Shown piece after piece: positions 1 to 64,000 of a stretch of DNA of 64,000 nt. Both the position numbers and the translations under genes were made by a program. The stretch comes from Bolinopsis microptera (lineage: Eukaryota > Ctenophora > Tentaculata > Lobata > Bolinopsidae), in the NCBI RefSeq assembly GCF_026151205.1, contig NC_087072.1:6126084-6190083 (forward strand), in the 5' to 3' direction. Below the pieces are notes generated by a model, which worked only from the letters and a program-made list of their open reading frames with translations, was not told where the DNA came from and did not search any database. How positions within the stretch are numbered: the first letter of the stretch is position 1; each line of letters opens with the position of its first letter.

Positions 1-1300
1 TCAGCTCTGAGGATTTATAATTCGCATCATTTAGACGTTTCAGAACCTAGAAATAGTGGTCAGAGTCGGTTTTGTGGTTAAGTTTTGTAGTTGGAAAGTG
101 TTTTTAATGTAGAGTGGGATCAGCTCTGAGGATTTATAATTCGCATCATTTAGTCGTTTGAGAACCTAGAAATAGTGCTCAGAGTCGGTTTTGTGGTTAA
201 GTTTTATAGTTGGAAAGTGTGTTTAATGTAGAGTGGGATCAGCTCTGAGGATTTATAATTCGCATCATTTAGACGTTTCAGAACCTAGAAATAGTGCTCA
301 GAGTCGGTTTTGTGGTTAAGTTTTGTAGTTGGAAAGTGTTTTTAATGTAGAGTGGGATCAGCTCTGAGGATTTATAATTCGCATCATTTAGTCGTTTCAG
401 AACCTAGAAATAATGCTCAGAGTCGGTTTTGTGGTTAAGTTTTGTAGTTGGAAAGTGTTTTTAATGTAGAGTGGGATCAGCTCTGAGGATTTATAATTCG
501 CATCATTTAGTCGTTTCAGAACCTAGAAATAATGCTCAGAGTCGGTTTTGTGGTTAAGTTTTATAGTTGGAAAGTGTGTTTAATGTAGAGTGGGATCAGC
601 TCTGAGGATTTATAATTCGCATCATTTAGACGTTTCAGAACCTAGAAATAGTGCTCAGAGTCGGTTTTGTGGTTAAGTTTTGTAGTTGGAAAGTGTTTTT
701 AATGTAGAGTGGGATCAGCTCTGAGGATTTATAATTCGCATCATTTAGTCGTTTCAGAACCTAGAAATAGTGGTCAGAGCTGGTTTTGTGGTTAAGTTTT
801 GTAGTTGGAAAGTGTTTTTAATGTAGAGTGGGATCAGCTCTGAGGATTTATAATTCGCATCATTTAGTCGTTTCAGAACCTAGAAATAGTGGTCAGAGCT
901 GGTTTTGTGGTTAAGTTTTGTAGTTGGAAAGTGTTTTTAATGTAGAGTGGGATCAGCTCTGAGGATTTATAATTCGCATCATTTAGTCGTTTCAGAACCT
1001 AGAAATAATGCTCAGAGTCGGTTTTGTGGTTAAGTTTTGTAGTTGGAAAGTGTTTTTAATGTAGAGTGGGATCAGCTCTGAGGATTTATAATTCGCATCA
1101 TTTAGTCGTTTCAGAACCTAGAAATAATGCTCAGAGTCGGTTTTGTGGTTAAGTTTTGTAGTTGGAAAGTGTTTTTAATGTAGAGTGGGATCAGCTCTGA
1201 GGATTTATAATTCGCATCATTTAGACGTTTCAGAACCTAGAAATAGTGGTCAGAGCTGGTTTTGTGGTTAAGTTTTGTAATTGGAAAGTGTTTTTAATGT
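1..1300. repeat. 119-bp satellite array, 11 units, open at the left edge
   Basis: Eleven head-to-tail copies of a 119-bp unit begin at 1, 120, 239 and so on to 1191; the last diverges at about 1301. Units are nearly identical and differ at a few diagnostic sites: agacg/agtcg near unit base 33, GGTCAGAGCTGG/GCTCAGAGTCGG, tttgtag/tttatag, and gtgttttt/gtgtgttt. There is no open reading frame of note and no spacer structure. The array probably continues to the left of the window. Confidence 0.97.
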
Positions 1301-2950
1301 GCTCACTATTAATGTAAACAAACAATGATCACCTCCCCGCCAGTATCCACATCTATACAATATGTATATGTAATCGTCTTTAATTGGGGATGATGGGGCG
1401 AAGACGTGATTATATATGATAAAGTGCCAGGTGGTGACAATAATTGAGGGTGTGTAAGTGTGAGGATGAAGAATCAGTCTTGATGCAGCTAGGAGGGTGA
1501 AGGAGGTAAAAATATGTACAGTACAATATCATAGAAACTAAGAACAAAAATCCTCTTACATCAGTAAAAACCGATATGCTTGCCTTCAATTAAAAACCTT
1601 GCTTTAAAAATGATATTGTTATTCAAGTTAAAAGCCTTCGAAGTTTTGTAATAATCTATCGCATGATATTGTATATCAATCAAATTGCAACTCTTAAGTT
1701 AACTTGTTGTTTAATTATTTTATTGAATCACAGCTGAACACATGTAGTACGCGTACCTAATATTCGGCGGTTGATCAACTTTTCCCATATTTTACATAAT
1801 GCTGCTGAACCTGTTAATTAAAATATTTGCTGTAAATATCTATAATATAATATTCACACTAGATTCTAGAAGGCAAAGTTCAAATGAACCAAACATCATA
1901 TTAATATATTGATCAACAAATATATGGATTCCTACAGAATATTTCGAATTGCAGTCGGAACTGCAGACGTACATTTTGTTAGTTTACTAAATTAACTGGT
2001 CGAAACACTTCTATAGAAATAAAATCAAGTTAGACAATAAATTTATACTCTATAAACTACACGGTAATAGTATATTATAAAGATAACAATAATGTCAGTT
2101 TCGGCTGCTCAGGTCACAATCCGAAAACCTATATGTTTTTGCAGCCTAGATTTAGGAATTATAATGTCAGAAATTAATGATTTAAATACGAAGCTCAGTG
2201 ATTCTAAAGTGAGCAGCATTTTAGACCGTAAACGTTTACAATAGCTGGGTCAGCTGGCTTAAGGAACAACAATAGATGCTCTTCGTATATAAAAGAAACA
2301 CCATTACAATAAGCGCAAACGTGGATACTGGATATTATAAGTTCGTAATGTTATAACATATAACATCTGATCGATCATTGACAAATGGACACGATATCAA
2401 ATGGACACGATATCGTGTCCATTAACATATGTTTAAATAGGACTCAAGCAATCAGGCTTAACCTAAACTAATGATGCTTTATATTAAAATCTCAGCATTT
2501 TGATCCAGCAAACAATTCTATCTGTACCTAGCATATGTCAGTACACCTGCGAGCAAAAATGCAGCAAATGAGGATAAATATTTTTAACAGCTATTCATTA
2601 AACTTATAGGATTATAACTACATATAAGGTATAACACAAGTGGCACTGATGCAGATGAATCATGGATAATTATTGACTGTTGACGAAAACTCGAAGTTTG
2701 AAATCCAAAGTAAGCTGCATGTAGTAGAAACGTAATTGGGAAATCAGGATACAATATGATGACACGTAACGCGCGCGTATAACATGTGCTCTATCCAATG
2801 CGAAACTAAAGTGATGAAAATAAGAGAATCGACTGTAGAGTGATTTAGCGCGACCGATATGAAGAAGCAGGGAGGAAACAACATAGTCAGTGTAATAAGC
2901 GCGCCGCGCGGCGACATGAGTTGGCACAGAATTTTTTAAATGATTTTAAT
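1301..2950. other. AT-rich stretch, no gene recognised
   Basis: I see no coding signal, RNA gene or clear repeat except a perfect 24-bp palindrome centred on GATATC at 2400-2423, preceded by an extra partial copy of its left half. The short open frames here have no recognisable composition. Confidence 0.5.
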
Positions 2951-3178
2951 TTGCTCTAACCAGAGCCGGCCCTTTTGCCTGCAGTAGCGCAGCATCTTAT
3001 TTGTGAAACAAGCGCATCACGCAGTACGCGTAGACTCATGGATATTTGAAGATTTTAATAATTGGTGCAATGCACCACTGGTATGGGCTTCACCTAACCA
3101 TGTGCTTTCGCGCCACTGCGGGCGCGCTTGTTTTACGAGTAATGCGCGCCACTGCAAGCGCAAGGGCTCTGGATAGAG
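2951..3178. mobile_element. Small GC-rich inverted-repeat element, copy 1
   Basis: The left end TTGCTCTAACCAGAGCC and the right end GGGCTCTGGATAGAGTA are imperfect inverted repeats, with GCGCGC-rich internal sequence. The same ends occur in the next element. No coding capacity; a MITE-like copy without a clear target duplication. Confidence 0.55.
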
Positions 3179-3238
3179 TATGAGTAAGGTATGGGCCACG
3201 CCGAGCCATGCGAAGGATTGACATTTGACATTGTCAAT

Positions 3239-3905
3239 TTGCTCTAACCAGAGCCCTCTCGCTTGCAGTAGCGCGCGACAAACAAGCGCGTCACGCTGTA
3301 CACGTATATGGTATACACATGGCTATGTGAAATTGTCAATTAAGGATCCCTAGACCAGGTAAAATTCGTAGCAAATACTAGCTACAATATTAAACAAAAA
3401 TATTTAAATGTACGCATCGTGTTGCAACGTGAGAGTTTTATAAATTTGTATGTTTTGTTTAATCTTGTTACTTGTCTAAATTTCTTCGAAGTAGCGCGCG
3501 CCGCTTTCTTCTCGATGGCACGTGCTACGAAGTAGCGCGCGCCGGGCCAGACCATTAACAATGGTCAAGTTTAATCGTGATCGAATCGTGGCTATTTTGT
3601 ATTTGTCGCAAAATGGCCGCGCACGCACTTTTACATTTTACATGCTTGTGCTTGTGTGCGATAGGGGCCACAGCTGACAGCGTTGAGAAAAAGGCAAGTG
3701 CTATAAAGTAATTCATCAACGATAGCTTAATATTTAATATTTCCATTAACAAATATTGCACGATTGTCACTTGTTAACTTGGGACAAACAATTTAATAAA
3801 AATACTGCGTATTTTATTTTACATTGTCTACGCTTGAGATACGTTGCATGCCACTTTTCGCGCGCGAAGCCGCTATTGCAAGCGAGAGGGCTCTGGTTAG
3901 AGCAA
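3239..3905. mobile_element. Small GC-rich inverted-repeat element, copy 2 (667 bp)
   Basis: About 30 bp at the two ends are inverted repeats: it begins TTGCTCTAACCAGAGCCCTC and ends GAGGGCTCTGGTTAGAGCAA. The inside has repeated GTAGCGCGCGCC boxes at about 3493 and 3532. Non-coding; family unknown. Confidence 0.65.
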
Positions 3906-5188
3906 TATTTTATAATTGTAAAATTTAAAAAAGTTTGCAATATTAATACAAAAAACTAAAGTTTTGTTTCTCATACATGCATGATAGCAACATTTAATAA
4001 TAACCCCATGCCATAATTGATAATAACCACATATAATAATAACCCCGGCCCCATAAAAGTTATTTTAAAATAATTAACAATGCAATTGCAATTTTAAAGT
4101 TTAAAGTTAACGGGTGATATTTGTTCCAAATATTAGACCGTCGACGAGTTCAACTTGGCGCACGTCTTGCTAGGTTATAAAAGTATAAACCTACAAGTTT
4201 GAAGTTTTAGTTACGGGCCAAAAATTAGAAACATTTTTGGCGAAAAATCGCACGCATCAACCTTACTGGGAACTTTATGCTGATATAATCGTCAATCTGA
4301 ATCAAGTGTTTCTTCTTTTTCTTCTTCTGACAATCTGACATCAGACATGATTGGTCGGAGACTGGAGACGACTGTTCACTGTAAATGTAACATGTAAGCC
4401 TCACTGTAGTTGTACGCTGTGGCTAATTCTATTCAAGGCTTTCTAGTATTTAATTCACATAAACGCGTTCCAACTTCTGCTGCTGGAGAGAGACTCTCAA
4501 GTTATATGCTACATTCATATTAATAATAAATATCACAATCATAATAATAACATACTCTTGATTGAAGATGTCAACCCTTCCATGTTCCAGATCGTGCCAG
4601 ATGCGAAGCAAGAATGCTAGTTTGCGCGGCACGTCGAAGCGGCGAAGTCCTCCAAAACATACTCCTGTGTCCTGTAGTCTTGAAGCTTTGTCATGTTATC
4701 ACATATCACCATCCCGCCGGGTGGTGCCCCTGGTCACTGGCGCAACTTGTATGAGTATATAATGTTGAGTGTTACTGCTGCATCTGGTTAACGGGATCGT
4801 TAAACAGGTCCTCTTTTAGTAGGCGGTTAGTTGCCTCGATATAATTAATAACCATTAACCGTACTGATTCTTGCTGAGATTATGTTTTCCGCTTCCCGCC
4901 TTCCCAGGTTAGAAATATGTTATCGAAGATTCTTAATCTAAGGGTCATGTATCCTACACCATACACAGTGGCACAGTGGCACAGTGGCACATAAATGATA
5001 AATTAGTGCTTTGAGATTTCTTCCTCTTCTGGACAGTGTTCACAAAATGTGAAGTTGTTTGACTTTGCCTTGTATTGTAAGTAAGCTAGGGAGCTATTTC
5101 CGATCCAAAACTGTCAACTGTGGTGATCTGGAATCTGGATGTTGTCCGTGATTCTGTATTTAAGGGCTGGTATGGCTGAAATAAAAAA
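3906..5188. other. No gene recognised
   Basis: Low-complexity AT-rich DNA with short open frames only. A small CACAGTGG repeat lies near 4963-4990. I see nothing else I can support. Confidence 0.45.
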
Positions 5189-5263
5189 TTGCTTTATCTA
5201 AATTGCTTTATCTAAAATTGCTTTATCTAATTTGCTTTATCTAAAATTGCTTTATCTAATTTG
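5189..5263. repeat. Minisatellite, TTGCTTTATCTAA unit
   Basis: Five tandem copies of a 14-17 base unit (TTGCTTTATCTAA plus one to three A/T bases). Confidence 0.85.
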
Positions 5264-5640
5264 TATGCGTGGATTTTGCAGTTTCCTGATCTGTTAAAAA
5301 CAAAATAGTAGTTACTGTTCACTGTTAGAGTTTCAATTTCCGTTAATTAATCCCTGCCATGATCTCTATACTAAGTATAATCAGGTTTTACGCTGAAATT
5401 ATTTTATTCACATTTTTTAACAACGTTTGCAGTTTGGTACCAAAGTTGCCCCCCTGCTGTGGTAAATAGCCACAAAAATCAAATATCGCGACGTGAGACA
5501 AAAAACAAATTAAAATCGGACGGAGAGAAAAATTTGTACCAACTCTAATTGTAGGCTTTTACAAATTCGCTCGCCCAAAAATTTCACGTGACTTTGGTTT
5601 TTTATGGTTTTGCAGCCGTACAAAACGGTTTTACATAAAC

Positions 5641-5715
5641 CCTAATCCCAACCCTAGCCCTAACCATAACCCCGAAGCTAACCATAACCCTTACCACAAC
5701 CCTAACCCTAACCCG
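5641..5715. repeat. Degenerate telomere-like CCCTAA tract
   Basis: About a dozen variants of CCCTAA/CCCTAG/CCATAA in a row. It is interstitial, not a chromosome end, because ordinary sequence continues on both sides. Confidence 0.75.
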
Positions 5716-5814
5716 GGCCCTAAACAATCGAATTCGTATTTTACTAGCCTGTCACGTGACCAAAACGGTTTTTTGCCCATAACTCTCCAGGGAAACATTT
5801 TAACCCTACGTCAT

Positions 5815-5849
<35 letters not shown>
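5815..5849. repeat. Homopolymer run of 35 G
   Basis: An uninterrupted G tract. Its exact length is likely to be unreliable in the assembly. Confidence 0.9.
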
Positions 5850-5993
5850 CTGATTCGGAATCAGCGTCCAACAATACACCGATCTAGATCACTTTCATGC
5901 CCAAAGGGCCTTTTCACAAGAATTTTCTTAAAATTTGGGCGAGCGATTCAGTAGGAGCGCTAATTGTACCCTTGGTGCTTTAATTATAAAGTA

Positions 5994-7160
5994 CCTTATC
6001 GGACCTTATTTGGACGGACATTACTTGAACGGACATAATTATGAACGGACATTAATATGAACGCTAGAAGGCAATCAAAACCATCAAAAATCCGAATTTT
6101 TTAAAACGTTTTTAAAATTTTAGCAAATCATTTTTAAATCCATTTTTCATACAGTAAGCAAGAAAAGCAGTCTTTGATCAGTAAACATAGTTAAAATATG
6201 TGTACATGATTATTGTCTAATATCACATATCATCTTCATCAAATGGGTTTTCGGGCAATAAATATTCCATGCTTAAAGCATCAGTAATACCCGCATTTTG
6301 GAAACCTTTTTTTATCAAACTACCTCGGTCCTGCATTTCAGTGTAAACTTTTACCACCCATTCGGCGTGAAGTGGTTTTACTTTAGGTTAACCTTAACAT
6401 CACGTGGAGCTTTCCCAGCACTTATCTGTTTAATTACCTCCCCTGAGTAATATGAGCTATAACAACGTCGGACAATGTCCTTGGTAACACGATTTACCGT
6501 AATTTCTAGTGGATGAAATGTGAAACAAGTATGTCATGTTGGCGTGGACTAGCTCATGAACTATTTTGTTGAGAGCCATAATTTCGTTGACTTTTTCCGT
6601 CAAGTGACCCTTGAAAACATCATAATATACACTAGAAATGTTATCTGTGCCTCCGGCAGACCAAGGAGAACCTTTTCGTCGTTAACATACGACACTATGA
6701 TGTTATCGATAAAACTTATTGTTGTAGATTCATTTACCCAATGTTTGTCGTTAAAAATAAACTCAAAGTCTTTCGGAAATGTATATTATTATTTAGGAAT
6801 AAAAAGTGATTGCTTTGTTTTTCCCTCGTAGATCAACTGCATGGGCAAAAAAAATAGATCAAGATAGTGATCATGCCATAATGTGATATTTACAATTTAG
6901 ATCGTTAAAATTTGATAATAACTTGTTTTCATTGATTCAACGATATAGTTTAGTTTAATGATAGCTATTGAAATTGACTGAAATTAAAAGTTGTCATATT
7001 CTGGACAAAAAGTTCGAAATGGAAAAATGTTTGAAAAAAATTCAACGGACTTTAACTTGGACGGACATTAATTGAACGGACTTTATTTGAACGGACATTA
7101 AGGTGAACGCTAGGGCCTCCAGCGTTCAAGTAATGTCCGTTCAAATAAGGTCCGATAAGG
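5994..7160. mobile_element. TA-flanked inverted-repeat transposon, copy 1 (1,167 bp)
   Basis: The element starts CCTTATCGGACCTTATTTGA-like and ends with the reverse complement (CAAATAAGGTCCGATAAGG), flanked by TA on both sides (5992-5993 and 7161-7162). Both ends carry iterated GAACGGACATTA motifs. A TA duplication together with a pogo/Tigger-type transposase remnant inside points to the Tc1/mariner-pogo superfamily. A second copy with the same ends but a different core lies at 39546-40807. Confidence 0.8.
6223..6625 (-). pseudogene. Decayed C-terminal part of a pogo/Tigger-like DDE transposase
   Basis: Read on the minus strand, broken frames give in order a segment like FKGHLTEKVNEIMALNKIVH, then a segment around VNRVTKDIVRRCY in another frame, then KPLHAEWVVKVY and GSLIKKGFQNAGITDAL, ending in an acidic PENPFDEDDM tail at a stop. 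This order matches the end of DDE_1 (pogo/Tigger/jerky) transposases, where a short helix of the form hAxWv and a GF-x-x-AGI motif precede an acidic tail. At least one frame change and internal stops make it non-functional. It lies inside the TA-flanked element, as expected for its source. The family is a recognition from motif order only. Confidence 0.6.
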
Positions 7161-7310
7161 TAATAGTTTTCAGCTTCACATTTAATAAATCAAGTTAAAC
7201 AAAAGGGTAATATGGTCGATAACATAATGTAACATAATATAAGGCCTTTGATGTATAAAGAACAAGGAGTATCCGAAGTGCATGTTATCATACACGGCTA
7301 GCCAAGGACA

Positions 7311-7379
7311 AGTAGTAGTACTACTACTAGTAGTAGTACTAAGTTACTACTAGTAGTCGTACTACTAGTACTACTAATA
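7311..7379. repeat. Palindromic AGT/ACT trinucleotide tract
   Basis: Alternating runs of AGTAGT and ACTACT make a self-complementary microsatellite. Confidence 0.85.
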
Positions 7380-8308
7380 GTGGATTCATGATTTGAGCCT
7401 GGGACTGGTAAATTTATATTTGGGATATACTCACGAATTGAATTTGAGAATTCTAGATTCCTTGAACATTGAAAATTGTGAAAATTGTGTAGTGGATTTT
7501 ACTTCAAACTTGAATTCACTCGTTTGCAATTGATTGCAAATCGGTTTAACTGTTAACCGGATTCATACGTAATTTTCATTAAAAAGTTCAGTCGAATTAA
7601 CTTTAAAATTGCGTTGTGTTTAAATCTGAACGAACAAACAAATACAATTGCTTTTGCTAACTGCATCAGTGCATCAGCTTTTTTTTACTACCGCGACTCA
7701 CGACCAATTTAAAAACCAGGCGAGAATGCATCTGGGTAAATTTCAAAATGGCTTTTAAATAATATTAATAATTGATAATGAAGTGCCACGTTCGCGTACA
7801 ATTTGAATTACTTTGACACCATTTTGTACCTCATTCAAGAAATTTCAAACATGAACAATGAACAACTCATAATTAACATATCTATAACATGTATAATGCA
7901 TATGATGTTATTGGAACTTGTAAACCCATACTTTTAGTATTAATTATAGTCCAAACCGTTTAACAACAGCGGATCTAGATCTAGATAATTACAGTGGTTG
8001 ATGAAGGAATAGCTAGAAGTCCTACTTTTATGACACCATACTTTACTGTTTACAAGTAATTCAGTAATAGGTAGATTGTTATATTAGTATTACCATGGTT
8101 ACGTAAACTTTCACAATGTGGCAGACTTTCTTAACAATCGAGTGGCTAGTTAGCTAGTTGAAAAACAAATAAGGGCAGATAAGGGCTGGTAACAAAGTTC
8201 ACTATTACTTCCTCAACGGTCCAATTTGCAAGTATTCCTATTGTCACGGATTCTCAAGTTAGCACCTCGGGAACTATCACGTAGCAATAACGCTACTAAC
8301 AGCCAGGT
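7380..8308. other. No gene recognised
   Basis: AT-rich sequence with no coding signal or repeat I can support. Confidence 0.4.
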
Positions 8309-8391
8309 CACGTGTTCCCTCCCCTCCTCCCTGATTGGGCAGCAGATAACACGTGCACCCTCCTCTCCTCGCTGATTGGACAGCAGGGAAA
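8309..8391. promoter_or_regulatory. 41-bp tandem repeat carrying CACGTG and ATTGG boxes
   Basis: Two copies of a 41-bp unit each hold CACGTG (8309, 8350) followed by a pyrimidine tract and CTGATTGG (inverted CCAAT; 8333, 8375) with CAGCAG after it. The layout resembles a promoter or enhancer module of E-box plus CCAAT type. No transcript can be assigned; it lies about 1.3 kb downstream of the zinc-finger gene. Confidence 0.4.
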
Positions 8392-8399
8392 TTAGAGGA

Positions 8400-9638
8400 G
8401 GGGGAATGTCTAGCTGCTCCGGAACTTGTGACAAGTCGTCTCCTGGCTCCTTTGTTGGGAGACTGCGACAATGTTTCCAGAGCAGTCCATTGTCTAGAAC
8501 CCCAACCTTTCAAACACACTTCCGGAACTAACTATTACCTTGCTACCACCCTCATATTTCCCACTGTTATGTCGCATTAATAATTGGTCAAAGTTACGCG
8601 TGATTTTATTCAAAATTCCGCATAATTGACGGAGGTGTACCAATTCATTATTTAATTAACAGTAACTCAAGTGGGGAAGTGACGATTTGACAGTTGGGAG
8701 AAGTTATAGTTTGAATTTGCAACTATCCGTATCAATGGAAATTTGTCAAAATTACTCAGTATTTGCCGTTGGAGAAATACCTTTGCCCGACATAGTCCTC
8801 AAAATTGACATGCATCATTGATCAGGAGGAATGTGATTTTACAAAATCAAACGAGATACTTTATAGGTCGACATGAACAAAGCATGATGAAGATTATAGT
8901 GTTGTTAAGCATTAAACTAAGGTTGAACTATAATTCTTACTGCCAATCACCACTCAATCAACTTTTAACAATTAACCTCTCCATATTAAAAAAAGGAGTT
9001 GTACGCTGGACCACTAATATTAAGCCGTAAAGAACTCGATAAAATAGAAACTCAAATCCTGTTAGACTCTTCATCTTTTGAAAGGAAAGATAAAAAATTA
9101 AGATAGAAAACTATAAGTTTGAGAAAGGGCGTAACATTTGCTCCTACTCTAGCTCTAAATATATTTTACTAGCTCTAAATTTATTTTACAGCGAAAATGA
9201 GCGAAAATTTTTAAACTCGAAGCTAAATTTTGAAAATCTGTATACCTATTTACTATTAATCGTTAAATATTTAGCTATTAATATTAATAAGATACATTTA
9301 AATAATTAAAACAGTGTCCTTACGCACTTTAAGTTAACTTTAATCATAAATTACTCGCAATCCTATATTCTAAGCGATCTCATTTCAGTCTTATCGCTCA
9401 GATGTGAGCAGCACACGCCATATTGTGCGACACAAATGCTTAATCGCACACAAATGCGGTACTTATTGCTATTACACACAGATGCATATCGGTATTAACG
9501 CATAAATAGTCACTTGCAGTTATAAATCTGTTGTCTGGCACACATACGTCCCTGAAAGGGCGAGTTATATTGCACACACGTATCAGTACACTAGAGTTGG
9601 AGCTAAAGCAGGCACAGTCTTAGCGGCGCTATGTTTCT
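8400..9638. other. No gene recognised; includes the 3' flank of the zinc-finger gene
   Basis: AT-rich; the last few hundred bases before 9639 may be 3' UTR of the minus-strand zinc-finger gene. No other support. Confidence 0.35.
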
Positions 9639-12600
9639 TCAGATCCGGGCGTTCTTGTTGTTCTTGTTGTTCTGCTGGTTTCTGCTGTTCTTGTCATTCT
9701 CGTCCCGTCTTCCTTCTTCCCTTCGACCTCTGTTGTGGGTCCTCATGTGCTGGGTCAGGTGATCCTTCCTTCCAAACCTGGCGGGGAACATATTAAGAAA
9801 GGAATATTCGCTACAGCAAAGAGCATAACAATATCTTCTATATCATTACCTTTAGGGTAAAATGAAAGTTTCGAAGAAAAACAGAAGATTCATAAAATAT
9901 TTGGAACATAAAGAGAACTGCGGTGGCAAATTGAAGTCAGTTCTTACCGTTTACTACAGAGTTCACAGGCGTAAGGTTTAACTCCACTGTGTATCTTCTC
10001 ATGTCGAGTCTGAAGTAAAAGTTACTTAGTTTCACAAATTCTATGCCAAAACACCAGAAGCTATTTAAGAAGAACTAAGAATTTTGAACAATGAATTTCT
10101 GGTGGGAAAGTCGAAAAATTCAATCTCCAACTATAACATGATACCTAGTAACCCCCCCACAAAATGTAATTGATAAAGCTACAGTATTATATGTAGATCT
10201 TACCTTTTCCTCATTTCTTCCGAACATTTTTCCACATCCGTGATAGTTGCAGACGAATCTCTTAGTGCTGCTCTTTCTCTCACTAAATGGGTGACATTGG
10301 TCCAACAAAGACGGGAATCCGGTCCTGAACGCCTGAAACAAATTATCCGGTAAATTCCCAGCTTACTGGACCCACCCAGAAATCTCACATTTTTCAAACC
10401 CATTCTCAAAATCAATCACAATTGCCTACAATTGGAGCACGTGATCGGTATTTCACACGTTGATCCGTGAATTGCAGAGGGGCAGGTGACTTAGCCCGGA
10501 TATCTTGGGTAACAGGGCGCCCGCACAGACACAATCGACTGAGATTAGGGGCTCTGACGCGTTAATCATCATTAGACTCCCTAGCCTCGTGAAGCAAGCT
10601 CTGCCCCTCCACCAATAAGATCTGAGGGGAACCCTCCGCTCAACCAATCAGAGCCCAGTTTGTCTAAAATCTTAAAAAGAACGAAATATGTCGATACTTT
10701 TTAATCATGATTGATAAGTCAGTTAAGAGCAAAAGCATGAAGACGGCCATTAAAAGAAGCGTCCGCTGTTCGCCATTTTCCTTTGAGCAATAAACTGTGC
10801 TAAATTTTGGGCTATGAGGGCAACAATTTACGTTCAGGGGTTGACTGTTTGAGTATGTCTGATGATGTCCGATGAATTGACCTTAGTATCTCTGCTAATT
10901 AAGCCTTAAGCTGTTGCCGAAAAAAGGGCGATTGCACAGTACGGGTCTAACTTGATAAAATCTTCGGTATGCTTTGAAAAACGAAATATCTAATCGACAC
11001 TTAGAACAATTAGTTAGAGTAATTTTTATCCCGAGGTGACCTTATTCTGCCAGCTGCTGTGCCCATATTTCGTGGAGGGGAGGGTGCCGCGTCTTAAACT
11101 AATAAGAGATTTGACACACATAATAATAATCTCGTTATAGAATCAGGAACTTCTCCACGGTGATCTAACATGACAAATGCACCAATCTGTGACAAATTTA
11201 TTTGTCGACCTTGTAGCACGAGTACTGAGATTGCTTGATTCCTAGGCTTTTATACCATGTCGACAACTAGAAGAATTGCAATCAAGCATTGGCAAGCGTT
11301 GTGTATTTATCAATTTGCCGATTTAAGGCAATGCATGCGCTGATTTCTAGGTAATGGTGATGAAGTCCAATTTATTAATTAATTAATACCCCAAAGAAGC
11401 CGATATGATAACACTGCTGTTCCGTCTACATTGAGCCGCTCTCTTACCACTTGAAACACCAGATTAAAGAATCGAGGAGGTTGCCAAGGTCTACTAGTAC
11501 TACCTGTCATCTTAAAGTAGTTTGTTCGTTTCATGGTTTTTAACTTTGACAACGTTTATTGCAAGTAAGGTGGCCTAACTAGATAGTAGAAATTAAAGAT
11601 AATCTCTAACCAGATCTTATATCTCTGGTAGTTATACTTGTTTTGAGATAATTTCGATTAGACGTTGAGGACGCAATTTTGTATCTTACTTGAATGATTT
11701 CTAATACCGCTACAGTACAAAACATGACATCTTAGAGTCACGAGACGAAGGGGGTAGAAATTAATGGTTCAAAAGAGAGATCGCAAATTTTCGATTCGAG
11801 AATTTAACGAACTCGCAAAATTGCGAATGACCCCGTTTAATCTTGCAGCCATCATTAATGTAAGAGGTTTCTGAACGCTGATTTATTGAGGGTTCAAAAC
11901 CAATCCGTTTAAATTGACCACGCCGACAATACACAAAATAAAAGAAAAGAACTGACCTGATAGTAGTACTCGTGGAGTAGAGTGTTGGAAGCTTGGACGT
12001 TGGATTGAGTGTTGGATATGGAGGAGGTGTAACTGCTGATTCCAGTTGTTCCGCGGCACAGGGACGAGTCTGCAAACGTTGGGGTTACCTTACTTTGCTT
12101 TTTTTGGATAAAAATGTTCCTAGATGTGTTCTCAAAAGATGACCTTAGAGCCAGATTTTTAGAATAAATTGCACAGTAATTATGTAAAACCACAAGGCAC
12201 TATGTAATCTATGCTCGAGAAAATTACATGATGCTTGTAAAATATGTTGTTGTAGCTTGTGATGGAATTTACCAAGCTGTCAGCTAAATACCAAGTGCTT
12301 ACGATTTTAAGATCACGAAACAAGTTGAGTGATCAGCATGAAAAGTCAAAGAACAAAAGAAGTTAGCAGTGACACACACACACACATACTACAGCACCAG
12401 ATCACAATAAACATGAACACGACACCGCTGAGGTAAACAGTTGCAGAGAGATGGAATGTTACAAGAGTGTGCAAGAAACATCACATGTCTACAACTAAAC
12501 ACGACAGCGCGGGGCCGGTGGTCAGCAGCAGCAACACACAGGTCACGGTTACTTGAATTCCCGCTCAACCACACTATATAACCAAGAGAGTGTGAGCTGA

Positions 12601-13197
12601 GTGGGTCACGTGACACAGAAACAAGGTCACGTGTCTGAACGTACATGTTGAACGGGGTGAGGATGAATAGGACGATTTGGCCTTGGTTGGCGAGAAGGCG
12701 CTGTAGGGCGAAGAAGGGGTGTAGAGACCTGCACTCATTCCCGATTGGTGAACGATTATCTTAGGTTGGAACACCTGGGGATGCTGAAATTTAGAAGAGA
12801 TTTTAAGGGTGGAAGAGCACTCTTGATCATTCAGTGCTGGTTATATGAGATTTGGATGTGTTAGCAGCAAGATTTCAGCAAAATAATGATTATTATAAAT
12901 CTTTTCGCCGATTGAGTTTTCAGCTAAAATGAAACTAGAAATCTTCTAGCTAAAATTATAAATTATTGATTAATGATCAGCTACCCGTACGACATGATAA
13001 AATCAAAGAATAATCGTTCGAGAATCAAATATTTAATGGTTGTCAAGCAAATCAATTAATAGTACTACGTACACCCTCGAACGTTCAAGATGGTATTCAA
13101 TTTTGATTATTCAAAGTAGCAATATATGCATAGTAAAATTCGAGACGTAAGATCTAACACCAAGTATCTAAATCACACAATAGCTTACCTTTGCCAT
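9639..13197 (-). CDS. C2H2 zinc-finger protein, six exons
   Basis: Exons (minus strand): 13197-13189, 12783-12645, 12069-11957, 10332-10204, 10009-9948, 9777-9639. All junctions are GT-AG and the phases chain exactly, giving 196 residues. The first exon is only ATGGCAAAG before GTAAGC, so the start rests on frame continuity with exon 2. The N-terminal half is Ser/Pro/Tyr-rich and probably disordered. Two fingers sit near the C-terminus. Finger 1 is C-x4-C-x12-H-x3-H (CNYHGC ... HEKIH) and spans the exon 4/5 junction. A GVKPY linker follows, then finger 2 is C-x2-C-x12-H-x3-H (CELC ... HMRTH), split between exons 5 and 6. The tail is basic and Asn-rich (NNKNNKN). Adjacent fingers with a TGEKPY-like linker imply sequence-specific DNA binding and a nuclear role. 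I cannot place it in a named family; EGR/KLF-like resemblance of the fingers is superficial. Confidence 0.85.
12607..12634. promoter_or_regulatory. Paired CACGTG boxes in intron 2 of the zinc-finger gene
   Basis: Two GTCACGTG boxes 22 bp apart, immediately downstream of exon 2. Similar boxes occur at 10438 (with CCAAT at 10612 and 10644), 13755 and 16038-16242. E-box function is inferred only from the motif. Confidence 0.3.
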
Positions 13198-15989
13198 GAT
13201 GAGAATAAATTGATTTCAGAGGGTAGCAGTAGTTCGTAAAGCAGTTGGGGTTAGCCGGATAGCTAGAATAATTACTGTGTTAGTACAAATACACAAACAT
13301 TTAATAAAAAGTATTTGATGAATCGAAATAACGATCCCCAACGTCACCCAAAAAATAGCAGAAGCTTCTTTTTACATCACGAGTTAAGCGAATTATGAAG
13401 AGGGGTGTTGATGGAGTTTAAAAAAGCGGGAAAGATCATCAACAATCAAAGACGGGTTGTTTCAAGATGGTGGTTTAGGAAGTAATATTGGATTTTAACA
13501 TTAACAGCTATAAGTATATTTAGTATATGGTACTATAAAATGAACCATGCGACGTGCCGACTGCTGGATAGTTAAAAAATGCTTAAGATGGTGAAGCGTT
13601 GCCAGGAGAATTGTTCACAAAAGGAGAAGCTCGGGAGGACTGTTCAGAAATCAGAAAGAGCGGGGGCGAAGTAGAGAGTAAGGCCAGGAGAAATGTTTAG
13701 CTAGTTGGGAGGTTAGAATTAGAGGGGACGCAACGCGCATCCAGCGTTACATCCCACGTGACAGGGGCAAGGCTGGTGATTGGGTGGGTACAGTCTCCCG
13801 GTACGGCTCAAAGCAACCCCTCACACTTTGTTTCAGACTGTGGAGGAATAAGTATCAAAGTACCTTGCCAGCCTGAACTTTGATTAAATTATTGAATATG
13901 ATGAGCTAATTTGGCAAAGACGATTAACAGCCTCTAATTAACAATTACTTTAGATTATGGCGGACCTTTAGGCAAAGTAACATCTGACAAGACAGTCAGG
14001 AAAATTGCCCTGAAAGCCAAAATTGTGACAGTGTGACGATTCAGGCGGACGGGAGGGCCAAATTCACCGCCCAAAACCGGCTGGAAGGTCTATGGCCCAT
14101 GGGCTAGGCCTTAGTAAATAAAAAAAGATTGGTCTGGATTGCAGAGGGGAGTTCCAAACTGTTGATGATTCCCATTTAAGATTTGAAAGCCATGACAAAA
14201 TTCACCTAAATTCTAAGTGATTTAAACAAGAGTCAAGAGAGCGAAAAATCAAACGGTTTCAAGCTTGACTTTATCCCAAACTAAATCTTAGGGTGGCAGG
14301 GTGCAAAATAAATATAGACGCTTGGAATGGAAGAAGTAGCATCTATGCTATTTTCGCGGCTCTGGGTGAAATTCATCAGTGTTACGACGTGTGAAATGCT
14401 TTTCTCTCTTCAAAGCCCACCCGGGTTTCTGTCCCTTTTTTCGCCGGAAAACTAACGAAACCAAGAAAAATCAACCACAGGGAGCGTTAAAATAAACAAA
14501 GCCCGGTTTAGGATGTAGGTGTCGAGTGAGGGTATCGGGGAAGTTCGGGACACGAGCAAAACGCGCCACTCTGCCCACGTGGTAAAAATCACAAGAGGCA
14601 GTAAAGTCCGCGATTACCCGTCAATATCCGCATACAGATACAACGATCAGCACGAACTCCGGCCACCTTAACAGCCCTACGTGATTCAAGACATGCTTAG
14701 GAACCGAGGGCGAAACTGCATAATGACAGCTACTTGTAATCAAAAAGGAAACACGGATCAGGGCTCACACCATTCGAGTCTTTGGTGGGCAGGCAAGCTC
14801 TTAAAAACTTGACAATTTGACGGAACAATACATCCCGCGGTGAGAATGCCTGTAATTTTGGTGGCCAGGAGATTCCTGGGAAAACGTTTAACAGACGGAA
14901 CTTTAACACATGAAGCACCATATTGAACGGTAAAAGGAGCACCGTATTCAAGGGTCAGTGATTTGAAGCGTACGCCTCGAAACTATATTTTACTTGCTGA
15001 GAACGCTGCTTATCCTGAGCCGCTTTTCCCCACTCCAGACCGATTTTGTCATGACAGTTGAAGCAGCTGGCAAGAACGACTCGTACCAATATGTCACTTT
15101 GACGAGCGAGCCCGTCCAGGGCGTTCAGTCAAAGAGAGAACAGGTCTATGTCAACAAACAATCCAGCCACGTGAGACTACTACAACGCAAATGTCACGTC
15201 AACAATTCAATTCGCTACAAGGTTTTAATGTGATCGTTACAAATGACAATTGGTAGGAGGGAAGCTGGCGAGCCTTACTGTAATAGGTGACAAATTGTAT
15301 CTACTTCTTATCTGCCCTCCAGATCGGACCCGCGTTTAAGGTTGGTTGTATCGCGAAATCGGCGATTCAAAGAGTGAAAGGCCCTCTCATCGAGACAGAA
15401 CATACTTTACCGAAATAGAATTACAATTGTATTTTAGGCTTAGAGTTAAACGATGATTTAATAAACCTCGATTTTTACAATACAGCACACATTTGAAACA
15501 AATTTCTCAAAATGAAGGCACAAGTGGTATTAATCATACTGAATTGTAGCATTGAAGGGGGAAACGTGCTCACAGTAAGCCGAAAGGGATGACTAATCGC
15601 ACCGAGAGAAGTCTATCATATGTTGACTGTTGAGTTAATCGTGCAACTGAAATTCATGGCTGCAGTACAGTATCGGAGACATGAACGAATGAACTTAAAT
15701 GAACTGAATTGAACTTAAATCCAGTTGACGGTGGGAAATCGTACAGACGATATCAGCAGGATTTTCGAAAATGGACAAACAGTCAGTACGATTTCCACTT
15801 TTACTTTTAGACCATCCCACGCTTAGAAAAATATTTCTACAACTATTTGGGATGGTTAGAAGTGTTAACAATTAAACGAGGACAAATTCCAAAGATGGAG
15901 GGAGGAGAGTGTTGCGTTTTAAACTCGGAAACAGACCCGATTAGCAGGCAATGTGGGGCATTGGCACACAATGCATGTTGAGATCTGGT

Positions 15990-16242
15990 CCAATCAGCGA
16001 GCAGATCCTCCCGCCAATAATAACCAGAAATACGGATCACGTGATAAGATCCACCCTGACGTTATGGCACCACATACCCCAATTAAACTGTATCCAAACT
16101 CCCTAAACTCATTTAGGTGCAGGTGTGCTGCTGAACGGTCCCATGATCCCCACCCAATCCCTAATCGGGTCTCCTTAACAAGCACGTCCCTTGGTCACGT
16201 GCTAATCGGCCACTGACCCGTGCACCCAATTTTCGGCACGTG
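15990..16242. promoter_or_regulatory. Cluster of CCAAT and CACGTG boxes
   Basis: CCAAT at 15990, 16014 and 16154; CACGTG at 16038, 16196 and 16237. The density is well above that of neighbouring sequence as read by eye. It lies 2.8 kb upstream of the zinc-finger start codon. Confidence 0.35.
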
Positions 16243-19200
16243 CCGACGAACGCAAGAGTACTCAGCGATTCAGTACCTTAAAAACACAAGCTTTTCAGCC
16301 TCCAGGCTCTGATTTTTGAAATTGGAGTCCCCTTATTGAATATTTATATAGGGCGTCTTACCGTTTTTAGAGAACCAATAGAACAGATTTAATCATTTTA
16401 TCGAAGTATTGCGAACATTTGTAGCATGTTTAATGAAGTTTATGTTTGGTCTATCTTGAGCAAATTATTCGGAATCATGAGATTTGAGAATATAAACAAA
16501 GCTTATCATGACATGACATCATAAAAAAGTGGAATGTTTAGTATCAATGATAGATTTTGATACTATGGCAACGCTTCTCTCCAAAATATGTTTGGCCGAT
16601 AATGTAGAGGAAAGGCAATGGCGAGAAGACATGACCAGAGGGCAAGAAGAAGAAGAGAGTTCCGGGAGGCGACGATCTGAGCAGAGATCGAGAAGTCAAG
16701 CTCTTTATAGAGGCTAGTTACCCGGCTAGAACGTTTAGTTATGCAAACTGACAAAACGTTTAGTTGCCATACCGTGACGTGTTAAAGAGAGGCAGTGCAG
16801 TATCTTAATCGATACTGATACCATGGTTATCTTCCCTCGCCGCTCGAAGGAGAGAAGTTTAGAATTAAAACTGCATGCAAAACTGAGAGAAGATTTAATG
16901 AGAATGATACTAGATTTCGACGAATATTAACAATAACCAGTCATGATGGTTTGGGTTGCCTCTTTAAAACTACTTGCAGCATATTCCACGTGATTTGTGG
17001 TAGCTTGAATAATAATTGATAGTCAACTTGGTAGAGCGCCCTTTAATCGTGTTACTACATTAAATAAGGCACATTGTTTAGTCCCTTCTGACCAATTTGA
17101 GTAACATAACTTTCCGAAATGACGGCTTTAATTCGATTGTCCTCGGAAAATCAGTCGAGCAACAAATTTCCGGCCACAATGCCAGCCACAGAATTTTATA
17201 ATCCATTTTTCATTTCTCTCCGCCCAAAAGAACAATTTATCTTAACCATTTATAAAGAGTTTGCTACAGAAGGTCAAGCATGTGAACATTAAGTCACAAT
17301 ATCGTAATCCTTGTCATTTCAAACACAACTCCCAGTTTGTAATTAATCCCAACTATTTCAATTGTTTTACCACGAGTGTCATTAGTATTACCCGTGATGC
17401 ACGAACGGTTGATCGGTGTTCTTTGTTTATTTTGAATCCATAATTATTTTCTTTCGTCCATAATTCTTTTCTTTTAATAGTTAGAGTAAACATTTGGTTA
17501 CCTCAAATAATTGGTCTTTTCAGCGAAATTTGAATTGACTGTAAAGGCAAATCGCTCATGTAAAATTTGCCAGACATACGAAAATGTTAGTTCAGAACTC
17601 AAACTTTGGTCTAAAATTCATGAAACACACACCCTAGCAAAATCACTGACCGTCTGCAGACTACAGACGCTGCACAGACGGTGAAATGGATATGATATCT
17701 AGATATGAAGTCCCTGCATGAAAGCCGAAAGGTCTCTACAAATTCATTCTTTATCTGCAGGTAACCGCAGATTGTTTCTCTGTAACCACCTGTTTCCCAA
17801 CGTATAAACAACATTTTCAATATTATCTTCCCTTCTGAAGATACACCTAGGACGAAATTTGATGTAAAATCCTAATTTTAAAGATTTTGTCAAGGATCAA
17901 AACCACTTCCCTGCGGGACCATAATTAAATCCGCATATTCACAGGTTTAACCACAGATTCAATTTTGTTCGCTCGCGCGATTAAATATGTTTTTAATTCT
18001 GGCAAGCCAGCAAATTGTATAAATATAAGGGCAAGCTATCAGCACGGATGATGGCCAAGGTATTATTTTAGTTTCTACCTAGACTATCAGAAAACATAAG
18101 AAATATTGGTCGTTGGATCTGGTTAATTGATGGATTGATAATTGGCAAATGTTGACTATCCCAGCGAACAGATTAATGTGGTAAAACGTTGACGTTTTTT
18201 AGGGAGGTTGGAAGCCTAAAAACCAAGAAAATAATTCCAAATTAGTTAAAAATAGAGAGTTTTACGGGGGTTTCATCCTCTGCCAAAAACAACATATTCA
18301 TTCTAATATGTCGGTTAACTTAGGACGAAACTTCGGATTTCAATTTTTTGGCCATTATTTATTTATTGATACATTTTTATTGAGTGGATCAAACGTATTT
18401 CCGTCCCTAAATAAAGGTCCTCTTTCTATCTAACTTAATTGGAAATGTAAACATTACCATCCTCGATTTAAAGATTTTGATGATTTTGGCGATAATTTCC
18501 GCTATATTATTTATACTACTTTTAAATAATATTAGAGCAAAAGGTTTCTATAGAATTCAGATATTTTCTTCAGAGAGGAATTGAACATTTAGTCAGTTTA
18601 AACGCGACAAATTTTATTTGCCGCGTTAAAAAGCTGGGTAATCCGTAACAACTCGCTGAAATCATACAAAAAGTCATCGAGATATTTTAACTCCTTTTGG
18701 CTTAGATTATAATCCGTTTTGGTAAACCGAATGTTAATTTCTTTGATGAAACCCACGCCAATCGTTAAATTGCTTCCAATCAGCGATTTAAATTTATATC
18801 GTTAGCGTAGGCAGAGTTTTATAAGGCAATTTCTTTGCAATGAATAACATGGGTTATACTGTGCCTCTCGAAATTATCATAATTTTTATTTGTTAACTAG
18901 TCTGTAAAGTGTAAAGCTCAAACTATTTTCTCCCGAATGATGTTATCCAATCTTTCAACCAATGATGATAACAAAACTATCTAATTTACTTGTCTTTCAA
19001 CCAATAATGATAGCCAAATTTTCCAATTTAGTTACGATCTTTCAACCAAAAATATGGAGTTGTCATTGAAATTTTAGTAACTCACTATGACTAACCTGTT
19101 GTCAGCGACTTGCTCACTTATACGCTGGTTTAACCGAAAATCTCTTCTCTTGAAACAGATCTCAGATTAAAGCTTGACTTAGCAATAAGGTTAGGAAGTT

Positions 19201-20323
19201 AACGCAACGTTTATTATTGATACCACCTTTGCCTTAATTTACCCTGAAGCCAAGAGCTTGAGTTAAGTGGTCAATTAAAAGTCAAACATATTTTTAATCT
19301 CGGAAGCTTCCCATTGGTGGAAAATACCTAACCGCTTTAAGAACAATTTTAAGGAGGAGGGATGGCGCTATTTGATTGGTCGAAACGTTATCTGCCTGCT
19401 GAGGCAAAAAGTTAAGAGAGAAGAAATCGCCTGCTTATTATAGGGTAAAACTTAAAATTACGATTAAAGCTCTCAAAACATTTAAGATGGAACCAATTCT
19501 AGCTACTAAAAATTTGAGTTATTTAATTGACCAAGACTCTTGTTTCACGTCTGGTGTGATTTCAACAGGAACCATGGTATTTGGCAGATGATACATCCTT
19601 TCGTTTTAGAAAAAATTGACTTTAAAAATTATCTTACGCTATGAGTATGATGCAAGTTCTATTTAGAAAACTAGAGATTATGCGATGTTTATGTGGATTT
19701 AAAAAATCGGCGGCACGAGTTCAAGAATGGCCAGCCCCAAAGTTTATTCTGGATTAACACATCGGACCACCAAATGTATTGCCCATACCAGATAATTTGT
19801 CGAAAGGTTGCAAAGTTTCTCAAAATACGGTTGGTTAACACAGACTAGCCGGTAATTCATTTTCAGCCATGCAGTCTGTGCAGACCTTTTGGTACGGAAA
19901 ATTAACAGAGCCAAAATTTCTCACGGTCTAAATTTAGAAATCTGTTTATTTGAATCACGCGGATGCTTGCGAGACCTATCACCTAGGCAACAAAACGCAG
20001 ATACCAAACTAACGTCTAAAGCTTACCTTTGAAGGGTGAAGGCATGAATTCCACTGGTCACCCATCGCTCCACGAGCCACCCCTGCACGGCTAATGGGCT
20101 TTTATCTTAATTTCGGTATATACTCCTCCACTCCCCATACGATCACATTTTTAGATCTTCTTTAGAATGAGCAGGCTGAAAAGGGGCACGCTATACTCAA
20201 TTTGCTGATTGGATTTTAAACGAGCAGGATTTTGGTTGGGGTAAATTAATTGCTGGGTACAGTTCGAACTTGGACCACGATCATATGATTATGATGTTAT
20301 GGTGCTGAGTTAATCAGCGCCGG

Positions 20324-20415
20324 ACAACCGTTATATAACTAAACAAGCTCTGTAACTTGGAACCCATCTTACAACCGTTAAAACTAAACAAGCTCTGTAA
20401 CTTTGAACCCATCTT
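20324..20415. repeat. 46-bp tandem duplication
   Basis: ACAACCGTTA...AAACAAGCTCTGTAACTT...GAACCCATCTT occurs twice head to tail with four or so differences. Confidence 0.85.
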
Positions 20416-20882
20416 ACCTTGAATGAGCTGGAATTTCATGTAGAGATGAAGGGCATGTCCCCATCAATCATCATCAACCATTTAACCATGGTAGCTAAAT
20501 GCCGACTTCAGGTTTCACTCTGCTCCATGATAAACATCCGCTAAATTGAAAGATATTTAATGTGTGGAACTTCCACTGGAAGTGATTCAAATAAAATAAG
20601 CAACATTTTTAATAGTTTAGTTACGCACATAATAAACTACTCAAAGCTAAACGCAATGATTAACAGTGCAGGTAACCGTAAAGCATGACAGCAAACGACA
20701 AATATTTCAGAAATTCAATTACACAACCATAGCCTTAACCTATCATAACTACTTTTAGCTGATCAGCAATAAGGTCCAAATTATAACAAATCAAGTACCA
20801 CTACCAGGTGCCTCTCCTTTACAAGAACCCTCCCTTCAAATCTTATATTTTAGTAGGGTTTAACTTTAAACCCCGATTCACC

Positions 20883-21035
20883 ATGAACCTTCCCAGTTCC
20901 CATACTAAACCGGGTAGACTCCGTTACTACGATAGTCAGGGAAAGTCACAGTCACACTGGGTGCTGGGTAAGAACTCGGCTGACAAAAGAAGATTTCTCT
21001 CCTTAAGAGAAGCAAGGGAGGGTGAGAAGGTCTAG
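20883..21035 (+). CDS. Possible small basic ORF, 50 codons
   Basis: An ATG in fair context (CACCATGA) opens a 50-residue frame rich in Lys, Arg and Ser (for example GKSQSHWVLGKNSADKRRF). The 21104-21237 stretch downstream also reads as balanced sequence in short frames. No domain is recognised. It could be a small protein, an exon of an unrecognised plus-strand gene, or chance. Confidence 0.2.
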   Translation: MNLPSSHTKPGRLRYYDSQGKSQSHWVLGKNSADKRRFLSLREAREGEKV

Positions 21036-21864
21036 ACTTCTTTAAAAATAGATACCGTGAGTTTTTCAATCTTCAGGAATCGTTTTCACGGATCAATATA
21101 CGCAAAAAATCTAATTGCTGCAAATTCGGAGGTATTGGAGGCAAAGATGATCACCCTACTTAATCCTCTTCCTCGCCAGCAGAACATTAGGGAGCATGAG
21201 GAGGAGACTGTTGAGGATTCTAGAGCATGGAATTAATGTCTAGTGGAGTCTAGTGGGGTCTAGTGTAGTCTAACTCTAGTGCGTTGACGTGATGAAAATT
21301 TATATATCACGAGTCATGACGCACTGCTTAATGAGCAGTGCTTAATGCCCATGCTTAAATCGCTTCGAAAAATCTTTGAATAGTATAATCATGATGACTT
21401 TTGAAATGCTCCAAATTTTATCATCACGGGTAGTTATTCATATCAATCCCGAATGTTGTGTTCGTGGATTTCTCATCAAATTGGCTTTATACATATGTTA
21501 TTTCGGTAACTATTGAAAAACAAACAAACGAAGCTAAGAATAAGATCAAGATATGAAGATAAATGTTTTATCAACTATTAAATAATTGTAAAGAAAAATC
21601 AAATTCTGAAGGATAGATTTCAACTATAACTAATTACTACTTATGCTGCTATTTTAAAAGTCAGTAATATATAATAATTTCAACAGTTTTCATCAATACT
21701 TCATTTGTCTGGGTAAGTATATTTAGCATTAAATTTTCGCACGATTAAGCTAAATGATGCTTCACACTCGGCCAAGTTAACCGCGGGTAGCATATAACTA
21801 AGTAGCAAGTACGTTTACCGGCCCCGGCCGCTGAAACTAGATTTACATAATATCGAATGTCTGT

Positions 21865-22014
21865 CTAGATGTCTCTAGCGAATATAAAAGTGTTTTCAGT
21901 GACGATAGGTTCAGGAGGTCCAGTAGGAGATGTGTCAGAGCCAGTGGTGCTGGTCGAGGAGCCAGCAGAACTCTTACTAGATCCAAACCCAGGACTGTCT
22001 TGGTGCTGTGCTAC
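21865..22014 (-). CDS. Polycystin-like gene, last exon
   Basis: After a CTGCAG acceptor the frame reads 49 residues rich in Ser, Thr, Gly and Pro (SSKSSAGSSTSTTGSDTSPTG) and ends FIFARDI plus TAG. Phase 0 matches the donor at 30753. It lies only 30 bp from the left end of the Merlin-type transposon, which occupies the preceding intron. Assignment to the gene rests on phase and composition. Confidence 0.55.
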   Translation of the reverse strand, partial: VAQHQDSPGFGSSKSSAGSSTSTTGSDTSPTGPPEPIVTENTFIFARDI

Positions 22015-25000
22015 CTGCAGTGGATACTGTTATAAGGGGAATCAGGCAGTCTCCAAGAAGCTCGACTGGTCCATGGACCACTTCACCAAGGTACAGTGGT
22101 CCATGGACCACCATAAGTCAACTCATGAAGATTATATCTAATTTTTTATTATCAATTGAAATTGGCATCTTTATGATTGCAATATGTATAATAAGTATTA
22201 CAAAAGTAAATAACATACAATTTACATAGATAGATGGAGAAGGTCGGAGCTCTTCCTCATCTCCTCTGTCTTTCTGAGAGAGGCAGAGTCCTCAAATAAA
22301 CAGTATTTACATTGATCACACAGCTTGGTTCCCTTGAACTGATCAGCTAGGTGATGATAGTGTGAGGAGTCGACAAGCTTCATTTCTGCAACAAAACGCC
22401 ACTTGTAGAACGTTGATCTGGGCATCTGAATCTGCTGAATAGCCTGCCTTGCGCTCGTCCCACTCTTCACCATCTCCAAAACAAGAGGATATTGTTGATG
22501 GATTGCTGCTTCCATGCTCCTCCGTGTGGTATTCCTCCGTCTGATAGGTCCTGCCGAGCTCTCTGGTAGTGGTTGAGGAGGCGGTATCTCGATGAGGTTG
22601 AGGGGAGAGTCGACAGTTGGTAGGGGAAGGAGGGGAAGGGGGAGGAGCAGTGGAGTCTCCAACAAGGTGGGTTGGGCAGAGCTTTCGTTCTGTGATAGTG
22701 ACGGTTCTTTCGACACCATCAAGGACTGTAATTGTAGGACCCGTTCTTTTCAGCACTGTGCAGTCGGGGCATCTGGAAGGAGGGACAGGGAGAGCTGTAG
22801 AATTAGTTGGGATAGGAGCGTCTATGTTGACAGGATCCACAGCAGCGCAGGATATAGAGGCATGGCGCTCACCACAGTGTGTGCAGAAGTTGGGGTGTGC
22901 TCTGCTTACCACCAGCGGTCTGCCTCGTTGAGTCGACTTAGCCAAAGGAGTAGAGGGTTTGCAGATTGGGTCACAGGAATTGATGCTGTTCAATCTCTTG
23001 TCCTTGTCAGATGTGTAAACCATAGTAGGGTAGTGGAGGGTACAAATATGTAGTTGAAGGATGTAGTAGACTGTGGTCGATGGCAAAAAATCAATACTTC
23101 TCACTGTCTGTTCGCATATTATATATCGAAGACTTGACACAAGGAATACAAGGAATACAAGGAATACAAGGAATACAAATTTAAAATCTTGAGCTACAAT
23201 AGTAACTGTTAAGATAATAACAATATCATAAGATTTGAATTTATTATATTAATATAACTTAACTAAAGTGAAAAATAAAGATTTGACATAAAATATTTTG
23301 TTTTCAGTCGCCTTGGTAATGCTGTAATGCTTGAGCCAGGTCACTTTGCAGTTTGCACTCGTCGTTGCGCGAAAAGAAACAAAAGCGGGTACAGTGATTT
23401 TCAGTGTTCACTGTTCATGTACTGGCCAGAGAGTCAACAAATTTCTTGCGGTTGTTAAAACACGTAGTGGCAAACCTAGCAACGACTCTCGTGAGGTGGA
23501 CTTGACTTTCGTTCGTGATAAGTTCAATGATTTCACTGTTGTTGCTGATGAATTTGAGGACGTTTGCTCCAGGGATGACATTGTGAACAGAATAAGATGT
23601 CGCAGACGGTTTGATTGGATTTGATATGAGTGACTGGATCTTGTCTAGGACTTTTCGCCTCGATGCAGCGTTAAGATCACAATGGTTAAGGAAGTGGTCT
23701 TCATTCTCAATAATACCAGAACCTAAGACTATATTGCACCAGGAGCATATTCGCTCGTCACGTGGAGTTTGATTATATCGGCCAAGTTCAATTTCGAGTC
23801 GATGTGCACTGATCCGCAGTCTTGTGATATTAGCACGGTCTGCATATTTAATGACACTATCTAGGTAATACTCTTTGTTAAATTTGGATTTTAGGTCACG
23901 ATAGAATTCTAATTTCCGAGAAGTGTTGATACAGGACCCCCAATATTCTCTAAAGTTACATTTCAAAGTTTTAGTAATGACGTGTGGTGTGAATATTTTA
24001 CTCCCGATGGGTTGTGTTGATTGAGGAGGAATTCGTTTCTTGAAACCGTTGTGAATAAGAAAGTCCTCTTTTGGTGGTTTTGCGATACTCGGGTTTCTTT
24101 CGAAAAGTAACTTGGAGTGATTGTTTTTGAGTGTGCGGTAGGCTGTGACATGATCGGTAGAGAAACATGGGTCTAGCGCGAGGACAGGCTCCAAACCCCT
24201 GTACCAGTCCAATTTCATGTTCATCTGTTCTTTGAAAGCTAAGGAGACAAGGGAGTTATCTTTGAGATTTTTCAAACGTTGGCTATATTTGAGAGTGAGG
24301 TTAATACATTCATAGATTAATGGGTAGCGGCCTGACTCACCCCAGACGCCTGCGTTGCTGGCTTTACGATTTACCCCCAGTGACCATTTAAGAAAGTGAA
24401 GGTGAACTTTTTCGCTGTTCAGAAGGCTAATTTTCTTGAGGATACTAGTTTGAAATTTTGTTTTTGTGTCGGCATCCATATTGAGATCGACTTGTTTTGT
24501 TATGTGTTTTATGATAGCCATGTTAGGTGTGTAAATAGGCGCTCCGTAAAGAACGATAGGTTTAATAAGACCATCAAAGAGTGTTGTTAGAGAGCGGAAT
24601 GATAATTTGGATTTGTTTACTGAGCTTTTCATGGCATAAAGTGCACGCATGGCTTTCTTTTTGAGCTCAGTTCGGGCATTTGTGAATGTGCCGGATTTGT
24701 GTATTTCGATTCCTAGATAGCAGTATGACTCGACTTCTTCTAACAAGTGATCACCAATTTTGAGGGGAACCGGCTGATAAGTATCAAAACGGGCATTAAA
24801 TTTCATGAGTTTAGTTTTATCTGCATTAATTTCGACGCCCCATTCCAAGCAGAAATTGTTCAAAGCATCGAGTTGCTTTTGGAGGGTTTTGGGGTCCAGT
24901 GCCAAGAGTATCAGATCATCTGCCCATAGTAAGTGACTGATAAGTTGGTTCATTAGTTTCGGACAGTTATCATATTCTAGTCGAGGGGAAAGATCTCTGA

Positions 25001-28000
25001 TGTATATCTTAAATAGATCAGGGGAAAGTGGATGACCCTGTTCAGTTCCTTTATTGATATCAAATTTTTCGCTGACAAATCCAGATAGTTTTATCTGGCC
25101 AGTGGAATTTTTATACATATGTTTAAGAACATTAAATGTTTTGCCAGTGATACCTAGTTTAGCTAATTTTAAGAAAAGAGCTTCACGGCAAACAGAGTCG
25201 AAGGCCTTCCGGAAGTCCACAAAAACAGCATAGACGGGAACCTTGAGCTTTTTGTATTTAGACGTAATGGTGTTGAGTGTGAGTATGTGGTCATATGTTT
25301 GAGCTCCTTTAGCGAAGCCAAGTTGATTTATGGGGTCCGGGTTGTATTCATTTTTGAACTTGATTATCCTGTTTAACATGATGGTCGAAAATAGTTTTCC
25401 GATTGTACTACTCACAGCAACTGCTCTGTAATTGTCTGGATTATCTTTGTCGCCTTTTTTGTGTAGAGGTGTAATAATGCTGTTGTTCCATGGGTAAGTT
25501 CCAGTGTCCAAACAGCGGTTAAAGACTTTGCAAAGGAGTTGTGTGTTTGTTGTGGACAAGGTCTTCAGTATTTCATTACATATCATATCCTCCGAGGAAC
25601 TTTTGCCGTTTTTGAGTGAAGAGATCGCAGTAGATATTTCGTCCACAGAGATCTGGCCATTGAGTATTGATTGTGCAGGGGATGGTTGGAAATTATTGTT
25701 AATAGCCTCTGCATTTTGAAGCATTTCTTCCTTATTCTCTACAGTTATGGTGCTATGTGCATTGGCATAAAGTTTACCAAAGAATTTTTGAAAGTTGTCC
25801 ATGTCATGGCAATCAAATTTGTCAACTCTTCCTTTAAATTTTTTCAGTTTTTTGAATTGTTTCCAGTTAAGAATTTTACCAGATTCAATATCTGTATTCA
25901 ATTTGTCAAGATATTTGTTTTTTGTACGGTCAATTAAACTTTTGTACGTATTTTTTACTTGGTAAAAATTTTTTCGAAGATAATCGCTATTGGGGAAATC
26001 AGAAACAATTTGAGCTGCACGAGTACAAGATATTTTAGCTTCTCTGGTGGCTTGTGTGAACCAGGGTTGTTTATTTATTGATCCCTTTTTGGTTATTTTG
26101 GGATGTTTGGTCTTTTGGAGACATTTGTCTGCTATTTTGTTCAAGTGTACTGTGATATCTTCGTTTAATTTGTATGTACCTAGGAGATCTTCGGGATAAT
26201 CTGTTTCTAAGAGGCTTTTGGAACATTCTTCCACAAGTGGGTCCATCATTGTATCCCGTAAGCTTGAAAGGCTATCAGGAGTTATTTTGTAACGAAGTGG
26301 GGCTCGAGCGTAAGTTTCATGGAGTGCCTTTGTGTTTACAGGAGTGTTGGAAGGAGAGAAGTTGAGTGCCAGGAGTAGTGGTTTATGATCAGAAAAGCAA
26401 GTGAACGGCTGGATTGTCATATGACTTAGATACTTACTGCAGTTTGGTGATATAATAAAGTAGTCAACAACGCTGGCACCGCTGGTCTGAATACAAGTGA
26501 AGTCACCATATGAGTCTCCTAAAGTTCTCCCATTGAGAATATGGAGTTCATTATTGACAAGCATTTCTAGAAAGGGTCTTTTGTAATTGTTCGACTTTTT
26601 GTCCTTTGAGTTCCTGGTTGGAAGTTCTTGTGGGGTGTAGTCTTCTGGCAGGGGAATGAAGCTCTCGTAGCCACATTTGTCCTCTTTGATAAAGTCAATG
26701 TCATGGCCGATACGCGAGTTGAAGTCACCACAAGTAATGACATCACCTTTACTTAAAAGAACATTGAGAAATTGGTCCAGTTCACGGATGGTGTCAAAGC
26801 CCGAAATATTTGAGTTTTTAGAGGAAGTGTTAGCTGGCTTAATGTATGAGTTAACAATGAATATATCATTATCTACGCCAAAGTAATTTTTGTCAAGTTT
26901 ACAGGCAACAACATCTTCAATTGTGGATTTTTCAAGTTTAACGCCTTTGGATATTTCGTTTTGGACCATTATGCATACGCCACCATGTTTTTTGTCCCGG
27001 CGGGTTTTATTGAAGGACCTGTAACCCGAGTGTTTGACAGGTTGTCTTATTTCTTGAAGGCAGACAATAGGAAACTTGTCAAAGACGGCACAAAATTGAG
27101 GGTCATCAAACTTAGAGCCAAAAGTTGTATTTGTTGATTGGATGTTCCAGCTTATAATTTTGGATTGTAAATTCATAGTATTTTTTCAAGAGGTTGGGTT
27201 GGTGGTCATGATTTGAAGACTAAAATTTAGACTGGAAGCTCAAACTCCCTGAAGATCTTGTCGAGGGTGTCTCTCATGGTGTTGGTGATTGCATGCATTC
27301 CTCTTTCTGATAGATGGAGATTATCGCGGAAGTACATCAAGTTCTGCTTAGAAGTGGACTGAGTGTTAATGAAGAACTTATCATTTCTCTGAAGGAAAAT
27401 CCTTTTTGTTTTAGGGTCCTCGTCTTGCTGCTGATTGACCAATAAGGACAGGGATCTCCTCAAGGAAAAGACGTGTCGGTTCTGGTAGGTGTTTCCGTTC
27501 AGTAGGGGGCAAGAGATGACCAGTCTGGTGGTGGGAGATACTAGTTCTAGCATTTCATTAAAGATCTTGAAGTTGTCGATGATTTTGGTAATGTCCTCTC
27601 CTTTGTGTATATCATTGATGCCGAGATGTACATATATTAGTTGAGGCTTCTCTGTTGGTATTTTGCTCCCCATCATGTATTCACCGGTCAGTGATTCACT
27701 ACATGTAAAGTCAATTCTTTTGAAATTCAACCTATATTTCCTAAATTCCAAGCATGACTCATCAATGTGTCTCATAATTGAATCGGTAACAAGCCAAACG
27801 TTGATGGGTTGCCCACTTTCGACCAAGACTTTCAGGGAGGGCTTTATTGGATCGGGGAAACCAAATTTGGGCGAAGGCGAGGCTAGGTTCGGTTGGTCTC
27901 CTAACGCTGCTATTTCTTTTATCAAAGGGTCAGTTTGAATTGCGACCTCGCACATTTGGTGTGTTACATACGCGTGGATGTCTTTAATGTGCTCCCTTGT

Positions 28001-31000
28001 TTCATCGCAGAAGACACTATTGTAGTAGCTCCCCATGTCTTCCACCGATTTCTTCATGATATCTACTCCATTTTGACTAAGGTCGTTCAGAATCTTCCTC
28101 ATTGACTGAAGGTCATCTTTTGTGCCGTTTATGTTCTCCACAAGGTCATCAATTTTACCATTGCACTCCTTTATCGTTTGTGTAAAAACATTTGTCTTGC
28201 TCAGATTGTCGATTCTGTTGTTGCAATCACTCACTGCACTTTTCAAATCACTTATCGCATCCAAAACATCGGTGTTGCTGGTTGGGTGAGGCGAGATTTC
28301 TTTTTGAGTTTGTTGTTTGGTCGCTTCCTGGAGAGTTGCTACATTCGCCTTGACAGATACGATGGAATCCACAACATGCTTTAGAGAGTTCTCCACACAT
28401 TTTTGAGCATTACGCACTGATGCAATGTCATCTTTCATTTCCTCGTCTTCGATCCTCGGGGAGTCACATCGTGAGAAGTTCATGCCGTGAGACATCGAGT
28501 TATTGGCTGCTGACATGGAGAGTTCCCCGATTGACATGCACATTTTGTTCTGAAGTCTTGTCCGCTTTTCAGATAAAGATCCTGCAGTTGAGACTTGACT
28601 TCTTATGAGCTCCTTATCTACCGTTCCCTCATCCATCTTCCCTACAACTGCACTGATCGTTGATGCAAGCAGGAGTCCTCCATCTGTTTCATAATCCAGG
28701 TTGTCTGCTACAGACGTTACTCGAACAACAGTGGGGGGAGTCTTAAGGAGGGGGAAGTTCATTTCTTCAGCCTGTTCCGTGGTGATGTCTGACTGAGGGT
28801 TCTTCTGCGGACCTTTGAGGGCGCTGTCAGTTTCTGTTGGACATTTCTGTTCAAATATCAGGAAGTACTGTTCTTCTACTTTTCCCCAACCTCTAGGTAT
28901 CGAGCGTTTGTATCTCAACTCTGTCTTGCCACTGAGTACGCACAACGTGCCAGACATAAGGGCCGCTTTGTGGGTTACTTGACTCCCAGCTTGGGTCTTG
29001 ATGTACATGGGGCGTGGATCCTTCAGACCAAGTGCCAACACTGCAACTACTGGAGAGAAATTGCTGTTTTCCTGGCTAGTGTTGCCGTATGGAATACTGT
29101 GTGAGGGGTCACTCATCCGATAAATAGTGGTCTTGTCAAACTTAACATCCAACTGAAAAACGTCCTCAACCGTTTTGTTGACACCGATTAACAAGGAGCG
29201 GGAAACTACCTGATACCTAACAAGCTTGATTTCGCAACATGATCGGATATTTGAGTAATCACCTGAAGAGATCGCTTGACACAAATGCCCAATGGATCGG
29301 ATCCCGTAACACGAAGTTATCACATCAAGATAAGGAATGAATAGGTAATCAATAGAACAATATAATAACTGCGATTTTAGAAACTGTAACGGAGAAATAA
29401 TCAAAAATTTATGCTTTTAAAACTGAAAGATACCCATTAAAACAATTAGAAATCTGCTGGGACCCTCCTGTGGCATGGAATCTTCTACGAAACATGAAAT
29501 CAACAAGAGCTAGTTCCAAGTCAGTTTTTCCAACAACAGATTTTTTCACATGAGCCCAAAGTCCTTCCTGAGTGTTAGTATGCACGCCAGTTGCCGGGTC
29601 CACGAACTGGATCGAGTGGTTGACGGTGTGATGAGTGTAGCCAGCGGTAGTTAGGCTGTTATAGGCTCCCCACTCGTCAGTATAGACAACAGAACCAGGG
29701 AGGATCCAGCGTCTAATCAGAGGGAGTAGTGTGGATGCACCTCTGCTGTTGTTCGGACAGGGTAGTAGGAAACAGTTACCGTTGCTCCGATCTACAGCTC
29801 CAAGCACCCACTGCCCTTCTCTGTAAGCTCCTTTATTGTACTTGCGTTTTCCGAACTTGGCCTCATCCATCTCCACGACAACACCAGGTCCACCGAGAGG
29901 AGAGGGATTGGATACCAGAAAGTCAGCTACTCTTGTATGTATCATGGTCTTCCAGACACTGATGGTGTTCTCTGATACTCCTATGAGCTGAGAGATAGCT
30001 ACATTTGCAAGGGATTTGATGCTGAGGTAGAAAACCAGCTGTAGGAATAGTGAGAAGGTGAGCTTCTGTCCAGAGAGTACACTATCCGTTCGTATGTTCC
30101 TAAACCTTGAGCAGGGTGAACACCGCCAGATGAGAAGGTCTGAGGACTTCTTAGAGGAGCAGGGTACAAGGTTCATAGCAGAAGAGCAGCCAGGACAGGA
30201 AAGAGAGGACTTCAGAATACCACGTTGAAAGAGGAAATCCCTTGCATGCTCATCAGTATTTGTAATCCGATGGATTTCGTTGTGTAGTGAGTGGCTCATA
30301 TTGAAAACACAGTAGTGGTGTACAAGTATCTGTCTTGTATATCGAAAACGACGATGGCTGTGTACCACAATTCATCTTATATATCTCTGCGACGTTTTTC
30401 GTAGTTAATACTGACATCTTGCAATCTTAGCGAAGAAGTCTACCGTATGATTGGATCATATGATAATGGAAGCTAAAGTGCTTGCTGATACCATGGACCT
30501 TGTTAAAGTGGTCCATGGACCACTTATTCAGTGATAAGGTGGTCCATGGACCAGTGGTCCATGGACCACCTAGAGTGGTCCATAGACCAGTGGTCCATGG
30601 ACCAGTCGGGCTTCTTGTAAACTGCCGGGAATCATAATCATTGAATAGTCCGAGGCCGGAGATCTATTAAGAGCAATCACATAAATCTATAAATACGTCC
30701 GTGTAGGTTAAAAAGTAAAATTATTTTCAGAGAAGATTTAGTCTGGACGAACCTGAGCTAGAGCACGTTTGATAAGAGCGGACACATTCTCAGGTAACTC
30801 TGACTGGGAGTGGTCCTCATAATCAGGGGGCCTACCACTGGACCCTCTCCCTCCTTCTCCTCGGTGACCCTTGTCACCCTCCAGTGTACTTTCTCTACTG
30901 ATACTCGGCCAGTCTGACAACTGTGTACTTTCCCTGTTGAAATACACTGTCAACAACTGATATATTATTTATTAAGCTGGGAAATAATTCAAAAACAGTT

Positions 31001-34000
31001 TAACTCTTCTTAAATACAGGACCAAATACAGGACCAAATACAGGACCAAATACAGGACCAAATACAGGACCAAATACAGGACCAAATACAGGACCAAATC
31101 ACCTAATGAAACCGGTAATCCATCAAAACTAATTAAAAATACACCAAACCTGGTGAGCAGGGAGAAAAGTGACATGCCAGTGTGCTCCCTCTGCAAGAAG
31201 GGTGGATCAGCATCCCACCCTGCCTTCAAGAGATGCTCCGCTAGGATAGCTCTCTGTTTCTGCATCTCTCCGGGGGTTGTCTGAGGTCGGTCTACCTCCG
31301 TTAACAGGGACTTTATTATCACATCCGGACAGGTGTCCCCTCTTTGCAAGTGTTCTCGCAGTTGATTAAACGCGTCATCTGCAGACGATATTAAAATCTT
31401 GGTTCAAATAAATCATTGCAATTAATCATCCCTTTATTTGTTATGAAGAGTGTTTGAAATTAAAACAAGGGTTGGTGACTTCTGTTAAAATTTTAATGTC
31501 CCAATGAAATTTGTTTGGTCAGGCATTATAGGTGTGTTTTAATCAGTATTGTTTGAAATAGTTGGATAAAAGTGTTGTTGGTTGTGTTTCGTGGAACATG
31601 ACCAGACGACAAATAGGGCCAAATAATGAGCACAAGAAATAAGATATGTAATAAAGTAATAATGTATGTAATTAAGTATGTAGTTAGGTATGTAATTATT
31701 AGGTATGTGTCAATAAAAACTCTACAAAATACGTCTGATTGTACTACCTTGATGCTGGATCGGAGTTTCAGGGTCCTTCATTGGGGAGGAGTCCGCATCC
31801 TTATTTGGCGTTTTACTCATATCATTAATATCACAAATAACCTTCCTAATCCGACTGTCTTGTCCCAGGGAAACGGGCCCATTTTTCCCCTTACCAGTCA
31901 CGTGATCGGATTCTTGCTGCAATATATAAAAGTTCAGGAATTTCTCATTTCATTTACCAAGGGTCAAGGAATTTGGCAAGCTTGAATTCTACTTGGGCAC
32001 GCTTTATGATTATCTACGATGGTCGATGACCATAAGGTAAATTTTGAGTGAAGGTGGCTATGTTTATTTTGGACAGACATTGCTTTGGTCATGGTTGAAC
32101 ACAGGTTAACTTGCTGTCAAAATAAGATACGTTCTATAAATTTGTAATATGCAAAACTTTTTTACCCACCCTTAATGATCTAACGAGCGGAACTAGTTGA
32201 CGCTCCCTTTGGATTCACACGAGAAAGATAGGGGAGCGTAGGGCGTTTCAGGGAGGCTTGTGACAAGTGAACATTGTAATTCTATTGCCTTGATTATGTG
32301 GCGGTTGGCCTGATTCCAACTAAAACTTTGTTGTTCTAGATTGCTTCACGTACGTGAAAAATATCTACTGGGAATTTCTTGACTACATTCAAAGTTTATC
32401 TCCAGATGCGATTTATGAATATTCTCAAAGTTGTATCGTCTAGGACACACGAGTCATGAGACCCGGGATTCCTCCAAAAAACCCCAAAACAATAAAAAAT
32501 CTAACCTGATTTAGCTCGACCGGAGTCAATACAGCATTTGATCCTCCTACAATTGGTCTTTCAGATCTGGAGAACTTACGTGACCTCCTTTTTGGCAGAT
32601 CACCAACCACTGAAAAGTTAAAACAGAGCGCGGTTAATAACCATGTGACCCGGTAATAATGTATCCCGCCCTCCACGACGTACGTTGCTGTCTAAAACGA
32701 TATGCTATTGAAGCATTGAGAGATGTTAATATCGTTTAACAAAGTTAAGGAGTTTACCACCAGTTTTAAAGCGATTCCCATGAAAACGCTAAACGTAATT
32801 TATTACTATTGACGTAAAGCAAGCGTTTCGCCAATTAAAATCACCGTCTATACACAAAATAAACTAACTTTTGTTGGAAGTGGTAGTGGTTTGCAATGGT
32901 GGTAACTCAGCTCTCTTGTTTATTATAGGCTGCATGTGCCGAGGAACGTTGGGTGGACTTAGTGGAAGGGTCATCATCCTGATTGTATCGGGAAAATCCT
33001 TTTTCGTAGGAAGAGACTTTATCGGCAAACCACTTAACCTGTTATTTGATAAAGTAGATGATGTAGAAATATCTGGCGATTCCGGTGAAAAAGCATTGTC
33101 CTGCTGTTCTGGTTCAAATCCATTTTTAAGTGGAGGGGTTGGTAGCTCTATTGTAGGGATCGCACCTTTTTGTGGAGAAATCGGTCTCATCGGAGTAATA
33201 AAGCTAAAAGTAGGCTCCTCAAGAGGTCGTGTCGGTCTTCTTGGTGAAAGAGGACCTTCACTTGACTTTGGAGAGCTTGGGAGATCTTTCTTGGGAGAAA
33301 AGGGTGGTGGGTTGTAATCTTCCAGTTGGCTGAACCCCTCTATTCGCACAGACTTATTGATCACTCCCTTCTTCTTTGGTCGAGTCGAAGCCTGGGCTGA
33401 CTTAAGAATCGGAACTCTTTTTCCAGAACTGGAACCTGCAGTTCTCGGCACAGAATTTGGCCTTGAAGAAGGCTCAAAAACAGAGCTAGTACTTGAATCA
33501 GGTCGAGTGGGGGATTGAGGTCCACGCCCAGAACCTGGACCGTTTCCACCACCACCGCCTCTTGGAGCAGGACCGTCTCCACCACCGCCTCCTGGAGCAG
33601 GACCGTCTCCACCACCGCCTCCTGGAGCAGGACCGTCTCCACCACCGCCTCCTCTCCTGTTGATCGATGATTCAACTGTTCTGAGCAGAGCGTTTACAAA
33701 GGCCTCCATCTCCTCTACTTTGGTGCTGACCACATCGTGGTTAGGAGTCTTTTTCTTCCTCTTCTTCTGCTCATCGTCCTCCTCCCATAACCACTCCTGG
33801 AACTTGATCCACAAGAAGTTAGCCAACTCCTCCTGCGCCTGGTCCGCCTTCCCTCTTCTCAGCTCAAACATGGTCCTGATGAAGATTGCAGCCACAATAC
33901 GGCTCAGTACACAGTAGGTCACCCCGTAAAATACGATGAAGTAGATTGGTGCAACAAATGGTGCAGCCTCTTGAAACTGAACGTACTCCATGTTTCGAGT

Positions 34001-37000
34001 GAGGACTGCTAGGAGAGACATGATGGACTTGGTAAATGAGGAAAAGAGGATGACACGTGATCCAAAGAGGATCATACCGGTTAGAGCGAATATGAGGATG
34101 GTGAGTATTATGTATATGGCAAAGTGAAGAACATTCTTCAGAGCGATAAACAAAACAGAGTGAAAGATGTTAATGAGTCGGAAGAACTTCAAGATAAGAA
34201 TTGATCGCATGATAAGAAGGAATGTTGACATGCCGTAGCACACCATCATGGTAGTTGTCAGGAAGTTTAGGGTGCTCAAGTCCAGGAACTCTGCCTTCTC
34301 AATGATCCGGTTCCTGAGGTGATTGACCTCGAGTATTCTGGTGAGGTGGGTGACAAAGGAACCTATCATGAAGATAGCCAGGATGGTGTTGTAGGTGAGG
34401 GATGGGGTGGAACTGTGCTCCACGTAAGTGTGGAATATCTCCCTGAGAAGGAGTACCAGTCCAACCACATACGTTCCCAGGACTATGAACAACAGGATTT
34501 CTTGAGTAGAGTTCCTGAAATATAGTCAGATTTAAGGAATAATGATCGCATAATTAGCTGCATCTTTTAGTCTGAAGTAAAACATAAGTTTTATTGCGAA
34601 ATCCACTGTTTGAAAAACTTGCTGTATTCATTCAGAAAATGGACACCCTGGATAATATGCCCTGGATATTTTCTTTATATTTTTTTCTATCTCGTCTAGA
34701 CAATATATCCCTGCTGTCTACCACAGACCATAAAAGATGAGTGTTAAGTTTCTAACTTTATTTACCTGAAAAGAACATGTAGAGGGGACGCCACTACCCG
34801 ACTTTGTGCGGAACAAAAGTCAGGAAACTCCGTGATATACTTCACATCCACAAACGTGTTGGTAGAGGGGGTGTACAGGGAAACCTCAACAAATACAACA
34901 GACGTAGCATGGCTGATCCAACTGCTTGATTTGAGGGATTGTAGGAGGGAGAGAGATTTCTCGCGGGTTGAAGGTAGGTACACGATGTGTCCCGATTCGT
35001 CATACCACGTGAAAGTACCTGATGGATCGGGAATTTTTTAGTTTTACTTAACGGACAATACCTACACGGACATGGTACCATTGGTAGTTTTAATACGTCC
35101 GGGGGAGGGGTCAACCTGTATAAACTCACAATTAATCGGGTATTTTGAAAAATTCAACGAAGTGAAAAAATAAGTGCGCTAATTAAACTTATTGGAAAAA
35201 CAAACTCCACAAACCTGCAGTAGAATACCCGATCTTATCTGAATAATGGGACTCTACATTGGGAGAGGACCAGCTGTTGAGACAGTTTCCCTTGTCACAA
35301 GCGTCTCTGGTCTGCATTCTTAGTCTTATGTTTCCCAGCCGGTAAAACCCTCCGTCCCGGGTGAAACCTCTGCAAGTGAATTTGCTGTTAGCTCAATAGT
35401 TTCCTATTTCAAACGCCCGCATTGCTCAACTTCTTAACGGAAAACATTATACGATAAACTGCCCATATTAATTCCTGGGATTACTTAAACTCTTAAAGAA
35501 GCAGTTTTATGTCAAATGTTGCAAGGTCAACCATCTTCATCTCAAACATTAAAGTGTTTGTTTTCTCCCTCCAATACGATCAAAGATGTTGATTGAAGAT
35601 GCTTACCCTGTAATTATGCCAATGCGTCACCAGGTCATGTAACTCGTAGAAGAGCATCAGAACTAGATAACTTCAATTACATGAAAGCAAATATGCTTCT
35701 AGAACCCCCTCTACGGTACTCAATAACTTTATAACTAAGTTCATCCAGTGCCCTAAACAGTTTTATCAAGGTCATTCTGATTGGGCAGTTTTAAAGCGCT
35801 TGCCACAAGGTGGGATGAGGTTATAAACGGGTGACAAGCAATGAGAAAAAGAAATGACTAACAAGTCAAGAGGGTTGCATCATAGCGGAGAGAATTGGAG
35901 TGAAATAATTATGTGCCTGACAGAACCAACCTGATGTCCAAGTAGTTGGGCTCCCAGAACGCAGCTTTGGTGAACACTTCCTCCATCCAGGTGTACCACA
36001 TATCCTTCGTGGTCACGTTGTAAATACTGCTGCTCCCCCTGAAGGCGCAGCACTGATATATCAACAAAGCTCTCTTTTTAAAATTATCTTTCAAAATAAG
36101 CGTGAATTCTCTATCCAACAGACTACAAAAATTCAAGAAGTCATCCTTTCGATGATTAAGAATCTTTTATAGTTTTCATGTACAGAGACGCACCCATTTT
36201 TGAATATTTATCCTTCTGAATATTTGATTTTAGTTTTTACAACATTTTTTACTGTCTCAATGAGTATTAAACCATTAGATTTTGATTTATGTTAACAATT
36301 GACATGTTGACATTAAAATATGAACCCAAACCATCAAACCGTTTTTTTTACAAGAATATGGTAGAACAAATAAGTCTATTGTATAATGTATATCCAACTG
36401 TTTAAACATACTGAATATTATAAGAACAACGTCAGCAGAACGTCAGCAGAATATTCTAAGCCAATGGAAGGTAAACAGTTAATCACGTGTTACGACAGTT
36501 CAAAAATACTCACACGTCACACTCACAGCTATGAGTATGATAAATAGTTCTATTCATCGAATGAAGAAAGATGAATGAAATCAAGGAACGTTATCCGCGA
36601 TCAATGCTTGAAAACCAATTACTCGAATGCTTAATTGCACTGTAACATAATATATTTGCAAATTTTGTCCGAAGGGCAAACATTCATATATTATAACTGT
36701 ATTGTAACTTCTTATAATCTAAGACTTCCTTGTCTCGGTTGTAGTAGTCGTGATGGTTCTGTTTACATATAACGTGTCCCAATTGCTGACAGAGCTCTAT
36801 CTATCACGGCGAGATCTCCTCAGCAGTAGAGTGAGAGGGGTAAGAGTGGAACATATCAGGGTACAGGTCAACAGAGAGAAGTATATGGCAGTATGTTCAC
36901 TCATGTCGGGCATTGCGCGTCTTTGCTTCACCAGCAAGCTATTGTGCTGGATCTTCGAGCCGAAGGTTCCTTTCCTACCTTCACTTACCAGCCATGTAAT

Positions 37001-40000
37001 AACACTAACAGCTGAGGTGCTCACGTAGATGCTGGTCAACAGGAAGATGGTCCAGCTAGCCTTGGAAACGTAGTTATCCTTATCTCGGTCCCCTGATATG
37101 TTCGCTGGATTAGCAGGGTTGTCTGCACATGCCTTCCTCAGTTGGCACAATTGCACTATCAGGAGCACAAAGCAAAGCAGTGTGGGAACAGCAGTTGGTA
37201 AGGTAAATTGGGCCAGGTTATTAAGGTGGTATGCGGTGTAGCTCATGCCATACTGCTCCTTTTGCATAGTTAAAAGCGTCAACCCAAATCCCGGCTGACA
37301 TTTCATAACCAATGTCTTCACCATTGACACTTGGTTGTGTGTTCCTATCTTTTCAGTGAACTGCCACAAATCGATCCCAACAATAACCGTCCAAATGAGC
37401 ATGTACAGCAGAATGCACACATAAAGAGCCTTCTCGTTGATTTTGTAATGCGGTTTTACGATCTGGATGCACCTGAATACCCCCAAGACACACTGCATGA
37501 AGACGCTCATCTTGACAGCTACTCCCGTTAAGATGTAGCTGATAAAGGTCAGAACTGTTATGTTGGGGATGTCGCTGCCCTTTGCGATCATCAGATATAG
37601 GATAATGCTCTGAAACAGGACTCCTAATCCTACGAACAAGTCTGCCAGTCCATTTTGGAGGATAAGGACATCTACCAAGTTGGTAGATCGACGCGTTTGA
37701 AGCCTGGTGTATACCATGGTGATGAAAACAACAGATAGATAGACACAACAGGTAGCTAAAAAAACATTCACAGTTGTCACAGCTATCAGGCCAGTTTTGG
37801 AATCGGTGGAGTTATAAAAACTGACCTCCTCACATGGTATTTCTTTTCCCCAGCATGAGCATGCCACTTTGATAATTGTAGACCCAGACCTTTTTACGGT
37901 TTCATCACAGCCATCTTTTAGCATCTCCATATTCACTTCATGCGTTATTGGGCTTGTTATGGAGGGATCTTTTCTGACTGGACCGAATAGTTCGGTCACA
38001 TACTGTTCTGTTCTAGACACAACAGGTAGCTAAAAAAACATTCACAGTTGTCACAGCTATCAGGCCAGTTTTGGAATCGGTGGAGTTATAAAAACTGACC
38101 TCCTCACATGGTATTTCTTTTCCCCAGCATGAGCATGCCACTTTGATAATTGTAGACCCAGAGCTTTTTACGGTTTCATCACAGCCATCTTTTAGCATCT
38201 CCATATTCACTTCATGCGTTATTGGGCTTGTTATGGAGGGATCTTTTCTGACTGGACCGAATAGTTCGGTCACATACTGTTCTGTATCATGTACTTTTAG
38301 AAAATTTGTATTCGGAATAAATCCATCTGAAATATCGTCAACAGCTAAGGTATCGCGTTCTGCAACAGTTTCTGCGATTTGTGGTGGATATTCTGTTGTC
38401 GTTGCACTCAAAGATAAAATCTCAGATGTTTGAAGTGGATACTCAGGCCAGGAATCTGTCATACTTTTTTTGAGATTCTTCTGAACACGACGGTAAGTTG
38501 TAACTGCTGACTTGATTGTACGAGGGGTGGACATCATACCCTCAGATTTATTATAAGATTGGTCATTCTGGACACAATATCCTATAGTTATTAGGAGCAA
38601 ACATAATCTAACAAACACGATCATTAAAAAGAAAGTTATGCGTACAGACTATGCGTTAGTAATAGTATTATAAGAATTATAGTAGACATTTATAGTTATA
38701 TACTAAGTCTAACGCATAGTAGACTATGCGCTAGTATTATATTTATAAGAATTGAAAGAATTTCAACCAACGAATCTAATTATATCTGAATGAAACGTTC
38801 GTATGAACTTAGTGTTATGCCTTCTTTTACTGAGCGGCGCGGCGCTCAGCCTGTCATTCCGCCGAATCTTTATTGTTTATGAACATAATAGCCTGGGGTC
38901 CCCAGGTAAGCCTTCTTCTAAGCTACCTTAGTGTTATGCCTTCTTCGCAGTAGAAAATCGCGGCATACAGTCTCCTAGTAATTTATTGAACAGTGTTTAT
39001 CTTGTCGGTACTCAAATATATCTTTGGGCAGGCTGTTTATAAAGCTATAAAGAAGTAATTAGTGATGCATTTAAGATAACTAGCATGAACCCGTCTACCC
39101 TAAAGTGGTGTCAAGACTCGAGAGAATAAAATAATTATTACCTATTTAATTCGCGTTTTTGACACCACTTGGGAGTCCAAATTTTGGGCACTAAAATTCT
39201 TATTCCTTGACGTATTTTTAAGTTTTTCATGCTGATTTGAAGGCCATTAAAGCATTTGACCCAGTCAAAAAAGTTTCAGTTGTATATCTTTTACGGTTTT
39301 TGCGGAAAGTCGCGTTAAAGTTGATGCCCTGGTGTCAGTAAAATGGCACGGATCCATATATCCATATATATATATATATCGTCTTGCTTTATATATTAAT
39401 ATAGTAAGATTAGTAGACAAGATTAGTGATGCATTCAAGCTTATTAGTGATGCATTCAAGCTGTTTCAAGCTTTGGATTAATAATTGAACGACCATTAAC
39501 TTTAGATTAGGAGCACAAAAAGGTTGAATTCTTTGAGATTAACTACCTTATCGGACCTTATTTGGACGGACATTACTTGGACGGACATTACTTGAACGGA
39601 CATAATTATGAACGGACATTAATATGAACGCTAGAAGTAGAAGGCAATCAAAACCATCAAAAATCCGAATTTTTTCCATCATTTTTTGACGTTTTTTAAA
39701 TTTTAGCAAATGATTTTTAAATCCATTTTTCATACAGTAAGCTTATCTGCGCTGTGCAGATAAGGTACGAAGGTACCTACAAGACTAGATCAGATACCGT
39801 CGGTCACATACCTAGGGAGATATCCGATCCCGGTTTGTCTTCTACTTTATCGAGATGGATGGTATGGTAGAAGGTATCGTAGCCTAAGATGAGAAGTACG
39901 GACTCGTTTAGGGGGAAAAGTACGTACTTGTACGCAACTTTGAAAAGTCCGACTCATACGACGTACGATTCAGATAGAATTTTTTTGTTTTTGAATTATT

Positions 40001-43000
40001 ATCATCGGGGCCAGAATTCTTTGGCCAGGCAAGCATTTAAAAGTAAAACAAAAATTCTACAAAATTACTAGACAATTTACTTATTTAAACAGCTTGTTTC
40101 TCTTAAAGTTAAACTTTAAGTTAATCGACGATTGGAATATATAGAAACACAAGTTTTTGAAAACGCTCAATATTAGTCCGTAACATGCGATTTAGAACTC
40201 TTTCATCGATTTCAAGAAGGAGAACTTTTCAGTAGAATTGAAAAGTACGTACGATACGAGTCAATTGAAAAGTCCGACTCATTCGTACTTCTCATCTTAG
40301 ATCGTAGCTGACATAAGCCACCAAAGGTCGCCTATACCAAGTGGGGGGCTCCGGCTAGAGATAAAGCTTAAGTTGTACTTTAGGCATTCAAGTATCTCTC
40401 TAGTAGAGCAGTTGGGATCGTTCATTGCCCGGTACGACTACGAGTTGGACAGACAACCAGTTGTAAGAGAAAATGTGGAGGTAGAAGAAGCCGAAGATCA
40501 ACTTCAAGATAGTGATCATGCAATATAATGTGATATTTACAATTCAGATTGTTAAAATTTTATAATACCTTGTTTTTATTAATTCGATGATATAGTTTAG
40601 TTTAATGATAGCTATTGAAATTGACTGAAATTAAAAAGTTGTCATATTCTGGACAAAAAGTTCGAAATGAAAAAGTTTTGAAAAAAATTGAACGGACTTT
40701 AACTTGGACGGACATTAATTGAACGGACTTTATTTGAACGGACATTAAGATGAACGCTAGGGCCTCCAGCGTTCAAGTAATGTCCGTCCAAATAAGGTCC
40801 GATAAGGTAATTTAATAAGCTATTTACAGGATTTCTAAAAACATGTAGATTCAGAAACAGATTATCTACTGATCACTTCAAGACTAAAGACGGTATTGGC
40901 TATAACTACCACAGGGCGGTGCAAATTAACACTGGCTGTTCAAAGTGAGTTCTTTTTGTTTGTTTCTTTTTTAATGAAAGTTATCTTTCATTATTATCGG
41001 ACGTTATTTGACCAGACATTGCGTGAACGGACATTAAAAAGAATGCTAGAAGGCGTTCAAAACACTAAAAATCCGACATTTGCTCACTTTTTTAGCGTTC
41101 TTTCTAATTTTAGCAGAGAATTTTTCAACCGATTTTTAATACATTAAGCAAGAAAAAACAGCAGTAAAAATGTAGATATAATCTAGTTTTATTAACCTGC
41201 AGCCCATTTCAAGGAAAAATAATCTCATAAAGACCGTGGTGGCGTTTGTTTTTAGGCTGAGGTATGCTATTACCAGACTGAAGACTATGCAGCAGATAGA
41301 TAGCAAGGTGTTAACTTTGGTCTTATTCTAGCTCCATGCTGTTTGAACCATGTCATTTTTCTTTCTAAAATTATTTCTAGTTCATGCCAAAAATAATTGT
41401 TGTCGGCACGAAAGAAGCCTTATTTTATCTACAAAAGAAAAATTATTTTATGCTTGAAGTTTGTGTATTTTGTGGAGATATATTTAAATAAAATATTTCA
41501 GATATCAATATTTCATAAGCCGTAAGAATTTAATAAATTATATGATTGCAGGAATTTAAATTTACTGGAACATCAAAACGTCATATGCCATAATGGGATC
41601 CATTCCCCAGAATACGGTTTAATGTTTATGTTTAGCGAGAAATGAACGCTCCCGGCAAGTCTCACTTTCTCTCGAATAACTTGCGTAGGTCACTAAATTT
41701 TATTTATAATATTATCATAACCCTGGCTAGGGTTAGTCATGCAACGTATTGATATGACATGTGACTATCTAAAATAAAAGTTGTTTCTATCTTGTCTACA
41801 TACGAATGAAATTGTGATACATTTTACGAAGAAAGTACCTTTTGTTATTTTTGAGTTATTTTTAAATTTTACACAAGATCTGAACTTTCTATCACAATTC
41901 TTAGTGTTAGAGAACTGTATTTATATGCATGCTTTGACAAAAATGTAAACAACAAGATCTATTGATCATATAAGATTATTTATGTTAATAATGAAAATAG
42001 TATCTGCCAAAAACGAAGTTTTACTAATTCAAGTAAAAATTCAAAAGTTAATTCAATAATCACGTTAGCAAAGATATCGTTAGTAAGATACCTTAAGATG
42101 TAAATTCCTCATATCGAGTAATGTGAATGAAAAATATCATTTAAACTATCAGACATTTTATAATCTAGATTGTCAAAAATGATATTACTATGTACAAACT
42201 TAATTATGTGGATGGTTGTATCCAACTTATATTGAATGAATAGATTTAATGTCAATGTCAGATACTTAAAACTAACAGCTAATTTAAAAGAATTCAATAA
42301 AAAATTAGAAACATCGCAAAAAATCCACAAAGAATCGTTTCTTCACATTCCACCAGGAAGCAAAACTTTGTCCTGGTTATAGTAATGATCATCTGGATCG
42401 TCATAAGCATCAGTCAAATATCCGACCACCATGGGAGGACCCGGTTCTGGCTGCAGATTTGCTCGTTTGAAGAAGTTAAACTTCCACAGACAGAAGATGA
42501 GGAGGAGGATGATGAGGAGAGCTGCGATAGCTGCAAAGATGATCACCCACAAGAAGTTCTGCCGTCTGCTCGTGCTCGGAGAGAGAAAAGTTGTTGCACT
42601 GGCGGCGGTGTGTATTTCGGACATGGTCATTGTCTCTTCGACCGACTTCAATTCTACATACGATGTGACATTGAGTTTACCAAAATCGTGCAAAAAGTAT
42701 TCCTGAAGCCTGGTTGTCAAGACAATCTTGAAAGAAGTGCGACCTCTTTCGAGAAACTCTAAATTACACGTTATCTTTCGGCAGAGATCCTTATTCTCCT
42801 TGCAACTGAAGTTAGAATAAATTACGTCTGACTCACTGAAAGTCTCTTTGAAGAGTCCCCAGTTGGTCACAATCATGTCATCGTGGTCACATTTAACTTG
42901 GGCATCTGTCTCGTTCATGTTGGGGAAACTCACAGCTTCGAGAGGAAACAGCCATGCACCTTCCCCTGTGAATTTCTCCGGCCAGTAGATTGACAAAGTT

Positions 43001-46000
43001 ATATTTTTCACGAACAAATTAATGGATTCGTCCCTCAGGGATAAGTCGTATTTGTGTCGGATCACCGGACCATCATATCCCAACAACTTGTTAGTTGCTC
43101 CGTAGTTGTTGTTATAATCCACATCGACTGGTGAGGATCCACCATTCAGTCGGAGATCAGCCAGGTTTACAATGTTAAGAGCGAATGTAGAGAAACCACT
43201 GGTGCCAGCCGCCTTTACACTCGGTTCTAAAACTGTCACCACAAACGAGAACTCGAAATCTTGTGGACTTATCAGCTTAGTCATGTTGAAGTCTAGGGGT
43301 ACGGTTAGAATCTCCTCATTCATCAGTTTGGTTGGAAGCATACATTGGATGCTGTAGAGTGTATCATCCGCTAACCCCTCGACGTAGGTAGAGTTACAAT
43401 CAATTGATGGCAGAAATGGGAGTATACCGGGAATGTTTTCAACATTTAGTATTGATCCGTAGGCAGTGTTTGGTCCTTTGTTGACTACTTTTACAGGCAG
43501 TCTAAACTCTTCAATCAGGCCAATAGTTAGAGGGTACTTGTCCATTTTGTCATATTGAACGTCCCCAATCTCAATAGCTACATCAGTTGTACATATTCCT
43601 GTGTCACGTGGACAATCTGAGGCGATGCCAAGAACAAAAGTAGCATCACTTATCAGCTGCTCGTTGAGGACAGCACGATCAGCAAACCTCTCCCTCTCTT
43701 CCAGCCCAGCTTCCATACTGAACACCACAGGTCGTGAGGAGTAACCCAGTTCACCCCGATAGTAAGCCGGGATAGCGGCAGTGCAAATCTTAAAACTGTT
43801 GTCCAAATCAACATCCACCCTTCCCTGGTACACTTGAGTAGGGTTGGTGTAGTTGGTGTACAGTCTAGCTTGGGAGAATGTTTCGCTGGCACTGTCTAGC
43901 TTAATTTCAAAATTAACGGTCGCAACCGCAGCACTGTCTGCCGGAGCGCCTATATACTCGAAGCATGCCTGCAGGTTTATACCTTGAACCTTTTTTCCAT
44001 TTGGCACGTCCAGCGTTGGCTCTCCAAGTGGGTCCAGTTCGGTTGTAGCGTCATCCCCGTATATAGTAATAGTGATCAGAACATCAATAATGGGAATACC
44101 TCTCAATAGCACGGCATGTTGAGATTTGTATGATCCTATGAGCACGTCAGAGATGCCATTATCATCCATGTCCTTCCCTCCAGCAATACTCCAGCCAAAT
44201 CCTCGGAGGCTGTCTAAAATGCCGAGTTTAGTTGGTGTGAAGATTTGGGAGGGTGTTGTCACGATCCCATCGTATCCTCCCAAAAAAAGAGAAACTTTAC
44301 CCTCACCATCATTGTAGTTAGGACTTCCAACCAACATGTCGTATGCACCGTCGTTGTTCACATCCCCAGCCGAGCTCAGAGCGTACCCAAAAGTTTCTGA
44401 CTCGTCAGTACCGGATATGTGTTGGAGTAAACTCAAATCATAGTCGATCGGCAGGAACTCAAACTCGTCGAATATATCGAACTTCTGAGCACCAGGATAG
44501 AAGTAAACCCGGCCAGTGTCCGGCCTGCTTTGTCCTTGACCTGGATACAAGGAGTACCACGGAGCTCCGACCACCAAGTCATCAATACCGTCTCCGTTCA
44601 TATCCTGACAGAGAACACTCCCTCCGTAATAACTGCCCATCTGTTCTCCGATCAGGTCGAATGGCATTTGCTCTGTCAGAACTTGCGAGATGCCCTGCTC
44701 CGTCTGGTATATGACTACCTGACCTCGGTAAAGTTTACCCCTGGGACCGCCAGATATAACGTCCATGATTCCATCTCCGTTCATATCGCAGATTGTGGTA
44801 CTGTAACCTATGTAGGGTTGGGAGTCCTCGTATTCGGGATCTTTATACGGGTCAGTGGTATCAGGGTCTATAACTAAATCTGCAGTGTCGTAGATATAGA
44901 GTCCCCCTGAACCCTCGTAGCAGCCCGGAGCACCTAACACCAGCTTGTCATCCAACCAGTGGGCTGAGGTTCCCGCTTGACAGTTTCCTACCTTGGATAG
45001 TCCTGACTCAACTCCTTTGCATGGTTGATATACCGACTCCTGGAAGTCCAAATCTTTGCCGAGCAGGATACATTTACCAGTCAACTGTCGGGGAGGGTCG
45101 TCAAAAAAGGAGGCTATCCCCAGGTACCTGGTCTCGTATTTATGAGCGCATCCTATTAAGTAGTCGGAGTCTATACTGGATTGGAGGGTAACACCCAACC
45201 ACTGGTGTGACTTCTGGTCACTCTGGATGTTGTAAATATCCGTCTTGTTGTAGCTGAATTCGAAGTTACCGTGAACGTCATCACTACCAACCCACTTGTT
45301 TCCCTGATCGTCCAGTACAGTCAGCTGTTCACTGCAAACCACCGGCTCAGTGAGGTCCCCTAAATCAGTAGGCACTTTGCACTTGAAGATGGTGCCACCC
45401 TGGTCAACACCTGGCTGGGGTGTGGACGAGGTCGGGGCTCCGATTAATAGGAAGTTACCTTCACTGTTCTTGTGGAGTGCCACCGAGTAACCGAAGTAGC
45501 CCTCCGCAGCATCACTCTTGATGATGTACGGTGATTTAGTGTCCAGGTTAAAACAGTGCACCACACTGATTATTGCAGCCAAAACGGCGAGTCTCATCAC
45601 TGGTGATGTATCGCTGACCAAATGGTTTATAACTATTTAACTACTCTGACGTTAGGTGTTTTACTCGGAGTAGTTGGCTGATCACATTTCCATCCAAATC
45701 AACATTTCGTAATCAAAGTGCTGAACATTCTCCTGAACGTAATGTTTTCAGATAAGAACTGGAGCGAAAGGTTTTAATTATCATTTTCTTAGTATGACAA
45801 AAGAGGTGACCTGCGTCGAATTACTGAAATCATTACTTCGCGTAATAAAAGTTTGAGTAAAAAAGCAATATATAAAACGGAATGCAAAAGTTAATTACTA
45901 AAGTACTAAGCAAGCTCATCAAAATTCAACGCACTACGGGCCCTGAGCAAATAGTTAAATTATTGGCTCATAAAAACTCTGCTAAAGACGAAACAAAACT

Positions 46001-49000
46001 GATTTCAATTCTAATTAAAAGCGCAAACGATTCGAAAAACTGCGGGCACACAGAAATATTGTCGTATCATATATCACTTGTAGGACGCCGATCTGACCCG
46101 TTATAAAGTTTTGTAAAGTTCGGCCCGGAGATAGACACCTGCCTAAACCAGGAAAAAGCTCTAGAGTGAGATTATTTTATTAATGGGGCTCTGGATATTT
46201 TACATCTGCCATTTTAAACAAGGTGTTTGAGTCAGGGTTGGGTTTGGGTGATTGTAACCGTAATGGTAAGGGTTGGGGATAGAATAAGGGTAACGGAGAA
46301 GAGCTCATCTTAAGTCACTTTTAACGCTAAGTATTGGCGGGCAGGCGGGGTGAAACATCATGAGATGTAATGCCGGAAGATCAAAATATTTCGTACAACA
46401 TCCATTAAAATCCAGCCCAACTTAGGAAGATGCTTCACTGTAAATGTACTGTACACTAATGACACAATAAAGAGATGTAAGGATAATTAGAAATAGAGGA
46501 ACAAATGACCGGGAGTTAGAGACCGCATTTAAGTTAAAGGGAGCATTTGTGGCGTCCCGTGAAAAGGATCGAAATATATATTGAGTTACGGTGAAATATA
46601 TTAAGTTACTGGCATGTGGGAGACGATGAAATTAAATACGAGTTTTGGAACTGAACACAGGGTAGATTATTGCGATTATTAGTGTTAGATTTTTTGACGT
46701 ATTTATCCTCGGCAGTAACTACTTTTACTGTTTCCATTTTTCGTCTGATCGAGCTTTATAATTATCACATAACGGTAAGAATATATTTGAGCGTTATACA
46801 GCAATAATGTTACGGCGCTGTGATTATCATCAGTTCAGAGTGGGAACGTTAAACTAAATTGTACAGTTAATAATTCATCACGACCACAATTGCAGTGCAG
46901 CACTTATGACTTCACTTATTAGTACACAAATCAAAGATCAAACTACGCAGAGAAGAAGACACTACACACGGAACAGAGATACACGATCAAATCAGAGGAA
47001 GCTAATGCCAGTGTAGAGTACCTTTACGGCGTCAAAGAGTCGCTTTAACGTCCTTACAAAGATAATGCTTGCTATTGTTGCTCCTTCTGTGGCGCTATGT
47101 GTGCAGTATAAAGAATGAATCATGATTTAGATAGTAAAGGAACCACACGATTCAGGGTCACAAATGTCGGTACGGTTGAATAATTAGATAAATTTCCCTC
47201 TACAAGGACAGGTAAACCTGTTGAAAAGTGACAGATTAGTACAACAAGATGAACAACACACAAACTCTCTCTCTCTGCCTGGGGTAATTTGGGAGAGAAG
47301 AATGCACTAATCTCCATCTAATTACCAGGTGAAACGAGAAATTAAGTTCACATTTGGAGCTTGAAAGTCCCGACACCGAACACATTACTCAACAGCAAAG
47401 TGAACAGAGAACATTGAAACAGTTACATCACGATCGGAGTGTGTGATCATGAGAGTGTAACGACAAATTAGGGCCAATGTTAAGAGTCTGACAGAGTCAG
47501 AGTGTAACGATTAATTAGGGCGGGCCAGTGTTACGAGAGTAAGAAAGGGTCTGAGTACTGCCCCGCGGTGGTCCTCAACAAAAGGTTACAGCTGGCCCCA
47601 CATCACAACATCCAATAACAATATATAGTAATATTAATAACAGAATAACAATGCAGTTGTAACAGAATCGTAACGGGTACCTACATTCAATAGCAGCTAC
47701 TGGTATCAGCCTCACTACAACAGAAACTTATTAAATGGGTACCGGTACACTCAATACACACGTTCAGCACCCAACTAGATCGATAATGAGAGAGAGTGGA
47801 ATGGATCGGGCGCCGGCCGGCGAATGAGCTACTATATAATCGTATCAGATGTATGGGGTCTACAGTTGGACTGTAGGGATAATGTAAAGCTAATAACAGG
47901 TATTCAGTGATGTAAGGGGTCACACCGGAAAAAATAGAGGCAAAAGCATCTCCAAATGACGTGATGTATTTACACACACGGGCAGGAATGTAAGCAGGAA
48001 TGTAAACAGTACAGCGAATATTAAAGAAGAATGTAACTAAGATGTCTATATGAGCTCTAGTTGAACCAGGTGTTTAGTGTGAACTCTGTGTACATCTACA
48101 AAGTGCTATTAGACCGCGCTGAAGGGGGGGGGGGGGGGGGGGGGGGCCTTCAGATGAACGGGGGACATGATTAGAGTATAATTGGGGGGGGGGGGGGGGG
48201 GCCAACCATATTAAAGTATATTAAAATGTAGGATTTTTCCCGATTTCGACCCGGGGATATACTTTAATATACTTTAATATACCTACAATATACTTTAATA
48301 TATCCTTATCCTTGGAGGCCTACATCGAAAATTGTTACCCAAAATAAGCTTGAAATGCAATTCTTAATCGATTCCAAAAAGTTCTTGAAAAAATATTGAA
48401 AACTGATGGAGTTATTTCAATTTTAATGAAGTCATTTTGGCTAGTATTCCGAACAGAGATATTATGTGCAATTTTCCCAATTTTGTTCATGGAAGTCTTT
48501 TTACTTAGTATCCACTATATTCAACAAACACTGAGTTATATCTTTCACATAGAGTTAGTCTCATTAAAAAATATTGAAATTTTATCGAATTTGGGCAAAA
48601 GCGAATTTGGGCAAAAGCGTATGCCCAAATATGGGCATATTTTTTAAAGCTCATAGCTCAGCCAATTTTTGACCAATCTGGATGGAAATTCATGTACTAG
48701 TCCTAAAACAGGCTTATCTTGCGAATCTGAGTGAAAAATATAGTTCATCATGTAAATCTTAACGAAGAATATAAATCTTCTAATTGTAGGTATATTAAAG
48801 TATATTAAAATGTAGGATTTTTTCCGATTTTGACCCGGGGATATACTTTAATATACTTTAATATGGTTGGCCCCCCCCCATAATTAGTATAATTAGTACA
48901 TTAACGTGTAATTAGAACACAAGATATAGTATCAGTTATCAGAATCTGTGTAATCACTAGGAATCGATTTCTATAATTAGTATAGATATTAGATAGTTTA

Positions 49001-52000
49001 GGTATGTGATCAAGATAATGTTTCAGAATCCAGAGACCTACTTATTGTGTTGAAATATAAGTAAATAACGTAATTCTACTACTCGCTTCAATAATACAAA
49101 ATTCCTCAAAGGAGAGAAATTCAAGCCATTTAAGCGTGAATATCTATTTGGGAAATATTTATCTGGTACAAAATTTGCCAATTCCAAATTTTCGTATCAC
49201 CATCACAATCAGAGGCATGTCTCACACAAATATGTCCCCTAGTGGATGGTAATTAAATTACTAAAAAGAGAAGAAGACATGTAATATTTCTACTGATGAA
49301 TAAAAAATGTTTCGTATAAATACGGTATTTATTTTCCAGATTTAGGTAGGGATAGAGTTGAGACAAAAGAATCATAATAATATGATCGTTTCCGTAAGCG
49401 TACAACTACAAGGAATGTTTAAAATCTTTTAACAAGTATTTTATTCAGGTATATCATCAGGGATAAACTATTTTCACTTATCATCCGCACCTTAACAAAT
49501 ATTAGAATAGTTCCATTTCAATAGGTTGATAAGATTAAAAGAAATATGAAATATAAAAATAACAAAAAAAACTGCCCATAAACAAGTAAATATCGATCTC
49601 AGGTTTTAGGATACCGGGCCATCCTGGTTACCCTGCTATGGGCCGTTCCCCTGGCTTATGCAGGTCTAGTTTACCCATATATATATCGATCTCACAAGAG
49701 AAACAAACACTATGGCAGACAAATACGGATAATTTCGAGGATAATACGACTACAAAATATGTCAGTGGAAATTGGAAAAGTGATACTCTTGACGAGAATA
49801 TTTTAGTTTTAAACAAACTAAGGGAAATATTCTTCGTGACATAATATTCCCATGTAGTTACCTTGATTTTCATTATTACAGTGCTGTTGCCATATTACTA
49901 AGAATTACGTTGCATATACATCACACAATTCGTAAACAAAGTTTTCAAGATATGTACATATCTCAATTATGCGACTTTTACAACAAAATAAATCCCGAGA
50001 AAGACCAATGTTACCTGAGATATCTCAGCTCTTCTCAACGTTTACAAATTCAAATATCCAAAATATTTAAATATACCATCTCCATGGAGCACGAACCTGC
50101 CAGTGAAAGCGATGTCGACTCCCTGTACACTCCAATGACCACGGTCAGGTAGAGAGCTGTTAGCAGAGAGCAGCACTACAATCAACAGATACACGTGCAG
50201 AAGCATCGAGTTAACCAACTCCGATAACTCTTTCCTCCGCATGCATTCTTCACGCGCCGCCATTGTAGTCGCTTTGTGCGCTGGCGGCTTCGTCGAATGG
50301 AACCTTAATACGGAGAAATATTACCATGAAGCTCACCTATAGAGTCATCGCAGCCACTGTTTTTTTACAGTGATGTGACCAAGGTAATAAAAAGTAGTGT
50401 AATTCAAAATTTAAATAATGTGACAATTATATCATATTATTTGCTGCCTGACAATAGGACTGTGGGCTTACCTGAAGGCCTTCAATCTGGCGAGTCCTTC
50501 ATAGGCCTTAGTGGTGAAGTTACGGGGCAGCATGAAGTTAAGAGTCATCGTATCTGCTTTAGACAGGGGCCTGCTTTTCTTCTTCTTACCAAACGAAAAT
50601 GAAGCATAGATGCCACAACCAAGAACCTAGAATTTATTAAATCATAAAATATGTTTTATTCATGTTTGAAATTTGTTACCTTATTTTAAACGTAAAAACC
50701 CATTCAAATTGCAATTATAATTAAGAACCGTTATGAGTGTGATTAGAAGCTAACTCACGATAAGAGGCTGAGAAATGAAGACAGACTCAAGCATGGACAC
50801 GACAAACGAAGCCAGCCACTGTAACGACTTATTGTTCCCAAACTTCATGCCATAGAAAGTGGATATGACAACAGAGCAGGTGATGGCAACTAAGCAAAGG
50901 AGCCACCCTAGTAAGGCACACCACCAAGGGAGGGATACTCCACCGTCACACCAGATCTGGGAGGCAGGGTTCTCCAGAATGCGGCCGTTACGTGGGGTGG
51001 ATAGTTCCTCTAATACTGGAGTTAGACCTGCTCTTCTGTTGTAATCTGGGGGGTGTTTTACTGGTTATGTTAATTGAGAGGGACTGGGGGAGGTGAGAGA
51101 CCTAAATAAGGCCGCACTCCACCAACTTGTACAATTTTTAATCTATTGTTCTGAATAATGAGCGAGAGTTAATGTGAGTTAATGTGAGTTGTGAAATAAA
51201 CTTTACCTCCAGCAAGCTCGGCGTCCGTGATGGAGGATTGAGACAGGACTTTAGTAGAGTCGGGGTAAACCAGTAAGGGTATCCTGGTCTGACTTCTTCT
51301 GAACAAGATGACCACGCCCAGTATAAAGGGGAGCAGGATAGCTCCCGTCATGATACCTTGTGTTACCGACGTCCATCCCAATGTTGAATATTGTGAAGTG
51401 GAACGTCTGAAATGATAAGTGATAAGTCAATATAATAAGCAAACCTTTATCAAAGAAAATTTCAACGGTGTACTATGCCTCAGAGAATGAATTTAAAATA
51501 GTTATAAAACTGTACCGTGTCTAAAGCGGGTTTCCAAAACGCTACGTTTATGGCCATAGCAATGAAGATGAGAGTAAAGCACACGGTCAGTCGCTGAGGT
51601 TTGCTAAAGTTAGCGTAAGTGTGATCCTTGAAGATACTGGCCCACAAGTGATGTTCGGAAAATGAGGCGTTGCTTATAAAGGCGTCCCATCTGCAAATTA
51701 ATTGAAATTGTTAACTAAAGTAGATAACCCAGATTAATTATAAAAAACCAATCTGTGAGAAAAAAGAATCATTCAAAATTTAACTATTTCATTTGTTAGA
51801 CCATCGTTACTTTAGCAGCTTTTCTCAACAATCAAAAAAATCTTCCTTATTGCCCTTATTAGGGATATTTAAAGGTAGTAAGTACCTTGTCTTATACGGT
51901 GATTTAGAGCAAGGAATCATCTTTTCAATATCTCCATTGCCCTCTTCGACTGCTAGCCATTCATGGCATGGGAAATATCTGAGGAAAAAAGCATCGATTA

Positions 52001-55000
52001 TATGAGAAAATTTATAAGCCTATTTGAGAAACTTGACCTAATAATACTATATATTTTCTAAGTATAGAGCACTAATAACGATATTATAAGAACTCAACAA
52101 ACCTGGTTCTATTTGTGTTAAGATCGGTCACAGTGACATTCTCCAAAAACCAGCTGGGATCCCTCCCCGAGTTATCGTGCCAGATGTGAATGTGGTGAAG
52201 TTTACCAAGACTGGTCGGGTACTTCAGGACAAACGATTCCGTGGATTTAGAAGCGAAGAGGGGACGTTGCGCTGAGAGTAGTCTAGCAGGACTGTCCCTC
52301 TGTTTTCCGTACAGTTTGATGTTTACTTTAGCTGTTGTGCCCGCGTTCGGTTGGGAACCCGTTACTACACGGATCAGGTAACCTTGTTTGTCCCTGATAA
52401 TGTAAATTACTTTAAAGTAGTAAAATTCAGCGCCCGGCAAACAGCTGATAATAAAAAAGAAGACATTATCGTAAAGCTTGATCGGAATGTAACATTTACC
52501 TGACATAGTTATCCTCAAGATAGATAACACTGGAGCTTGAACCCCGGACAATGTCCAACTTGACCAGTATTGTCAGAGTAACCAGGTAGATGAAGAGGAG
52601 AGTACAAGAAAGGGTCAGAATCACGTGTCCGTCATCTAACCTGGAGTTTAAAAAAGATTAATCCAGGCCGTTTTTAACTATCTTAAAATTCCACGATTGA
52701 ATGAGGGCTAGCTAAAGTGATTAACCACTGAGATAGTCCGAGAGAATTGAATTTTTATTTTCACTACTGTTCATAATGCCGTACCTTTTAGTGGTCAGAA
52801 TAGTCGCGATATCAAGTTTGTTGGGAGTGACGAAGTGTCGGGAGGCGAATAGAGTCAGATGAGAGCACCGACAAACGGCCTCTGTAGGACTGCTGTCCTC
52901 ACTACTTGTACAACCCTCCTCACTCCAGCTATCCTGTGTCCTGTGAGCAGAAGTGCAATGGTTAGGGGCAGCCTTCAGACACAAGTTCCATGTGTCTGAC
53001 GGGTAAATACAATTTGACTGGCAAATCGATGTGCGTGCGCGCGGACACGCGCGTTTCGTAAACGCTGACATATTACCAAAATGAATCCGCGCCTCGCAAA
53101 AGTTTTATATCACGTGGCGTTTATTCTGGACCGATCGTCCCAAATAAAAGATGACATTTACAAAGGATTCCAGACATATTCTAAGAACCTTTGGCTAGGT
53201 TGAAATAAACAAACACCGGTCAAATCAATATCTAAATTAAATGCTCCACTTACTTTCAAGGTCTGCCCGGTGAACTGCAACTATAGCTAACTTAAGTCAA
53301 TATTTGAATCCTAGTTTTTATCATCTCACCTGTACAAGCATTGACTGTACCAGTACTGGACATTGTACTTTCTCTCATCAGGGGGTTTCTGTTTACCGTA
53401 AGGGAGAGTGGGATTCTCGTAGTTCGTTACACTCAACACGAGCTCACTAGCGTCTGAAAGTGCACAGTGTGTACTTCTACTTGCTTGTTAGACAGATTCG
53501 GATGCTTGTTAGATGTGCGTGTCGTAAGCAAAACACGCTGGTTTGATCGTGTATTCTGCATTCTTAAATCACTCAATATCTGCTCATAACGTATGTATTA
53601 TCAGAAATTCAATGTATTAAGCTATTTTTAAGGTACTATAGATTCTGGGAACCAATACTTACTGAAGTGAACAAGTTGTTCTGCTGTGAAATGGATGGAA
53701 AGACTCGAAGACTTTTCAACTAGCCCTGATTTGATATAATCGTCAGAATTTGGAACGTTGTCAACTCCGACAAGAACACTTAGCGGCACGTTTGTCATCG
53801 TATTCATACATGTGATCTGAAAATATCATGAGTTAAATCATCGCTAGGTTTTTAGAAAAAATGAAATAAAAAACTAGATATTTAAACCGTTTCGTAATGC
53901 TGCAAGGGGACAAGTCTAAAATCAAATGCTTACTCCATAAAACAATGACGATAATAATATCTACCTGAACGGTTAAAGCACCATAATTATCAAGTTCAAT
54001 CCTGTGAATGTGAGCCCGTTTCTCAACTTTGTACTGGTTAGTAGTCGATATGTCTTCCCTCTTGTGGCTTAAAACACTGAACACTGACTCTGTGTTACCC
54101 TGAAAATACTGTATAACCCAGAGGAACATTTTACCAATGTTTTGTATTGGGATACAACTAGAAAATATCAATGATCTAAGAATGAAAAAACCATGCTAAA
54201 CTTGTATAGTTAATGAGCATCTCAACTAAAAGGTATTAACGCAATCTGTACCTTGGTATCGTTAACAGGAAGGGTGATGGTTATATCCTCCTTTGTGTCC
54301 ATAATTGGGACTTCTGATCCATTACAATATCTGTGTTCTACGTTAAAATCTTTATCAAAACTCAAAAGGCATTCATTTTTAGAGTGTTTAAACATTAACG
54401 GCCAAAATCATGAATTAAAAAGAACATACATCATCTGAAAGTTTCACTACAAATACATATCCCCAAACGAAAAGTAACACCACCAGGTACCTCAGAGACA
54501 AGGAGCTGACGTGACTTGAGACAGGGTCCAGAGCACCGTACGGGTTCTCATCATATAGCACCATGTGACCCTGTACACATTCCTCACGCTGGAAATCCAC
54601 ACTGTGTGGTAGCTGGAACTTGTATCCTGACGTTTCAAATGTTTCTCTTCTAACGTGTCAGGTTCTAGCTTTCTACCAAGGACCCCTGGAGGACATGTCT
54701 CATTAAGATCAGAAGGGAGGGGTCATGGTAATATCTTTTGTGGAGAGTATCCCGTAAGAAAGGATTGTTCACAAAAAGTGTAGGTAGCTAATATTATGTA
54801 ACCAACAATTTGAAGCTATAATAAAGTTGTACCCAGTAACACAAGGTAACAAACCTACGAACTGTTGTTTTTGTACCAAGTCCGCTTCCCCAGATACCCG
54901 CTCATTAAGTTGGATAGTGAGCACGAGGGCAGTGACGTCATCACACAAGGTGTAGGCCTGGTTTAACAGGGACAGATATAGTTCCGTCTCTCCTGATGAG

Positions 55001-58000
55001 AACCTGATAACATTTCATCAGATTATTGGGGGGAAATAATAGCAGATGGGCTGCAGAGTATTGAGAAAATAAGGGAACCATGATTTATATTTCGGCGTTT
55101 GGTAACGCCCATTTATTAAAACCCCGATTCAAACCCTAACTTTAAATTTTTGGAATCTTACTTATACAGAGAATATAATTCAGAGAATTCCCTTTGTATC
55201 TTTGTACGACCGCCCACGTGCAAATAGAAGAGAAATAGGTAGTTACATAATAACCATGGTAACGAGGGTTATTACGTGTAAGTGTAACAATCCTCGTTAC
55301 TATGGTTACTTTGCAACTTCTTATTTTTCACCTAATTTTCACGTGGGCGGTCGTACAGTGTACAGAAAGAAGTCTCTGAATTATAAAGTTACTAGAAACC
55401 CGCTAGTCGAAAGCTTTGTTCGGGGAAATTTTAAAAATCAGTTATGTTTTAATTTCTCTTCATCATATAGCTCTGTTATACTGTAGACATAATGGAATTT
55501 ATCTAACAATGGCGACAGCGTTGTTAGTATTCGGATTCCCAAAACGATACTTTTTACCGCATCAAAAAATACCAATCACAACCAAAGTTATGAATATAAG
55601 TCATAGCGTGAGCGTAAATGTGAGCTAGTTTTGAAATTATGACGTAGCATACAGCATAACAACGCGCGTAGTTAAGATGTTTTTGCTTGCGCACGTGCAT
55701 TTTAACGTTGCTACGCAACAGCGCAGTAAACCTTTGCTAAAATAACGACATTATTCTAACGGTTATTTTACCTCACTTCCGACGTTAATTATAAAAAATC
55801 TAAAGCCTAAATCAAAATTCTAAGAATGCTATAGCCTATCCCTATCCTTTTTCTACAACCCTGCTAAAAATGGCGAGGTTTCAACTCCATTTGCAAGCTG
55901 GGTTTGATTTCACCAGAGGGTCATTTTGAGGTCGATTTTCGGTGTTTTTTCTTCTATGTCCCCGTTGCCGGGGAAATTTCGTCAAGTTTAAATTATAGTA
56001 TAGATAAGTAAGACTAGAAAACCCGTGGTCACAGGGAGGAAGTAAGAATAAGAGAATTATTCCCGCTTGAGAGGAGTAAAAACTAACAGTTTCTGGGTAA
56101 GCGAGAGAAGTTTGTTGAGAATATCCAGGATAACTTCAAGTGAGTTGTCGGGCAGTGAGTACTCTCCCGCTAAAACTTCTCTAAGAAATGTCAACAACAT
56201 CTCTAGAAACTCAATAAACAGCTGCAATCCTTCCTGAAATTATCAAATCGTAAGTAAACCAGGCAAACCTTCGGTGATTAATTTATTCCACAGAAATTAG
56301 CAACCCTTCTAAAAGGAATATAGTTTTATTCAAAAATGTCGAGCTGAGTCGAGTCGTCCTCCCTGTTACAAAGTTACATGCCAATCTCGTTAAAAAGTAT
56401 CTAATTAACAAAAGTAGTACAGTCAAATCCGTCTTTTTGTCGGACAAAATTCGCAACAAAGCGATTTTAACGGGATATGGTCGGGACAGGTCCCAGGAAT
56501 CATTCCAGAGAGTTCCCAAAATCCTCGACTTCAGGAAAATCCACAGTTACCACTTTTTTACCACCTTTTTACCACTTTGGTTTTCCGCAAATAAGTCACG
56601 TTCTGAATATCCTAGAAGATTCTAGTTTAAAGCATTGTGTTTAGAAAACAAAGAAGAACAATTTTTTCTTTAACAACTTTTTCAAAAATAAATTATTTAA
56701 TTAATTAATTAAATAATTAATAAATTTTCAAATATTTCAAAAATACATTTTCATAAAGAATGTTCACAATTACATTCCACGTATATTGAACTAATTTTTA
56801 TGAAAATTTTGAAAATTTTCACTTACAATATTTTGGACTTGTAAAATTTTCGAAATTTGTAAAGAAAAACCACTATTTACCACTTTTTACCACATCGAAT
56901 CTCCGCTAATAAAACGACTTCTGAATGTCGTAGAATGTTCTAGATTGAACCAATGTGTTCAAAATATAAAAGAGAACAACTTTTTATCCGACAACCTTTG
57001 GATTAGATAATTAATTAATTGGTTAATTCGAATATTAAACAAATATTCAAAAATTATAAAAATTATTTTTGATCAAAATGTTAAAAAATACATATCACGA
57101 ATAATTAACAAATTTTCATTAAATTAATCGGGAAATCGAAGTAGTACTTTATATAACCATATATACTAGATAAGAGTCTAACTTATGAGTCCTCAGCTGG
57201 CACATTGGTGCAATTGTCCTGACATTTGAGGCAGGTTGATCCACAATGTATTCCTGCTTTTCTGCATGAACAAGCATTGCCACAACCTGACTTTAAACAG
57301 TTGCAACTGATTTTTTGAATGAGCTTTTTCGGAGCTGTACTCATAAGAGTGGTCACTGGTACATGTGTCCCATTGTTCTGAACAATTTGTTCATCTTCCA
57401 TCCCCAGCTTATCGGATCTAGGTCATTCTCATCCCACGCCTGCAGCTGATGGTAAACACGATAAGAATGTTGTTCAGCTGCCCCAGATGTTGGCGAGAGC
57501 TGTTCGCACTTGATGTCTGCTGTTAAAGATTGCGACTTCTGTTCAAGACCTGAAAGTCTAGCTTCATCTAGTGATCTCGATTTTGATGAAATCAGCTGCA
57601 GCATTAAAAGTTCTCCTACATGATTTATGGTAGCTGCCAGCTGGTGTAGAATTTGCCGAATAAAAAGCATCTATTACACTTTCATCGATGGATGCGATCG
57701 TTCTGAAGAGCCGATCCTTACCAACTCCGTGGATCCGACTGGTGGTGTCTGATCCAGTGAAAGTGTGGCACAGCAGCTTATCGTGTTTACGACTTACGTG
57801 CCTCCTACCAATCGCACTTCGAATTTTCTCAATGTCATAGATGTAGCTTTTTGTGGTGAGAAACAGTAGGTGGTCAAATGCAAAGTGTTTTGTCATGTGC
57901 AGTAAAATTACAAGCAAATCAGTATCATCACCAATTACAGAAACATCAACTTGATTAGACCACTCAACTGCCTCTCTGCAAATCAAAACGATGTGCGAAA

Positions 58001-60080
58001 CGGATTGAAAATGACGAAGTTATCAAGCAATTTGTTCATCTCGTTAGCGAAATTGATTGGGTTATCAATGATTACCTAATCGCTTATCACGTGACAGTGT
58101 GCTACGATACCGTAATTGGGCTTTCTGCACGATTTCTGTGCCACGCTTTCACTGGATCAGACACCACCAGTCGGATCCACGGAGTTGGTAAGGATCGGCT
58201 ATTCAGAACGATTCCGATAGTGGGAATCTAGTGCACTAAGCTACGGAGAAAGTCACGTGAAATTTTTGGGCGAGCGAATTAGTAACTTAGTAAGAGCCTA
58301 ACGTATGTTTACTATACCAACTTACCCTGTCTGTAATCCGGTTTGAGGATTCATCATTTGGTGCGATCTCTACGTTACAGAATGGAAATTTGTTTAAACT
58401 GTGTTCGTGGACTAAAGATGGTCCTGCCTCATTTACAACGGAGTACGGACCCCTCTTCATTGGCCGATATAATAGTTAATAGCACTATGTGCTATTCAGT
58501 ATGCACTGAAGGGGTACCCTAGGAAGTTTCTTGAACTTTTAACAGGTACCCCTCCTCATTTAACCCTCAATTAAGTTTCCTATCATTCGGTTGAGTCGGC
58601 CGTTGAGATCGCATAGATCCAATGGATCCTTAGCTACTCCCTAGACTAGGTGACACTGGGATTCGAACCCTGAACCTTCTGCGCAGAAGGCGGATGCTCT
58701 AACCGCTAGGCTAGATATGAATCTTTGGAACTGGTCTATGGTCACTGTCTGCAATAATGCACACAAGACGTCACTCTGAGCTGAATCAGTCATGCCGTTG
58801 TACTGCCGTTTAATTTCTTCTTGTCAAAATATTAACTATTTAGTGTGATTTAAGTCCTCGATTTTTAGCAGATTCAACTTTTTTACGAAGAGAAGTAAAC
58901 ATAAAGTAAAGCTGAAGCTTACGCTTCCAAACAAACCAGTTTAACAATTAAGTTAAGCACAACACTAAGTCGAGAGATATGATGTGTAAATAGTTATAAG
59001 CTATAATAGTATCGTACAAATTTGGATATTTTACCGTTTATTCCATTTATCTGGATTTTTAATCTGTTATCTTATCTATGTGACGGTGTATGTTCTGTTA
59101 TTCAAGTAAATCCATTTTACGTTTTACGTCACGGCAAATATTTTTGATACAAATTGTATTTTGAAATTTTTAAAAATTTAATTATTATTTAATTAACTAA
59201 TTAATTAATTATCTAATCCAAAGGTTGTCGGATAAAAAGTTGTTCTCTTTTATATTTTGAACACATTGGTTCAATCTAGAACATTCTACGACATTCAGAA
59301 GTCGTTTTATTAGCGGAGATTCGATGTGGTAAAAAGTGGTAAATAGTGGTTTTTCTTTACAAATTTCGAAAATTTTACAAGTCCAAAATATTGTAAGTGA
59401 AAATTTTCAAAATTTTCATAAAAATTAGTTCAGTATACGTGGAATGTAATTGTGAACATTCTTTATGAAAATGTATTTTTGAAATATTTGAAAATTTATT
59501 AATTATTTAATTAATTAATTAAATAATTTATTTTTTGAAAAAGTTGTTAAAGAAAAAATTGTTCTTCTTTGTTTTCTAAACACAATGCTTTAAACTAGAA
59601 TCTTCTAGGATATTCAGAACGTGACTTATTTGCGGAAAACCAAAGTGGTAAAAAGGTGGTAAAAAAGTGGTAACTGTGGATTTTCCTGAAGTCGAGGATT
59701 TTGGGAACTCTCTGGAATGATTCCTAGGACCTGTCCCGACCATATCCCGTTAAAATCGCTTTGTTGCGAATTTTGTCCGACAAAGGCTTAAATTAGGACG
59801 GATTTGACTGTACGTCGGGATAGCCTACTGGTCGGAAGGTGAACCAATTCTGACACGTGACACTTGCCTGCAATGAACCAAATACATTTCACGAGGAATA
59901 TGGTCGTATTTGATGAAGCAGTTAATCAATAATCTGACCTCGTTAGCGTTAGTGTTGAGGAAGTTAGCGACAGTGAAGCTGAGACTACTAAGATAAGTAG
60001 AGAGGTCTCCAGTGTTGTTTACTCCAGATAACACTTCCCTCAGCTCTGCCGCCCATTTGTTGGTTGCACTGTCCTCCTCA
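21865..60080 (-). CDS. Polycystin-1-family receptor/channel, 27-exon model, 5' end missing
   Basis: Exons whose phases join without a break encode, in order: GAIN-like helical and beta region, GPS motif, TM1, PLAT/LH2 domain, TM2-TM5, TM6, the extracellular polycystin (TOP) domain, the six-helix channel core, a coiled-coil segment, a Gly/Pro-rich tail and a long cytoplasmic extension; about 1,990 codons. This is the order in PKD1/PKD1L/PKDREJ proteins (11 membrane spans). Such proteins are surface receptors that assemble with PKD2-type subunits. Introns are mostly 60-600 bp, but one of 14.1 kb contains two genes and the last of 8.7 kb contains a transposon. Junctions that are weak: a GC donor after exon 1, a poor acceptor for exon 2 and a GTTTTA donor after 51511. 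The N-terminal ectodomain and start codon were not found; the product could also end at the stop at 32864 if the last splice is not used. Confidence 0.75.
22037..22044. repeat. Target-site duplication, left copy
   Basis: GGGAATCA directly precedes the left terminus and is repeated exactly at 30627-30634. An 8-bp duplication is the size made by Merlin/IS1016-type transposases. Confidence 0.95.
22068..22109. promoter_or_regulatory. Left subterminal palindromes of the Merlin-type element
   Basis: Two GGTCCATGGACC palindromes at 22068-22079 and 22098-22109, the first part of the inverted repeat itself. They are likely transposase-binding sites, by analogy with subterminal repeats of other DNA transposons. 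Confidence 0.6.
22222..23023 (-). pseudogene. Accessory zinc/helix-turn-helix protein of the transposon, with one frame change
   Basis: From ATG at 23023 the frame encodes CxxC-type pairs (NFCTHC, RCPDC, KLCPTH) and a Pro/Ser-rich linker. In the pyrimidine-rich tract near 22620-22660 the coding sense passes to another frame, which carries a basic stretch (RRRNTTRRS), a helix-turn-helix-like segment ending MPRSTFYKWR, and a final CDQCKYC cluster before the stop at 22222. Together it would be a DNA-binding protein of about 265 residues. A TTCGATATA box about 95 bp upstream is shared with the transposase gene. The frame change may be a mutation, a sequencing error in C runs, or two overlapping frames. 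It may act as a regulator or binding partner of the transposase; that is inference. Confidence 0.5.
23117..23130 (-). promoter_or_regulatory. Promoter-like box of the accessory gene
   Basis: On the minus strand TTCGATATATAAT, a TATA-like box. A closely similar TTTTCGATATAC lies about 40 bp upstream of the transposase start at 30299. ACAGA follows in both. No such box precedes the LINE ORFs. Confidence 0.4.
23139..23178. repeat. Four-copy 9-bp tail repeat (TTGTATTCC on the minus strand)
   Basis: GGAATACAA repeated four times. It sits 240 bp past the stop of the reverse transcriptase ORF, where CR1/L2-type LINEs end in short tandem repeats, so it probably marks the LINE 3' end. Confidence 0.65.
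23415..27176 (-). CDS. LINE ORF2: apurinic-type endonuclease and reverse transcriptase, 1,253 aa
   Basis: A full open frame from ATG. Residues 1-270 are an exonuclease/endonuclease/phosphatase fold with the expected catalytic signatures: SWNIQS (N11), CLQEIR (E42), CGDFNSRIG (D151, N153) and the terminal SDHKP (D263, H264). The reverse transcriptase spans about 520-820: LHKKGDKDNPDNYR, then VFVDFRKAFDSV with catalytic D654, EQGHPLSPDLF, and WADD at 751-754 in place of the usual YADD/FADD. A Cys/His cluster CSWC...HFLNHC lies near 1150-1185. The enzyme would nick target DNA and copy the element RNA in place (target-primed reverse transcription). The intact 1,253 codons suggest recent activity. 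The CR1/L2 group fits the ORF1 type and tandem-repeat tail, but the clade is not proven. Confidence 0.92.
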   Translation of the reverse strand: MNLQSKIISWNIQSTNTTFGSKFDDPQFCAVFDKFPIVCLQEIRQPVKHSGYRSFNKTRRDKKHGGVCIMVQNEISKGVKLEKSTIEDVVACKLDKNYFGVDNDIFIVNSYIKPANTSSKNSNISGFDTIRELDQFLNVLLSKGDVITCGDFNSRIGHDIDFIKEDKCGYESFIPLPEDYTPQELPTRNSKDKKSNNYKRPFLEMLVNNELHILNGRTLGDSYGDFTCIQTSGASVVDYFIISPNCSKYLSHMTIQPFTCFSDHKPLLLALNFSPSNTPVNTKALHETYARAPLRYKITPDSLSSLRDTMMDPLVEECSKSLLETDYPEDLLGTYKLNEDITVHLNKIADKCLQKTKHPKITKKGSINKQPWFTQATREAKISCTRAAQIVSDFPNSDYLRKNFYQVKNTYKSLIDRTKNKYLDKLNTDIESGKILNWKQFKKLKKFKGRVDKFDCHDMDNFQKFFGKLYANAHSTITVENKEEMLQNAEAINNNFQPSPAQSILNGQISVDEISTAISSLKNGKSSSEDMICNEILKTLSTTNTQLLCKVFNRCLDTGTYPWNNSIITPLHKKGDKDNPDNYRAVAVSSTIGKLFSTIMLNRIIKFKNEYNPDPINQLGFAKGAQTYDHILTLNTITSKYKKLKVPVYAVFVDFRKAFDSVCREALFLKLAKLGITGKTFNVLKHMYKNSTGQIKLSGFVSEKFDINKGTEQGHPLSPDLFKIYIRDLSPRLEYDNCPKLMNQLISHLLWADDLILLALDPKTLQKQLDALNNFCLEWGVEINADKTKLMKFNARFDTYQPVPLKIGDHLLEEVESYCYLGIEIHKSGTFTNARTELKKKAMRALYAMKSSVNKSKLSFRSLTTLFDGLIKPIVLYGAPIYTPNMAIIKHITKQVDLNMDADTKTKFQTSILKKISLLNSEKVHLHFLKWSLGVNRKASNAGVWGESGRYPLIYECINLTLKYSQRLKNLKDNSLVSLAFKEQMNMKLDWYRGLEPVLALDPCFSTDHVTAYRTLKNNHSKLLFERNPSIAKPPKEDFLIHNGFKKRIPPQSTQPIGSKIFTPHVITKTLKCNFREYWGSCINTSRKLEFYRDLKSKFNKEYYLDSVIKYADRANITRLRISAHRLEIELGRYNQTPRDERICSWCNIVLGSGIIENEDHFLNHCDLNAASRRKVLDKIQSLISNPIKPSATSYSVHNVIPGANVLKFISNNSEIIELITNESQVHLTRVVARFATTCFNNRKKFVDSLAST
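27227..29116 (-). CDS. LINE ORF1: coiled coil plus SGNH-hydrolase domain, 629 aa
   Basis: The first ATG in the frame is at 29116 (MSDPSHS), 50 bp short of ORF2 at the other end. The N-terminal 100 residues form an unrecognised domain (PMYIKTQAGSQVTHKAAL, RSIPRGWGKVEEQYF). The middle is a long coiled-coil-like stretch rich in Asp, Asn, Lys and Val. The C-terminal 200 residues read as an SGNH/GDSL-type hydrolase: VTDSIM (block I Ser), HLGINDI (block III Asn) and DNLHLSERG (block V Asp-x-x-His). Esterase-type ORF1 proteins are known in CR1-like LINEs, where they bind element RNA and perhaps lipids. Spacing and strand place it in one transcription unit with ORF2. Confidence 0.85.
   Translation of the reverse strand: MSDPSHSIPYGNTSQENSNFSPVVAVLALGLKDPRPMYIKTQAGSQVTHKAALMSGTLCVLSGKTELRYKRSIPRGWGKVEEQYFLIFEQKCPTETDSALKGPQKNPQSDITTEQAEEMNFPLLKTPPTVVRVTSVADNLDYETDGGLLLASTISAVVGKMDEGTVDKELIRSQVSTAGSLSEKRTRLQNKMCMSIGELSMSAANNSMSHGMNFSRCDSPRIEDEEMKDDIASVRNAQKCVENSLKHVVDSIVSVKANVATLQEATKQQTQKEISPHPTSNTDVLDAISDLKSAVSDCNNRIDNLSKTNVFTQTIKECNGKIDDLVENINGTKDDLQSMRKILNDLSQNGVDIMKKSVEDMGSYYNSVFCDETREHIKDIHAYVTHQMCEVAIQTDPLIKEIAALGDQPNLASPSPKFGFPDPIKPSLKVLVESGQPINVWLVTDSIMRHIDESCLEFRKYRLNFKRIDFTCSESLTGEYMMGSKIPTEKPQLIYVHLGINDIHKGEDITKIIDNFKIFNEMLELVSPTTRLVISCPLLNGNTYQNRHVFSLRRSLSLLVNQQQDEDPKTKRIFLQRNDKFFINTQSTSKQNLMYFRDNLHLSERGMHAITNTMRDTLDKIFREFELPV
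29409..30299 (-). CDS. Merlin/ISXO2-like DDE transposase, 296 aa
   Basis: Start MSHSLHN at 30299. Near the N-terminus is a zinc-ribbon-like pair of CxxC motifs (SCPGC and RCSPC). A helix-turn-helix follows (VAISQLIGVSENTISVWK). The catalytic core has VVEMDEAKFGKRK (D145), VVYTDEWGAY (D208) and NTQEGLWAHVKKS (E245), the spacing and wording of the ISXO2-like domain of IS1595/IS1016 and eukaryotic Merlin transposases. The enzyme would cut at the element ends and make 8-9 bp duplications, which agrees with the flanking GGGAATCA. The length is normal for the family and the frame is intact. A TATA-like TCGATATAC box lies about 40 bp upstream. Confidence 0.93.
   Translation of the reverse strand: MSHSLHNEIHRITNTDEHARDFLFQRGILKSSLSCPGCSSAMNLVPCSSKKSSDLLIWRCSPCSRFRNIRTDSVLSGQKLTFSLFLQLVFYLSIKSLANVAISQLIGVSENTISVWKTMIHTRVADFLVSNPSPLGGPGVVVEMDEAKFGKRKYNKGAYREGQWVLGAVDRSNGNCFLLPCPNNSRGASTLLPLIRRWILPGSVVYTDEWGAYNSLTTAGYTHHTVNHSIQFVDPATGVHTNTQEGLWAHVKKSVVGKTDLELALVDFMFRRRFHATGGSQQISNCFNGYLSVLKA
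30510..30603. promoter_or_regulatory. Right subterminal palindromes of the Merlin-type element
   Basis: GGTCCATGGACC at 30510, 30541, 30556 and 30592, and a one-mismatch copy at 30577; a half copy CCATGGACC lies at 30491. The left end has only two, so the ends are asymmetric. Confidence 0.65.
30627..30634. repeat. Target-site duplication, right copy
   Basis: GGGAATCA, identical to 22037-22044. Confidence 0.95.
30753..32609 (-). CDS. Polycystin-like gene, C-terminal cytoplasmic exons (four)
   Basis: Exons 32609-32506, 31916-31748, 31378-31150 and 30933-30753, all GT-AG, with phases that chain from a donor at 32869 (phase 1) to the last exon at 22014. The protein is soluble and charged: KRRSRKFSRSERP, then a Lys/Asp-rich stretch, then a helical segment (REHLQRGDTCPDVIIKSLL, AILAEHLLKAGWDADPPF) that could be an ankyrin-like or other alpha fold, then a Ser/Gly/Glu-rich tail. 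No named domain is recognised. If the stop at 32864 is used instead, these exons would need their own promoter and start; no ATG-led first exon is visible, which favours joining. Confidence 0.55.
31013..31099. repeat. 12-bp minisatellite in an intron
   Basis: About seven copies of GGACCAAATACA between the exons 31150 and 30933. Its minus-strand open frame (LVLYLVLY...) is a by-product of the repeat. Confidence 0.9.
32869..34514 (-). CDS. Polycystin-like gene, channel-core exon with long tail
   Basis: The exon opens just after a TTTCAG acceptor. It carries channel helices S2-S6: FIVLGTYVVGLVLLL, AIFMIGSFVTHLTRI, the S3-S4 pair ending ILILKFFRLINIF, AIYIILTILIFALTGMILFG (S5), a pore loop around SIMSLLAVLTRNMEY, and IYFIVFYGVTYCVLSRIVAAIFI (S6). 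An acidic/basic segment WEEDDEQKKRKKK and a helical EEMEAFVNALLRTV segment follow. Then comes a GGGGGDGPAP repeat and a Pro/Ser-rich tail. The frame runs to a TAG at 32864, but a GTTAGT donor overlaps that stop, and phase 1 from it fits the next exon at 32609. The core matches PKD channel domains; charge in S4 is low, as in PKD1-like proteins. Confidence 0.88.
33535..33652. repeat. Coding minisatellite, 30-bp unit
   Basis: Four imperfect 30-33 bp repeats encode GGGGGDGPAP units in the channel exon. Purine bias makes the reverse frames open as well. Confidence 0.9.
34766..36038 (-). CDS. Polycystin-like gene, extracellular TOP (polycystin) domain exons
   Basis: Exons 36038-35931, 35369-35215 and 35018-34766. 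Motifs in order: VTTKDMWYTWMEEVF, FYRLGNIRLRMQTRDAC, WYDESGHIVYLP, then SSWISHATSVVFVEVSLYTPSTNTF. These correspond to the conserved polycystin domain between S1 and S2 (R-L-x-x-x-R-L-R, W-I-x-x-x-T-x-x-V-x-x-E-x-x-x-Y). All are phase-compatible with exon 50303-50097 across a 14.1 kb intron. Confidence 0.88.
36039..36796. other. Intronic, nothing recognised
   Basis: AT-rich end of the large polycystin intron and 3' flank of the receptor gene. No features I can support. Confidence 0.4.
36797..38624 (-). CDS. Single-exon GPCR-like receptor interrupted by a tandem duplication
   Basis: ATG at 38624 begins a signal-peptide-like MIVFVRLCLLLITIGYC and a roughly 130-residue Thr/Ser-rich ectodomain with CSCW and CEEVSF cysteines. 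Seven hydrophobic segments follow in the second frame: TM1 IAVTTVNVFLATCCVYL, TM2 with LQNGLADLFVG, TM3 ending VLGVFRCIQIVKPHY (a DRY-like position without DRY), to TM7 AIYFSLLTCTLICSTLTPL and a short basic tail RRSRRDR. NPxxY is absent. A 272-bp segment is present twice (37740-38011 and 38014-38285); the 274-bp offset shifts frame, so the ectodomain and the membrane part are in different frames as written. With one copy the frame would be continuous. Rhodopsin-like orphan receptor is the best fit. It lies wholly inside the polycystin intron on the same strand. Confidence 0.75.
37740..38285. repeat. 272-bp near-perfect tandem duplication in the receptor gene
   Basis: Copies 37740-38011 and 38014-38285 differ at one base (37889 C versus 38163 G), separated by two bases. 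Confidence 0.95.
38646..38758. repeat. Short direct and inverted repeats upstream of the receptor gene
   Basis: AGACTATGCG(T/C)TAGTA occurs at about 38646 and 38722, and an inverted CTAACGCATAGT at 38709. Possibly an old mobile-element remnant or a promoter repeat. Confidence 0.5.
39546..40807. mobile_element. TA-flanked inverted-repeat transposon, copy 2 (1,262 bp)
   Basis: It has the same CCTTATCGGACC ends, GAACGGACATTA iterations and TA flanks (39544-39545, 40808-40809) as the copy at 5994-7160. The terminal 190 bp and last 300 bp are alike, but the core 39741-40504 is unrelated to the core of copy 1. The core has a plus-strand frame ending SFIARYDYELDRQPVVREN and an acidic tail at about 40521, and it is itself interrupted by a 417-bp MITE. 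Confidence 0.8.
39884..40300. mobile_element. 417-bp nested MITE with 8-bp target duplication
   Basis: Ends CTAAGATGAGAAGTACG and CGTACTTCTCATCTTAG are inverted repeats; ATCGTAGC is duplicated exactly at 39876-39883 and 40301-40308. An 8-bp duplication fits hAT-type elements. It is non-coding. Confidence 0.88.
40996..41160. mobile_element. Fragment of the same TA-flanked family, left end only
   Basis: TTATCGGACGTTATTTGACC, GAACGGACATTA and the ACTAAAAATCCGA stretch match the left 170 bp of the two full copies, with more divergence. No right end follows. Confidence 0.6.
41161..42342. other. Intronic, nothing recognised
   Basis: AT-rich sequence between a transposon fragment and the integrin stop codon; the part next to 42343 is presumably integrin 3' UTR. 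Confidence 0.4.
42343..45597 (-). CDS. Integrin alpha chain, single exon, 1,084 aa
   Basis: ATG at 45597 (MRLAVLAAIISVVHC) gives a clean signal peptide. The beta-propeller has FG-GAP repeats with calcium-binding loops DMNGDGIMD, DMNGDGIDD, DVNNDGAYD and DMDDNGISD followed by GSP/GAP motifs. No inserted I domain is present. The thigh and calf region follows (for example ACFEYIGAP and the Cys pair around CPRDTGICTTDV). The membrane span is LWVIIFAAIAALLIILLLIFCLW, then KFNFFKR, a variant of the GFFKR motif that holds the alpha/beta tails together, and a 40-residue tail with Tyr-Asp-rich YDDPDDHYYNQD. The length is standard. It pairs with a beta chain at the cell surface for matrix adhesion. The absence of introns is unusual, and it lies inside a polycystin intron, same strand. 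A TTATAAAC box is about 35 bp upstream of the start codon. Confidence 0.95.
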   Translation of the reverse strand: MRLAVLAAIISVVHCFNLDTKSPYIIKSDAAEGYFGYSVALHKNSEGNFLLIGAPTSSTPQPGVDQGGTIFKCKVPTDLGDLTEPVVCSEQLTVLDDQGNKWVGSDDVHGNFEFSYNKTDIYNIQSDQKSHQWLGVTLQSSIDSDYLIGCAHKYETRYLGIASFFDDPPRQLTGKCILLGKDLDFQESVYQPCKGVESGLSKVGNCQAGTSAHWLDDKLVLGAPGCYEGSGGLYIYDTADLVIDPDTTDPYKDPEYEDSQPYIGYSTTICDMNGDGIMDVISGGPRGKLYRGQVVIYQTEQGISQVLTEQMPFDLIGEQMGSYYGGSVLCQDMNGDGIDDLVVGAPWYSLYPGQGQSRPDTGRVYFYPGAQKFDIFDEFEFLPIDYDLSLLQHISGTDESETFGYALSSAGDVNNDGAYDMLVGSPNYNDGEGKVSLFLGGYDGIVTTPSQIFTPTKLGILDSLRGFGWSIAGGKDMDDNGISDVLIGSYKSQHAVLLRGIPIIDVLITITIYGDDATTELDPLGEPTLDVPNGKKVQGINLQACFEYIGAPADSAAVATVNFEIKLDSASETFSQARLYTNYTNPTQVYQGRVDVDLDNSFKICTAAIPAYYRGELGYSSRPVVFSMEAGLEERERFADRAVLNEQLISDATFVLGIASDCPRDTGICTTDVAIEIGDVQYDKMDKYPLTIGLIEEFRLPVKVVNKGPNTAYGSILNVENIPGILPFLPSIDCNSTYVEGLADDTLYSIQCMLPTKLMNEEILTVPLDFNMTKLISPQDFEFSFVVTVLEPSVKAAGTSGFSTFALNIVNLADLRLNGGSSPVDVDYNNNYGATNKLLGYDGPVIRHKYDLSLRDESINLFVKNITLSIYWPEKFTGEGAWLFPLEAVSFPNMNETDAQVKCDHDDMIVTNWGLFKETFSESDVIYSNFSCKENKDLCRKITCNLEFLERGRTSFKIVLTTRLQEYFLHDFGKLNVTSYVELKSVEETMTMSEIHTAASATTFLSPSTSRRQNFLWVIIFAAIAALLIILLLIFCLWKFNFFKRANLQPEPGPPMVVGYLTDAYDDPDDHYYNQDKVLLPGGM
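45640..48183. other. Intronic, no gene recognised
   Basis: Part of the 14 kb polycystin intron upstream of the integrin. It holds a degenerate G-rich stretch at 46210-46300, a twice-repeated GAGTGTAACGA...AATTAGGGC unit at about 47453-47545, and a run of 23 G at 48124-48146. No exon signal. Confidence 0.4.
48184..48879. mobile_element. 696-bp inverted-repeat element with G-run/C-run termini
   Basis: The left end is a G run followed by CCAACCATATTAAAGTATAT; the right end is the inverse, ATATACTTTAATATGGTTGG followed by a C run. ATAATT flanks it on both sides (48178-48183, 48880-48885), a probable 6-bp target duplication. A box ATGTAGGATTTTTCCCGATTT...GACCCGGGGATATAC occurs near both ends. The middle is non-coding. 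Confidence 0.7.
48890..50096. other. Intronic, nothing recognised
   Basis: AT-rich remainder of the large polycystin intron up to the donor at 50097. No gene or element I can support. Confidence 0.4.
50097..50626 (-). CDS. Polycystin-like gene, TM6 exons
   Basis: Exons 50626-50472 and 50303-50097. The first is a cytosolic loop (GKKKKSRPLSKAD, NFTTKAYEGLARLKAF). The second is basic and then hydrophobic (MLLHVYLLIVVLLSANSSLP), corresponding to S1 of the channel module, and leads into the TOP domain. The acceptor at 50303 (TATTAAG) is weak but phase-correct. Confidence 0.8.
50759..51690 (-). CDS. Polycystin-like gene, TM2-TM5 exons
   Basis: Exons 51690-51511, 51406-51207 and 51045-50759. TM2 is VCFTLIFIAMAINVAFW, TM3 GIMTGAILLPFILGVVILF, then WWCALLGWLLCLVAITCSVV and SLQWLASFVVSMLESVFISQPL. 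The last exon has the order LPWW...YGMKFG...QWL...QPL seen in PKD1-like proteins. The donor at 51511 (CA/GTTTTA) is poor; it is chosen because the stronger GTACAG at 51515 breaks the phase. Confidence 0.8.
51886..52393 (-). CDS. Polycystin-like gene, PLAT/LH2 domain exons
   Basis: Exons 52393-52103 and 51978-51886. It reads as a complete PLAT domain: YLIRVVTGSQPNAGTTAKVNI, LYGKQRDS, FVLKYPTSLGKLHHIHIWHD, SWFLENVTVTDL, then YFPCHEWLAVEEGNGDIEK. PLAT sits in the first cytosolic loop of PKD1-family and lipoxygenase-type proteins and binds lipids or calcium. Confidence 0.9.
52500..52640 (-). CDS. Polycystin-like gene, TM1 exon
   Basis: HVILTLSCTLLFIYLVTLTILVKLD-type membrane span (about 22 hydrophobic residues) immediately after the GPS exon and before PLAT, as expected for TM1. 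Phases match on both sides. Confidence 0.85.
52785..52940 (-). CDS. Polycystin-like gene, GPS autoproteolysis exon
   Basis: DSWSEEGC and EAVCRCSHLTLFAS give the W, C, C-x-C-x-H-L-T signature of a GPCR proteolysis site; cleavage would fall between Leu and Thr of HLT. It is the end of a GAIN domain. Confidence 0.9.
53330..56233 (-). CDS. Polycystin-like gene, GAIN-domain exons
   Basis: Exons 56233-56088, 55003-54855, 54626-54491, 54330-54252, 54099-53965, 53816-53663 and 53453-53330. The first two are helical (LEMLLTFLREVLAG, LYLSLLNQAYTLCDD), the later ones beta-like (HIHRIELDNYGALTVQV, LSVLVGVDNVPNSDD, YNVQYWYSQCLYR). This matches the helical-then-beta plan of GAIN domains, which precede the GPS. 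Phase consistency across all seven is the main support; sequence conservation is low. Confidence 0.7.
55203..55357. mobile_element. 155-bp hairpin MITE
   Basis: TGTACGACCGCCCACGTG and CACGTGGGCGGTCGTACA are perfect 18-bp inverted ends. Inside, CCATGGTAACGAGG and CCTCGTTACTATGG also face each other, so the whole single strand folds. It lies in a polycystin intron. Confidence 0.75.
57183..57986 (-). pseudogene. Decayed FEN/PIN-like nuclease gene with C-terminal CXC cysteine cluster
   Basis: Three overlapping minus-strand frames. The first (to 57564) has VSVIGDDTDLLVILL and FTGSDTTSRIHGVGK, as in a transposon-associated family of uncharacterised animal proteins with a FEN/PIN-like fold. The next frame has GAAEQHSYRVYHQLQ and WGW. 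The third carries ISCNCLKSGCGNACSCRKAG and CLKCQDNC, a CXC-type zinc cluster. In intact relatives as I recall them these parts are in one frame; here at least two frame changes separate them. It has no visible start. The fold assignment is tentative. Confidence 0.5.
58128..58217 (+). pseudogene. Inverted fragment of the nuclease-like gene
   Basis: The plus strand reads LCHAFTGSDTTSRIHGVGK, the same segment as at about 57690-57780 on the minus strand. It makes a second, inner inverted repeat inside the fold-back element. Confidence 0.8.
58326..58452 (-). CDS. Possible polycystin-like exon 2, inside the fold-back element
   Basis: A 127-base open segment (GPYSVVNEAGPSLVHEH, FPFCNVEIAPNDES) with a strong GTAAGT donor. 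Its length gives the phase needed both from 59868 and to 56233, and no direct join of those two exons is in frame. Against it: the acceptor (GAAGAG) is poor, and it lies between the inverted arms of a transposon. Confidence 0.4.
58638..58713 (-). repeat. tRNA-derived (SINE-like) sequence
   Basis: TAGCCTAGCGGTTAGAGC (A box) and GGTTCGAATCC (B box) are well kept, with a CCTTC/GAAGG anticodon-like stem, but the acceptor-stem halves do not pair and the anticodon loop is abnormal. So it is a tRNA pseudogene or SINE head, not a working tRNA. Confidence 0.6.
59868..60080 (-). CDS. Polycystin-like gene, most 5' exon recognised
   Basis: After a CACAG acceptor, 71 codons of helical sequence (NKWAAELREVLSGV, STYLSSLSFTVANFLNTNANEVRLLINCF). 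It ends CATTGCAG followed by GCAAGT, a GC-AG type donor. An in-frame ATG at 60094 exists, but the protein would then lack a signal peptide, so further 5' exons probably exist. Confidence 0.5.
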
Positions 60081-60129
60081 CTGTGTAAAGTCATTTATTA
60101 ATAGAAATTAAGTAATAACATTAACTAAA

Positions 60130-60688
60130 TTGAACAGATTTCTATGGATTGTAATAAAATTAATTAATGGGATCATCTGCCTGAAATGTAACTTCAACAA
60201 TGGTTTGTGTTCAGAAACTCAAGTGAAACTTCTTATCGTCCCCATTGGAATAAAAAATCGGCCGAGTCCTAATTGGGTTGGTGTTGAAATGATCCGAAAC
60301 ACCCGAAAATTAATAATGGCCCAAAATTTAATATACTCAACTGAAGACTGGTTTGTGATTTGATACAAAATTTAAAAATATTCGAGTTTGTTAACTTGAA
60401 TTGAGGCAGTAGAACCTGTGAATTTGGCAGGATTGATCTATTATGGGTGATATATTATTTACTTATTTATCTTAATTCTTACACACACTACTTATTATAT
60501 AATTAGTTAATGATCCAGGAAACGATTAACGGGCAGGCGGGCAGGTACCAGGGTGTTTATCGTTATAATTACTACTCCATAACAGGTCTTATACCCGTTT
60601 AACTAGTAATCAAGGTAGTATAAGTTAGTATACTCTTTAAACCTTTAACTAAGCGTAGTAATCATAGTTACTCTGCCGACGGCAGAGT
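60130..60688. other. Nothing recognised
   Basis: AT-rich; the missing 5' exons of the polycystin-like gene might lie here or beyond, but I could not identify any. Confidence 0.35.
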
Positions 60689-62245
60689 CTGCCGTTTTCT
60701 GACAAAAGTGCACAAAGGTTCATTTTGTGCAAATTGACTTTAAAGATTTAAATTCTGTAATTGCTCTGGACTAGCTGCTGTCAAATTTAGACTGCACCGG
60801 GCACCCACTATGTTTCTAAGGTGCTTTGTCGACTTTTGAGACTTATGACAAAAGTTAGCCTAAAACTGCTGTGATGAAACACTGGTTGTAATATTGGGAA
60901 GGGCTAAAATAAAAATTTAAAAATTTAGTTTTCTGATAAAAGTGCTTAAGTGCACCAACATTTGTGGTAACTTTATCTGCGATCATTCAACAAGGAGCTT
61001 TTAGAGGATTTTTGCCACTTTTTACCACCTTTCTCGTTTGTCAAATATCTTTAGTGGTAAACATCGTATAAGGTTGCAGATTAATCGAGAGCGTTGATAC
61101 TATCAACAGAAAAATGTTCTGCTTAGAAAATTTTCACGTTTCAATTAGTTAATTAAATATTTAGCTAATTTGCAAATTTAAAAAAAAATTATTTGCTCGA
61201 AATGGTCGGAATTTTGTTTAATGGAATGATTTCCTTAACATAACAGGGTCTTAAAGCACGTTGAAGCGCACCATTTACACCTAAAATTGGGGTCCAAGCC
61301 TCGTCTCTGTGGTGTTAGGGCAATTTTTATGACAAAAGCGAAAAATATGATATTTTTTTGTAACTTTGAGGTCCAAAACATCAACTTTCCAGTTGACTGA
61401 ACACATTTTTGTTGAGGGCACCAAAAACTGCGCCAGAATTCTTAGAACAATTTAATGTTAAATATCAAAACAATCCGATGTTTCCTGACTGACTTTTTGT
61501 TCAAAATAAGCCTGATATGGACAATTTCAGCTCCTTTCAAGATGCGACAATTATTTTTTTCCAAAAAATGCACTTTAACCTGGCAATGCTCGATTAAAGA
61601 AATGGAGGTTCTCAAAAACAACTTGTTCGGTGTGGAGACGGTGCGCTAGATGGTCACTGAAGTTCCTATGACATGTATGAGGTCATTTGAGTTGGCCGAC
61701 ACAAACCCCTGTTTTGGTGTATTCCCCCTTAAAAAGTTCTCCATTGACAAGTCGGCAATTTTGACGGGGAAGGTTGCTTTCTGAAGTTTGTGACCATCAC
61801 CAATCGATCCGTCGTGAAAATTTAGCTTCGTAAATATCGTTTATTTAGCTTCAGTCGACAGAATCAACATTTGATTAAAAGTATAATGGCTTTAAAGCAC
61901 TTTTGTGACTGTAAGTGCAACAAATTGTTTTTTTTTTCAGGCCAAGAGACCCACGATCACTAAATTGCCGTCACTAGGCCAGTTTTTGACGTAAAAAACA
62001 ATGCAACCATTTTAAGATAAACGGCATCCGTTTTCAAAAATGGTCTTTATTCTTTAAGCACTTTTCTCAGAAAATGACAATATTTTGCATTTTAGGGGGT
62101 TCCAAAAAGGAATTTCAAAAAGGGGGGTCGGCGAACGTATCCATTGACTCTCGTGGATAGTTCTAGACCCAAAAACAAAAGGTAGACCAAAAAAACCCGA
62201 AATTTCCAAAATGTTACTATAAGCACTTTTGTCAGAAAACGGCAG
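60689..62245. mobile_element. 1,557-bp inverted-repeat element, non-coding
   Basis: Perfect 23-bp inverted ends beginning CTGCCGTTTTCTGACAAA. Near-copies of TTTTCTGAxAAAAGTGC also lie inward at about 60933 and 62045-62067. No transposase-like frame. The target duplication is unclear. Confidence 0.75.
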
Positions 62246-62329
62246 TACTAGTGTGCCCAATTTGTTAAACCAGCGATTTTGTGTTTCCGCACGACGAACG
62301 AGCTTTGGTAAGGCGCACAGTAAATCCAT

Positions 62330-63370
62330 TTAGGTTCCTAGTTTAACTATGATATTGTGAGCAAAACCCTCTATATTTTGTAGATATCAATTTAATTACG
62401 TTCGCTAAATAATCACAGCTCAATTTAAGAATGCCCTCAACTTTGTAAGTTCACTTTTGTCAACGGATGACGACAAAGGTGGACTTAATGTACAACTATA
62501 TTTACCGAACCCTCGCAGCACCAATTTGTCTGAAGAAGAACGCCGTTAGTCGTTACTAGTTGACCCCTTTACCAAACTAAGGGACCCTGTGTTGTTCTAT
62601 TTTATGGAAGCTATTGGCTTTATTGTTTTGCACCTTTACCTTCTCATTAACCGGTGTTAATATTTTATGGTTTGAACACATTGACTGGTAACGGGTTCCG
62701 AATTTGATTTCGAATTTGATTTTAGTACCGCTGATCTGACATTATCAACATTGCAATATAGTGTAATCTATTTTTGTAAAACCTCATTGGTTCGTGTCCA
62801 GACTTATAGCTAAGTGATGCACTTCAACACAGCAAGAGTCTAGTAACTTAAATAGTAGCAGTACATACTGTTAGATTAATACTGTAAAATCGTTAATTCG
62901 TTTCTTTGTTTCACAAACTAAGTTTACCACAACATCGGTTAAGGTAACCCACAACCAACACCTCCGCTTGTAAAGACGGATTAACCTATTCTAGACGGTA
63001 CGTGGCGCACGAACCGTGCATCCGTGAACTTGTTATACCGTGATTGATAGGTATATCACAGTCCATTATTTCAGTACGTATTATACCATTTTTGCTCGAG
63101 TCCAATTAGAATATGCCACATTGCCACGAGTATGATCAGAAAACATCAGTTATTTCTCACGAAAGACAATTTGAAGTTTGAACAATTTGTACTCACTCAA
63201 TTTCTTGTATGATCTTTGTTAGGTTCCATTATGTTTGTCTCGTACATAATTGTTTCTCATTTTTCTCATAAAATTTAAATTTATTGTAGGTGGATATATC
63301 ATCCCAAAGAACAGATTACAGAAGTGCCGAACATTGGTAAATATAGTATAATATACTTTGAACTTTAAAT
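62330..63370. other. Intergenic between the polycystin-like gene and the right-hand receptor
   Basis: No gene or repeat I can support. The polycystin-like gene (minus) and the receptor (plus) would be divergent, so promoters of both could lie here. Confidence 0.35.
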
Positions 63371-64000
63371 ATGGCAAATACAAGCTACCACGTGCTGTAC
63401 ATGACGGATATGGAGGGCCACACCTTTAACGGAACTGCAGATAAGATGATCGGAGCTGCGCTGGTTCTGTGTATCAGTGTGGGAGTCCCTGGAAACATAA
63501 TCTCCCTCCTCTTTTTCTGGAGTAAGCGGAAAGACTCCCTCCCCAATGTTCTATTGACAGTTCTCAGTGCTGCAGACGCCTGCACGTGCGCACTGACCCT
63601 TCCCATAATCTGCTCTCTGGTGACTGGTAGACGGCCCCTGGCATTCTTTCTAAACTACACTATATGCGGTATGTGGTATGTTCCCTTCTACTTCACATTG
63701 CGCTTCTCCCAGTTCATGGTCCTGGTTGTAAGTGTCACCAGGACTCTGGCCATCCTGGCTCCCTTTTACCAGGTCAACAATGGTGGGATTTGTGTGGCGT
63801 GTGCCATGTATGCTGGATACATTCTCACTGTGCAGAATGTTCTCTTGGGTTCTGGAGTGACCAAGTTTATGTACTTCTCTTGGATTGCATCTTGTACGGA
63901 GACTAACGCCGTCAATCCGCCTGATTGGAAATACACGGCCCTTGTTATGAACAACGTTGTAAATCTTACTCTTATCTCTGTTATCGTGTTTGTGAGTTTT
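63371..64000 (+). CDS. Rhodopsin-like GPCR, N-terminal part, cut by the window edge
   Basis: ATG at 63371 opens a frame with no stop to the edge (210 codons). N-glycosylation-type NTS and NGT sites precede TM1 (AALVLCISVGVPGNIISLLFF, with the GN motif). TM2 is NVLLTVLSAADACTCALTLP, with the Asp of the family. A conserved first-loop-to-TM3 cysteine is in NYTICGMWY. TM3 ends VVSVTRTLAILAPF, where TRT stands for DRY. TM4, a loop with CTETN, and TM5 follow. It is an orphan class-A-type receptor at the plasma membrane; the ligand is unknown. No intron is seen so far. Confidence 0.85.
   Translation, partial: MANTSYHVLYMTDMEGHTFNGTADKMIGAALVLCISVGVPGNIISLLFFWSKRKDSLPNVLLTVLSAADACTCALTLPIICSLVTGRRPLAFFLNYTICGMWYVPFYFTLRFSQFMVLVVSVTRTLAILAPFYQVNNGGICVACAMYAGYILTVQNVLLGSGVTKFMYFSWIASCTETNAVNPPDWKYTALVMNNVVNLTLISVIVFVSF

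Follow-up and report, generated by a model that had tools for sequence, protein, structure and literature searches.

A truncated LINE, very probably nested by its own insertion, in one copy of a two-gene Merlin transposon family of Bolinopsis microptera

In a window of 64,000 nucleotides from Bolinopsis microptera (the whole stretch of DNA that was analysed), a LINE lies inside an element with Merlin ends, and it is very likely that this is an ordinary nest: the Merlin element inserted by cut-and-paste with an 8-bp duplication (GGGAATCA), and the LINE was independently nested in this one copy. The nesting is supported by the single LINE-bearing copy, by a sibling copy with an uninterrupted target, and by a duplication of 5-7 bp around the LINE. 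An earlier note on this DNA had left two readings side by side, a LINE nested in a two-gene Merlin element and a chimeric element that moves a reverse transcriptase cargo; the first is supported and the second is not, as only one of the eleven copies of the element holds the LINE. To call the headline composite an ordinary nest clears a false lead, and the two-gene Merlin elements that came to light matter more than the composite.

The Merlin element

The element is delimited by the following features.

22037-22044, unstranded: left target site duplication GGGAATCA, exact match to 30627-30634
22045-22082, plus strand: left terminal inverted repeat, 38 bp, begins with GG (inverted pair; same end in ten siblings)
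22067-22112, unstranded: copies of the subterminal palindrome GGTCCATGGACC, left end (repeat search)
29409-30368, minus strand: frame of the Merlin transposase, in which the first ATG is at 30299 (open frame, domain match and alignment)
30494-30604, unstranded: copies of the subterminal palindrome GGTCCATGGACC, right end (repeat search)
30589-30626, minus strand: right terminal inverted repeat (inverted pair)
30627-30634, unstranded: right target site duplication GGGAATCA, exact match to the left copy

The ends, found by an inverted-repeat search of the window, are 38 bp each, 92% complementary and both start with GGCAGT, and the exact 8-bp duplication stands directly outside of them, so that both features are as the earlier note had described them. 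Inverted ends beginning with GG and 8-bp duplications are given for Merlin elements in the available text of PMC8101967. Comparable inverted pairs were absent when the window was shuffled 20 times with its composition kept, and the same search of the unshuffled window gave the Merlin pair and one A+T-rich palindrome (56.7-59.5 kb). As for the ISXO2/Merlin DDE transposase that the earlier note had called intact, its frame is open and matches the DDE_Tnp_IS1595 domain (E 1.9e-18; the cut-off is 27 bits and the match scores 67.4). The motif MDE stands at residue 168, TDE at 231 and NTQE at 268, and we take D168, D231 and E268 to be the catalytic DDE residues. In an alignment of eight transposases, several rows stop before the third of these residues, and one copy (L012) has NTQG there. 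Comparison of the transposase with solved structures gave one match (E 0.032), which was not used. All frames of the window element, i.e. the transposase, the pieces of an accessory gene and the LINE ORFs, are on the minus strand, as had been noted before. Without the LINE, the element at this locus has a length of 2,543 bp. A genome search with both outer flanks found no paralogous empty site of the Merlin insertion, because each flank matches only itself.

The nested LINE

23134-23138, unstranded: GTCAA, copy of the LINE's target duplication on its 3' side (L009 comparison and junction searches)
23139-29177, minus strand: nested LINE, 5'-truncated, with a tail of ATTCCTTGT repeats at 23139-23178 (copy comparison and L009 alignment)
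23415-27176, minus strand: ORF2 with endonuclease and reverse transcriptase, open over 1253 aa (RVT_1 and Exo_endo_phos; matches to LINE-1 ORF2p and an R2 protein)
27227-29177, minus strand: ORF1, lacking its N-terminus; the C-terminus weakly resembles SGNH/GDSL (E 0.0014, which does not reach the Pfam cut-off; copy comparison)
29178-29182, unstranded: GTCAA, copy of the LINE's target duplication on its 5' side (L009 and LINE-copy comparison)

An ORF with reverse transcriptase and endonuclease, a 3' tail, a target duplication and a 5' truncation identify this segment as a LINE, perhaps of a CR1/L2-like clade, as the tail and the ORF1 features suggest. The LINE had been described as complete with two intact ORFs, which applies to ORF2 only. 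In three longer copies, the frame inside which the window copy is cut runs on without a stop for another 578-601 codons, and the window copy is therefore not complete; the 725-aa frame seen in the window is the remainder of ORF1 that has been joined by chance, in frame, to Merlin sequence. The LINE does not extend over the whole of 23139-29408: its upstream boundary lies at about 29177, and 29178-29408 is assigned to Merlin because the sibling copy L009 matches that stretch unbroken. With the last two tail bases counted as shared, the duplication at the 3' side extends to 7 bp (GTGTCAA), and the TCAA at the 5' junction is also found in the LINE's own sequence (microhomology).

The 3' end of the LINE had 40 scored matches among 242 candidates in the genome, the window's own included, and as all copy counts from our genome searches this is a lower bound; the family is young. 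Eleven other LINE copies span the break point at which the window copy is truncated, and none of these lies within 8 kb of any of the ten group A siblings of the Merlin copy.

A Merlin-superfamily transposon from a two-gene family would have come in by cut-and-paste with its 8-bp duplication, and the LINE would independently have used target-primed reverse transcription to insert between its transposase and accessory genes; the LINE insertion would have duplicated the 5-7 bp and ended 5' at the 4-bp TCAA match. Both mechanisms are taken from what is established on how Merlin elements and LINEs behave, and the LINE probably arrived after Merlin had settled at the locus.

Sibling copies and inner junctions

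The genome search found eleven copies of the Merlin family, one of them being that of the window, and the ten siblings carry the same end as the window's left terminus and lack the LINE. Exact 8-bp duplications, within the 8 or 9 bp that characterise Merlin, are present in nine of the eleven (the window and 8 of the 10 siblings) and are all different; L009 has no matching 8-bp duplication and L017 is without one end. By the count that the earlier note had proposed, one LINE-bearing copy in eleven speaks for nesting and against a mobile composite, and the differing duplications of the nine copies belong to the same test. Unclassified inserts occur in three siblings (560 bp in L009, 543 bp in L010 and 584 bp in L016).

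L009 holds the uninterrupted LINE target, of which the window has the GTCAA on both sides of the LINE, and with up to 2 mismatches this target is found once in the genome. The 3' junction of LINE and Merlin occurs once with up to 1 mismatch, and the inner 5' junction once with 0 mismatches; the 11 sites that match it with one mismatch are in other LINE copies. There was thus no second copy with the same inner junctions and another outer duplication, as would mark a composite mobilised as a unit. The other nine siblings are deleted across the LINE site and cannot show by themselves whether the LINE was ever there, which is why the argument for nesting rests on one clean sibling, L009, itself without matching duplication.

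It could also be that the LINE entered a Merlin copy elsewhere and that the 8.6-kb composite then moved here as one cut-and-paste unit, for which the intact ends with their outer duplication and the open transposase frame would be suitable, but this is very improbable. There is no dating that places the LINE later than the outer insertion (the window copy has 4 private changes in 6,018 LINE columns from seven copies and 4 in 2,375 Merlin sites, Fisher p 0.23), and nine siblings have lost the informative stretch, but the LINE is in only one copy found, the sole sibling that keeps the site is free of it, the private changes are absent from all siblings covering them, and a 188-bp deletion of the window copy is not in L011 or L015. 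As the four private Merlin changes and this deletion are absent from siblings, no sampled sibling covering those sites descends visibly from the window copy. Composite mobility was rejected as the best reading on the copy counts and the junction searches. That the element is a chimeric transposon with the LINE as selected cargo and working part is hardly credible: the frames are all on one strand with the LINE between the two Merlin genes, but the LINE is truncated, belongs to an independent family and has a tail and a duplication of its own, and the ten siblings as well as the divergent two-gene Merlins examined manage without it. An assembly artefact that joined unrelated repeats, both kinds being multi-copy, is just as implausible, as target duplications are present at both junctions as insertion predicts, the Merlin sequence goes on from the directly following base, and both Merlin arms contain changes that only the window copy has.

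The accessory gene and a possible two-gene Merlin lineage

22222-22620, minus strand: helix-turn-helix part of the accessory gene (C-terminal), in another frame than the N-terminal part (frame and copy comparison)
22616-22620, unstranded: place at which the accessory gene has lost 188 bp, with a shift of its frame (segment present in L011 and L015)
22621-23023, minus strand: Cys/His part of the accessory gene (N-terminal), starting at the ATG (frame and copy comparison)

What had been taken for an HTH/zinc protein are, in the window, these two out-of-frame pieces of a gene broken by the deletion. The 188 bp are present in L011 and L015, the two copies that the comparison covers (no anchor was found in L009 and L010), and L011 has the gene open, as does L015 from residue 39 onwards. 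The segment was also considered as an intron, which is ruled out because the frame continues through it in both copies. The predicted structure of the window's helix-turn-helix frame had a mean pLDDT of 53, too poor for a structure search.

The two-gene nature that had been claimed for the element is nevertheless supported from siblings and from divergent groups. An accessory protein with a Cys/His N-terminus and a helix-turn-helix C-terminus is encoded beside Merlin transposases in three divergent groups, the two genes being arranged in tandem, tail-to-tail or head-to-head, and this recurrence suggests a two-gene Merlin lineage. At 4 of 12 divergent Merlin places examined, the second gene is absent within the stretch, and the N-terminal parts of the A/B type and of group C did not match significantly in a profile comparison (E 0.0098 at a probability of 1.9%, with E 0.25 for the reversed control). 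It is conceivable, though somewhat less than an even bet, that Merlin in this animal is an old two-gene system in which the transposase acts with a conserved accessory protein that binds zinc, has a helix-turn-helix and perhaps reads the subterminal palindromes GGTCC(A/G)(T/C)GGACC, and that the pair was retained while the relative gene orientation changed. These palindromes are known from groups A and B, the groups examined for them. The annotation of such second frames calls for caution, as they probably belong to the transposon and not to the host.

A two-gene Merlin element with such a protein was not found in the literature searched, including the available text of PMC8101967 and PMC4202319, with subscription papers and Repbase outside the search; one 1-kb extra ORF mentioned in the former overlaps a transposase in opposite orientation and was deemed probably due to chance.

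Comparison with known systems

The nested LINE is like CR1/L2-like LINEs in its ORF2 with endonuclease and reverse transcriptase, its weak SGNH/GDSL-like match in ORF1, its short tandem-repeat tail in place of poly(A), and its 5' truncation; nothing notable is different, and only the place of nesting is special. The element around it is like the Merlin superfamily (related to IS1016/IS1595) in its DDE_Tnp_IS1595 transposase, its GG-starting inverted ends and its 8-bp duplications. Merlin is usually described with the transposase gene alone, which is not strictly defining, and unlike this the family seen here adds a second, conserved gene whose product has a Cys/His part and a helix-turn-helix part. 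DNA transposons of the Harbinger/ISL2EU kind have two genes. KolobokP is described as a composite-like DNA transposon in the available text of PMC9587614. The window's Merlin family resembles both in pairing the transposase with a second protein and differs in the transposase superfamily. If it is true that a partner protein of Merlin is conserved over several groups, it would be comparable to what is seen in two-protein transposons such as Harbinger.

The Merlin element and its copies in the genome

The features of the window on which the argument rests are the following.

22045-30626: Merlin element with 38-bp inverted ends (complementarity 92%)
29409-30368, minus strand: transposase frame, DDE_Tnp_IS1595 match, E 1.9e-18
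23415-27176: large LINE frame, RVT_1 match 7.5e-29, Exo_endo_phos match 2.7e-6

The sequence GGGAATCA directly abuts both outer ends of the Merlin element. The window was also scanned for inverted pairs that lie between 200 and 12,000 bp from each other, differ at no more than 6 of 30 positions and are flanked by an exact 8-bp direct repeat. The scan gave the Merlin pair and, in the region of 56.7-59.5 kb, eleven rows that belong to a single A+T-rich palindrome; 20 shuffled windows, which keep base composition only, gave no pair. The inverted ends and the exact target duplication described in the earlier note are confirmed. The other inverted repeat, at 56684-59535 with arms of about 347 bp bounding a 2.85-kb stretch, is probably another mobile or foldback element. 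Elsewhere in the window, two long unbroken minus-strand frames resemble by eye an integrin alpha chain (42343-45621, 1092 aa) and a seven-helix receptor (36797-38020).

The genome (264.65 Mb, 232 contigs) was searched with both LINE-free Merlin arms as queries, and besides the window ten copies of its family, group A, were found (L009-L018, here called siblings), along with more distant or fragmentary matches. The window holds two exact sites of a 19-base end pattern, and nine of the ten siblings hold one each. This total of at least 11 exact genome sites, a lower bound as are all such repeat counts, agrees with the count of copies. In the comparison of flanking 8-mers that had been proposed, eight of the ten siblings have exact 8-bp duplications (AAGAGGGC, GAATATCC, GGAATCAG, CAATGTAG, GTTATCTC, CTGGATTA, AAACGATG, CAATACGG), all distinct from one another and from that of the window, and the family has thus moved in the ordinary Merlin way. 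The duplication of L012, GGAATCAG, has seven letters in common with GGGAATCA, one step off, which is taken as chance. L009 has no matching 8-bp duplication at its ends, and L017 lacks one Merlin end; the lengths of the siblings, L017 left out, range from 302 to 2,997 bp. L009, L010 and L016 carry nested inserts of their own (560, 543 and 584 bp), flanked by short repeats of about 11, 12 and 6 bp, respectively, and the insert of L010 has long inverted arms and by eye a partly tRNA-derived look.

The LINE as a nested insertion

The LINE is present in none of the ten siblings, and the idea of a composite that moves with its LINE finds no support in this copy count, which is weaker than it appears since nine siblings have deletions spanning the LINE site and both sides are kept only in L009. 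There the unbroken target reads ...TTAATCGGT GTCAA GTCTTCG..., and the window reads ...TTAATCGGT GTCAA (LINE) GTCAA GTCTTCG.... The uninterrupted target is a single genome site, that of L009, at up to 2 mismatches, and the LINE-to-Merlin 3' junction of the window is likewise a single site at up to 1 mismatch; the LINE 3' end as such has 40 scored matches among 242 candidates, the window's own counted. The 5' junction pattern has 12 sites. The window's is an exact match, and the remaining 11 all differ from it by one and the same mismatch (A for G); therefore the G is the Merlin target base and TCAA is microhomology. The LINE duplication accordingly has 5 bp, or 7 when GT is included on both sides. 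Judged from these junctions, the LINE inserted into a single Merlin copy, an ordinary nesting of a truncated LINE and not the mobile composite that the earlier note considered beside nesting. By established LINE behaviour, it would have entered by target-primed reverse transcription, with truncation at a short match.

Also the completeness of the LINE and of its ORF1 had to be given up. Among ten other LINE 5' ends, eight share upstream sequence over the whole stretch compared (about 100 bp), in the ninth the common sequence ends 33 bp upstream of the window's break point, and the tenth (C1:25036651) has lost more of its 5' part than the window copy. Three longer copies (L047-L049) are pairwise nearly identical over about 1.7-1.85 kb more upstream, where ORF1 stays open for 578, 601 and 601 codons. 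By these alignments the window LINE is incomplete, 5'-truncated within the ORF1 frame, and its 725-aa frame is leftover ORF1 that happens to run on in frame into Merlin sequence. Were translation of ORF1 to begin downstream of the break point, at a methionine there, the window protein would still be entire; the open frame of 600 codons common to the longer copies argues against such a start. Part of this upstream frame looks membrane-spanning by eye. The LINE tail is (ATTCCTTGT)n, and the large frame is related by sequence to LINE-1 ORF2p and to R2 proteins of solved structure; the LINE may be CR1/L2-like, as the tail type and a GDSL-like ORF1 would suggest.

Four base changes of the window's Merlin copy occur in none of the siblings covering those sites (siblings differing: 22235, 8/8; 22517, 6/6; 29583, 5/5; 29956, 5/5), and a 188-bp deletion of the window is absent from L011 and L015, as measured, while L009 and L010 also keep all or most of the segment. 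Thus, descent from the window copy is seen in no sampled sibling covering those sites. At 29956, the change makes transposase residue 138 a valine; this residue is aspartate in all five other group A rows covering it and in both rows of the related group B. Private changes amount to 4 of 6,018 columns in the LINE (seven copies) and 4 of 2,375 Merlin sites (those with at least two siblings), a comparison (p 0.23) that leaves the insertion order undated.

The second gene of Merlin elements

The accessory gene is split in the window into two pieces (22222-22620 and 22621-23023), which the loss of 188 bp has put out of frame with each other. It is open over 329 aa from an ATG in L011, and from residue 39 on in L015. 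Pfam gave weak matches only (CCDC106 at 6e-5, below its cut-off; helix-turn-helix models at 0.09 or above).

On the evidence of gene arrangement and alignment, three groups of Merlin elements keep a second gene beside the transposase, each group in a relative orientation of its own (L011, L056, L062, L063, L065-L068). In group A, the two genes are arranged in tandem on the same strand. In group B they are convergent, tail to tail (L056, L057), with identities of 63% and 70% for the transposase (longest match) and 40% and 50% for the accessory protein, respectively, and parts of both genes are present also in L059 and L060. In group C (L062, L063, L065-L068), the transposase shares about 37-39% identity with the window's, and transposase and second frame are arranged head to head; ends match in L062 and L065-L068, which are 3.4-3.7 kb long, and an exact-end scan gave no matching ends for L063.

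8-bp duplications of groups B and C
Group B: L056 GAGCACAG; L057 GAGCTGTT; L059 GAGATATG; L060 CTCATTGC
Group C: L062 ATAGTATA; L065 GAATCGTC; L066 AAAACATG; L067 ACTTAATT; L068 GCTTACTG

The group C loci are six of twelve divergent transposase places examined (L061-L072) and the ones with a clear second gene; in L070 and L072, 1.6-1.8 kb separate the transposase match from an N-terminal accessory match, whose side in L072 does not fit a head-to-head pair, and L061, L064, L069 and L071 show no second gene within the stretch fetched. The C-terminal 115 residues of the A/B type (L011, L056, L058) and of group C (L062, L063) align by profile with 95.4% probability, E 6e-9 (reversed control, E 0.26). 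For the N-terminal parts the profile comparison is not significant (probability 1.9%, E 0.0098, against 0.25 with the reversed control), though their Cys and His residues look similarly ordered by eye.

The L011 protein has 64 matches in the genome, merged within 2 kb into 58 places, at least 14 of which lie within 8 kb of a transposase match, a lower bound because the comparison covered the 55 strongest among 125 transposase matches and not the 70 weaker ones. At many of the other places the match is short and covers one protein end, so that the accessory family may extend beyond Merlin, or the lone places may be remnants. One relative (L058:2084-3238, minus strand, 385 codons, about 25% identity) has short tandem repeats and a frame resembling that of a LINE nearby, and no Merlin transposase match within the 5.5 kb of that locus.

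From established Merlin behaviour, the transposase would cut at the GG... ends and insert with an 8-bp stagger. We propose that the accessory protein binds element DNA, perhaps at the subterminal palindromes (group A, GGTCCATGGACC; group B, GGTCCGCGGACC), and assists or limits the transposase; it may instead be a regulator dispensable for movement, or a captured passenger.

Comparison with known Merlin elements

The remaining interest of the locus is the two-gene Merlin lineage and not the LINE nesting. In titles and abstract openings of the open literature, Repbase left aside, no two-gene Merlin was recognised, and the lineage is at most a candidate for novelty. Merlin matches in ctenophores are reported in print, the Merlin-related bacterial IS1595 family is described with a single transposase gene, and for one Merlin family a further frame of 1 kb, overlapping a transposase in the opposite orientation, is put down to probable chance (PMC8101967). 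Merlin ends are given there as 24-462 bp long with terminal GG, and duplications as 8-9 bp (PMC8101967); the window's element has GG at both ends and an 8-bp duplication.
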